Shown: piece by piece, positions 1-34,617 of the stretch
Layout of the letters: every line of letters starts with the position of its first letter
How positions within the stretch are numbered: position 1 is the first letter of the stretch
NCBI GenBank assembly: GCA_035574235.1
Contig: DATLZA010000008.1
Coordinates: forward strand, 1-34,617
DNA length: 34,617 nucleotides
Direction of reading: 5' to 3'
Origin: Planctomycetota bacterium
GTDB lineage: Bacteria; Planctomycetota; MHYJ01; JACPRB01
The notes under the pieces: generated by a model
What the model was told of the DNA's origin: nothing
Seen by the model: the letters and a program-made list of their open reading frames with translations, nothing else
The model's database searches: none
Position numbers and translations under genes: made by a program

Positions 1-212
1 CGCCCGCCCGCCGACAAAAACACCGCATCGATCCCGCGCCGCAAAAGCTCCCTCCGCGCCCCCGACGTGAGCTCCACCTGCCCCATCACCACCACCAGCC
101 CCAGCTCCGCAAACGCCACCCTCCGCGCTTCCCGACCTCCCACCGACAGAACCAGCGCGTCCCCCTGCACCGAAATCTCAGCGCCCTGCTCGCTCACCAC
201 CAGCGTCCGCAT
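1..212 (-). CDS. cas1: Cas1 integrase, N-terminal part (cut by left window edge)
   Basis: Only about 70 residues are present. They read as the beta-rich N-terminal domain of Cas1, the metal-dependent integrase that inserts new spacers. Visible landmarks are the opening MRTLVVSEQGAEI, the segment VVVMGQVELTSGARRELL, and RRGIDAVFLSAGG, which match the family pattern 'G-x-V-x-L-T ... L-x-x-x-G-I-x-V-x-F-L'. The start is the ATG at 212, because GGAGG sits at 219-223 with a 6-base spacer. It overlaps the end of the upstream primase-polymerase gene by 35 bases, so it belongs to the same operon. There is no reverse transcriptase or Cas6 fusion at this N-terminus. The catalytic C-terminal domain, and probably cas2 and the CRISPR array, lie beyond the left edge. 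Identification is from pattern only. Confidence 0.88.
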   Translation of the reverse strand, partial: MRTLVVSEQGAEISVQGDALVLSVGGREARRVAFAELGLVVVMGQVELTSGARRELLRRGIDAVFLSAGG

Positions 213-1992
213 CCGACGCCTCCGCCACCCACCGCAGCTCCTCCACCCCCCCCTCCCCGCACAGCTCGTACCGTCCCCCCGGACACGCCACCGACCGGCC
301 CGGCGCGCGGCGCAGCCGTTCCACCAGCGCCTCCTGCGTCCGCGCGACCTCCCGGCGCAGCTCCTCCTGACGACGCAGAAGCTCCGCGTAGCGCCGCGCC
401 AGCGACTCGTCGTCCGGCGCCTCCGCCCGCCCTTCCTTCAGGGCCTCCGCCTCCTTGAGCGTCAACAAATGCAGCGTCGGCGTCGGATACCGGTCCGGCG
501 CGAACTCGAACGTGCACGAACAGTCCACCCTCGAGGTCACATGACCGATCCGCTGCCGGATCTTCGGACATGACATGGGATTGCCCGCCAGAGGACTCTT
601 CATCCGCCGGTCCGCCGGAACGTTCGCGCAGCGCGCCAGAAGATAATTCACCGCCGCCACCCCCGCCGGCAGATGACCCAAGGTGTGAATGAGCACCAGC
701 TGCTCTTCGTAGGCCAGTGTGCGGTGCTCCATCGCGCGCCTCTTGAGCTCCGCCAGCACCGGACAGCGCCGCAGCACATGCCTGACCTCCCGCCGCGTCT
801 CGAAGTCCGCCTCCGTCCAGTCCGGCGGAACCTCGGGCGGCGGAGGACCCGCCGGAAGCGGCTCCTCCCGCGCCGCCGGGCGCGCCGCCGGCGCCGTCCC
901 CGGCCCCACCCTCCGCTTGAGGACTTCCAGAATCTCATACAGGCGTTCCCGCCCCAGCAAGCGCACCGAGCGCAGCGCGGCCCACGGATCCGAAAGCGGA
1001 CGCCCCGTCTCGTCCAGAAGAACCGACCGGCGCCCCGTCTTGCGATGCACGCCCAGGGGAAGCTTGATCAGGTTGCCCACTCCCGCCGCTCCGCCACCCC
1101 TCGAAGGCTGCCGCGGGAAGAACTCCAGATGCATCGTCGGCGGAATCCGCACCGAAAGAAACGCCAGAAGCGCCTCCCCCAGACGCCAGATCACCTCGGC
1201 AGCCTCGGGCTGCTCGAGAAACACCCAGTAGTGCCTCCCTTTGTACCCCGAATCCTCGAAAAGCGGCTCGAATCCGATGTCCTTCAAATCCGCCAGAAGA
1301 CCCACCCCCCGTCCCTGCAGGTCTTCGCGCAGCTTCCGCGCGGCCGCCGGGTCCGCCCGTGCCGCTTCGAGCGCCGACTTGTTGAGATCCAGATCCACCG
1401 CAAAAAATCGAACCGTGTCGTCCACGCGAATGGGATAAACCCCCACCGTCACGTTTCCCAGAAGGTGATTGCGGATGACCGACGGGGTCAGAGGATCGCG
1501 CACCGGCGAATATCCCACCCTTCCGCGCTCGTCGCACCACTGCCGGGCCCAGACATCTTCGCGGCCCCGGAAAAGCGTCAGGAACCGCACCGCTTCGGCG
1601 TCCTCGACCGTCCGTGGACCCTCCGCCTCCCGCGGTGGCGTCACCGGATCGGCTTCCGCCCGGAGAAGGGTCTCGAGCTCCCCCACGCGCGGATCCGCCG
1701 GTCCGCCCGAAGCCCGCAGGCGCGTCAGCAACCGCGCCGCCGCTTCGTGCCGTCCCCGTTCGACATACCGCTCCGCCAACTCCAGAAGAAGATCCGCTCG
1801 CTCAGGCTCGTCCCGCACCGCCCGTTCCAGCTCCCGGAGGGCCAGATCGTGCGCCCCCAGCGATTCCGCCAGCCGGGCCCACCGATCATGTCCGCCCCGC
1901 TCCGCCGCGCGCTGCGCCAGAAGCTCTCCCAGTCTCCGCCGCGCCTCGGCCGGGTCCGCGGGCCGCGTGCGCTCGAAGTCCTCCGGCGTCAT
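178..1992 (-). CDS. CRISPR-associated AEP primase-polymerase (CAPP-like) with N-terminal TPR and C-terminal PriL-like Cys domain
   Basis: This 604-residue protein has three parts. Residues 10-110 form TPR-like helical pairs. Residues about 130-350 are an archaeo-eukaryotic primase (AEP) core: motif I FFAVDLD (D200, D202), motif II SGYKGRHYWVF (H254) and motif III NLIKLPLGVH (307-316), in the form seen in TOTE/CAPP primases. Residues 400-500 carry C410, C455, C475, C491 and C493, spaced like the Fe-S domain of PriL. CAPP enzymes are known from type III loci, where they make or extend nucleic acid and are linked to adaptation with Cas1. Here the start overlaps the CARF-HEPN gene by ATGA and the end overlaps cas1, which fits such a role. 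A reverse transcriptase is ruled out, since there is no YxDD. The family call is firm and the role is inferred. Confidence 0.87.
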   Translation of the reverse strand: MTPEDFERTRPADPAEARRRLGELLAQRAAERGGHDRWARLAESLGAHDLALRELERAVRDEPERADLLLELAERYVERGRHEAAARLLTRLRASGGPADPRVGELETLLRAEADPVTPPREAEGPRTVEDAEAVRFLTLFRGREDVWARQWCDERGRVGYSPVRDPLTPSVIRNHLLGNVTVGVYPIRVDDTVRFFAVDLDLNKSALEAARADPAAARKLREDLQGRGVGLLADLKDIGFEPLFEDSGYKGRHYWVFLEQPEAAEVIWRLGEALLAFLSVRIPPTMHLEFFPRQPSRGGGAAGVGNLIKLPLGVHRKTGRRSVLLDETGRPLSDPWAALRSVRLLGRERLYEILEVLKRRVGPGTAPAARPAAREEPLPAGPPPPEVPPDWTEADFETRREVRHVLRRCPVLAELKRRAMEHRTLAYEEQLVLIHTLGHLPAGVAAVNYLLARCANVPADRRMKSPLAGNPMSCPKIRQRIGHVTSRVDCSCTFEFAPDRYPTPTLHLLTLKEAEALKEGRAEAPDDESLARRYAELLRRQEELRREVARTQEALVERLRRAPGRSVACPGGRYELCGEGGVEELRWVAEASDADAGGERAGR

Positions 1993-3227
1993 GCCTCCAG
2001 CCTCGGGAAACGCAGCCGCTCCAGGTCCCCTTCCTCAAGTCCCGCAAGCCGGCGCAGCGACTCCGAAAGCTTCAGGTACGTCTCTTCGCCCACCGGCTGG
2101 AAACCGTGCGCCAGGATCGACTGATTCCGGGCCACGAGGACGGACTTTTTCGGATCGTGCAGACCCAGCTCCTGAAAGCGCCGACCGAGCTCGTCCCCCT
2201 GGGCCGCCAGAAACTGGTAGGCGTCCTGTAATGCCAGCTTCACGGAAGCTCCCGTCCGGCCCGCCCGCATCGATTCCGGCAGCGCCTCGAGCGGCACCTC
2301 GGAGGTCTTGAGACCATATTTTTCCTCAAGACGGATCTGGGCGGTCGCCTCGATCGCGCGGTAGCAGACGGCCACCGCCTCGTCCACCCGCCCCACCTCG
2401 AAGCGCCGCTTGGCGTTGGCCGCCAGATCCCGTACAAAATCCGACGACGGGCGCTCCCGGGAGGCGGCCAGCCGGCACACATGATCCAGGTGCTCTTCGA
2501 CCTTGCGGCGAACCTCGGCGGCGTTGTGCAGCACTTCGCCGACAAAAGCGGCTTCGCGGAGATACTCCTCCCAGCGCGGAACGGCGTCCGCCGGCCGGAA
2601 CGCATCCCAATGCGCGTACCCCTCCGCCAAAGCGGCCACGGCTCCCAGGAGTCTTTTGACCACCTGGCTGGCCGTTGTCTTCAGGCTGTCTCGAAGAAGC
2701 CGTCCGGCCGCCGCCACGTAGCCGCCGTTGAAAAGCGCCGCCGCGTCCTCGACGGCCTGGTAGCCGAACGCGTCCAGCGGATTGGGACGCGCGTAGAGCC
2801 GTTCGGAGCCCGTTTCGACCACTCCGAGGCCGTCCTTCGTGCGCCGATCGCCACCCACGTAGAGAAACTCGGCAGGCCATCGCCGGGCGGCCAGAAGGAG
2901 CGCCGCCGACATGACCTTGGTCCCTCCCGTGTAATCGGCCAGCACGCCGGCACGGTTGCTCACCCAGTCGGTCACCTTCGGCGTCAAAGCCCGCAGGTGA
3001 CGCACCGCATCGGTCAGGTCCTCAGGATCGGGAAGCAGAAGCAGTTCCCAGGAAACGCCCTTCCCGAGAGCGGGCAGGATCTTCTCCTCGACGACACGGC
3101 GGCTGCCCGGCGAGACGATGAAAACGACTCGATCCGGAGTTCGCTCCGTTAGAGCGTGCAGAATGGGCTCCGGAGAGGATCCGACCGTGGCGATGTAGAG
3201 GACAGGCGGCTTCGACTTCGCGGTCAT
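1989..3227 (-). CDS. CARF-HEPN CRISPR ancillary nuclease, TIGR02710 type (Csm6/Csx1-like)
   Basis: This 412-residue protein has an N-terminal CARF (Rossmann-like) domain: the first strand and loop YIATVGSSPEP at 11-21 and the ligand motif DYTGGTKVMSAAL at 98-110. These are the hallmarks of the TIGR02710 family (Pfam Cas_Cas02710). The helical C-terminal half holds RNQSILAH, giving R367-x6-H374, the R-x(4-6)-H signature of HEPN ribonucleases. In type III systems such proteins bind cyclic oligoadenylate made by Cas10 and then cut RNA, so a cOA-triggered RNase is expected here. The gene starts in an ATGA overlap with the preceding CARF gene and ends in one with the primase gene. Its own ribosome site is weak, so it probably depends on coupling. 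Which cOA ring it prefers cannot be read from sequence. Confidence 0.85.
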   Translation of the reverse strand: MTAKSKPPVLYIATVGSSPEPILHALTERTPDRVVFIVSPGSRRVVEEKILPALGKGVSWELLLLPDPEDLTDAVRHLRALTPKVTDWVSNRAGVLADYTGGTKVMSAALLLAARRWPAEFLYVGGDRRTKDGLGVVETGSERLYARPNPLDAFGYQAVEDAAALFNGGYVAAAGRLLRDSLKTTASQVVKRLLGAVAALAEGYAHWDAFRPADAVPRWEEYLREAAFVGEVLHNAAEVRRKVEEHLDHVCRLAASRERPSSDFVRDLAANAKRRFEVGRVDEAVAVCYRAIEATAQIRLEEKYGLKTSEVPLEALPESMRAGRTGASVKLALQDAYQFLAAQGDELGRRFQELGLHDPKKSVLVARNQSILAHGFQPVGEETYLKLSESLRRLAGLEEGDLERLRFPRLEA

Positions 3228-4288
3228 ATCCGGCGTACCTGAAACATTTTGAGATACTCTGCGACCAGGGCGGTCTGAGCCTCACCCTGCGCCGTCGTTT
3301 CAACCCGGAGGGGCAGAACTTCGCCGCTGCGCTCGTAGCGCACGAAGATGTGTCCTCGCTCGGCGTCGGCAAGGCGTACCCGGGCGCCCCGGCCCGCTTC
3401 CCCATCGAACCGCACATAGCGGACGCAGTCGATCGAGCAGAGCCAGCGCACAAAATTCTCCCAGCCGGCCGGTCTTTCATGCGCGACGCCGGAGAGCCCG
3501 TTTTTCTCGGCCGGCGAACGAGGATCGGCCTGGGGCCACACCACGCGGGGACGGCGAGGATGGAGCACAGCATGACAGAGGAGGCTTCCGGCCACGGTGA
3601 GGTAGGTGTTTCCGTCCTCGGCCGGGGCCGTCAGAAAACGTAGCTCGGGATTTCCCTTGAGCCATTCCTCGACTTTCTCCGTGGGCCGGGGCTCCTCGTC
3701 GATCCACTCGAAGAACTTGCGATTCCGAAGGACGATTTCCTCATTCCATTGAAGAGGCAGACGCGGAATCCGAACGAGCTCGTGGTGCCGCTCGTGGAGG
3801 TACACGACTTCCACGCCGGCCAAGGCTCCGAGGAGGGTAAGGAAAGCCGATTCCGGCTTATAGCCGCCGGTCGCCGCCAGAACGATCTGCGCCCCTTTGT
3901 CCTCCGATTCCCTGATTCTTCGAAGAAGAATGTCGATCATGCTTTTGAGACCTCGGGAGAACGCTTGCGGCTCCGCGGTGAGGCCGGTGATGATCTGAAC
4001 CTCGCCCCTGATCCCCAGGTTTTCGTAATGATGCTGGAGAGCCTGGGCGCAGAAGCATCCTTCGGGCGTTTCGGAGCAGAGAAAAAAGAGGGCATCATCG
4101 GTGCCGACTTCGAGCCGGTGGAGAGTATGGATCTCAGCGGACGCCGCTGCCGGATCCGCCCTGCGGAGCCAATGGATGACGTCGGCCTCCGGAGGCAAAT
4201 CCTGACCGTGTTTCCATCCGCCCCAGGGACGGTCATCGCGGTTGGTTAGAAGCGAAGTCCCTACGGTTACAAGAATGTGACGCGGCAC
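3224..4288 (-). CDS. CARF-domain CRISPR accessory protein, APE2256 type, with C-terminal RelE-like candidate effector
   Basis: The opening PRHILVTVGTSLLTN and the motif VLAATGGYKPESAFLTLLGAL (TGGYK at 140-144) identify a CARF domain of the APE2256 class (Pfam Cas_APE2256), which binds cyclic oligoadenylate. I place the start at a GTG (4288), because GGGAGG lies 7 bases upstream and the CARF strand begins at once; this gives 354 residues. Residues about 205-245 look like a winged-helix linker. Residues 255-354 include GHIFVRYERSGEVLPLRVETTAQGEAQT, which resembles RelE-type mRNA-interferase domains found on some CARF proteins; this last point is tentative. No HEPN R-x4-6-H and no PD-D/ExK is evident. 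It follows cmr6 by 13 bases and overlaps the next CARF gene (ATGA). A ring nuclease is the main alternative. Confidence 0.8.
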   Translation of the reverse strand: MPRHILVTVGTSLLTNRDDRPWGGWKHGQDLPPEADVIHWLRRADPAAASAEIHTLHRLEVGTDDALFFLCSETPEGCFCAQALQHHYENLGIRGEVQIITGLTAEPQAFSRGLKSMIDILLRRIRESEDKGAQIVLAATGGYKPESAFLTLLGALAGVEVVYLHERHHELVRIPRLPLQWNEEIVLRNRKFFEWIDEEPRPTEKVEEWLKGNPELRFLTAPAEDGNTYLTVAGSLLCHAVLHPRRPRVVWPQADPRSPAEKNGLSGVAHERPAGWENFVRWLCSIDCVRYVRFDGEAGRGARVRLADAERGHIFVRYERSGEVLPLRVETTAQGEAQTALVAEYLKMFQVRRI

Positions 4289-4301
4289 GGCTTTTCCTCC
4301 C

Positions 4302-5495
4302 TTAGGACGTTCCCTTCTTTCCCGCTGCCGGGGCGGAAGGGCCCGGCGGGACCCACCGAAAGTTGATATTCCCTCCTTCCTGGCTCGATACCGAGTCGAC
4401 CAGAACGAAAACGCGCTGTCCGGCAGTCCAGTCCCCCGGCGCATCCTTCGAATTGACGATGAAGCCGATGCGGCCGCTCGCCAGGTGACATACCTTCCAG
4501 GTCCCCTTCTTGGGATTCTTCTCACGCAGTTCGACCTCGACTCGATCGCCCCTTTTGAGGGACGGCGCCGGAAGGGAAGGGGCGGACTCACGGCGCGGCG
4601 CGGCAGCTGCAGTTTCCGCCGTTCCGATTTGAAACACTCCGTAGCCGGCCGTTTTCTTGGCGCCCAGACCTCGATCTTTGAGCGCTTCCCCGAGCGCCGA
4701 CCTCAGCCGTGCGCCCAGGGATTCCGCCGGCTCCAGGTCGGACCCGCGGGCCGGAAGAACCGCGGCGCGAAACCTCCACTCCACTCTCGCCGGTACGGAA
4801 AGAAAGGGAACGGGATTCGGCCCTTGGTCATCGGTGGACCATCTCTTTCCCTCGGGGTAGTACTCCTTGTAGTGGGGCGTCAGGTAGTCGACCTCGAGCC
4901 GGCAGGTCAGAGGAAAAGCGTCGAAGAAGATCACTCGGCCGGCCTTCTCCTGCGTCCCGAAAAGCGTTTCGGCCAACTTCTTGTCCTGAGGATGAACAAC
5001 CGCCCGGACCGCCCCCTTGATTCCGCTTCCCGGAAGGTACGGAACCCCGTAGAGGGGGTGGAACATGAACCCCGTTTCGAGCGCATGCGGCTCCCCCAGG
5101 CGCGAAACCAGCCGGGAGGTCAGAACCGCCGATTCCGAGACCACCGCGGCGCCGAGCGACCTGAGGGATTCAAGCGCCGCATCAAGGCGCCGGTGGATCT
5201 CGCGCAGAAGCGACTGGTCGGCAGCTCCGCTTTGCTCGGCCATCTGCCTCAAGAGATTGCCTTTGCTGTTTTTCAGGGTTCTGTCCGGCGGCCGCAGAGG
5301 CATCCAGCGCTGAAAAAGAAGCCCCAGGTTGGCCGGCGGACCGGCGCGCCGAACGACCTCCTCCGCCCACCTTTCCACCGGCAGCTGCTGAACCCGGAGG
5401 GCATCCGCGGCGTCCCGGGGGACGCAGAGGGCAAGCAACACCGGCGTCTCTTTCGGACGCTCTCTTGGGGCGGGGTCGAAGGATCCATTTCTCAC
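4302..5495 (-). CDS. cmr6: Cmr6 (Cas7-like backbone subunit) with a C-terminal OB-fold-like extension
   Basis: Cmr6 caps the end of the type III-B crRNA-bound filament. The RAMP signature LPGSGIKGAVRAVV is at 154-167 and the late glycine motif GLGAKKTAGYGVF at 276-288. At 397 residues it is longer than usual. Residues about 289-312 are an Ala/Pro-rich linker, and 312-382 form a small beta-rich domain with alternating hydrophobics (GDRVEVELREK, GRIGFIVN, GQRVFVLVDSV) that resembles an S1/TRAM/OB RNA-binding fold. The catalytic core looks intact, so this is an added module and not a frameshift. The gene starts in an ATGA overlap with cmr5 and is followed after 13 bases by a CARF gene with its own ribosome site. 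The Cmr6 call is firm; the OB call is an inference. Confidence 0.9.
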   Translation of the reverse strand: MRNGSFDPAPRERPKETPVLLALCVPRDAADALRVQQLPVERWAEEVVRRAGPPANLGLLFQRWMPLRPPDRTLKNSKGNLLRQMAEQSGAADQSLLREIHRRLDAALESLRSLGAAVVSESAVLTSRLVSRLGEPHALETGFMFHPLYGVPYLPGSGIKGAVRAVVHPQDKKLAETLFGTQEKAGRVIFFDAFPLTCRLEVDYLTPHYKEYYPEGKRWSTDDQGPNPVPFLSVPARVEWRFRAAVLPARGSDLEPAESLGARLRSALGEALKDRGLGAKKTAGYGVFQIGTAETAAAAPRRESAPSLPAPSLKRGDRVEVELREKNPKKGTWKVCHLASGRIGFIVNSKDAPGDWTAGQRVFVLVDSVSSQEGGNINFRWVPPGPSAPAAGKKGTS

Positions 5496-5896
5496 GGGGC
5501 CCCTCCTTTCCCCCGCGCCTCCCCGCCCTCCTTCACCCTGGCCCGCACCGCGCGCTTGAGCCAGGCCGCATAGGCCAGCGCCTCCTGGGTGGCCGCGCGA
5601 TAGATGAAGGAATCCTCGTCCGCCAGCCGTCCGAGAAGGTCATCATTTTTCGACTTCCAGCCGATCTGATCGGCACACCCCTGATGGAGCCACTCCTGCA
5701 AGACCTTGTAGGTCCACGTGTGAGGGTCGTCGCTTTTGGCCCTGAGAAACGCAAGCGTCGGCCCCAGCCCCGAGGCCATGATCATGCTGGGGAGCGACTC
5801 GACGGTGCTTTTATGTTCCTTCGTCAGGGGCGTCGTCGCCACCTTTCCAAGGACATGCTGAGCCCGACGCTGATCCATCGTCTTCTCGCCGCTCAT
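5492..5896 (-). CDS. cmr5: Cmr5 (Cas11, small subunit)
   Basis: This is the small helical subunit of the Cmr complex that lines the filament and helps hold target RNA. The 134 residues match the family pattern: MDQRRAQHVLGKV at the start, KSTVESLPSMIMASGLGPTLAFLRAK in the centre, and a helical end rich in Ala and Leu. The start is the ATG at 5896, six residues before the Met of MDQRR, because GGAGG stands 6 bases upstream and the ATG overlaps the cmr4 stop as ATGA. It is next to cmr4 and cmr6, as in most III-B operons. Longer starts would run into cmr4 and add sequence with no family resemblance. Nothing is missing for a protein of this family. Confidence 0.92.
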   Translation of the reverse strand: MSGEKTMDQRRAQHVLGKVATTPLTKEHKSTVESLPSMIMASGLGPTLAFLRAKSDDPHTWTYKVLQEWLHQGCADQIGWKSKNDDLLGRLADEDSFIYRAATQEALAYAAWLKRAVRARVKEGGEARGKGGAP

Positions 5897-6807
5897 CGGG
5901 CGCCTCCTTTCTCCATGAACTTCAGCCGCACGATTCCGCGTCCCGTCGTGGCGTCCGCCCCCGTCTGCATCCGCGCCCCGTCCAGGTCGGTCCTCAGTTT
6001 GTTGAGAATCGCGGCGGCATCCCCCAGACCGTTCGTCTTGCCCCTTCCCCCGAAGGGGTCCGCCGCCGCCAGCGGCACATAGAAGAGCGAATCGCAGGGG
6101 ACGAACTCGGCCTGAAAGAGAGCGCCGTCGGCAACCGTACCTTTCGTGTCGTCGATCCTCGTATGTGCCTCGACGACGGTCGAGGTCCGGACGAAGTACT
6201 GGAAGTCCGTTTCCGGAAGGAGCACGAGGTGGCTCGTGATCCGTTCCGCCCAGTACCCCTCGGCGACGGCGTTCTTCCGAAGCCACTCGGCCACGGCGTC
6301 CAGGGCGGAATCGGGTTTCGCCGCGAAGCGGCTTTCTTCCAGAATCACGGCCGCCGGGGAGCTCTCGAGCACCAGGCTGCTTTTCGTGGTGACCCGGGCT
6401 CCGCTTTTCTCCGGCTCCGTCAGCTTCCAGTCCCGGACCTCGGCGTCCCTCGCCAGCCGCTCCAGGGCCGGCCGGCTTGTGGCGTACGCGAACGTTCCGC
6501 GCAGGCTCCGGATGGGGAACAGGATCAGCTTCGCGTCCCCGAACGCCACGGCGCCGGCGAATTTATCCGCCTCCGCTCCCGTCTCGGGTCCGAAGATCGT
6601 TTCCAGGTGCGCTCGGCGGTCCCTGTCCGATTCCTTCCGATAGAGAAGGTCGCGCACACTTCCTTTGATGCCGGCCCCCTGGCCCATGGGGTAACCGGTA
6701 TGGCGCTCCCTCTGAATGGGCAGATCGATCGCGCCGATGCTGGACCCCGTTCCCCAGTGCACCGGCGTTTCCGCATAAAGAAAAAGCAGCGCCTCACGCT
6801 TGAACAT
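5893..6807 (-). CDS. cmr4: Cmr4 (Cas7 backbone subunit, target-RNA nuclease)
   Basis: Cmr4 is the repeated backbone protein that cuts target RNA every six bases. From the ATG at 6807 (304 residues) the N-terminus carries HWGTGSSIGAIDLPIQRERH, in which D28 matches the catalytic aspartate of known Cmr4 proteins, followed by the RAMP loop GQGAGIKGSVRDLL. The C-terminal glycine motif ADATTGRGIVRLKF is also present. The start is chosen because GGAGG lies 8 bases upstream and the family begins right before the first beta strand; an ATG 30 bases earlier is less likely. It overlaps the end of cmr3 by 14 bases and the start of cmr5 by ATGA. With D28 kept, target RNA cleavage should be active. Confidence 0.94.
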   Translation of the reverse strand: MFKREALLFLYAETPVHWGTGSSIGAIDLPIQRERHTGYPMGQGAGIKGSVRDLLYRKESDRDRRAHLETIFGPETGAEADKFAGAVAFGDAKLILFPIRSLRGTFAYATSRPALERLARDAEVRDWKLTEPEKSGARVTTKSSLVLESSPAAVILEESRFAAKPDSALDAVAEWLRKNAVAEGYWAERITSHLVLLPETDFQYFVRTSTVVEAHTRIDDTKGTVADGALFQAEFVPCDSLFYVPLAAADPFGGRGKTNGLGDAAAILNKLRTDLDGARMQTGADATTGRGIVRLKFMEKGGAR

Positions 6808-7921
6808 AATCCCAACCTCCGACCAACACGATTCCAAATCCTTCCTGAGCTCCGACGTCCGAAACCGATCGGGCGTGGTACTTCTGAACGGGATCGCCCC
6901 GCTCCAGCTCGAAGTAGTACACCGCTCCAGCGGGAACCGCGAGACGCAGGGGTTTGGCGCTCCTGGCCGCGATATCCCAGCCGGACACAGGGACCATCGT
7001 CGGCAAACGCACGCCGACGAGCCGGGCGCGCACGTCCCCGTCGTCCAGAACCCAGCCGTTTTCTCTCTTGCAGATCCGGGAAGGCTTCCACCCTGCTGTC
7101 TGCCCCTCCATGAAGATGGCCGGCGTCACGAACGTCCAGGCGAACCGGCCCTCCCGCATGAAGCCGGCGGGCCAGCGACCTGCCGTGGATTTCTCCCACC
7201 GTGCCATGCGCCCCTCTCCGCCGAGGCGAAGAATCCCCTTATCCCGAAGAGGCGCGACACCCTCGCCTTCGACCGCCACCGCAAGACGAACCCGCTTTTC
7301 CTCGTTCAGGCGGACCATCCGGAGCGAATAGAGCATTCCCTCTCTTACGGTGCGCGTGCCGCCGAGAGCGATTCCAAAGCGCCTTTCGGTTCCCCAGAGC
7401 GCCTCCGCACAGACCGGCTCCCCCGGAATCCCGCCGGAAAGCCAGGCCTCCATGTCCCGTGCGGTCAGATAGACCGGCCCTTCGAGCTTCTCCCCCGTTC
7501 CCCGGCCCGCCTCGATTTTCCAAAGCGAGCGGAGCCCCTCCCTGGCCAGCGACGAAGAGAACGGAAGCCGATCCCGGCCCAGCGGAGCCCACCGCCAGAC
7601 CCTCTCCTGCGAAAATTCGAGATCCGCAGGCGCCGGGAAAAGAAGATCGTTCCCGCGTCGCAGGAACGGCCCTTTGAAGCTCACGCGGAAAGCCGCCTCT
7701 CCCGGCCGGCCCCACACCTCGGCGGCCGGCCCTTCCAGCCGCCTGGCGGAGAAGTCCGCTCCGTACGAGGCCATCGCGGCCGTCCGGAGCGCCCCCGCCG
7801 TCACCGACGGCAGCGGCGGGAAGATTCCCTCCGCGTAATTTTCGCTCCCGGCTCCGAAAGGACGGGCGTCGCGGAAGAAAAGCACATCCACCGGCTCCAG
7901 ATCCACCCATCGTTCGCTCAT
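6794..7921 (-). CDS. cmr3: Cmr3 (Cas5-like subunit)
   Basis: Cmr3 is the Cas5-type subunit that grips the 5' handle of the crRNA and contacts Cas10. The 375 residues begin with the family's typical WVDLEPVDVLFFRDARPF, then GIFPPLPSVTAGALRTA, and end with GFGIVLVGGWDYVQA, the late glycine-rich segment of the group. Length is normal. The start codon overlaps the cas10 stop as ATGA, so its translation is probably tied to that of Cas10, which suits two proteins that form a 1:1 head. No catalytic role is expected. Confidence 0.92.
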   Translation of the reverse strand: MSERWVDLEPVDVLFFRDARPFGAGSENYAEGIFPPLPSVTAGALRTAAMASYGADFSARRLEGPAAEVWGRPGEAAFRVSFKGPFLRRGNDLLFPAPADLEFSQERVWRWAPLGRDRLPFSSSLAREGLRSLWKIEAGRGTGEKLEGPVYLTARDMEAWLSGGIPGEPVCAEALWGTERRFGIALGGTRTVREGMLYSLRMVRLNEEKRVRLAVAVEGEGVAPLRDKGILRLGGEGRMARWEKSTAGRWPAGFMREGRFAWTFVTPAIFMEGQTAGWKPSRICKRENGWVLDDGDVRARLVGVRLPTMVPVSGWDIAARSAKPLRLAVPAGAVYYFELERGDPVQKYHARSVSDVGAQEGFGIVLVGGWDYVQA

Positions 7922-10671
7922 TCGTCACGCTCCCGGGCGAGGAACTCCGCCGCCGCAACGAGACGGACCAACTGGGCGCTCGGCCAAAAGTATTCCTCCG
8001 GATAGCCCGACGGGTGCCGGGGCTCCTTGAAGCGTTTCAGGACCGCCTCGAGCGCCGCGGAAACTTCCTGCGCGATCCGCTCCTTCTCTTGGCAAAGGAT
8101 CTTTCCCTGCGCCTCCTCGGAGGCGCCCCCCGCCATGTAAAGATGCCTCCGCAGAAGCCACAGGATCTGCTCCTGGCGGGCCTCCGGCTCTCTTTCGAGA
8201 AGGGGAAGCGACTCCTCCAGGTGGCCCACAAACTTCCGTGAAAGGAAGAACCGGGCGCCGGGAAGCTCCTGGCTGGGTCTTCCACGGAAGACGCCGGCCA
8301 CGAGGTCCATGACGTCGAGCGCCGCCCAGTGGAAGCAGAGAACCTCCCGATCCCCCGAACGCTTCAGGACCGCCAGGCCCACCGCGTTCTTCTCCGGGGC
8401 GGACTTGGCGAGCTCCTCGCACTCCCGCGCCGCCTCGAGGGCCAGGCGCATCGGGCTCTTCGCATGCGCCACGGCGATTCCGGCGCTCAGGGTCGCCTGG
8501 GGGCCCAGAAGCCGGTAAAGCTCATGGCGGCCTCTCTCGAAGCGCGCGAAGCCGTTCCGCATACGTGCCCCTGGGATTCCGATCTCGCGATCCCCTTCTT
8601 CACGCTCTCCGGCGAACGCATAGCGGATCATGCGCGCGATCCTCGGAAGGGGCTCCAGCGGAAGAAGCGCCAGCACATCGTCTCCGCCGGCATAGACCAG
8701 CGCCCCCGGCCCTGCCTTTTCGACGACGTGGGGGATCACATGGCGGGCGAAGTCCCGAAGCGCACGGCTGAGAGCCGCCTGGTACGCGGGGGCGTACGGA
8801 CGCTTCACGTCTCCGAACGGCAGGTGGCCCATCACCTTCTGGTGAACCACCTCATCGTAGGAGGGGCAGCGTTCCCCCGAGAGCCACTTGCCCATTCCGT
8901 CGCCGTCGGCGACCAGAACCGCGTAATAGCGGCGCGGTTCGACAGGAAGGTGAAGCTCCTGCAGAGCCCCCCGCAGCTCGCGCAAGGCCTCTACAAGGTC
9001 CCTGCTTCCCTCCTGGCCGTCCGCCGACACGGCATCGAGATACAGCCAGCGGGCGTCCGCGTAAGCCAGATCCTCTAGGATTTGCCAGGAACGCAGCTTC
9101 TCGTGCGTATGGTCGGGGATCCAGTATCGCTCCTTATCTTTGTCCACCTGCGACACGGCGGACCGCACCTTTTCCAGCGCGCTCCGCAGCCTGTCCGTGC
9201 CGGCCGCACGGCTTTCGAGGGTTTCCGCCAGACGCTCGAACCAGGGCGCCGCCGCCAGCGTGGAGGTGGAAGGGAATCCCTGACCGTGTACCCGGCGGTC
9301 GCGGCCGAGCCGACGTTTGACCGTACACACCCCGCACAGCCGATCGACCCGATCCTCGTCCCTTGGATCTTCCCAGACCGCCGAACGCAGGCCGCAGAGA
9401 TGGCAACGGTGCCTCCCTTCCTCCTCCTCCACCGCCCGCACCCTAGAGGCCTTGACCGAATCGAGCGAGAGACGCGCCAGGTCTACGAGGCTTCCGTACG
9501 CCGCCCCCGAATTCAGGAACCGAAAAGCCGCCGATTCCTCCTTGATCTGCTTCAGAAAGGCCGACTCCTTACGCGTCCAGTTCTGAACTTTCCGCCACCA
9601 GGACAGAAGCTCCTCTTTGCCCTTTCCCTCCTTGTCCGTGAAAAGACGCTTCCAGGGGACGGCGCTCCAGTACGTCTCGATCGCCGACAGGAGCTGAGCC
9701 CTGCCCTGCTCCTTGAGTTCCGCGGCGTACTTTTTCGCTTCTCCTTCGAGAAACTCCTTGACGCCCCCTTCCGCCGCCGCCGCGAGCTTCTCCACCTTCT
9801 CGAGAGGGACGACCGCCAGGAACTGGTTCGGCAGCGAAGGAATCCGAAACGCTTCGTCCTCCGGTTCGCAGTCCTTCACTCCCTCTTTCGCGAGCCAGCG
9901 GTCCACTTGCGGGTGTCCCCACACGTCGGGGAAGATGACGGCGTCCGGACCCAGCTCGGAGGCCACCGCCAGGAGCGCCCGGGCCAGGAGCTCGGACAGG
10001 AAAACCGATCCCGCCCAGAGGTCCGCGCTTTTCCGGGCCGCCGCGATCAACGACTGCACGGGTCCCAGAGCGAAGAAAAAGAGGGCAGGATCGTCCCCTG
10101 CGCCCACCAGCGCCGAGGTCAGGCGGGCATGCTCCCAGATCGAGTGATCCGGAATGCGGCTGTCCGCGGGAAGGAGGCTCCAGAGAAGTCCCAGTTCTTC
10201 CTTCCGCCCCCCCGAGTGAAACCGCCCGTCCATGAGGTACCGAGGCAGGAGGCGCCAGAGCGCGAGATAGCGCATCCAAAGGTTCGAATACTCCTTCTCG
10301 ATATGTCCGACGGCTTCCCGTACGGAGGCGGACACCGTTTCCCAGTCGGTGGAAATGAGCGTGTCCTTCCGGCAATCGTGCGGAGCCAGGTCATACGTGC
10401 GGCCGGACAAGGGATGGGTGAGCTGGGGATTCTCGCGCCAGCCGACCGCGTACTTCTTGCGATCTTCAAGAGGAAACCGGTCCGCGCCGGCGGCCATGCG
10501 GTCCGCCTGCCGGACCGCCTCGGGAATTTGGGGCTCGAGGCCCGCGGCCGTCAGGAGCTCTTTCGCCACGTCTTCATGCGGCGCCGCAAACAGGATCCCT
10601 GCCTTTTCCGGAGGATCGTGCAGAAGCGCCGCGATTTTGAGCCGGAGAATACGCTCGTCGGTTATGGCCAT
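7918..10671 (-). CDS. cmr2: Cas10 / Cmr2, signature subunit with HD domain and GGDD cyclase palm
   Basis: This is the large subunit of the type III-B complex (917 residues). The N-terminal HD-like domain shows LHDPPEKA (H18, D19), a second His at 32 (PHED), and DHSIWEHARLTSAL (H175, H181). A zinc knuckle follows at C423-x2-C426 ... C446-x2-C449. The first palm has VADGDGMGKWL (588-597), and the second palm has VYAGGDDVLALL with GGDD at 662-665. Once target RNA binds, such proteins make cyclic oligoadenylate from ATP at GGDD, and the HD domain cuts single-stranded DNA. Both sites keep their key residues. The two CARF effectors further down the operon fit the cyclase function. GGAGG lies 9 bases before the ATG. 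The gene overlaps cmr1 by 10 bases and cmr3 by ATGA. Confidence 0.96.
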   Translation of the reverse strand: MAITDERILRLKIAALLHDPPEKAGILFAAPHEDVAKELLTAAGLEPQIPEAVRQADRMAAGADRFPLEDRKKYAVGWRENPQLTHPLSGRTYDLAPHDCRKDTLISTDWETVSASVREAVGHIEKEYSNLWMRYLALWRLLPRYLMDGRFHSGGRKEELGLLWSLLPADSRIPDHSIWEHARLTSALVGAGDDPALFFFALGPVQSLIAAARKSADLWAGSVFLSELLARALLAVASELGPDAVIFPDVWGHPQVDRWLAKEGVKDCEPEDEAFRIPSLPNQFLAVVPLEKVEKLAAAAEGGVKEFLEGEAKKYAAELKEQGRAQLLSAIETYWSAVPWKRLFTDKEGKGKEELLSWWRKVQNWTRKESAFLKQIKEESAAFRFLNSGAAYGSLVDLARLSLDSVKASRVRAVEEEEGRHRCHLCGLRSAVWEDPRDEDRVDRLCGVCTVKRRLGRDRRVHGQGFPSTSTLAAAPWFERLAETLESRAAGTDRLRSALEKVRSAVSQVDKDKERYWIPDHTHEKLRSWQILEDLAYADARWLYLDAVSADGQEGSRDLVEALRELRGALQELHLPVEPRRYYAVLVADGDGMGKWLSGERCPSYDEVVHQKVMGHLPFGDVKRPYAPAYQAALSRALRDFARHVIPHVVEKAGPGALVYAGGDDVLALLPLEPLPRIARMIRYAFAGEREEGDREIGIPGARMRNGFARFERGRHELYRLLGPQATLSAGIAVAHAKSPMRLALEAARECEELAKSAPEKNAVGLAVLKRSGDREVLCFHWAALDVMDLVAGVFRGRPSQELPGARFFLSRKFVGHLEESLPLLEREPEARQEQILWLLRRHLYMAGGASEEAQGKILCQEKERIAQEVSAALEAVLKRFKEPRHPSGYPEEYFWPSAQLVRLVAAAEFLARERDE

Positions 10672-11630
10672 GCGACTACGCCTCCGAAGTTCCTGGCGAA
10701 GCGATCGACTTCATTCCAGTTGCGCAGATCCATGGGAATCACCGATGGGAATGGGCTTTTGAGGACCGTGAGCACTTCCAGGACTCCCCTGTCTCCCCGC
10801 AGGATCCGAAAATGAGCAGGGCTGGCCCAGCGCACGTCCCTCCCGCCGATGGTGGGATGTCCCGCGCGGGGTTTGAGATACGGAAGCCCCCAACTTGGCG
10901 ATTTATAGCCCCTGAGGGCGATCATGATGTCCCTCCGTGCATTCTCCGCATCGGCGGCACTGCCTCGGCGCACCCGGATCGATGCGCACGCGTGGGGAGC
11001 CGGGCAGAGCATCGGAAACGGCGCTTCCCCGGAATGAGCAGGCTGGCCCATGTTGCGCTGGAGATGTTGGATGGTGCCTCTGATCCACTGGGCGAGTCGC
11101 TCCGGGTCCTGAGGGAGCGGGTTGCGGTACCGTTCCTCGAGGTCCTCCGGGGCTTCCAGCACCTGCACGTCGAAGGATCCCGCTCCCCGACGCGAGCGCT
11201 GTCCCAGCCCGCCCAGCACCGTGGCTAGGCGCAGAATGCAGATGGCTTCTCGGAGACTCTCGCGGGAGCCGTCTATTCGAACACGGTACGTCCGATTCGG
11301 AGAAAGCGCCGTCGAGGGTGACTTCCGCTCCGGACTGTGAGGAAGCAACGGATGTTGCCGTGTTTCCTCAGGCGTGACGCCGTCGACCCGAAGCCGAACG
11401 CGCGAGGCCCACTCGGTTTTTCCCCAGAGTTCGCTTTCCTTCCTGAAAAGCTCCTTCGGGTTGCCGAAAAAAGGACCGTAGACCGCCCGCGTCCAGAACC
11501 GGAGCACGCCGCGGAGCGAGGGAATGCGGAACTCCGCTTCCCCGCGGGGTTCCCGCTCCGCTTTCCCGGGGGGTTCCCGGTGAATGAACGCGGGGGTGAC
11601 CGTCTTGAATTCAATCGTTGCTTTTCCCAT
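10662..11630 (-). CDS. cmr1: Cmr1 (Cas7-like subunit)
   Basis: Cmr1 sits at the 3' end of the crRNA in the Cmr complex. The 322 residues open with IEFKTVTPAFIHR and the family motif FRIPSLRGVLRFWTRAVYG, in which S-x-R-G-x-L-R-F-W is diagnostic. The glycine/arginine loop LGGLGQRSRRGAGSFDV is the second family mark. Length fits a single-domain-pair Cmr1. The start at 11630 lies 20 bases inside the end of cas6, with GAGGG upstream, and the stop overlaps cas10 by 10 bases. No catalytic residues are expected. Confidence 0.92.
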   Translation of the reverse strand: MGKATIEFKTVTPAFIHREPPGKAEREPRGEAEFRIPSLRGVLRFWTRAVYGPFFGNPKELFRKESELWGKTEWASRVRLRVDGVTPEETRQHPLLPHSPERKSPSTALSPNRTYRVRIDGSRESLREAICILRLATVLGGLGQRSRRGAGSFDVQVLEAPEDLEERYRNPLPQDPERLAQWIRGTIQHLQRNMGQPAHSGEAPFPMLCPAPHACASIRVRRGSAADAENARRDIMIALRGYKSPSWGLPYLKPRAGHPTIGGRDVRWASPAHFRILRGDRGVLEVLTVLKSPFPSVIPMDLRNWNEVDRFARNFGGVVAWP

Positions 11631-12579
11631 CGACCGCCCTCAGCTCATATCGCCCAAGGCCGAACGAAGCGTTCTTGCCCAGATGAAGCCACTGGCCCGC
11701 CACCAACCAGGGGCGCCAGGCCGAAAGCGCCCCCCGCAGTCGGAGGGTCCCGATCACTCCTCCGAGGGACATGCGCGTCTTCTGCCGCCCGGAATAGCGC
11801 GGCGCTTCCTGCCAGCGCCGGTCCTCCCAGCGGTACTCCAGCGTTTCCGCTTCCCGCGCCAGGTGCCGCGCCGGCTCCTCCACGGAGCCTCCTCCGTAGA
11901 AGGCCGTCATCGCCCCCACCCGCCGCAGAAGGGCGCGCAGCACCGCCGGCCCGTCCGGCTCCTGCTGAAGCCGCCCTCCCGACGTGATCCGCGCCGGCGT
12001 CCGGAACACCAGCCGCGCCTCGCCGTCGAACTTGGGAACCCGGCGCTCCAGCTCCGAAAGCGGCAGCGGCCGCGCCCGCTCGGGAAGTCGCTCGGGCCGA
12101 AGGACGATCCGCCCCGCCCCCTGCTCTTCCTCCACCCTCTCGATGGCCACCGGCACCCGCTCCCGACCGAACCCCGTCCGTCCGCCCCGCTCCAGCGCCG
12201 CCACGACGTGCCCCGCCATCCGCGCCGCCCAACCGATCAGCGTCACCCCGACCGTCCAGAAGTCCCCCGAACGAAGCTCAGTCCCTGCACTCTCCCAGCG
12301 CAGGACATAGGGCGGCGGAATCGTCCGCTCCCCCTCCAGAACCCCGATCCCCTGAGGCCGCACCGGCTCCAGGACGCACGGATAGGCGCATCCGGCGCGC
12401 AGGACGCAGCGCAGGCAATCCCGGTGTTCCGCCACGCAGACAAGCTCCTTCAGAGCCCGCCCCAGAACGCCGCGGATCATCGAGCCCGGAAACTCGGGGA
12501 TCCGGAAATCCCCTTCGAGCCGAAATACGATGCGCAGCGGCAGAACTTCGATCGGAGGCCACGAGACTCCGAAATCCAT
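11611..12579 (-). CDS. cas6: Cas6-type pre-crRNA endoribonuclease (PF10040 group)
   Basis: This RAMP protein cuts the CRISPR transcript within its repeats to give crRNAs. The N-terminal ferredoxin-like half has PLRIVFRLEGDFRIPEFPGSMIRGVLGRALKEL, followed by a cysteine cluster (HRDCLRCVLRAGCAYPCV) common in this subgroup. The C-terminal half ends in the glycine-rich RNA-binding loop GKNASFGLGRYEL. I start the gene at the ATG at 12579 (322 residues), where the first recognisable strand follows closely and GGGAGG lies about 10 bases upstream. A start at 12687 would add sequence without family features and would sit inside the predicted promoter. It is the first gene of the leftward operon and overlaps cmr1 by 20 bases. 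The catalytic histidine cannot be assigned with certainty. Confidence 0.88.
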   Translation of the reverse strand: MDFGVSWPPIEVLPLRIVFRLEGDFRIPEFPGSMIRGVLGRALKELVCVAEHRDCLRCVLRAGCAYPCVLEPVRPQGIGVLEGERTIPPPYVLRWESAGTELRSGDFWTVGVTLIGWAARMAGHVVAALERGGRTGFGRERVPVAIERVEEEQGAGRIVLRPERLPERARPLPLSELERRVPKFDGEARLVFRTPARITSGGRLQQEPDGPAVLRALLRRVGAMTAFYGGGSVEEPARHLAREAETLEYRWEDRRWQEAPRYSGRQKTRMSLGGVIGTLRLRGALSAWRPWLVAGQWLHLGKNASFGLGRYELRAVDGKSND

Positions 12580-12659
12580 GACCGGACACCCTCCCGTCCG
12601 CCGTCCTTCCCGGACGACCGTCCCACACCCCCATGGCCTATGTGCCAAGGGGCGAAACT

Positions 12660-12687
12660 TTTTTAACACACGACGGCGCGTTGTCAA
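12660..12687 (-). promoter_or_regulatory. Sigma70-type promoter of the CRISPR operon
   Basis: On the minus strand a perfect -35 TTGACA (12682-12687) is followed by 16 bases and TAAAAA (12660-12665). TGT directly precedes the -10, giving an extended -10. The start of transcription would fall near 12653, about 74 bases before the cas6 ATG. It lies in the 216-base space between the sigma54-type regulator and cas6, so the operon can be expressed without the regulator. This is a pattern-only prediction. Confidence 0.6.
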
Positions 12688-12767
12688 GCCGATGCACGAC
12701 TTCTTCTCGGGGTAGACCCGCGCGTCTCACGCCGACGGGGCACGCCTCCACGCTCCGGGAACCGGCG

Positions 12768-12780
12768 CCGGAAGTTCCGG
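12768..12780. repeat. Short perfect dyad after the regulator gene
   Basis: CCGGAAGTTCCGG is a 6-base inverted repeat around one base, starting a short way past the regulator's stop codon on the minus strand. It overlaps CCGGCGCCGG. No T-run follows, so it is not a standard intrinsic terminator. It may be a weak transcription-end hairpin or a protein site in front of the CRISPR operon. Confidence 0.35.
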
Positions 12781-12795
12781 TGGAAGGCCCGCGGC

Positions 12796-14550
12796 TCAGG
12801 GCGCCGGGCGTCGGCGCGCGCGGAAGAGATCGGAGTCGAGCGACTTCACCCCGAAGTGCTCTCGGAACCAATTCTCCCGGAAGTCCGGGTCCGACCGCCT
12901 CGGGCCCGCCTCCACCTCGTACTGAGCCCTGGCCAGAAGAATGAACCTCTCGAGATCCTTCGGAGGAAGATCCGCCTTCACCCGATCATAGGTCGTGCGA
13001 CGGTGCAGAACCTCCCGCAGTTTCAACCGAGCCCGCTCCCACTCGTCCTCCGCGCCGTTCGCGCGATCCCGCGCTTCGTCCACGAGGCGCGCCAGTTCCG
13101 TTTCCGACCATTTTCCAGAGCGGACGCCGTCGACGACCCAGCGAAGAAGGACGTTCCTCAGCTGGCGGACGTTTCCAGGCCAGCAACAGTCCTCCAGGAG
13201 CCGCACCTCCGTCTCCCTGAAGGGGCGGAAGGGGACGCCCTCCTCCGCGCAGATTTCCCGCAGCAGGTCCTCCGCCAGCAGGGGCAGATCCTCCCGACGC
13301 TCGCCGAGGGAAGGAAGCCGGATCGTCAGAGAGGCGATCCGATAATAGAGGTCCTCTCGAAACCGCTTCTCGCGCACCTCCGTCCACAAGTCCCGGTTGG
13401 TCCCCACGATGAAACGGGCCTTCGTATTCCTCGTTTTGCTTTCCCCGAGGCGGGAGTATTCCTTCCGTTCGACCAGGGTCAACAAGGCCGCCTGGGCGGT
13501 CGGGCTGAGGCTGTCGATCTCGTCGATGAAGAGCGTCCCTTCCCGGGCCGCTTCGACGGCGCCGGCCCGAGACCGTTCGGCCCCCGTGTAGGCACCCTCT
13601 TCCGCCCCGAAAAGCTCCGAGTGCAACAAATGATCCGGCTTGGCGGCGCACTGATAGATCACGAAAGGTTTGGCCTTTCTCGGTCCGTTTTCATGAATCG
13701 CCTGAGCCAGAACCCCCTTGCCCGTCCCGGTGGGTCCCTCGAGGAGCACGCAATGACCCACCGTCGCGTAGCCCCGGGCCCGCTCCACCGCCTCCTTCAT
13801 CTTCGGATTCCGGGTGCGGATCCTCCCGAACGTCACGAGGTCCTTCTCATCCCGCGGGGGGCGATACAGCCGCTCCGTCTCGAGCGCGGCGAGGTTGGGG
13901 ACATGGACGCGCAGCTCGCGGAGAAACTCGGACGCTTCCTCGGCACTCGAGATCCTCGTCCCGATCGCGTCCCGCATCCTCCGCGTAACCCCGGAGAAAT
14001 CCATCAGCGGAAGCTCGACCAGGACGTACCGGCTCAGTTCAAAGTGGAGCGCCGGCGAGCGCTGCTCCTCGTCCGTGAGGCCCGTCGGGAGAACGTGGAC
14101 CACGCGCCGCACCCCGAAAAGCTGGCCCGCGATCGCCGCCACCGCGCTTTCCGTCTTGCGCCCGCCGGCCAGGCACACCTCCACCTCCAGGCCGGCGTCG
14201 CCGGCCTGGACGATGCGGAAGGCGAGCTCGCCGAGGAGCGCCTCGTGGGCTCCTGGATGGTCAAAGTCGTTGAATGGAAAAACGCCGCATCGAACGTCCA
14301 CGGGCCCGGCAGGGTCCGCCTTTATGCCTGGAACTCGACAGGGATAGCGCGTCTGAAGAATTTCCATATCCCCCGAACGTCGGCCGCCCTCGAATTCGTC
14401 GAGAATCCGTCTTCGGGACTCCGTAACGCGGGGACTCGACGTGCAAAGAAGGATCACCTCCCGAATCGCCCGCCGCTCTTCGAAAAAATACTTGTCGAGC
14501 GCCTCGGTTACGACCGCAGGAGTGACCCCGACCGTGCAGATCAGACGCAT
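12796..14550 (-). CDS. CARF-sigma54 AAA+ transcription activator (RtcR-like architecture)
   Basis: This 584-residue protein joins a nucleotide-sensing CARF domain to a sigma54 activator. Residues 1-195 are CARF of the NE0113 kind: ICTVGVTPAVVTEAL at 4-18 and CLAGGRKTESAVAAIAG at 126-142. The AAA+ part has Walker A GPTGTGKG (272-279), the sigma54-contact loop GAYTGA (319-324), Walker B GTLFIDEID (338-346), the arginine-finger segment RFREDLYYR (396-404) and WPGNVRQLRN (457-466). All are intact, so it should hydrolyse ATP and open sigma54 promoters. The last ~100 residues show no clear Fis-type helix-turn-helix. RtcR, the known protein of this layout, governs RNA repair, but no rtcA/rtcB is seen here. 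Instead it sits directly upstream of a Cmr operon and downstream of a sigma54 promoter. Sensing of cyclic oligoadenylate or RNA ends is inferred. Confidence 0.88.
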   Translation of the reverse strand: MRLICTVGVTPAVVTEALDKYFFEERRAIREVILLCTSSPRVTESRRRILDEFEGGRRSGDMEILQTRYPCRVPGIKADPAGPVDVRCGVFPFNDFDHPGAHEALLGELAFRIVQAGDAGLEVEVCLAGGRKTESAVAAIAGQLFGVRRVVHVLPTGLTDEEQRSPALHFELSRYVLVELPLMDFSGVTRRMRDAIGTRISSAEEASEFLRELRVHVPNLAALETERLYRPPRDEKDLVTFGRIRTRNPKMKEAVERARGYATVGHCVLLEGPTGTGKGVLAQAIHENGPRKAKPFVIYQCAAKPDHLLHSELFGAEEGAYTGAERSRAGAVEAAREGTLFIDEIDSLSPTAQAALLTLVERKEYSRLGESKTRNTKARFIVGTNRDLWTEVREKRFREDLYYRIASLTIRLPSLGERREDLPLLAEDLLREICAEEGVPFRPFRETEVRLLEDCCWPGNVRQLRNVLLRWVVDGVRSGKWSETELARLVDEARDRANGAEDEWERARLKLREVLHRRTTYDRVKADLPPKDLERFILLARAQYEVEAGPRRSDPDFRENWFREHFGVKSLDSDLFRARRRPAP

Positions 14551-14632
14551 GTCCAGCCTTCCCCGTCCTCGGAATCGAGCAAACCATCCGGTTCATGCCG
14601 TTAAGAATACCCTGAGATGGGAGACCGGGGGA

Positions 14633-14671
14633 ACCCGGGGCGCCCGATAGCACTTCGGATGCACCCCGGGT
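14633..14671 (-). other. Strong hairpin in the leader of the CARF-sigma54 gene
   Basis: An 11-pair stem (14633-14643 with 14661-14671, one G-U pair) carries a 2-base bulge (14659-14660), then a 4-pair inner stem (CCGA with TCGG) and a 7-base loop (14648-14654). It lies about 85-120 bases before the regulator's ATG, inside the transcript expected from the sigma54 promoter. On the minus strand its 3' arm could also pair with the adjacent CCCGG, so two folds compete. No U-run follows, so it is not a simple terminator. Confidence 0.5.
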
Positions 14672-14702
14672 CCTGGCGGGGGGGCGGCCTTGCGTCCGCC
14701 CA

Positions 14703-14716
14703 GGTCGGATCCGACC
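14703..14716. repeat. Perfect 14-base palindrome in the leader
   Basis: GGTCGGATCCGACC reads the same on both strands. It lies between the small ORF and the strong hairpin, about 155 bases before the regulator's start codon. It could be an operator or an RNA stem. No partner copy was noticed nearby. Confidence 0.4.
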
Positions 14717-14767
14717 GTCCCGGCCTTGGAGAGAGCGGGTTCAACCACGGCTCTGTTCTCCTCGTAC

Positions 14768-14842
14768 CTACCTCCGAAACCTCTGGAATACGCACACGCG
14801 GTGATTCCCAATGTTTCCGCAGACCCCACGACGCGTAGCCAT
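14768..14842 (-). CDS. Candidate 24-residue basic peptide behind the sigma54 promoter
   Basis: This short ORF begins 28 bases after the predicted sigma54 transcription start. A perfect AGGAGG (14851-14856) stands 8 bases before its ATG, one of the best ribosome sites in the window. The product has six arginines and two cysteines, starts MATRRGVCGNIG and ends QRFRR. I do not recognise it. It could be a leader peptide that couples translation to folding of the downstream RNA, a small regulatory or toxic peptide, or the remnant of a gene once controlled by the regulator. The strong ribosome site argues for translation, but the short length and lack of known relatives keep confidence low. Confidence 0.4.
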   Translation of the reverse strand: MATRRGVCGNIGNHRVCVFQRFRR

Positions 14843-14880
14843 CGCTGAATCCTCCTAACTTTCAAACCCGAAGCGGGATA

Positions 14881-14896
14881 TGCAAGCCCTGTGCCA
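14881..14896 (-). promoter_or_regulatory. Sigma54 (RpoN) -24/-12 promoter
   Basis: On the minus strand TGGCACAGGGCTTGCA matches the sigma54 consensus TGGCAC-N5-TTGCW in every defined position, and the invariant GG and GC are exactly 10 bases apart. The transcription start would be near 14869. Transcription runs through the 24-codon ORF and leader into the CARF-sigma54 gene, so the activator probably controls its own expression. A chance match this good, in the only intergenic gap before a sigma54 activator, is unlikely. Confidence 0.8.
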
Positions 14897-15114
14897 CGTG
14901 AGCGCCCTCCTCGGGGAGCGCACGTCGGAGGCCGAACGTGCAAGAAAACCTTGCCGCTCGTTGGAAAATCTTGCAGAGGTGGGCTCAAACCGACAGGGGG
15001 TCCGCGGATCGCTTCGGCTATGATCCGGAGCGTCGCTTCTCCCCACCCGATGATCGTGACACCCGCGCAGGTCCCGCGCCGCCTGACCCGCCCGCTGCCG
15101 GTGCGACGCTCTTC
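14897..15114. other. Gene-free stretch upstream of the sigma54 promoter
   Basis: About 220 bases between the sigma54 promoter and the end of the recombinase gene. It holds the candidate activator sites at 14920-14954. Beyond these I see no gene, CRISPR repeat or recognisable RNA. Confidence 0.5.
14920..14941. promoter_or_regulatory. Inverted repeat, candidate activator-binding site (UAS)
   Basis: GCACGTCGG (14920-14928) and CCGAACGTGC (14932-14941) form an inverted repeat with one extra base, 38-59 bases upstream of the sigma54 -12 element. CACGTG at 14895-14900 repeats its core. Activators of sigma54 bind such dyads upstream of the promoter, though usually further away. A second small inverted repeat, GCAAG-N5-CTTGC (14940-14954), adjoins it. 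Confidence 0.4.
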
Positions 15115-16260
15115 TTATGACCGCCCAGCAGGCGGCTGATCCGGGCCGTCCGCCCCCCCCGTCTGCCGAGGAGCGACCAGGGGCGGCGGAGCGCCGCGCC
15201 GCAAGGCGTTCTGATCCGTGTACCAGCGAAGCAGCGTCCGGAGGGAGCCGGGCGCGTGCCCGATATAGGCCGCCAAGGCTTCCACCTCCATGTGCTGGGG
15301 GCCCGGCGCCGCATGCTCGCTGCAGAAGAAGTGGCGGAAGTCGTAAAGGGTAACACGGATCGATTCAGGAACCTTGCCCTTCTCGTCCGCAAGCGCACGC
15401 AGGAGCATGTGGTACACGCTCCGTTCCTTGTACACCGTGCCCGCAGCCGTGGCGAAGATGGGCAACGACTTGTCGGACATCTTGGCCACGCGCTCCTGCA
15501 GGATCTTGGCGGCGGTCGCGTTGAGTTCGATCACGCGTCTTGACCACTTGCTTTTCAGCTGGCGTCCTTCCCAAGGGACGATCGACAGGAGCTTTCCACG
15601 GAGATCCATCCCCCGCACGCCGAGCAGCTCGGAGGGGCGCATCCCGGTCTCGGCGAGCACCGCAGCGAAGTCGCCCAGCCAGGGGTGGCCCTGAAGTTTC
15701 TGGAGGACGGCCTGGATCTTTTCGGTGCTGGGGGCCTCCTTCGTCGTTTCCTCATCCTTCGGCTTCTCGATCGCCCGGCAGACGTTCCAATCGACGCCGC
15801 CCTTTCGAGCCGCGATCCAGCGGAGGAACGCGCGCACGCGGGCGAAATCGCTTCGAACCGTGAGAGCCGAACGGCCGTCGGAACGCTCATCGACCCAACG
15901 CTGAACGTGTTCGCGCGTCACCTCCCGGACGTCCCGTTCGGCACCGACCGATTCGACAAAGAGGCGGACGATGGGAAGCGCGCGCTCCGCGCCGGCAGGA
16001 CGCCGGTTCTTCTGGTACCACTCTTCGTACTCGTCGAACACTTTTCCCAAAGTGAGCGCCGAAGGGGGTTTGGGGATCCGAAAGGAAGGCACCCCTTGCT
16101 CGTCCTGCTGGAGGGCTCGACGCATCGCCTCCTCAGGATCCGAGGTGTCAAGCGAGCGCCGCACTTGGCGCCCGTGGGTACACTTTTCCACGTACCAGAC
16201 GGTGCCCCGCTTGACAATCCGGAGGCCTCTCCGTATCTTTACCGCTATGCGTTGGCCCAT
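15115..16260 (-). CDS. Tyrosine-type site-specific recombinase / integrase
   Basis: The protein has 381 residues from the ATG at 16260, which has GGAGG 8 bases upstream; an ATG 27 bases earlier is possible. The N-terminal half is a SAM-like core-binding domain (about 70-160). The catalytic half shows the first arginine in ETGMRPSELLG (R208), a lysine in LKSKWSRR, YDFRH (R309, with Tyr in place of the usual His of H-x-x-R), YIGHAPG (H335) and the nucleophile in LLRWYTD (Y347). The set appears complete for DNA cutting and rejoining by a 3'-phosphotyrosine. It reads away from a tRNA-Phe gene 84 bases off, the classic setting for integration at a tRNA. It may mark the right boundary of an island carrying the CRISPR block, or be an unrelated insertion. 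Confidence 0.88.
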   Translation of the reverse strand: MGQRIAVKIRRGLRIVKRGTVWYVEKCTHGRQVRRSLDTSDPEEAMRRALQQDEQGVPSFRIPKPPSALTLGKVFDEYEEWYQKNRRPAGAERALPIVRLFVESVGAERDVREVTREHVQRWVDERSDGRSALTVRSDFARVRAFLRWIAARKGGVDWNVCRAIEKPKDEETTKEAPSTEKIQAVLQKLQGHPWLGDFAAVLAETGMRPSELLGVRGMDLRGKLLSIVPWEGRQLKSKWSRRVIELNATAAKILQERVAKMSDKSLPIFATAAGTVYKERSVYHMLLRALADEKGKVPESIRVTLYDFRHFFCSEHAAPGPQHMEVEALAAYIGHAPGSLRTLLRWYTDQNALRRGAPPPLVAPRQTGGADGPDQPPAGRS

Positions 16261-16333
16261 CGTATCCCCCTCCGAAGGCGGGATCATTCTACCCCATTTA
16301 GGACACTCTAGGACACCAAAAATAAAACCGCGT

Positions 16334-16339
16334 TATAAC
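16334..16339 (+). promoter_or_regulatory. -10 box of the tRNA-Phe gene
   Basis: TATAAC ends 5 bases before the mature tRNA. The matching -35 (GGACAC, 16311-16316) is poor, and it lies within the 8-base direct repeat TAGGACAC (16299-16306 and 16309-16316). With normal spacing transcription would begin at or next to the first tRNA base. Confidence 0.35.
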
Positions 16340-16344
16340 GGCGT

Positions 16345-16420
16345 GGACAGGTAGCTCAGCTGGTAGAGCACTGCACTGAAAATGCAGGGGTCACCGGTTC
16401 AACTCCGGTCCTGTCCACCA
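16345..16420 (+). tRNA. tRNA-Phe (anticodon GAA)
   Basis: A full cloverleaf is visible: acceptor GGACAGG pairs with CCTGTCC, D stem GCTC with GAGC, anticodon stem CTGCA with TGCAG around loop CTGAAAA (anticodon GAA), a 5-base variable loop, and T stem ACCGG with CCGGT around TTCAACT. The discriminator is A and the CCA end is encoded. Total length is 76. It lies next to a tyrosine recombinase, on the side of the tRNA's 5' end, whereas most elements sit at the 3' end. Confidence 0.97.
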
Positions 16421-16450
16421 CCCTCCAGGACCTGAACCCCGCGCGATCCC

Positions 16451-17350
16451 CTACTTCTTCCTCCGCTTGTCGTCCAGGTTGCGGTTGAGCTCCGCAGGAT
16501 CAAGATCCACCGGCGCGCCCCCCTCGGGCACCTCCAGCCCCGCCGTCCAGAGAATCGCGTTCGTCACCAGGCGCCGCACGGAGACCTCGCCCCAATTGCG
16601 GTGCATGTGCCCGCCCGTGTAGCCGAACGCGCGCCCGCCCCCCGGACGCTCATACGCCCAGGCCACCACCTCCTCGCGCCCCGCATGCTCCCTGGAAGCG
16701 GCCGTCTGGCGCGTGGAATCCGGCGGCACGGCCTTGAGAATCGGCGTCACCCCCTTCATCCCCGGCACGAATTTGCAGAAGTAGTACCACTCATCGTGCA
16801 GCGCAAAGGGCGCCACGCCCCGCGTCACCGGATGCTCCGGAAGCGCCTTGAACTCCGCCGTCCACTTCGTCGCCAGCGAGGTCGAGTACCCGCCCAGGAT
16901 GTGGCCCCCCAGCCAGCCCAGAACCCGCTCGCCCGGACCGGCCGGAAAATTGAGCGCATAGTGCAACGCCACGAACCCCGCACCCCGGTCGATCTCCTTC
17001 TGGATCACTTCCATCCGGTTCCCCTGAACGAGCGGATGCCCTCCCCCGCCGTCGCAAAAAAAGACGATCGACCGGGCGTTCTCGAACACCTTCTCGTTCT
17101 TCGGCCACCCGTCCCGCACGAACACCGGCGCCGCCCCCGGAATCCGTTCGAGCATCTTCATGAGCAGCGCCAGGCCCGCGAAGTACTCGTGATCCCCCGG
17201 GCCGTGACTCATCCGCCCCGCCACGAGCACGATCTTGGCCCGCGACCCATCGGCCGGTTCGACCTCGATCGGCACCTTCGACTGATCGTACGGGTCGATG
17301 TCCTGCACCGCGGCCGCCCAAACCCCCAGCGCCAACGCGACGCGCAGCAT
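16451..17350 (-). CDS. Secreted ThuA-like domain protein
   Basis: A 299-residue protein with a signal peptide (MLRVALALGVWAAAVQ) and a ThuA-like, class-I-glutamine-amidotransferase-like fold: KIVLVAGRMSHGPGDHEYFAGL, SIVFFCDGGGGHPLV, GAGFVALHYALNF, and near the end RAFGYTGGHMHRNW. ThuA-like proteins are widespread in planctomycetes and are linked to sugar metabolism, but their reaction is mostly unknown. The start has GGGAGG 8 bases upstream. It stands alone between the tRNA and a divergent zinc-ribbon gene. The family call is firm; the function is open. Confidence 0.88.
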   Translation of the reverse strand: MLRVALALGVWAAAVQDIDPYDQSKVPIEVEPADGSRAKIVLVAGRMSHGPGDHEYFAGLALLMKMLERIPGAAPVFVRDGWPKNEKVFENARSIVFFCDGGGGHPLVQGNRMEVIQKEIDRGAGFVALHYALNFPAGPGERVLGWLGGHILGGYSTSLATKWTAEFKALPEHPVTRGVAPFALHDEWYYFCKFVPGMKGVTPILKAVPPDSTRQTAASREHAGREEVVAWAYERPGGGRAFGYTGGHMHRNWGEVSVRRLVTNAILWTAGLEVPEGGAPVDLDPAELNRNLDDKRRKK

Positions 17351-17463
17351 GAGCCGTCCTCCCGAAATACCCGTTACTGTACGCGCGCCGCCCCCGCGTC
17401 GGCGGACGGCGGAAAAGCCCCGGCCCGTACCGCGGATTTTTTCCCCGCTCCCCGTTTCCGCGC

Positions 17464-17469
17464 TACAAT
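17464..17469 (+). promoter_or_regulatory. -10 box of the zinc-ribbon gene
   Basis: TACAAT stands 37 bases before the ATG at 17507 and is followed by purine-rich ribosome-binding sequence (AGGAGGGGGGAAGGAGG). No convincing -35 is seen 16-18 bases upstream. Confidence 0.4.
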
Positions 17470-17506
17470 TACACTACAGGAGGGGGGAAGGAGGCTACGG
17501 GACCCT

Positions 17507-18481
17507 ATGGCCGCCCAACCCCCGGCGCGCCGGCAGATCTATACCATCGCCTGCCGCTGCGGCGCCCTCGCCGCCGTCCACACCTCGACCTTCGGACGCC
17601 TCCAAGTCTGCCGGTCCTGCCGCCTGTCCTTCACCGTGGCGTGGCGCCGCGATCCGAAGACCCAGACCCTCTCCCCCATCGTGCTGGCCCAGGCGCGAAC
17701 TCGACCGGCCGCCCGCCGCCCCTCCGTCCCGGCCCCCGAGGCCGATCCCGCCGCCCCCCGCATGCACCTTTCCTGCGGCTGCGGATACCGCCGCCCCATC
17801 CGACCGGACGAGGCGTCCCGCAACACCCGCTGCCCCGGTTGCGGGAAGTGGATGATCGTCGAGAAAACCCCCGCCCGGCCCGCCCGACCTTCCCGTTCGC
17901 TGCCCCCGGCCCCGCCTCCCCCGGACCCGTTCCCCGCAGCCCCGCCCCCCGCTCCGCCGCCGCCCGCCCCAGAACCCGCGGAACGCCGATCGGGCGGCGC
18001 GCCCACCTGCGCCTGCGGACAATCCCTGGACGTCGGCTTCCTCCACGCCGGCAGCAACTTCACCTGCCCTTCCTGCGGACGCTCGATGAAACTTCAGAAA
18101 GCCCGCGATCCCCAGACGCTCCTCACCGTCATCCGCCCCGTCTTCGTCCCGCGCGCCGAGCCGCCCGCCCCTGAACCCGAGCCTCCCCCGGCCGCCGAGG
18201 AACCCGCGTCCTTCCTCGCCGAGCCGCCGGAGAACGCGGGCGCCCCCGGGGACGACGCCTCGTTTCCCGCCGCTCCCGGCCCCACGCAGGAGCTTTTCTG
18301 CCGATGCGGACAGGAAATCGTGGTCGGAGCCGCCGACGCCGGCCACCCCGTGCAGTGCCCCTCCTGCTCCGTCGTCCTCGAGGTGCACGAGGCGCGCGAC
18401 CCCCAAAGCGGAGCCGCCGTCCTGCGGGTGGAAGTGCTGGGAACGCTCGACCAGGACTGGAAGCTCGAAGACTTCGCCTGA
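17507..18481 (+). CDS. Protein of four evenly spaced zinc ribbons with Pro-rich linkers
   Basis: I do not recognise this 324-residue protein as a named family. It holds four units with the same spacing C-x-C-x16-C-x2-C: C16/18/35/38, C90/92/109/112, C168/170/187/190 and C265/267/284/287. Units 1, 3 and 4 are followed by an RDP segment (RRDPKTQ, KARDPQT, EARDPQS), so the repeat includes a beta tail of about 25 residues. Linkers are rich in Pro and Ala. Four zinc sites are likely. There is no signal peptide, so it should be cytoplasmic, perhaps binding nucleic acid or proteins. The ATG at 17507 follows GGAGG within a long purine tract. Confidence 0.85.
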   Translation: MAAQPPARRQIYTIACRCGALAAVHTSTFGRLQVCRSCRLSFTVAWRRDPKTQTLSPIVLAQARTRPAARRPSVPAPEADPAAPRMHLSCGCGYRRPIRPDEASRNTRCPGCGKWMIVEKTPARPARPSRSLPPAPPPPDPFPAAPPPAPPPPAPEPAERRSGGAPTCACGQSLDVGFLHAGSNFTCPSCGRSMKLQKARDPQTLLTVIRPVFVPRAEPPAPEPEPPPAAEEPASFLAEPPENAGAPGDDASFPAAPGPTQELFCRCGQEIVVGAADAGHPVQCPSCSVVLEVHEARDPQSGAAVLRVEVLGTLDQDWKLEDFA

Positions 18482-19048
18482 CTACTCGCGGCCGCGATAC
18501 GTGCCCACGACGTGCCCGTAGCCCACGATGTGCCCCTTCATCGCCCGCAGCAGCTCTTCCCGGTCCGCCTCGGGACCGAGCGTGAGAAGGGCATCCAGCG
18601 CGTAAAGGCGGAAAAAATGCCGGGCCACGCCGCCTCCCTTGGGCGCCGTGGGGCCGCCGTAGCCCACTTCGTCGTAGTCGTTGCGCCCCTGCACGGCGCC
18701 GGGCACCTCGGGCGGCCGCGGCGTCTTGGAAACCCCTTTGGGCAGCTCGCAGAACGGCACGCCGACCAGAACGCGCGGGATGTTGAAGATCGACCAGTGC
18801 AGGAACGGCTTTCCCCGCGGCCCTTCCGGGTTCTCGCACAGCAGCGCGAACGAACGCGTGCCTCTCGGAATGGTCGCCCATCCGATCCGCGGGGAATAGT
18901 CGTCCCCGTCCCGGGTGTAATCCACCGGAATCGGATGTTCATTCTCGAACGTGGGGCTCACGACGAGGATGAGAGGATACCGCTCCTCGGTCGGCGGCGG
19001 CGCGACCTCGCGCGGGTCTTCAGCCGGAGACTTGCGGGTTCCTTCCAT
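18482..19048 (-). CDS. PEBP / YbhB-YbcL family protein
   Basis: This 188-residue protein belongs to the phosphatidylethanolamine-binding-protein-like family (bacterial YbhB/YbcL, 'Raf kinase inhibitor-like'). Family marks are VVSPTFENEHPIPVDYTRDGDDYSPRIGW, FALLCENPEGP, PFLHWSIFNIP, and a late GYGGPTAPKGGGVARHFFRLYALD. The bacterial role is unclear; some relatives bind small ligands. No signal peptide is seen. It converges with the zinc-ribbon gene, whose stop abuts it. A planctomycete-type paralogue is likely. Confidence 0.88.
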   Translation of the reverse strand: MEGTRKSPAEDPREVAPPPTEERYPLILVVSPTFENEHPIPVDYTRDGDDYSPRIGWATIPRGTRSFALLCENPEGPRGKPFLHWSIFNIPRVLVGVPFCELPKGVSKTPRPPEVPGAVQGRNDYDEVGYGGPTAPKGGGVARHFFRLYALDALLTLGPEADREELLRAMKGHIVGYGHVVGTYRGRE

Positions 19049-19171
19049 GGTCCAAGGCGAACATTCAATAAAGATCTCCGATCGCTTCGAAGGCCCCCCG
19101 ACGGAGGGAACCGGCGAGCGGAGGGAATCCGCGGATCCATCCCCCTCGATGAGCCGCCGCGACCGCCGGCG

Positions 19172-19663
19172 TTACCGGACGGGCACCGCCGGCGCCTCGC
19201 AGCGCCGCGCGCCCGCGCCCGAAGTCGCCGCCCCCGGGTGCAGGATCATCCAGTACACTCCCAGCGACCGGACGATCTCGAAGAGGCCGTTCAGGTCGAC
19301 CGGCTTCTCCAAATACGAATGGGCCCCCAGGGCCAGCGCCCGCTCCCGGTCCTCGCTCAAGGGCGACGACGTCAGCACGATGACGGGAACGTGCCGCACC
19401 TCCGGCCGCTGCCGCATCCATTCCAGGACGTCCAGCCCCGACTTCCGCGGCAACCGCAGGTCCAGAAGAACAAGCGACGGCAACGGGTGACGCCGGCGGT
19501 CGGCATATTCCTCACGGCCGGAGAGGTACCGGATCGCCTCTTCGCCGTCCCCCACGACCTTCAGGGGATTGACCAGGTGGGCCCGGGCCATCGCCCGCCG
19601 CAAAAGCGCCACCTGATCGGCGTCGTCTTCGACCAGCAGGATCACGAAATCGGTGAGCTTCAT
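19172..19663 (-). CDS. Single-domain response regulator (Rcp1-like receiver)
   Basis: A 163-residue receiver without an output domain. It shows the acidic pocket VEDDADQ (E12, D13, D14), phospho-acceptor D68 in LVLLDLRLPRKSG, T98 in VIVLTSS and the conserved lysine in YLEKPVD. The PRKSG and long insert before D68 are typical of Rcp1-like regulators that partner with phytochrome-type or other histidine kinases. The start at 19663 follows GAGGGGG. No kinase is nearby. It is divergent from another receiver gene. Confidence 0.87.
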   Translation of the reverse strand: MKLTDFVILLVEDDADQVALLRRAMARAHLVNPLKVVGDGEEAIRYLSGREEYADRRRHPLPSLVLLDLRLPRKSGLDVLEWMRQRPEVRHVPVIVLTSSPLSEDRERALALGAHSYLEKPVDLNGLFEIVRSLGVYWMILHPGAATSGAGARRCEAPAVPVR

Positions 19664-19717
19664 AGGCCCCCTCTTCCAATCCCAACGACCGCTCACCCCG
19701 GTCGCCGGCGTGAAACT

Positions 19718-19768
19718 CCCCCCGCGGGGGGCCGCCTTCCCGGCCCCAGAATGCCGACCGGCCGGGGC
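19718..19768. repeat. GC hairpins between two divergent receiver genes
   Basis: CCCCCCGCGGGGGG (19718-19731) is a perfect 14-base palindrome, and GGCCCC (19742-19747) can pair with GGGGCC (19763-19768). Both lie in the 168-base divergent space between the response regulators. No promoter boxes were convincing. They could be operator or structural elements. Confidence 0.35.
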
Positions 19769-19831
19769 CCCCGTCAAGCAATTCTTGAGCCCGCCCGTAA
19801 CGCCGCGCCTCCGCGAACGATCAACGCTTGG

Positions 19832-20197
19832 ATGCCCGCCCCGCCGCGCCGCGACGTCATGGTCATCGAAGACAGCGCGGATATCCGAAACCTGCTCGGC
19901 TTCATCCTGCGCATGAAGGGCTACCGACCCATTCTGGCCGCTCATGGGGCCGATGCCTTGCGAAAACTCCGGCGCCGGAATCCGTGCCTGATCCTCCTGG
20001 ATCTTCGAATGCCCGTGATGGACGGATTCCGATTCCTCGACGTCCTTCGCCGCGAGAAGAAATGGGCCCGTCTGCCGGTCATGGCCTTCACCGGGGAAAT
20101 TCTGCCCCGCCGGGAACTTCGCCGCTTCGCCGGGCTCCTCGAGAAGCCCATCGACCCGCCCAAGCTTTTCCGGGCCCTCGAGCGATTCTGCGCCTGA
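19832..20197 (+). CDS. Single-domain response regulator (CheY-like receiver)
   Basis: A 121-residue receiver. Its marks are VIEDSADIRNLL (E13, D14), phospho-acceptor D57 in LILLDLRMPVMDG, T in VMAFTGE and K in LLEKPID. No output domain follows. The start is uncertain: the ATG at 19832 has no visible ribosome site, and the ATG at 19859 would begin right at the first strand. It probably relays a phosphate signal or acts by protein contact. Confidence 0.83.
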   Translation: MPAPPRRDVMVIEDSADIRNLLGFILRMKGYRPILAAHGADALRKLRRRNPCLILLDLRMPVMDGFRFLDVLRREKKWARLPVMAFTGEILPRRELRRFAGLLEKPIDPPKLFRALERFCA

Positions 20198-20213
20198 ACC
20201 CCGGACCCGGCCG

Positions 20214-20219
20214 TATAAG
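20214..20219 (+). promoter_or_regulatory. -10 box of a possibly leaderless gene
   Basis: TATAAG ends 5 bases before the GTG start at 20225, so transcription would begin at about the start codon. No Shine-Dalgarno is present. Confidence 0.4.
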
Positions 20220-20224
20220 TAGGC

Positions 20225-21667
20225 GTGCGGCGCCCGCTGATCCCGCTCCTCCTCGCGGCTTCCTGCGCTCCGCCTCCCGCCCCGCCCGAACCTCCCGTCC
20301 TGCGCTGGACGGTCCCCCTCGACGTGCGCGACCTTCCCGAGGACGCCGACTTCATCCCCGTCTCCCTGACGCTCGATTTCACGGACCTCCTGCGCCGCGC
20401 GGGCGCGGATATGCCCTTCGACGACCGCTCGCTGCGGATCGTCCGCATCGACCCCGGGGGCCGCGAGCATGAGGAGACCCTCCAGTTCCTTCCCGCCCCG
20501 CAGCCGCGCCCCTCCGGACGCGCCACCCTGCCGGACACGCCCCGGACGATGAGCCTGGTCGGCGAGTACCCGGCGGGCCGCCCCCTTCCCCCGGCGGTCC
20601 GACAGGCCGGAACGCTCTTCTGGATCGCCCGCGCCGGCGCGTCGCGCTACCGCCTGGAGCTGTCCGCGCCCCGCGCCGGCCGCTTCGTCCAGGTGCCCTA
20701 CCCGCCCTACGACCTCCGCGCGTTCGACGAAAACGGCCTGGCCTCCGAGCCGCGCGCCGCGCCGATCCTTCGAATCCGCCCGCAACGCCCCCTGGACGGC
20801 CGCGTGGTCTTCGAGGAGAACGGATCCCCCGCTCTGGTCTACCATGTGGGCCCTTCCGCCGAAGATCCGCCCGAGGCGGGCCCCCGCCGGCCGTTCTTCT
20901 ACCCGGTGCTTTCCCCGCGGGGAGAAGTCCTCACGGAGTTCGGCAAGCCCCACGACCCCGGCGAAACCCACGCGCACCACTATTCGCTCTGGATCGCCCA
21001 CGCCGCGGTCGGCGGACGGGACTTCTGGTCCGAGCGCGGCGGCCGGATCGTGCACGACGGCTTCGAGAGCCTCGAGGACGGACCGCTTTTCTGCCGCCTG
21101 GTCCAGAAAACCCGCTGGCTGGACGGCTCCGCCGAAATCCTCCGCGAGCGCCGCACCTTCACCCTCTGGCGCTCCCTGGGCGGGGTGCGGCTCCTCGACG
21201 TCGAGCTCGAGCCCCTCCCCGCCGGACCCCAGCCCCTGACCCTGGGCCCCACGTCCTTCGGTTTCCTCGCGGTGCGCGCGGCCCGCTCGCTCTCTCCCTT
21301 CGACGGGGGCGGCCGGATCCGCAACGCCGAAGGGAGGCTCAACGAACGCGGCGTCCATCTTCAGCGCTCGCCCTGGATCGATCTTTCGGGACCGGCGGCG
21401 CCGGGCCGCCGGGCCGGCGTGGCGATCCTCGACCATCCCGACAACCCGCGCCACCCGACCGCCTGGCATTGCCGGGACGACGGCTGGATGGGCGCCGCCG
21501 TCTCGTTCCCCGAGCCGCTCGTCCTGGACCCCGCCCGTCCGCTCCGCCTCCGGTACCGCGTCGTGCTTCACGACGGAGACGCGGACGAAGCCCGCATCGA
21601 GCGGCGCCGGCGCGAGTACGCCGCGCGTCCGGCCGCGTCCGCCGGCGAGGCCGCGCGCGCCCCCTGA
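20225..21667 (+). CDS. PmoA-like (DUF6807) lipoprotein
   Basis: A 480-residue protein with a lipoprotein signal (RRPLIPLLLAASC, Cys at 14), so probably anchored in a membrane on the outer side. The C-terminal half matches the PmoA-like/DUF6807 family: RPFFYPVLSPRGEVLTEFG, HDPGETHAHHYSLWIAH (histidine-rich), GGRDFWSE, and later GVAILDHPDNPRHPTAWHCRD. The function of this family is not settled; it is common in planctomycetes beside sugar genes. Residues about 25-190 are an added N-terminal part that I do not recognise. The start is a GTG without Shine-Dalgarno, next to a TATAAG box. A CehA-like gene follows after 44 bases. Confidence 0.85.
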   Translation: MRRPLIPLLLAASCAPPPAPPEPPVLRWTVPLDVRDLPEDADFIPVSLTLDFTDLLRRAGADMPFDDRSLRIVRIDPGGREHEETLQFLPAPQPRPSGRATLPDTPRTMSLVGEYPAGRPLPPAVRQAGTLFWIARAGASRYRLELSAPRAGRFVQVPYPPYDLRAFDENGLASEPRAAPILRIRPQRPLDGRVVFEENGSPALVYHVGPSAEDPPEAGPRRPFFYPVLSPRGEVLTEFGKPHDPGETHAHHYSLWIAHAAVGGRDFWSERGGRIVHDGFESLEDGPLFCRLVQKTRWLDGSAEILRERRTFTLWRSLGGVRLLDVELEPLPAGPQPLTLGPTSFGFLAVRAARSLSPFDGGGRIRNAEGRLNERGVHLQRSPWIDLSGPAAPGRRAGVAILDHPDNPRHPTAWHCRDDGWMGAAVSFPEPLVLDPARPLRLRYRVVLHDGDADEARIERRRREYAARPAASAGEAARAP

Positions 21668-21711
21668 GCCGAATCTGGACCGTTCCCCTCGAACCGGGTA
21701 CGCTTCCCCTC

Positions 21712-23571
21712 ATGACGATTCTGGCCGCGCTCCTGGCTCTGGCCGCGCAGGAAACCCCGGTCACGATCCGCGTCGTGGACGCCGACTCGGGGGAACCTGT
21801 CTTCGCGCGCGTCGTCGTGCGGGACGAGCGCGGCCGCCTCGTGGGCTCCTGCGGATACCGCACGCTGGAAGGACGTTTCGTCCCGCCCGAGGGCTGGAGC
21901 GTCCCGCTCCCGCCGGGCCGCTACACGCTCCACGCGGACGCCGGTTACGAGTTCTTCGCCCACCGAGAGGAATGGACGCCCGCCGGAGCCGGCGAAAAAA
22001 GAATCGCCCTGCGTCGCTGGGTGAATTTGCGCCGCCGCGGCTGGGTGGCCGGAGGGGACCACAATCATCTCATCCGCGAGGGCTCCCACAACAAGAACTA
22101 CGGAGGCGCCTCCGTGACCCTCGAGTTCGCGGCGGCCGCCATGGCGTCGCGAGGATGGGCGTACTTCGCCGCCGGCGGGGGCGGACCCTGGGTCTTCGAC
22201 GGAAACGGCTCCTGCGACGCGCGCGACGACAACAACCGGACCGTCCACGCGGGCGGCCGCACCCAGGCCGCCTGCGATGCCTGGAACCAGCGGTACGGGC
22301 GCCATTGCACGCTGGCGTGGAACAATGAACAGATCAAAGGTCGCTACGGCCACGTGTGGCTGCTCGGGCGCGGACCCCTCACGTATCCCTACACCGACAA
22401 GCCCGCCGACGGCTGGTGGACGTTCTATGACGACCCGTTTGAGAAGTGGCAGACCCAGGGGCGCCCGGGACCGCTGGGTCCCTACCGTTCCCCCGAATGG
22501 GAGCTGCCGCCCATCTACGACTGCCTGAAAGCCTGGCGCGACCAGGGCTGGATCGGGATCTACGCCCATCCTACGCGCAGCTTTTCCGTGGGACCCCACC
22601 GCGTGAGCAACCTGGCGGCCTCGTTCCCCTTCGACCTTCTGGCCGGCGCGCCGGTCGGCGGCTTGGCCGTCATGGGCGACCATTATGAACATCCGGAAGA
22701 TCAGGCGCTCTGGTTCGCCGCCCTGAACGAGGGCTTCCGCGTCCCCGGAGTCGCCGAAAACGACACGCCCTTCGGACGCGAGGATATCCGCCGCGACCCC
22801 TACGTGACCTACACGCTCCTCCCGGACGCCTCCGGGCCCGTGGACGTGGGCGAGGCGGCCCGCGCCGTCGCCGCCGGACGCAACTTCGTCTCCTCCGGCG
22901 CCTTCCTTCTCGTCCGCGCGGACGGCGTGCTGCTCCCCGGCGACACGGCGCCGCGCGGTCGCGCCGATCATACCCTCGAGATCGAAGCCTATGCCTCCGC
23001 CGATCCCGGCGACGCCATCGAGAGGCTGGAGATCATCGCGGACGGAAAGCCCGTCCGTCTCATCGAGGAGGCCCGGGGACGCCGGGAGTACCGCGGCGCC
23101 GTTCCCTTCCGGGCGGAGCGGTGGGCGATCGCCAAGCTCCTGGGCCGGGTCCGCGGAGTCGCGGCGATCACGAATCCGATCTACTTCGCGGATCCTCCGG
23201 CCCCGCTCCACGCCACGATCTCGGGCCGCGTGACCCTGCAGGGAAAGGGCGCGCCCGCCGAGATCGCGGTGAGCGTCTGGGGCCGCGAGGAGCGCCGCGC
23301 CCGCGCCGCGGCCGACGGCACCTACCGCCTCGAGAACGTGCCCCTGGCGGCCCGCCTCTCCTTCGCCTACGAGGGCGCCACGGCTTCCAAAGCGCCCTTC
23401 TTCGACGATCCGGAGTTCCGGGCCCTCCACCATCGGATCTACACTCTGGAATTCGTCGGCGCGCCCGGCGCCCTCGCGGGCGGCTTCCCGCCGGACATCT
23501 TCGCGCGCATCCGCGCCCGGGCCCGCGCGGCCGTCCTCGACGCCGAGCTGCGACCGCGCGAAGTCCGTTGA
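21712..23571 (+). CDS. Secreted CehA/McbA-family metallohydrolase with carboxypeptidase-regulatory-like domains
   Basis: A 619-residue protein. A short signal ([13 protein letters not shown]) leads to a carboxypeptidase-regulatory-like beta domain (about 15-95, [19 protein letters not shown]). A PHP-like region with metal-type motifs follows ([49 protein letters not shown]), and a second regulatory-like beta domain lies near the end ([16 protein letters not shown]). CehA/McbA relatives include phosphoesterases and carbaryl hydrolases; the substrate here is unknown. The PHP His set appears altered (DHNH, not HTH), so activity is uncertain. It probably shares a transcript with the upstream lipoprotein gene. 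Confidence 0.8.
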
Positions 23572-23623
23572 CGGCCGCCCGGGGTCGTGTCGTACGATGA
23601 GGCCTCTCCCAGGAGGAGGACGC

Positions 23624-24700
23624 ATGCGAAACGAATGGACGCGCCGCGAGTTCCTCGGCTCCGTCGCCGCCGCCGCGGCCGCGGCGCCGCGCCCCCAGGA
23701 GCGGCCCGCCCGGCTCGGGCTCAAGCTCGGCTTCGACAACTTCTCCATCCGCGCGCTCGGCTGGAAGGCCCCGAAGCTCCTCGAATACGCCGCCGAACTC
23801 CGGCTGGACACGGTTCTCCTTTCCGACCTCGACGTCTACGAAAGCCACGACGACGCGTACCTCCGCGACCTGCGCCGGAAGGCCGCCGATCTCGGAATCG
23901 ACATCCAGGTGGGCACCGGATGCATCTGCCCGAGCTCGGGAATGTGGAATCCTAAGTGGGGCCCGCCCGAGGAGCACCTGGCGCTGACGATCCGCATCGC
24001 CCGGGCGCTCGGCTCGACCGTCGCGCGCTGCTTCCTGGGCCGCGGCGAGGACCGGAAGACCGAAGGAGGCATCCGCCGGCACATCGAAAACACCGTCCGC
24101 GTCTTCAAGGCGGTCCGCACCCGCGCGCTCGACGCGGGAGTCAAGATCGCGATCGAGAATCACGCCGGAGACATGCAGGCCCGGGAAGTCGTGGCGCTCA
24201 TCGAGGAAGCGGGACCGGATTACGTGGGCGCCACCCTCGATTCCGGCAACGCCACGTGGGCCCTCGAGGATCCGCGCGAGAACCTCGAAATCCTGGGACG
24301 CTATGCGGTCAGCACGGGCATCCGGGACTCGGCCGTCTGGGAAAGCCCGCAGGGAGCCTTCGTCCAGTGGACCGCCCTGGGCGAAGGACAGGTGGATTGG
24401 AAGGATTACTTCCGCCGATTCGCCGAGCTCTGCCCGAAGACGCCCGTCCAACTGGAAATCATTTCCGGCTTCGCGCGCGAGTATCCCTATCTGCGGGACG
24501 ACTTCTGGGCGGCCTGGCCCGAGGCCCGGGCGGTCGATTTCGCCAAATTCGTCCGCATGGCCAGGCGGGGAACTCCGCGGGAACCCTTCCGGGTGCCCCC
24601 CGGCCAGGACCGCCGCGAGGCGGAGCGCGCCTACCAGAAGAACGAGCTCGAAAAGAGCGTCCGCTACTGCAAAGAGATCCTCGGACTCGGGCTCAAGTAG
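23624..24700 (+). CDS. Tat-exported TIM-barrel sugar-phosphate isomerase/epimerase-like protein
   Basis: A 358-residue protein. The N-terminus [15 protein letters not shown] is a twin-arginine-type signal (one Arg pair then FLG), common in planctomycete enzymes of this family. The rest is a xylose-isomerase-like (AP-endonuclease-2) barrel: [29 protein letters not shown] (a metal-site Glu and His) and [15 protein letters not shown]. The start follows AGGAGGAGGACGC. The exact sugar or inositol substrate is unknown. It ends 5 bases from the end of the PHP gene on the other strand. Confidence 0.85.
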
Positions 24701-24705
24701 ACCCG

Positions 24706-25944
24706 CTACCGCGGCGCCAGACGCCGGACGACCACCGGCTGCACCCAGGCGGTTTCGAAATCCTCGGGAGCGTAGCCGTTCGGGTGCCGGCGGCTGGAGA
24801 CGACGGTGGCCCGCACGTAAAGCTCATCCCCCCGGAACGCGTACGAGGGCGACGGTCCCTCCGCTTCGGCGAGCACCTCGCCGGGGGGACCCGCCCGCCC
24901 TTCCACGATCCGCGTCCCGATGAAGCGCGTCACGTAGGTCACCCCTTCCTCGGCGCGGATCCGCACGCTCAGGCGCCGCGGCTCCGCCACGACGTCCTCC
25001 AGCGTCACGCCGCTCGAGGCGTAGAAGTCCCCGGCGCTCATCGCCCGGAGGATCGCCTCCGGGGTCAGCGCTTCCGCGCGCACCCAGATCCAGCCGCGCC
25101 CGGGAGTGGACGTCCGCGCCTCCGGAGCCCCGTAATAGTTGTGCGCGTCGTCCGTGGCCAGGGCGTAGAGGACGTCTCCCCCGATCTCGGCCAGCCGCCG
25201 CGTCAGAACGTAGTCCCAGATGGCCTCGGTCCCCGGATGTTCGGCGTCCCCGTAATTGCGCACCCCCCGGTGGCCGTTATAGACCTCGAAGAAGCGCTCT
25301 CCCTTCACGCGCGCGATGTCCTCGGCGCGGATCGCCCAGTGGAAATTCGGATGGTTGAGGTGCACCAGCACGGGTTTGCCGCTCCTTCGGGCCGCCTCCT
25401 CCACGGCCCGGATCGTCCGTTCCATCACGTCCTGCACGGACGTCCCTCCCGGAGGCCGGATCAGCTCCGTGTGATTCATCGAGTTGTGATGAATCGGAAG
25501 CTTCTCGAAGGTGTCGGAGATCTCTTCGCCGGGAATGAAGAGGAATTGATCCTTCTCCTCGAAGGCGGCCCGGAGCTCGGCCAGCGTGCGGAGGCGGATC
25601 TCGCGGATCTCCCCCGTGTCCCGAAGGGTCACCGCGCCGGCGCCGAACCGCTCGACGAGCTTTTGCAGCCGCTCCGGCGCCAGTTCCCGCCGGCCTGTCC
25701 CGATCTTCCTCCAGGCCTCCCCTTCCTGCACCACGTTGTGGTCGGAAAGAACGAGGAAATGATAACCGTGGGACTTGTACCAGTCGGCGGCGACCTCGGG
25801 CGGCGCGTCTCCGTCGCTCCAGAGCGTATGGGTATGGGTGTTCCCCTTGTACCAGCGCCGCTCGACGGGCGTTCCGGCCGCCCAAGGCAACGCCACAAAC
25901 GAAACCAGAACGAGCACGAAGAGCGGCCGCGCGATCTCCCGCAT
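24706..25944 (-). CDS. Secreted PHP-domain phosphoesterase-like protein
   Basis: A 412-residue protein with a signal peptide (REIARPLFVLVLVSFVALP). Clear PHP motifs follow: KGNTHTHTLWSDGD, GYHFLVLSDHNVV, FIPGEEISD, KPVLVHLNHPNFHW, and ALATDDAHNYYG. They provide the usual His/Asp/Glu metal ligands, so it is probably an active phosphoesterase of unknown substrate. The start at 25944 has GGAGG 8 bases upstream and is right before the signal sequence. It is the last gene of the long leftward chain, 43 bases after NagA. Confidence 0.87.
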   Translation of the reverse strand: MREIARPLFVLVLVSFVALPWAAGTPVERRWYKGNTHTHTLWSDGDAPPEVAADWYKSHGYHFLVLSDHNVVQEGEAWRKIGTGRRELAPERLQKLVERFGAGAVTLRDTGEIREIRLRTLAELRAAFEEKDQFLFIPGEEISDTFEKLPIHHNSMNHTELIRPPGGTSVQDVMERTIRAVEEAARRSGKPVLVHLNHPNFHWAIRAEDIARVKGERFFEVYNGHRGVRNYGDAEHPGTEAIWDYVLTRRLAEIGGDVLYALATDDAHNYYGAPEARTSTPGRGWIWVRAEALTPEAILRAMSAGDFYASSGVTLEDVVAEPRRLSVRIRAEEGVTYVTRFIGTRIVEGRAGPPGEVLAEAEGPSPSYAFRGDELYVRATVVSSRRHPNGYAPEDFETAWVQPVVVRRLAPR

Positions 25945-25987
25945 GGGTCTTCCCTCCGCTATGGAACACCCGCCGCCGGCGGGCCGC

Positions 25988-27121
25988 TCAGTCCGCCGCG
26001 AAAACCCGGCGGCCCCCCTTCCAGGTCTCCCGCACCTCGAGCCGCCCATCGCGCTCTTCCAGCAGAACGACGTCCGCCGGGGCCCCCTTCCAGAGCCCCA
26101 AGTGCGCCGGAAGCCCGAGCACCTGCGCGGGCCGGGTGGACGCCATCTCCCAGGCCTCGCCCAGAGGGCACAGCCCGCGCCGCACCAGGTGCTCCACCCC
26201 CGCCCGCAGCATCTGCGCCGATCCCGCCAGAAGCGCCGGCTGGTCCGCCAAATGGAGGCGGCCCTCGGGCGTCAGGACGACCCGGCCGCCCACGGGCGTC
26301 CGGTACTCGCCCGGCGCCAGCCCCGCCAGATGCACCGCGTCGCTCACCAGCATCGCCCGACCCGCTTTGGCGCGCAGGACGACCTTGAGCACCGAATCCG
26401 GCAGATGAAAGCCGTCCGCGATGACGCACGCCGCCAGATCGTCCAGCGCGAGCTGTTCCCACAGATAGTTGGGGTGTCGCGGAAGGGTCAGGTGGGCGCC
26501 GTTGCCCAGATGCGTGGACATCCGCGCCCCGGCCCGGGCGGCCTCCCGGATCTGCTCCGGCGTGGCCGCCGTGTGGCCGATCGAGACGATCACCCCCGCG
26601 GCGGCGAGGCGGCGGATGAAGTCCGCGGATCCCGGATATTCGGGAGACATCGTGACGATCCGGATCCGCCCTTCGGCCGCGCGCTGCCAGCGCTCGAAAA
26701 GATTCCAGTCCGGCGGGCGGACGAAAGCCCGATCATGCGCCCCCCGCGGGCCGTCCTCCGGGGAGATGAAGGGACCTTCCAGGTGGATCCCCGCGATGCC
26801 GGCCGCCGCGTCCGGATCCCGCGTGCAGGCACGCGCCACGGCGCGGACCGCTTCTTCGATCGCCTCGGGGCTGCCGGTAATGATCGTCGGGCAGTAGGAC
26901 GTCACGCCCTCCCGCCACAGCTCGCGGGTAACGCGCCCGGGAAGGTCCTCCGGAACCGGCAGCGCGTTGAAGTCCAGGCCCCGATACCCGTTGACCTGGA
27001 GATCCACGAATCCCGGTCCCACCCAGGGGCCCCCGGACCCGCCCCGCACGGACTCGATGCGGCCGTCCCGCACCCCCACGGAGATGCAGCGGCCGGTGCG
27101 GAAGTGGCGACCGCGGATCAC
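25988..27121 (-). CDS. nagA: N-acetylglucosamine-6-phosphate deacetylase
   Basis: NagA removes acetate from N-acetylglucosamine-6-phosphate, a step in amino-sugar and cell-wall recycling. The 377 residues show the amidohydrolase barrel: GPGFVDLQVNGYRGLDFN, GIHLEGPFISP (metal Glu), VSIGHTAATPEQI (His), STHLGNGAH and MLVSDAVHLAGL (catalytic Asp). Length is typical. It starts in an ATGA overlap with the oxidoreductase gene upstream, and a PHP gene follows. The set suggests use of an amino-sugar derivative. Confidence 0.92.
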   Translation of the reverse strand: MIRGRHFRTGRCISVGVRDGRIESVRGGSGGPWVGPGFVDLQVNGYRGLDFNALPVPEDLPGRVTRELWREGVTSYCPTIITGSPEAIEEAVRAVARACTRDPDAAAGIAGIHLEGPFISPEDGPRGAHDRAFVRPPDWNLFERWQRAAEGRIRIVTMSPEYPGSADFIRRLAAAGVIVSIGHTAATPEQIREAARAGARMSTHLGNGAHLTLPRHPNYLWEQLALDDLAACVIADGFHLPDSVLKVVLRAKAGRAMLVSDAVHLAGLAPGEYRTPVGGRVVLTPEGRLHLADQPALLAGSAQMLRAGVEHLVRRGLCPLGEAWEMASTRPAQVLGLPAHLGLWKGAPADVVLLEERDGRLEVRETWKGGRRVFAAD

Positions 27122-28143
27122 GGAGCCTCCACCCTTTGCTCCCCTCCCCGAGCCGCCGACGCGTACAGCGCCTCGACCAGCGCCACCGCCCGGAATCCGT
27201 CCTCCGCGGTGACCGCCGGCGGACGTCCCCGTTCGATCGCCTCGAGCACGTCGCGGATCTGCGCCTGATGGAAACGATGATGGCTCAGCCGGGGGTCGCG
27301 CACGCCCGCGCTCGCCTCGCCCCCCGAGCGCGGCGGCTCGGGCGCCCCGGGCACCGTCCAGTGCGTAATCGAGGCGCCCTCCAGCCAGATCGTGCCCTTC
27401 TCCCCGTACAGCCGCAGCGCCGGCGCGAATCCCGGCTGCGCGCTCGTCGTGGCCATCACGGTTCCCCAGGCGCCGCTCTCAAAGCTCACGATTCCCAGGG
27501 CCAGGTCTTCCGCCTCCATCCGGTGGGTCTGCGTCGCCGTCCGACCGATCACCGACCGCGCCGGCCCCGCGAACCACAGCATGAGGTCCACCGAATGGAT
27601 GCCCTGGTTCATGAGCGCTCCGCCGTCCTCGGCGATCGTGCCGCGCCAGTCCGCCGAATCGTAGTAGGCCTGCGTGCGGTAGTAGGGCACCGACGCCTCG
27701 ACGAGAAGCAGGCGCCCCAGAAGTCCCGCCTCCAGCGCCCGCCGCACCGCCGCGTGCTGCTCCTCGAAGCGCCGTTGCGAGACCACCGAAAGGACCCGCC
27801 GGCGGGCGCGGGCTTCCTCGAGCATCCGGCGCGCCTCCGACGCGTTCATGGCCATGGGCTTCTCGACCAGGACGTGCTTCCCGGCCCCCAGGGCCTCCAG
27901 CGCGATCCGCGCGTGCGAGCCGCTGCTCGTGACGACGTCCACGAGATCCACTTCCGGGTCGCCCAGAAGCGCGCGGTAATCGGTCGTCCAGCGGCAGCCG
28001 AACCGTTCGCCCGCCGCGCGCGCCCGCGCTTCCGTGCGCGAGGAAACCCCCACCAGCCGCACCTCCGGAAGCTCCCGCAGCGCGGCCAGATGCTGCTCGG
28101 CGATCGATCCGCTTCCGACGACGGCCACCCCGCGCGCGCTCAT
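27118..28143 (-). CDS. Gfo/Idh/MocA-family NAD(P)-dependent oxidoreductase
   Basis: A 341-residue protein with an N-terminal Rossmann fold (GVAVVGSGSIAEQHLAAL), the substrate-loop motif HVLVEKPMAMNASEA (the EKP signature of the family), and a C-terminal beta domain with GGALMNQGIHSVDLMLWF. Members oxidise or reduce sugars and inositols. It lies between an isomerase/epimerase gene (ATGA overlap) and nagA (ATGA overlap), so it probably acts on the same sugar. The start at 28143 is set by the overlap and by the first strand. Confidence 0.9.
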   Translation of the reverse strand: MSARGVAVVGSGSIAEQHLAALRELPEVRLVGVSSRTEARARAAGERFGCRWTTDYRALLGDPEVDLVDVVTSSGSHARIALEALGAGKHVLVEKPMAMNASEARRMLEEARARRRVLSVVSQRRFEEQHAAVRRALEAGLLGRLLLVEASVPYYRTQAYYDSADWRGTIAEDGGALMNQGIHSVDLMLWFAGPARSVIGRTATQTHRMEAEDLALGIVSFESGAWGTVMATTSAQPGFAPALRLYGEKGTIWLEGASITHWTVPGAPEPPRSGGEASAGVRDPRLSHHRFHQAQIRDVLEAIERGRPPAVTAEDGFRAVALVEALYASAARGGEQRVEAP

Positions 28144-28997
28144 CGCGCTCCCTCCAGGAGCCGCCGGAGCCCCTCCAGCGTCTCCTCCGTCCCCTGCATC
28201 GGCGTTCCCCCTTCCGGCGTGTACCGGGTCTCGAGCGTGTAGATCCCGCGGTACCCGTCCCGCTCCAGGGCCAGGATCTGATCCCTCAAGGGGGTGCGTC
28301 CCCGGCCGATCGGAACGCACCGCGGCTTTCCGTCCGGATCGAGGACCGCGTCCTTCAGATGGACGTGCGCCAGCAGCCCCCGGACGTGGGCGTACCCCTC
28401 GGGATACGCCGAGCGCCCCCCGTACGTCTCGTTGCCCGGATCCCAGAGGACGCGCATCGCGGGACTCCCCACCGCGCGGACGATCGCGGCGACCTCCTCG
28501 GCGTACCCGCCGTTGCAGGCGGTCTCGTTTTCCTGAAGCAGAAGCATCCCCTCCCGCTCGGCCGCCTGCGCCGCGCGGCGGAGATGCCCGACGATCTCGT
28601 CGAAATGGCGCGCGGGCTCCCGTTCCCGCCAGAACGAGAACACCCGGATCCGGCGGGTGCCGAGCGCCCGGGCGATCCGCATCGTGCGCGGAAGCTTCTC
28701 GAAGTGCGCGGCCAGATCCTCCTCCTGGCTGCCGAAGAGGTCGCCGCTCTGGACGGGCCGCGCGGGATCCAGCGCGCACTTGAACAGCGGCGAGGCGATC
28801 GCCGAAACCGCCAGGCCCCGGGACCGCACTTCCCGCGCCGCCCGCTCCACCTCGGCGTCCGACAGGTTCGAGACGTTCACGCCGTCCACCATCCGGACTT
28901 CCACGTGCCGGAACCCCCGGCGGACCGCCCAGTCCAGCGCTTCCGTGAAGCGGTCGGAAACTTCGTCCGTCAGAACGCTCAAGCGATCGAAGATCAT
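28140..28997 (-). CDS. TIM-barrel sugar-phosphate isomerase/epimerase-like protein
   Basis: A 285-residue cytoplasmic barrel of the xylose-isomerase-like family: LSVLTDEVSDRFTEALDWAVRRGF, then MLLLQENETACNGGYAEE, VLWDPGNETYGG and LLAHVHLKDAV, with the Glu/Asp/His metal ligands. The substrate is unknown. It begins 4 bases after the Ser/Thr kinase gene and overlaps the Gfo/Idh gene by ATGA. Such isomerase plus Gfo/Idh pairs are common in sugar-breakdown operons. Confidence 0.88.
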   Translation of the reverse strand: MIFDRLSVLTDEVSDRFTEALDWAVRRGFRHVEVRMVDGVNVSNLSDAEVERAAREVRSRGLAVSAIASPLFKCALDPARPVQSGDLFGSQEEDLAAHFEKLPRTMRIARALGTRRIRVFSFWREREPARHFDEIVGHLRRAAQAAEREGMLLLQENETACNGGYAEEVAAIVRAVGSPAMRVLWDPGNETYGGRSAYPEGYAHVRGLLAHVHLKDAVLDPDGKPRCVPIGRGRTPLRDQILALERDGYRGIYTLETRYTPEGGTPMQGTEETLEGLRRLLEGAR

Positions 28998-29001
28998 GTC
29001 C

Positions 29002-30624
29002 CTATTTCTCCGCCTCGACGGCCTTTTCGGCGAGATACCAGTCCCCTTCCTGCCAGACCCAGTGAACCCGTCCGGACTGCGTGAAACGTTCCTGACGCCG
29101 TTCGTTGTACAGGACCGCGCGGTACCGGACGCTGGCCGTCTTGCGGTTCTCGATCTCGAGCCCCTCTTCGAGCACTTCGATCCGCTCGGGGCGCCCGGCC
29201 CATTCGTGAATCAGTCCCACCACGAAACCGAGCCACGCTCCCACGCCGCCTTCGCCGACCTTGCGCCGGACCTCCGGGCTGACGAAATCCTGGAGCCGAT
29301 GCCCTTCCCCCCGTCGCAGCGTCTTGACGCGCTCGGCGAAGTCGCGCGTGCGCTCCAGGAGCCGCGCCCGGTGGAGGTCCCGTTCGCGCCGGTCGATCTC
29401 GGCGGCATTCTCGGGATAGCGCGCCCGGACGAGGTCCAGGCGGGCCAGCGCCGCGCCCGGCGCCCCTTTTCCTCCCGGCGCGGGAGCGAGGGCCTCCTCG
29501 ATTTCGCGGTCTAAAGCCTTCCGGCGCAGCGCCTCCGCTTCGCGCCCGGCCCGCTCGGCCCATTCGGTGCCCGGGAAGCGCTGCGCGACCTCCTTGTAGC
29601 GGAGAATCCTTTCCGCCTCCGTCCGGGCGGCCCCCGCGGCGCGGAACGCGCGCTCCGCGGGGCCCGGTCCCAGGACCGCGAGGAAAAAGACCACCGCCAC
29701 CAGCGCCGCCACCCCCACGCCCGCCCCCGCCAGGAGGAGCCGCCGGCGCCGCCGCGGCGTGAGGACCTTGTCCTCCGTCACCGTCACGAGCGTCCCTCCG
29801 CCGCCCCGCTTGATCCGGTCCACGGCCGCCACGACCTCATCGGCCGTCTGGAACCGGTCCTCCGGCCGCTTGGCCATGAGCTTCTCGACGAGGCTCTCGA
29901 CTTCGGCCGGCACGTCCGGGACGATCGAGCGCAGGGGTTCCGGCCGCTCGTTCGGATCGGCATGCTTGAGGGCGATCGAGACGGCGCTGCCCGTTCCATA
30001 AGGCGGCCGTCCCGCCAGGAGCGCGTAGAGCGTCGCGCCGAGGGAATAGAGGTCCGACCGGCCGTCGATTCGTTCGCCGCGCGCCTGCTCCGGCGAGAGA
30101 AACTGGGGCGTCCCCACGATCTCGTCGGCGGCCGTGACGGTGGCGCCGGCGCCGACCTCGCGGGCCAGGCCGAAGTCGGTCACCATCACCCGGCTCTGGC
30201 GCGTGACGAGAATGTTGGACGGCTTGATGTCGCGGTGCACGAGGCCCAGGCGGTGGGCCGCGCCGAGGGCCTGCGCCACCTTCTTGGCGATCGCCAGGGC
30301 ATCCCCCACGCTCAGCCTTCCCTTGCGGGCCAGAACCTTCTGAAGATCGGTCCCCTCGACGTAGGCCATGACGATGTAGTGGACGCCGTCGGCCGAGCCC
30401 GCGTCGAGAACGGGGACCACGTTCGGATGGTCGATGCGCGCGGCGGCGCGGGCCTCGCGGAGGAACCGCTGGACGGCCTCCGGATCGGCGGCGAAGCCCG
30501 CCGGAAGGACCTTGACGGCCACGTCCTTGTCGAGCGTCTCGTGGCGGGCCAGCCAGACGACGCCCATGCCGCCCTGCCCGAGCTTGCGCACCAGGCGGCA
30601 GCGGCCGAGCACCCGGTTTTCCAT
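29002..30624 (-). CDS. Membrane-anchored Ser/Thr protein kinase (PknB-like)
   Basis: A 540-residue protein. The kinase domain (about 8-270) has the glycine loop LGQGGMG, catalytic K38 in VAVKVL, HRDIKPSN (D132), DFG at 150-152, GTPQFLSPEQ and SDLYSLGATLYALLAG. A Arg-rich stretch leads to one membrane helix (about 296-318). The outer part (320-540) is helical and ends in a possible SnoaL/NTF2-like region. The type is abundant in planctomycetes. TATAAT lies 10 bases before the ATG and there is no Shine-Dalgarno. An isomerase gene follows after 4 bases. Confidence 0.92.
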   Translation of the reverse strand: MENRVLGRCRLVRKLGQGGMGVVWLARHETLDKDVAVKVLPAGFAADPEAVQRFLREARAAARIDHPNVVPVLDAGSADGVHYIVMAYVEGTDLQKVLARKGRLSVGDALAIAKKVAQALGAAHRLGLVHRDIKPSNILVTRQSRVMVTDFGLAREVGAGATVTAADEIVGTPQFLSPEQARGERIDGRSDLYSLGATLYALLAGRPPYGTGSAVSIALKHADPNERPEPLRSIVPDVPAEVESLVEKLMAKRPEDRFQTADEVVAAVDRIKRGGGGTLVTVTEDKVLTPRRRRRLLLAGAGVGVAALVAVVFFLAVLGPGPAERAFRAAGAARTEAERILRYKEVAQRFPGTEWAERAGREAEALRRKALDREIEEALAPAPGGKGAPGAALARLDLVRARYPENAAEIDRRERDLHRARLLERTRDFAERVKTLRRGEGHRLQDFVSPEVRRKVGEGGVGAWLGFVVGLIHEWAGRPERIEVLEEGLEIENRKTASVRYRAVLYNERRQERFTQSGRVHWVWQEGDWYLAEKAVEAEK

Positions 30625-30634
30625 CCGGGTCGCG

Positions 30635-30663
30635 ATTATAGCGCCGGGGCCGGGCCGGTCGAA
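30635..30663 (-). promoter_or_regulatory. Promoter of the Ser/Thr kinase gene
   Basis: On the minus strand TTCGAC (30658-30663), 17 bases, then TATAAT (30635-30640). The predicted start is near 30628, only about 4 bases before the kinase ATG. The wbqC-like promoter at 32634 has the very similar TTCGAA-N17-TATATT. Confidence 0.45.
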
Positions 30664-30803
30664 CCTTCTTCTTCCTCGAGCCGGCGGCGCAGCTCGCGCT
30701 TGCGGGCGCTGCGCGGCCCGTGGAGCTTGTCGATCACGCGCGAGGGCGGCGGCATGGGCGAGCGCGGCCGGACGACCCTGCGTTTCCTCTTCCGCCGGGC
30801 CAT
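30636..30803 (-). CDS. Hypothetical 55-residue basic protein
   Basis: This small ORF starts 5 bases after the WecA-like stop and ends 11 bases before the kinase start. Almost every codon ends in G or C until the last few, as in real genes here. The product begins MARRKRKRRVVRPRS, then a Pro stretch, then an Arg/Glu-rich helix (RKRELRRRLEEEEG). I do not recognise it; the charge suggests RNA or DNA binding. There is no good ribosome site, so translation would be coupled to the upstream gene. Its stop codon lies within the kinase's TATAAT. Confidence 0.5.
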   Translation of the reverse strand: MARRKRKRRVVRPRSPMPPPSRVIDKLHGPRSARKRELRRRLEEEEGSTGPAPAL

Positions 30804-30807
30804 GGCG

Positions 30808-31920
30808 TCACGCATCGACCCCGGCGGCGGGGGCGGAAGGGGCCAGGGCGGAGCCGCGGGCGGGCGCCTCGTACACGGGGGCGCGGTCGAGGATCCAGCC
30901 GAGCGCTCCGAGAACCGCCGCGGACACGGCCAGGACCGGGAGATAGAGGCCCGGCCCCACTTCGGGACGGGCCAGGATCACGCCGAGGGCGCCGCCGACC
31001 ATTCCGAAAAGATAGAGGACCAGGACCGCCTCCCGCGGGGAGAGCCCCAGCGCCATGAGACGATGGGCCAGATGGTCGCGCCCGCAGTAGACGATCGCCT
31101 GGAGGGGACCCCGGACGATGCCGCGGCGCACGCGGAGGATCGTGGTCAGGGTGATGTCGTAGAGCGGCACGCAGAGGATCGCGCAGGGAACGGCCACGGC
31201 CTTCACGGCGTCTCCGCGGGCCCAGCCGGCCTGGACCGTGAGCGCGGCCAGGAGGAACCCGAGGAGAAGCGATCCCGAATCCCCCAGGAAGATGCGGGCC
31301 GGCCGGAAGTTGTAACGGAGAAACCCCAGGCACGCGCCCAGGAGCGCCACGGCCACGTAGCTGACGCGCGGCTGTCCGTAAGGCTCCGTGTACCAGGCCA
31401 CGTACAGGGTCCAGAGCGCCGCCACGGCCGCGACGCCCGTGGCGGCGCCGTCCGTGTTGTCGATCGAATTCATGGCGCTCGCGACGCCGGCCACCCAGAG
31501 AACCGTGAGGGCCAGATCGGCGGCGGGAACACCCGTCAGCGTGATGCGGACGCCGAAGCGGGCCAGAAGAAGGGTGGCCAGGACGAGCACCGCGAGCTTC
31601 GCCGGCGCCCACAAGGGCCGGAAGCTGTCGATCATGCCCAGGATCATGACCCCCAGCCCTCCGAGGACGATGGCCAGGATGTCCGTGTGGGCCGCGTAGT
31701 CGGGAAAACGCAGGATGGAAAAAAGTCCCGCCGCGAACGCCGCGTAGACGGCCAGGCCGCCGAGGATCGGAGTGGGTTCCCGGTGGGTCTTGTGTCCGTG
31801 GGGATGGTCCAGGGCGCCGAACCGCCGGCACAGGTGAATGACGAGGGGCGTCGCCAGGTCGGCCACGAACCAGGCCAGGACGAGCATCCAGAGCTGGGGG
31901 TAGTTAAGCTGCGCGATCAC
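30808..31920 (-). CDS. WecA/MraY-type sugar-phosphate transferase (polyprenyl-phosphate GlcNAc-1-phosphate transferase-like)
   Basis: A 370-residue membrane protein with about ten hydrophobic helices. Family motifs are [28 protein letters not shown] (the D-x-x-D-G of the active site), [17 protein letters not shown] and [15 protein letters not shown]. WecA-like enzymes place a sugar phosphate on undecaprenyl phosphate to start O-antigen, exopolysaccharide or teichoic acid. The N-terminus overlaps the WbqC-like gene by 17 bases. The closeness of a UDP-sugar decarboxylase gene supports a surface-polysaccharide role. The sugar cannot be read from sequence. Confidence 0.88.
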
Positions 31921-32614
31921 CGGCCAGCACCTGGCGGCTCCGGGGGCCGCAGTTGAAAAGCAGATCGATCGCCGAGAGGTCCGGGACGAAGTCGCCCGGC
32001 CAGCACTGCGGATACACGGGGCAGCGGAACTCCTGGAAGATCAGCCGCACGCCGGCGCGGGCGAAGGCTTCCGGATCGAGATAGTCCCGCCCGTGGACGC
32101 CGGAGAGGTAGGCGTCCGCGCCCGCGGCGCGGCACATGGCCAGGATGAGTTCGGTGGACTGGCCTTCGATCCCCAGATCCGAGGTCCGCTCGAGCGGCCG
32201 CCGCAGTCCGAAGAACTCGAACAGCGCCTCCAGGAAGGCGCAGGTGAGCTCGCAGAACCACTTCCACGGGCGCGCGTAGAGCTCGCGGAGGGGCTCCGCG
32301 TACTCCCGGAAATACGGGGCGCGCCGGTAATTCCACTCGATGGCTCTCCAGTGTTTGCGGGCCCAGGGGACGGAGGAATCGATTTCGGCGTCCCGGATCT
32401 TCTGGGTGTAGCGTCCCTTGGTGAGCACGGGAACCGAGAGCCAGTCCCATCCGCGCGGGGAGTTGGTGCGGATGCGGTTCCGGTGCATCCAGCCGAACGG
32501 GCCGCGCTTGACGAACTGGACGTTGTCCACGACGAGAAAACGATCCGCGCGGGCGACCTTGTCGAAGAAGCCCAGGTACGGCAGGTAGTTGGGCTGGTGC
32601 GCGGTCAGGATCAT
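31904..32614 (-). CDS. WbqC-like family protein
   Basis: A 236-residue protein. The start [22 protein letters not shown] and the segments [17 protein letters not shown] and [16 protein letters not shown] are typical of the WbqC family, found in O-antigen and other polysaccharide clusters; the reaction is not well known. It is the first gene of the long leftward chain and is divergent from a UDP-sugar gene. A TTCGAA-N17-TATATT promoter lies just upstream. Confidence 0.88.
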
Positions 32615-32633
32615 GGCGTCGGCGGTCCCGGAA

Positions 32634-32662
32634 AATATACCACACGCCGGCGGCCCTTCGAA
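32634..32662 (-). promoter_or_regulatory. Promoter of the wbqC-like gene chain
   Basis: On the minus strand TTCGAA (32657-32662), 17 bases, then TATATT (32634-32639). The start would be about 12 bases before the ATG at 32614. It heads a run of genes to 24706. Confidence 0.45.
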
Positions 32663-32707
32663 AATACTGGCGGCAAGCGCTCGCCGCGTGTACTAAGATG
32701 TTCCGCC

Positions 32708-33649
32708 ATGCGCGTTCTGGTGACCGGCGGGGCGGGGTTCCTGGGATCCCATCTCTGCGAAGCCCTCGTCGCCCGCGGCGACGAGGTCGTCTGCATGGAC
32801 AACCTTCTGACGGGGCGGGAGGAGAATCTCGCGTCGCTGCGGGGGCACCCGCGCTTCTCCTTCGTGCGGCACGACGTGACGCGTCCGATCGAGCTTTCCG
32901 GAACGCTCGACGCGATCCTTCATTTCGCCTCGCCGGCCAGTCCCGCGGACTACCTGCGCCACGCCATCCACACGCTCAAGGTGGGCGCCCTGGGCACGCA
33001 CCACGCGCTGGGCCTGGCGCGGGCCAAGGGGGCGGCGTTCCTCCTGGCCTCGACGAGCGAGGTCTACGGCGATCCGGAAGTGAGCCCGCAGCGCGAGGAC
33101 TACTGGGGCCACGTCAATCCCGTGGGCCCGCGCGGGGTGTACGACGAGGCCAAGCGCTTCGCGGAGGCGATGACGATGGCCTACCGCCGGACCCACGGGG
33201 TCTCCACGCGGATCGCGCGGATCTTCAACACCTACGGGCCCCGCATGCGCGCGGACGACGGCCGCGCGGTCTGCGCGTTCGTCGCCCAGGCGCTCCGCGG
33301 CGAGGACCTCACCGTCTTCGGCGACGGGTCGCAGACGCGCAGCTTCTGCTACGTGGAGGATCTCGTGGACGGGATCCTGAGGCTCCTCGATTCGGGCGAG
33401 CCCGACCCCGTCAACCTGGGCAATCCGGACGAGGTGACCATCCTCGAGCTGGCGCGGGAGGTCCTGGAGCTGACGGGGTCCGGGTCCCGGATCGTGCACC
33501 GCCCGCTCCCGCAGGACGACCCGCGCCGCCGCCGCCCGGACATCACCCGGGCCAGAACGCTGCTCGGGTGGGAGCCGCGCACCCCGCGGCGCGAAGGACT
33601 GCTCCGGACGATCGAGTACTTCCGGCGCGAGCTTGCGCGAGGCGCGTGA
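32708..33649 (+). CDS. NAD-dependent UDP-sugar epimerase/decarboxylase (UDP-glucuronate decarboxylase-like)
   Basis: A 313-residue short-chain reductase of extended type. It has the NAD loop [25 protein letters not shown], the serine/tyrosine site [10 protein letters not shown] and [11 protein letters not shown] (Y-x-x-x-K), and [18 protein letters not shown], the pattern of UXS. UXS converts UDP-glucuronate to UDP-xylose. It is divergent from the WbqC- and WecA-like genes, so it probably supplies a sugar for the same polysaccharide. A UDP-glucose 4-epimerase is the alternative. Confidence 0.9.
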
Positions 33650-33688
33650 GGGGTCCCTCGTTTTTTTCGCCGTTCCGGGCTGTTTGTA

Positions 33689-33716
33689 TTGCTCCGGTCC
33701 CGGCGGACTCTATAAT
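33689..33716 (+). promoter_or_regulatory. Sigma70-type promoter
   Basis: TTGCTC (33689-33694), 16 bases, TATAAT (33711-33716), followed by AGGAG before the ATG at 33750. It reads into the small MshEN-like gene. Confidence 0.55.
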
Positions 33717-33749
33717 GAAGCGCGTGCCGCGTTCCAGGAGAGAAGAGCC

Positions 33750-34013
33750 ATGAGCAAGAACGGAACGACGTCGGCCCGCCCGGAGCGGGAGCCCTTCGGC
33801 CGGGTGGCGATGCGGAAAGGCTACGTGACCGAGCAGCAGGTGCAGGACGCGCTGGCGCGGCAGAGGGACCTGGTCCACCAGGGGGTGCCCCACAAGCTCA
33901 TCGGAATGATCATGCTCGAAATGGGCGCCCTGGACACCACCGAGCTCATCGAAGTTCTTCGCGAGATGAACGTCCCCGGCGCTCCCCGCACGGAGCGTCG
34001 GGTCGCGCCCTGA
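33750..34013 (+). CDS. Small MshEN / GspE-N-terminal-like protein
   Basis: An 87-residue protein. The segment FGRVAMRKGYVTEQQVQDALARQRD and the later LGxx-type MLEMGALDTTELIEVLREM resemble the MshEN domain (N-terminal of type II secretion ATPases), which in some proteins binds c-di-GMP. Stand-alone copies are frequent in planctomycetes and are of unknown use. The ATG follows AGGAG by 11 bases. There is no secretion gene next to it. Confidence 0.75.
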   Translation: MSKNGTTSARPEREPFGRVAMRKGYVTEQQVQDALARQRDLVHQGVPHKLIGMIMLEMGALDTTELIEVLREMNVPGAPRTERRVAP

Positions 34014-34048
34014 ACGGCGGTCGGCGCGTTCGTCTTTTCCTCATCGCG

Positions 34049-34076
34049 TTGATTCCCGCCCTCCTCGTGTTATAAT
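34049..34076 (+). promoter_or_regulatory. Sigma70-type promoter of a near-leaderless gene
   Basis: TTGATT (34049-34054), 16 bases, TATAAT (34071-34076). The ATG at 34086 is 9 bases after the -10, and the space between is C-rich without Shine-Dalgarno, so the transcript would have 3 or fewer leader bases. Confidence 0.6.
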
Positions 34077-34085
34077 CCTCCCCCA

Positions 34086-34617
34086 ATGCGGACTCTCCGT
34101 CCGGGACGCGCCGGTCTTTTTCTGGCCGCGCTGGGGGCCTGCGGGGGCCCTGCGGCCGCGCCGTCGGCGGAGCCGCTTCCTCCGGCGGGCCCGGCCCGCG
34201 GGGCGTCGGACGGCCGGATCGTGGCCTTTTGCGACGGCCGCCCCCTGACGTGGCGCGAAGTGGCGGAGAAGGCGCTCGAGCTCGACCTCGCCGGCGCGGT
34301 GGACCAGTATCTCCGCTGGCGCCTGGTGGAGGAACGCCGCGCGGCTCTGGGGATCGAGCACACGTCCCAGGAGCTTCGCCGGCGGGCCGAGGCGCTCGCC
34401 CGCCGCCTCCGGGAAACGCTTGAAGGGGGCGAGTCCGCCTACCGGCAGGAACTGGCGCGCCGGGGGCTCACGGAGGAGGACTACGTGCGTCGTCTGGCGG
34501 CCTCGCGCTTCCTGGCCGACCGGCTGACGCTGGAGAAAATCGTCCGCTACGAGCGGCTGACGGAGGGGGCGTTGGACATCGACCGCGCGATCTTCGAAGA
34601 GGCGGGGGAGGCCCGCC
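34086..34617 (+). CDS. SurA-like chaperone/peptidyl-prolyl isomerase lipoprotein, N-terminal part (cut by right edge)
   Basis: About 177 residues are present with no stop to the window edge. A lipoprotein signal ends LAALGAC (Cys at 19). After a Pro/Ala linker comes IVAFCDGRPLTWREVAEKALEL and then a helix-rich region with QYLRWRLVEERRAALGIEHTSQELRRRAEAL, the pattern of the SurA N-terminal chaperone domain ('L-x-x-L-I-x-x-x-L-x-x-x-x-A-x-x-x-G-I'). The parvulin domain would be beyond the edge. A role in folding exported proteins is likely. TATAAT lies 9 bases before the ATG and no Shine-Dalgarno is seen. Confidence 0.75.
   Translation, partial: MRTLRPGRAGLFLAALGACGGPAAAPSAEPLPPAGPARGASDGRIVAFCDGRPLTWREVAEKALELDLAGAVDQYLRWRLVEERRAALGIEHTSQELRRRAEALARRLRETLEGGESAYRQELARRGLTEEDYVRRLAASRFLADRLTLEKIVRYERLTEGALDIDRAIFEEAGEAR

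Follow-up and report, generated by a model that had tools for sequence, protein, structure and literature searches.

Known effectors of cyclic oligoadenylate (cOA) mostly destroy nucleic acids, NAD or membranes, and a transcriptional output is represented by Csa3 and Calp. A locus in the genome of a Planctomycetota bacterium raises the question of whether Cas10 signalling can also be coupled to transcription by sigma54, as a preliminary description of its sequence had proposed. The window, by which we mean the whole stretch of 34,617 nucleotides analysed, makes up all of contig C8 in a genome of 4.06 Mb and 203 contigs. It contains a gene in which a CARF domain is fused to a sigma54 AAA+ domain, and this gene is the first of a type III-B CRISPR cluster, with cas6, the cmr genes and the effector genes downstream on the same strand. 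The features of the cluster are as follows.

12796–14550, minus strand: CARF-sigma54 fusion gene, 584 aa, ATG start; the protein consists of an NE0113-type CARF (about 1–180), a helical linker, a sigma54 AAA+ domain (about 246–473) and a C-terminal helical region (about 480–584)
11611–12687, minus strand: Cas6; translation probably begins downstream of the TTG at 12687
10662–11630, minus strand: Cmr1, by profile match
7918–10671, minus strand: Cmr2/Cas10, with an intact GGDD cyclase motif (YAGGDDVLAL) and an N-terminal HD-like LLHDPPEK
6794–7921, minus strand: Cmr3, by profile match
5893–6837, minus strand: RAMP protein in the Cmr4 position, assigned by RAMP match and position
5492–6286, minus strand: Cmr5, by profile match
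4302–5495, minus strand: Cmr6, by profile match
3224–4591, minus strand: CARF7-type protein (APE2256 / DUF2103-RelE-like), by profile match
1989–3227, minus strand: CARF1-HEPN RNase (TIGR02710, Csm6/Csx1-like), by profile match
178–1992, minus strand: CRISPR-associated primase-polymerase type A1 (CAPP), by profile match

Cas10/Cmr2 with GGDD was found together with Cmr1, 3, 4, 5 and 6, which identifies the system as type III-B, and the position of the fusion gene directly upstream of this operon, as described previously, was borne out by both gene content and order. When used as a query, the window Cmr4 matched the RAMP protein in the Cmr4 position at two further loci (L146 and L175). The Cmr5 reading frame has 264 codons and overlaps that of cmr4, and the Cmr5 match is confined to residues 138–249; its start is probably mis-set or its N-terminus unusual. 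Between the fusion gene and cas6 lies a gap of 108–217 bp, so the cas genes may have their own promoter too. No CRISPR array was found in bases 1–17,000 of the window; since the window spans its contig from end to end and the contig stops shortly past the CAPP gene, an array may lie off it. Upstream of the operon, a phage-type integrase gene adjoins a tRNA-Phe gene (15115–16420), and the operon may be located on an integrated genomic island. Elsewhere, the genome contains rpoN and 18 further matches to sigma54-activator AAA+ genes. RNA repair genes had been described as absent, which held, as regards rtcB, for the window and the related loci searched, but not for the organism, in which rtcB is present on another contig (C191).

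We then examined the domains of the fusion protein. Pfam searches detected Cas_NE0113 at residues 10–157 (E=5e-12, above the family cut-off), Sigma54_activat at residues 246–410 (E=4e-56) and AAA_lid_14 at residues 417–473. The AAA+ part retains every motif of a sigma54 enhancer-binding protein, including the Walker A (GPTGTGKG) and Walker B (TLFIDEID) motifs, the GAYTGA loop, the arginine fingers (FREDLYYR) and sensor II (WPGNVR); in our judgement, tyrosine for phenylalanine in the loop is a conservative swap. Among solved structures, Azotobacter NifA was the top sequence match to this part (43% identity in the structural alignment), and its predicted model (pLDDT 83) superposed on the AAA+ domains of LuxO and FlrC at 1.2–1.4 A. 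Domain and motif searches therefore agree with the architecture originally described, an NE0113-type CARF joined to a sigma54 AAA+ domain with GAYTGA. The word "complete" fits the AAA+ domain; it does not extend to an entire enhancer-binding protein, as the C-terminal region is without a recognised HTH. Pfam gave no HTH family match in the fusion, neither a Fis-type C-terminal HTH nor the winged HTH that accompanies CARF in Csa3. The last ~85 residues are helical in the predicted model, with pLDDT mostly 56–79; where the first HTH helix of a related fusion (L036) aligns, the window protein shows no sequence conservation. Given this C-terminal model and the lost first-helix sequence, we make no claim of site-specific DNA binding for the window protein. 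Some known sigma54 enhancer-binding proteins are without an HTH.

The CARF domain was next compared with sensors of known ligand class. When the domain was aligned to other CARFs, invariant positions were L3, G8, E16, T37, GGRK (129–132) and H152. The positive residue after strand 4 is K132, and most RtcR family members are without a positive residue there (Makarova et al. 2014, PMC4012209). Among solved structures, a profile built from four fusion CARFs matched Cad1 (2.5e-11) and, at about 7e-6, the ring nuclease Sso2081. Likewise, the AlphaFold model of residues 1–240 (pLDDT 78.8) matched cA4-bound Cad1 best (9.5e-9), followed by Crn1 ring nucleases (Sis0455 and Sso2081) and Cam1; TM-scores were moderate, about 0.5 by query and about 0.6–0.7 against isolated CARF chains, as expected from the added helical linker. 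The fusion scored 248.6 bits against the RtcR equivalog NF038308 (cut-off 650 bits), over the AAA+ part only, and Pfam found no RtcR-type N-terminal CARF (PF06956), assigning Cas_NE0113 instead. Against PADLOC-DB, the CARF part resembled Csx1/CARF3 models (1e-19) and the AAA+ part resembled RtcR_PspF2 over the AAA+ stretch only, and no model in that database couples an NE0113-like CARF with a sigma54 motor. The window protein thus combines a CARF profile with the GGRK pocket motif, the combination by which we recognise a candidate cOA sensor. By motif, profile and predicted fold, its CARF is grouped with cOA sensors and not with RtcR, which is in line with the ligand class originally proposed and excludes the RtcR type.

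To find relatives of the fusion, we ran a CARF-focused pattern once against 84,980 species genomes. This pattern was the third alignment; two earlier ones, run on viral contigs, served to tune it. The scan identified full-length fusions in Bacteroidetes (L036), WOR-3 (L037) and Calditrichaceae (L041), and profile searches of further genomes added Bacteroidota (L137), WOR-3 (L174) and Calditrichota (L173). Including the window, cas10 was a neighbour in five of the seven fusions across four phyla (the window, L036, L037, L041 and L174), and rtcB was beside none of the seven; a search for it that covered the window and 15 further stretches found none. A check for relatives beside cas10 or beside rtcB, which had been suggested at the outset, therefore came out in favour of cas10. 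In the type III-A loci L041 and L174, the fusion lies directly upstream of cas6-cas10-csm or cas10-csm. The L037 fusion is divergent from a cmr operon, with cas6-cas1-cas2 and an array following, and in L036 a single contig carries a cmr operon, RT-cas1, an array and a CARF-RelA/SpoT gene, with the fusion after them. The L173 locus stops at the contig edge, and no cas gene was found in L147, the locus of the L137 fusion.

A GAFTGA-type loop is intact in six of the seven fusions, and an HTH is present in L041, L173 and L174. The L174 fusion (9711–11198, minus strand), directly upstream of cas10, has a degenerate loop (GVATDV) with an intact HTH, and its ability to activate sigma54 may be lost. 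Three label changes are required to place the fusions on the CARF tree, and 0 of 200 bootstrap trees put them in one group, while deaminase and kinase fusions each form one group. On this tree, such CARFs probably acquired a sigma54 motor on more than one occasion, a single origin being less likely. The fusion is rare: a Pfam-family screen of 392 genomes of the window's phylum found the fusion, among the loci recovered, at the window locus only. In Spirochaetota, nearly all open frames with a CARF match had the length of deaminase fusions, and no frame had that of a sigma54 fusion. Single-protein scans of viral contigs and plasmids gave no relatives of the CARF part. Plasmid matches to the full protein proved to be sigma54 activators; two of these were examined in their gene context and were ordinary.

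Upstream of the fusion gene, we found a near-perfect sigma54 promoter facing the operon, which the preliminary description had overlooked. The features of this region are as follows.

14881–14897, minus strand: near-perfect sigma54 -24/-12 promoter GTGGCACAGGGCTTGCA, 330 bp upstream of the fusion start codon and facing the operon
14551–14880, minus strand: putative 5' leader of the operon
14842–14768 including the stop, minus strand: 24-codon leader ORF MATRRGVCGNIGNHRVCVFQRFRR, just downstream of the promoter, with a good Shine-Dalgarno (AGGAGG) in GTTAGGAGGATTCAGCG-ATG

The site lies within the 564 bp that separate the fusion gene from the integrase gene (region p=0.002). The pattern TGGCACNNNNNTTGCW has one match in the window (14881–14896, minus strand) against 0.01 expected from shuffles, and 14 matches genome-wide versus 1 for a reversed control pattern; from the genome density, about 0.001 matches would be expected in the stretch before the fusion gene. 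Pilin genes are classic sigma54 targets, and at least one of the 13 other genomic sites precedes a pilin-like gene. No sigma70-like promoter was reported in the 564-bp gap, and no inverted repeat or enhancer palindrome beyond chance was found upstream of the promoter (235 of 300 shuffles were as good).

What we observe is a set of domains whose motifs are intact, the order of the genes, cas10 beside the fusion in several phyla, a promoter match and rpoN, and from these we infer how the system might work. When the Cmr complex meets matching foreign RNA, Cas10 would make cOA, which would bind the CARF dimer and relieve a hold on the AAA+ domain. The freed AAA+ hexamer would then remodel RNA polymerase-sigma54 at target promoters, the likeliest local one being that at 14881–14897 before its own gene. 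Provided that the promoter is recognised and transcription continues into the cas genes, a first alarm would yield more sensor together with the downstream cas6-cmr-CARF effectors, i.e., positive feedback. Removal of the CARF leaves RtcR constitutively active, the full-length protein being repressed (PMC9650030); by analogy, repression lifted by the ligand is our default assumption for the fusion.

We assign a probability of roughly 0.55 to the combined reading, in which the fusion is a cOA-gated sigma54 activator and also activates its own operon. The gating itself is likely. Self-activation is the most economical choice of target because the sigma54 promoter is local, but we place it at about even odds, since a comparable promoter is absent from other fusions and the window protein has no HTH. 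It is further weakened by the 18 other sigma54-activator genes, which could use the same promoter. A comparable upstream promoter was absent from the fusions of L036, L037, L041, L173 and L174 (in L041, 270 bp of sequence is present there). A general rule of self-promoters for the fusions was tested and rejected, as other cas10-linked fusions are without a comparable site, and autoactivation is for the same reason not a conserved trait. The proposal that Cas10 signalling leads to sigma54 transcription thus gains support from the cas10 association, the CARF type, rpoN and the promoter, with the ligand, activation and targets suggested by these features. If true, a sensor hard-wired to sigma54 would tie the response to promoters that are normally fully off, the self-promoter would make it self-amplifying, and the recurrence of sigma54 activators beside cas10 would be explained.

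Other readings differ in what the protein controls and in what it senses. A cOA-gated activator might have its main targets elsewhere, in a host stress or dormancy regulon and not in its own operon. The 13 other perfect sigma54 sites in the genome, one of them before the pilin-like gene, fit such a regulon, as do the missing self-promoter of other cas10-linked fusions and the precedent of a CalpS-type global response. However, one of only 14 sites genome-wide lies directly before the fusion gene in the right orientation, where about 0.001 would be expected, and we regard this reading as rather unlikely. Still less probable is that the CARF senses a cue other than cOA, such as the kind of RNA ends or partner protein that control RtcR, with the CRISPR neighbourhood reflecting shared defence use. 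RtcR, the most familiar CARF-sigma54 protein, is indeed unresponsive to oligoadenylates and controlled by RtcAB and RNA ligands (PMC9650030), and rtcB exists elsewhere in the genome. Against this, the window CARF belongs to a different clade (Csx1/NE0113/CARF3 models in PADLOC and Pfam, not RtcR) with the cOA-type GGRK motif and fold kept, and adjacency to cas10 recurs whereas rtcB occurs in none of the loci searched.

The protein could also serve chiefly as a sink for the ligand or as a ring nuclease, or it could be losing its role as an activator. The missing HTH in the window protein and the GVATDV loop of L174 are compatible with decay, and the closest CARF folds include ring nucleases and Cad1, of which one PDB record is named ring nuclease and deaminase. 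Nevertheless, all AAA+ motifs for sigma54 remodelling are intact in the window protein, its 584-aa frame is kept by selection and the loop is preserved in all fusions but one, so that we consider this reading highly improbable.

Compared with known systems, the cOA-gated activator proposed here combines familiar parts. It shares CARF and sigma54 AAA+ domains with RtcR and the RtcR_PspF1/2 CARF-AAA-HTH family, and its AAA+ domain is closest to the RtcR_PspF2/RtcR models, but it has a CARF of another clade with GGRK, adjoins cas10 instead of rtcBA and has no recognised HTH. Csa3, which binds cA4 (PMC8699464, PMC8844856), and the NE0113 CARF-wHTH regulators are likewise CARF-controlled transcription factors linked to CRISPR; they use a winged HTH, in contrast to the ATP-driven sigma54 motor here, which needs a sigma54 promoter. 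In CalpL-CalpT-CalpS, a type III CRISPR signal also leads to sigma-factor-dependent transcription, although there SAVED-Lon proteolysis frees a separate sigma factor from CalpT, whereas here a single protein is both sensor and activator, and sigma54 is the sigma factor. Cad1, a CARF-adenosine deaminase that binds cA4/cA6, is the nearest solved relative of the window CARF by profile and fold but carries a deaminase as its effector domain. RtcR is thus a precedent for CARF-sigma54 proteins, Csa3 for transcription factors that bind cOA, and Calp for the release of a sigma factor triggered by cOA. Neither PADLOC-DB nor the open literature searched, which did not include the 2020 CARF survey, yielded a cOA-type CARF coupled to a sigma54 motor within a cas10 operon; the architecture of the fusion may nonetheless have been described earlier.

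We further extended the analysis to sigma54 sites at other type III or CARF loci that carry a sigma54 activator, where p values are descriptive because regions were chosen after a first locus-wide scan. Strong sites were detected before the type III operons of L039 (p=0.002) and L044 (p=0.002), and before the CARF-kinase operons of L043 (p=0.005) and L040 (p=0.010). Intergenic sites numbered 4 in 140 kb at CARF loci with a local sigma54 activator versus 4 in 485 kb at those without, a comparison too small and not blind, which is suggestive of an excess at the former. The same type III-sigma54 coupling appears to be built from other parts in L043 (CARF kinase and response regulator) and L039 (RtcR-like activator). 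Type III systems in several phyla may have been repeatedly wired to sigma54 through a fusion, a CARF kinase with a response regulator or an RtcR-like activator, with some operons, this one included, controlled by a sigma54 promoter that is otherwise off, so that the response would be amplified and all-or-none; we advance this generalisation only tentatively.

In L039 (8836–10951), an RtcR_PspF2-type CARF-sigma54 activator is divergent from a III-A operon with Cad1, which the promoter ATGGCACAAAAATTGCT faces. The Fibrobacter type III operon of L044 (3486–10325) contains cas6, Cad1, a short CARF-less sigma54 activator and cas10, and lies behind a perfect sigma54 promoter, TTGGCACGGTCTTTGCT. In the Planctomycetota loci L043 (8041–11020) and L040 (8389–11116), a CARF-histidine kinase is followed by a sigma54 response regulator; a near-perfect sigma54 promoter precedes, by ~70–150 bp, a conserved putative membrane protein of ~180 aa that matched no Pfam family, and the kinase comes next. 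A CARF-histidine kinase also occurs in L155 (WOR-3). In L036, a type III-B and RT-Cas1 locus, the CARF-sigma54 gene adjoins a gene (8065–9492, plus strand) joining an NE0113-type CARF to a RelA/SpoT domain (PF04607, 4.5e-17). The same combination was found, by sequence likeness only, in L059 (9869–11230) and L136, and its domains suggest an alarm-triggered (p)ppGpp-like synthetase effector.

Follow-up and report, generated by a model that had tools for sequence, protein, structure and literature searches.

A predicted sigma54 promoter and a CARF-AAA+ activator gene leading a type III-B CRISPR operon in a Planctomycetota bacterium

Gene content of the locus

The window, by which we mean the whole analyzed stretch of 34,617 nucleotides from a Planctomycetota bacterium, contains an RNA-targeting type III-B CRISPR locus, in which Cas10/Cmr2 is encoded together with Cmr1, Cmr3, Cmr4 and Cmr6. 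The cas genes lie downstream of a gene for a 584-residue regulator and on the same strand. From the regulator onward, the genes are:

12796 to 14550, minus strand: regulator, 584 aa, with an NE0113-type CARF domain (about residues 1-185), a sigma54 AAA+ domain with GAYTGA (246-473) and a C-terminal region (474-584)
11611 to 12579, minus strand: cas6 (PF10040; start taken as the ATG at 12579 rather than the TTG at 12687)
10662 to 11630, minus strand: cmr1, by profile matches
7918 to 10671, minus strand: cas10/cmr2 with HD and GGDD motifs, by profile matches and motifs
6794 to 7921, minus strand: cmr3, by profile matches
5893 to 6837, minus strand: cmr4, by profile matches
5492 to 5896, minus strand: probable cmr5, by position only
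4302 to 5495, minus strand: cmr6, by profile matches
3224 to 4342, minus strand: APE2256-type CARF protein, by profile matches
1989 to 3227, minus strand: Csm6-like CARF-HEPN protein (TIGR02710)
178 to 1992, minus strand: CRISPR-associated primase-polymerase (type A1), by profile matches
3 to 203, minus strand: start of cas1, truncated by the contig end

Residues 10-157 of the regulator match the CRISPR CARF family NE0113 (E = 5e-12), and residues 246-473 comprise a sigma54-interaction AAA+ domain with its lid (PF00158, 3.6e-56). The sigma54 loop reads GAYTGA, which is of the GAFTGA type found in sigma54 activators; Walker A and B motifs and an arginine-finger region can also be recognized. 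The CARF domain bears the GGRKT motif common to other CRISPR CARFs. A lysine or arginine follows its strand 4, as expected at the sequence level of a sensor of cyclic oligoadenylate (cOA), and Cas10 of the same locus has the GGDD motif; we infer that cOA is the ligand. The C-terminal 110 residues (474-584) contain no recognized helix-turn-helix (HTH) and matched no Pfam family at E values of up to 10, and binding of the regulator to an enhancer is therefore put forward as a proposal only. No close orthologue of the regulator was found in genome contigs (searched with a single-protein query), the 119 nearest genomes, plasmids or viral contigs. Long PF09623 matches in other Planctomycetota were set aside, because those inspected were, by reading, CARF-adenosine-deaminase-like.

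A predicted sigma54 promoter upstream of the regulator

14881 to 14896, minus strand: sigma54 -24/-12 promoter TGGCACAGGGCTTGCA, predicted from the pattern match, genome enrichment and the presence of rpoN

Read from 14896 to 14881 on the minus strand, TGGCACAGGGCTTGCA is the sole match without mismatches to TGGCACN5TTGCW in the window. The predicted transcription start is at about 14870, 12 nt past the C of the -12 element. The preliminary description of this DNA had seen a full fit to the consensus here. The exact GG-N10-GC spacing holds, but base 7 is an A in place of the G found at 12 of the 14 sites in the genome, and this deviation makes the site one of the two least typical in that set. 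The same description had also proposed looking for rpoN and for other such sites in the genome, and both were found. The gene for sigma54 is present in a single copy, and the strict pattern gave 14 matches in the whole 4.06-Mb genome versus one with a reversed-pattern control; thus, -24/-12 sites occur far above chance in a genome that has rpoN.

Of the remaining 13 sites, at least six are located a short way 5' of plausible starts, and the genes behind these sites include prepilin-like, ClpB-like, response regulator and Hsp20-like ORFs (names by reading). The genome-wide enrichment, together with the location of sites before sensible starts, indicates that sigma54 promoters are used in this organism and that the site in the window is probably not a random match. 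Taking motif, spacing, enrichment and rpoN together, we regard the assignment of 14881-14896 as a real -24/-12 sigma54 promoter as a solid prediction from sequence.

Repeats upstream of the promoter

14964 to 14974, minus strand: tandem repeat 1, GCAAGATTTTC, candidate activator site centered at about -99
14944 to 14954, minus strand: tandem repeat 2, GCAAGGTTTTC, candidate activator site centered at about -79; half of the dyad GCAAG-N5-CTTGC at 14940-14954
14920 to 14941, no strand: imperfect dyad GCACGTCGG-AGG-CCGAACGTGC, seen in the sequence and not above chance

The tandem pair GCAAGATTTTCC / GCAAGGTTTTCT (pattern GCAAGRTTTTCY) is spaced exactly 20 bp apart, and an equally good pair arose in 12 of 500 shuffles. 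This significance is only modest, and the motif was derived from the pair itself. Positions -79 and -99 are roughly where sigma54 enhancer sites are usually located. The sequence GCAAGNTTTTC has 10 copies in the genome compared with 13 in the control; elsewhere in the genome, none of its copies is accompanied within 300 bp by a sigma54-like site of similar strength.

Inverted repeats at 14920-14954 had been proposed to bind the activator. Such repeats do exist (GCACGTCGG-AGG-CCGAACGTGC and GCAAG-AAAAC-CTTGC), but dyads with 5-bp arms in this region are not above chance (381 of 500 shuffles do equally well), and we rejected the dyad as the activator site. The tandem pair appears to be a modestly better enhancer candidate than the dyad. 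Comparison of several loci for a common enhancer motif returned only short or AT-rich matches, from which we make no claim.

Leader and reach of the predicted transcript

14768 to 14842, minus strand: 24-codon ORF MATRRGVCGNIGNHRVCVFQRFRR, preceded by an AGGAGG ribosome site and placed before all other ORFs on the predicted transcript
12660 to 12687, minus strand: sigma70-like promoter TTGACA-N16-TAAAAA before cas6, under the threshold of the scanning tool

As originally described, the promoter points toward the activator gene, but the first reading frame behind it is the 24-codon ORF, and the regulator ATG (14550) follows only at about +321 from the predicted start. The short ORF begins at about +29 with the Shine-Dalgarno arrangement AGGAGG-N7-ATG. 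It has no family match, and its GC content at the three codon positions (0.52/0.52/0.68, versus 0.70/0.47/0.79 in the regulator) is without coding-like bias. The leader is not unusually structured, with a fold z of -0.73, a value on which we rejected a structured leader RNA.

No terminator-like structure was found on the minus strand between 15200 and 12400. Read-through from the sigma54 promoter into the CRISPR genes, suggested at the outset, is thus compatible with the common strand and the uninterrupted interval, but not as the only route to cas expression, since a separate sigma70-like promoter precedes cas6.

Related arrangements in other genomes

A CARF-alignment pattern scan of a species-level genome collection yielded 55 confirmed loci. 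When all of these were scanned for a sigma54 AAA+ domain, two, L050 (WOR-3) and L054 (Bacteroidetes), proved to have one fused in frame to the CARF domain. The CARF of the window has its best match in L050. In that locus, the CARF-AAA+ gene overlaps by a few bases a cas6-like gene, which is followed by a cas1-like gene, while cmr1-, cas10- and cmr3-like genes are divergent (names by reading). Adjacency of regulator and cas6 is thus common to the window and L050. The intergenic sigma54-like site in L050, TTGGCATGCAGTTTGTA, points away from the regulator and is weaker; it is one mismatch from the consensus of its own genome, where 39 matches at one mismatch or fewer were found versus five in the control. 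Short repeats lie upstream of this site and small ORFs downstream. In the same intergenic region (L172:13498-14270), three small ORFs of 80, 70 and 67 aa lie behind the divergent site; two of them are glycine-rich and hydrophobic. They possibly encode small membrane proteins. When the WOR-3 phylum was searched with the whole fusion, only generic sigma54 activators were found besides the genome of L050.

The L054 protein is a CARF-sigma54 activator with a Fis-like HTH (by reading), and no cas genes were recognized by reading within 12 kb of it. A second CARF protein neighbors it (L054:4065-7617), the C-terminal half of which is RelA/SpoT synthetase-like by reading.

A split form of the arrangement is seen in two other Planctomycetota (L110 and L111), with the gene order [membrane-like ORF]-[CARF-histidine kinase]-[NtrC-type response regulator]-[Cas6b]. 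In both, TGGCAYN5TTGCW occurs just 5' of the CARF-kinase operon, and the -24/-12 motif is enriched 50:3 and 50:1 over the control in the two genomes. In L111, RAMP genes and cas10 additionally precede the operon, with a second -24/-12 site directly before cas10. The rpoN gene was found in the genomes behind L050, L054, L110 and L111. On these sequences, we have moderate confidence that a sigma54 site recurs before CARF/sigma54 sensor operons.

NE0113-type CARF-histidine kinases lie beside cas genes at L109:9260-14225, L110:12465-17144 and L111:193-4353; in L109, the protein encoded after the kinase has 1130 aa and matches a receiver domain weakly. The arrangement in the three loci is possibly a CARF two-component system.

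Proposed mechanism and alternatives

We propose, with about even confidence, a CARF-gated, sigma54-dependent positive feedback on a type III-B superoperon headed by its own activator. Cas10 would sense foreign RNA and make cOA, which would bind the N-terminal CARF domain of the activator. The AAA+ domain would then remodel sigma54-RNA polymerase at 14881-14896, possibly from the tandem GCAAGRTTTTCY at about -79/-99. Firing of the promoter would produce more activator, and read-through would produce more Cas6, Cmr complex and CARF effectors, while the sigma70-like promoter before cas6 would provide basal cas expression on top. Action of this activator on this promoter, the existence of positive feedback and read-through as far as cas6 are the parts of the scheme that we infer. 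Several observations weigh against it: the roughly 320 nt and the short ORF that separate the regulator ATG from the predicted start, the sigma70-like promoter of cas6, a C-terminal region in which no HTH is recognized, the lack of a close orthologue in the genomes searched, the weak L050 site pointing away from its regulator, and the modest significance of the repeat pair.

The main rival to CARF-driven feedback is that the promoter is real and chiefly yields a short transcript and the 24-codon protein as the principal output of the activator, with the regulator and the cas genes using their own promoters. The short ORF is well placed for this: its distance of +29 is comparable to the 3-109 nt at which sigma54 sites elsewhere in the genome precede the starts they drive, an AGGAGG-N5-9-ATG arrangement occurs only four times in the window, and the sigma54-like site of L050/L172 also precedes small ORFs with ribosome sites. 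Against it, the 24 codons show neither a family match nor coding-like GC bias, and no terminator-like structure was found before the regulator on this strand. We consider this explanation rather unlikely.

It is also unlikely, to our judgment slightly more so, that another enhancer-binding protein fires the promoter, in which case there would be no autoregulatory loop and the CARF activator would work elsewhere. The source genome does encode another sigma54 AAA+ protein (L011), and the regulator is without a recognized DNA-binding domain. Against this, the lack of any other genomic -24/-12 site near a copy of the repeat suggests a dedicated activator, and in L110 and L111 the CARF/sigma54 operons have sigma54 sites in front of them as well. 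That the -24/-12 match is a functionless coincidence, the regulator being served by an unrecognized promoter, seems very improbable to us. About one chance match is expected in this genome, and the deviation at base 7 puts this site among the two least typical of 14; but a random match would have had to fall on the right strand, a few hundred bases before the gene of a sigma54 activator, and analogous sites are present at L110 and L111.

If positive feedback through the CARF-AAA+ activator is the correct reading, the window may belong to a class that has gone unreported, in which a cOA-sensing CARF is wired to sigma54 transcription, either as CARF-AAA+ (Planctomycetota, WOR-3) or as CARF-kinase plus NtrC-type regulator (Planctomycetota), at the head of self-amplifying sigma54 operons. 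We advance this broader proposal tentatively, somewhat short of even confidence. Type III CRISPR systems are mostly viewed as signaling to nucleases and other toxic effectors. Sigma54 promoters are silent without an activator, and a CARF-sigma54 pair would, if the proposal is true, act as a stringent switch through which the same alarm leads to the production of further immune complexes. Both designs, a single protein or a kinase with a regulator, make the idea testable and show where more cases may be sought.

Comparison with known systems

The regulator shares with RtcR the domain order, CARF followed by sigma54 AAA+, and the RtcR model gives its best NCBIfam score. However, this score is 248.6 against a cut-off of 650 (NF038308), well below what an RtcR equivalog would reach. 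The CARF domain belongs to the CRISPR family NE0113 with GGRKT, which E. coli RtcR lacks. RtcR (CARF-AAA+-HTH) activates the RNA repair operon rtcBA from a promoter pointing away from its own gene, whereas the promoter in the window points toward the regulator, and the genes around the regulator include no rtcA or rtcB, but III-B cas genes instead. According to Makarova et al. 2014 (PMC4012209), strand 4 is not followed by a charged residue in most RtcR CARFs, and these domains may have different ligands. Oligoadenylates do not activate RtcR (PMC9650030). An AAA+ tree failed to part the regulator from RtcR: the window and L050 proteins paired at 97/92, but both are long branches and an RtcR clade was not rejected. 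By sequence, the AAA+ domain may therefore still be kin to that of RtcR.

Csa3 (CARF-wHTH) likewise uses a CARF sensor to couple cOA to the transcription of CRISPR genes (PMC9704534, PMC8844856), but it binds DNA directly via its winged HTH and is mainly associated with type I-A, in contrast to the sigma54 AAA+ ATPase and -24/-12 promoter seen here. In the CalpL/CalpT/CalpS system, type III cOA also leads to a sigma-factor-based transcriptional response (PMC11229360); there, a SAVED-Lon protease relieves the sequestration of a sigma factor by its anti-sigma factor, whereas the window would employ sigma54 and an ATP-dependent activator. The nearest operon-level parallel is provided by the CoCoNuT superoperons headed by RtcR homologues, in which a CARF-sigma54 activator is the first gene of a long same-strand defense operon (PMC11090510). 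These differ in having an RtcR-like CARF, type IV restriction genes and, as proposed ligand, RNA with cyclic phosphate ends. In the literature that we searched, control of type III CRISPR by a CARF-sigma54 activator is not described; the 2020 CARF classification, which lies outside that search, may list such fusions.

Surroundings of the operon

Upstream of the CRISPR operon, a tyrosine-recombinase-like integrase (by reading) adjoins a tRNA-Phe gene (15115-16420), a pairing that suggests a mobile island. An island bounded by a duplicated tRNA end was rejected for the window, as no tRNA stretch of at least 12 nt recurs in it. Elsewhere in the genome, a second cas1 lies in a 624-residue frame (G000:C178:9279-10130, L173), and would represent either a second CRISPR system or a fused Cas1.
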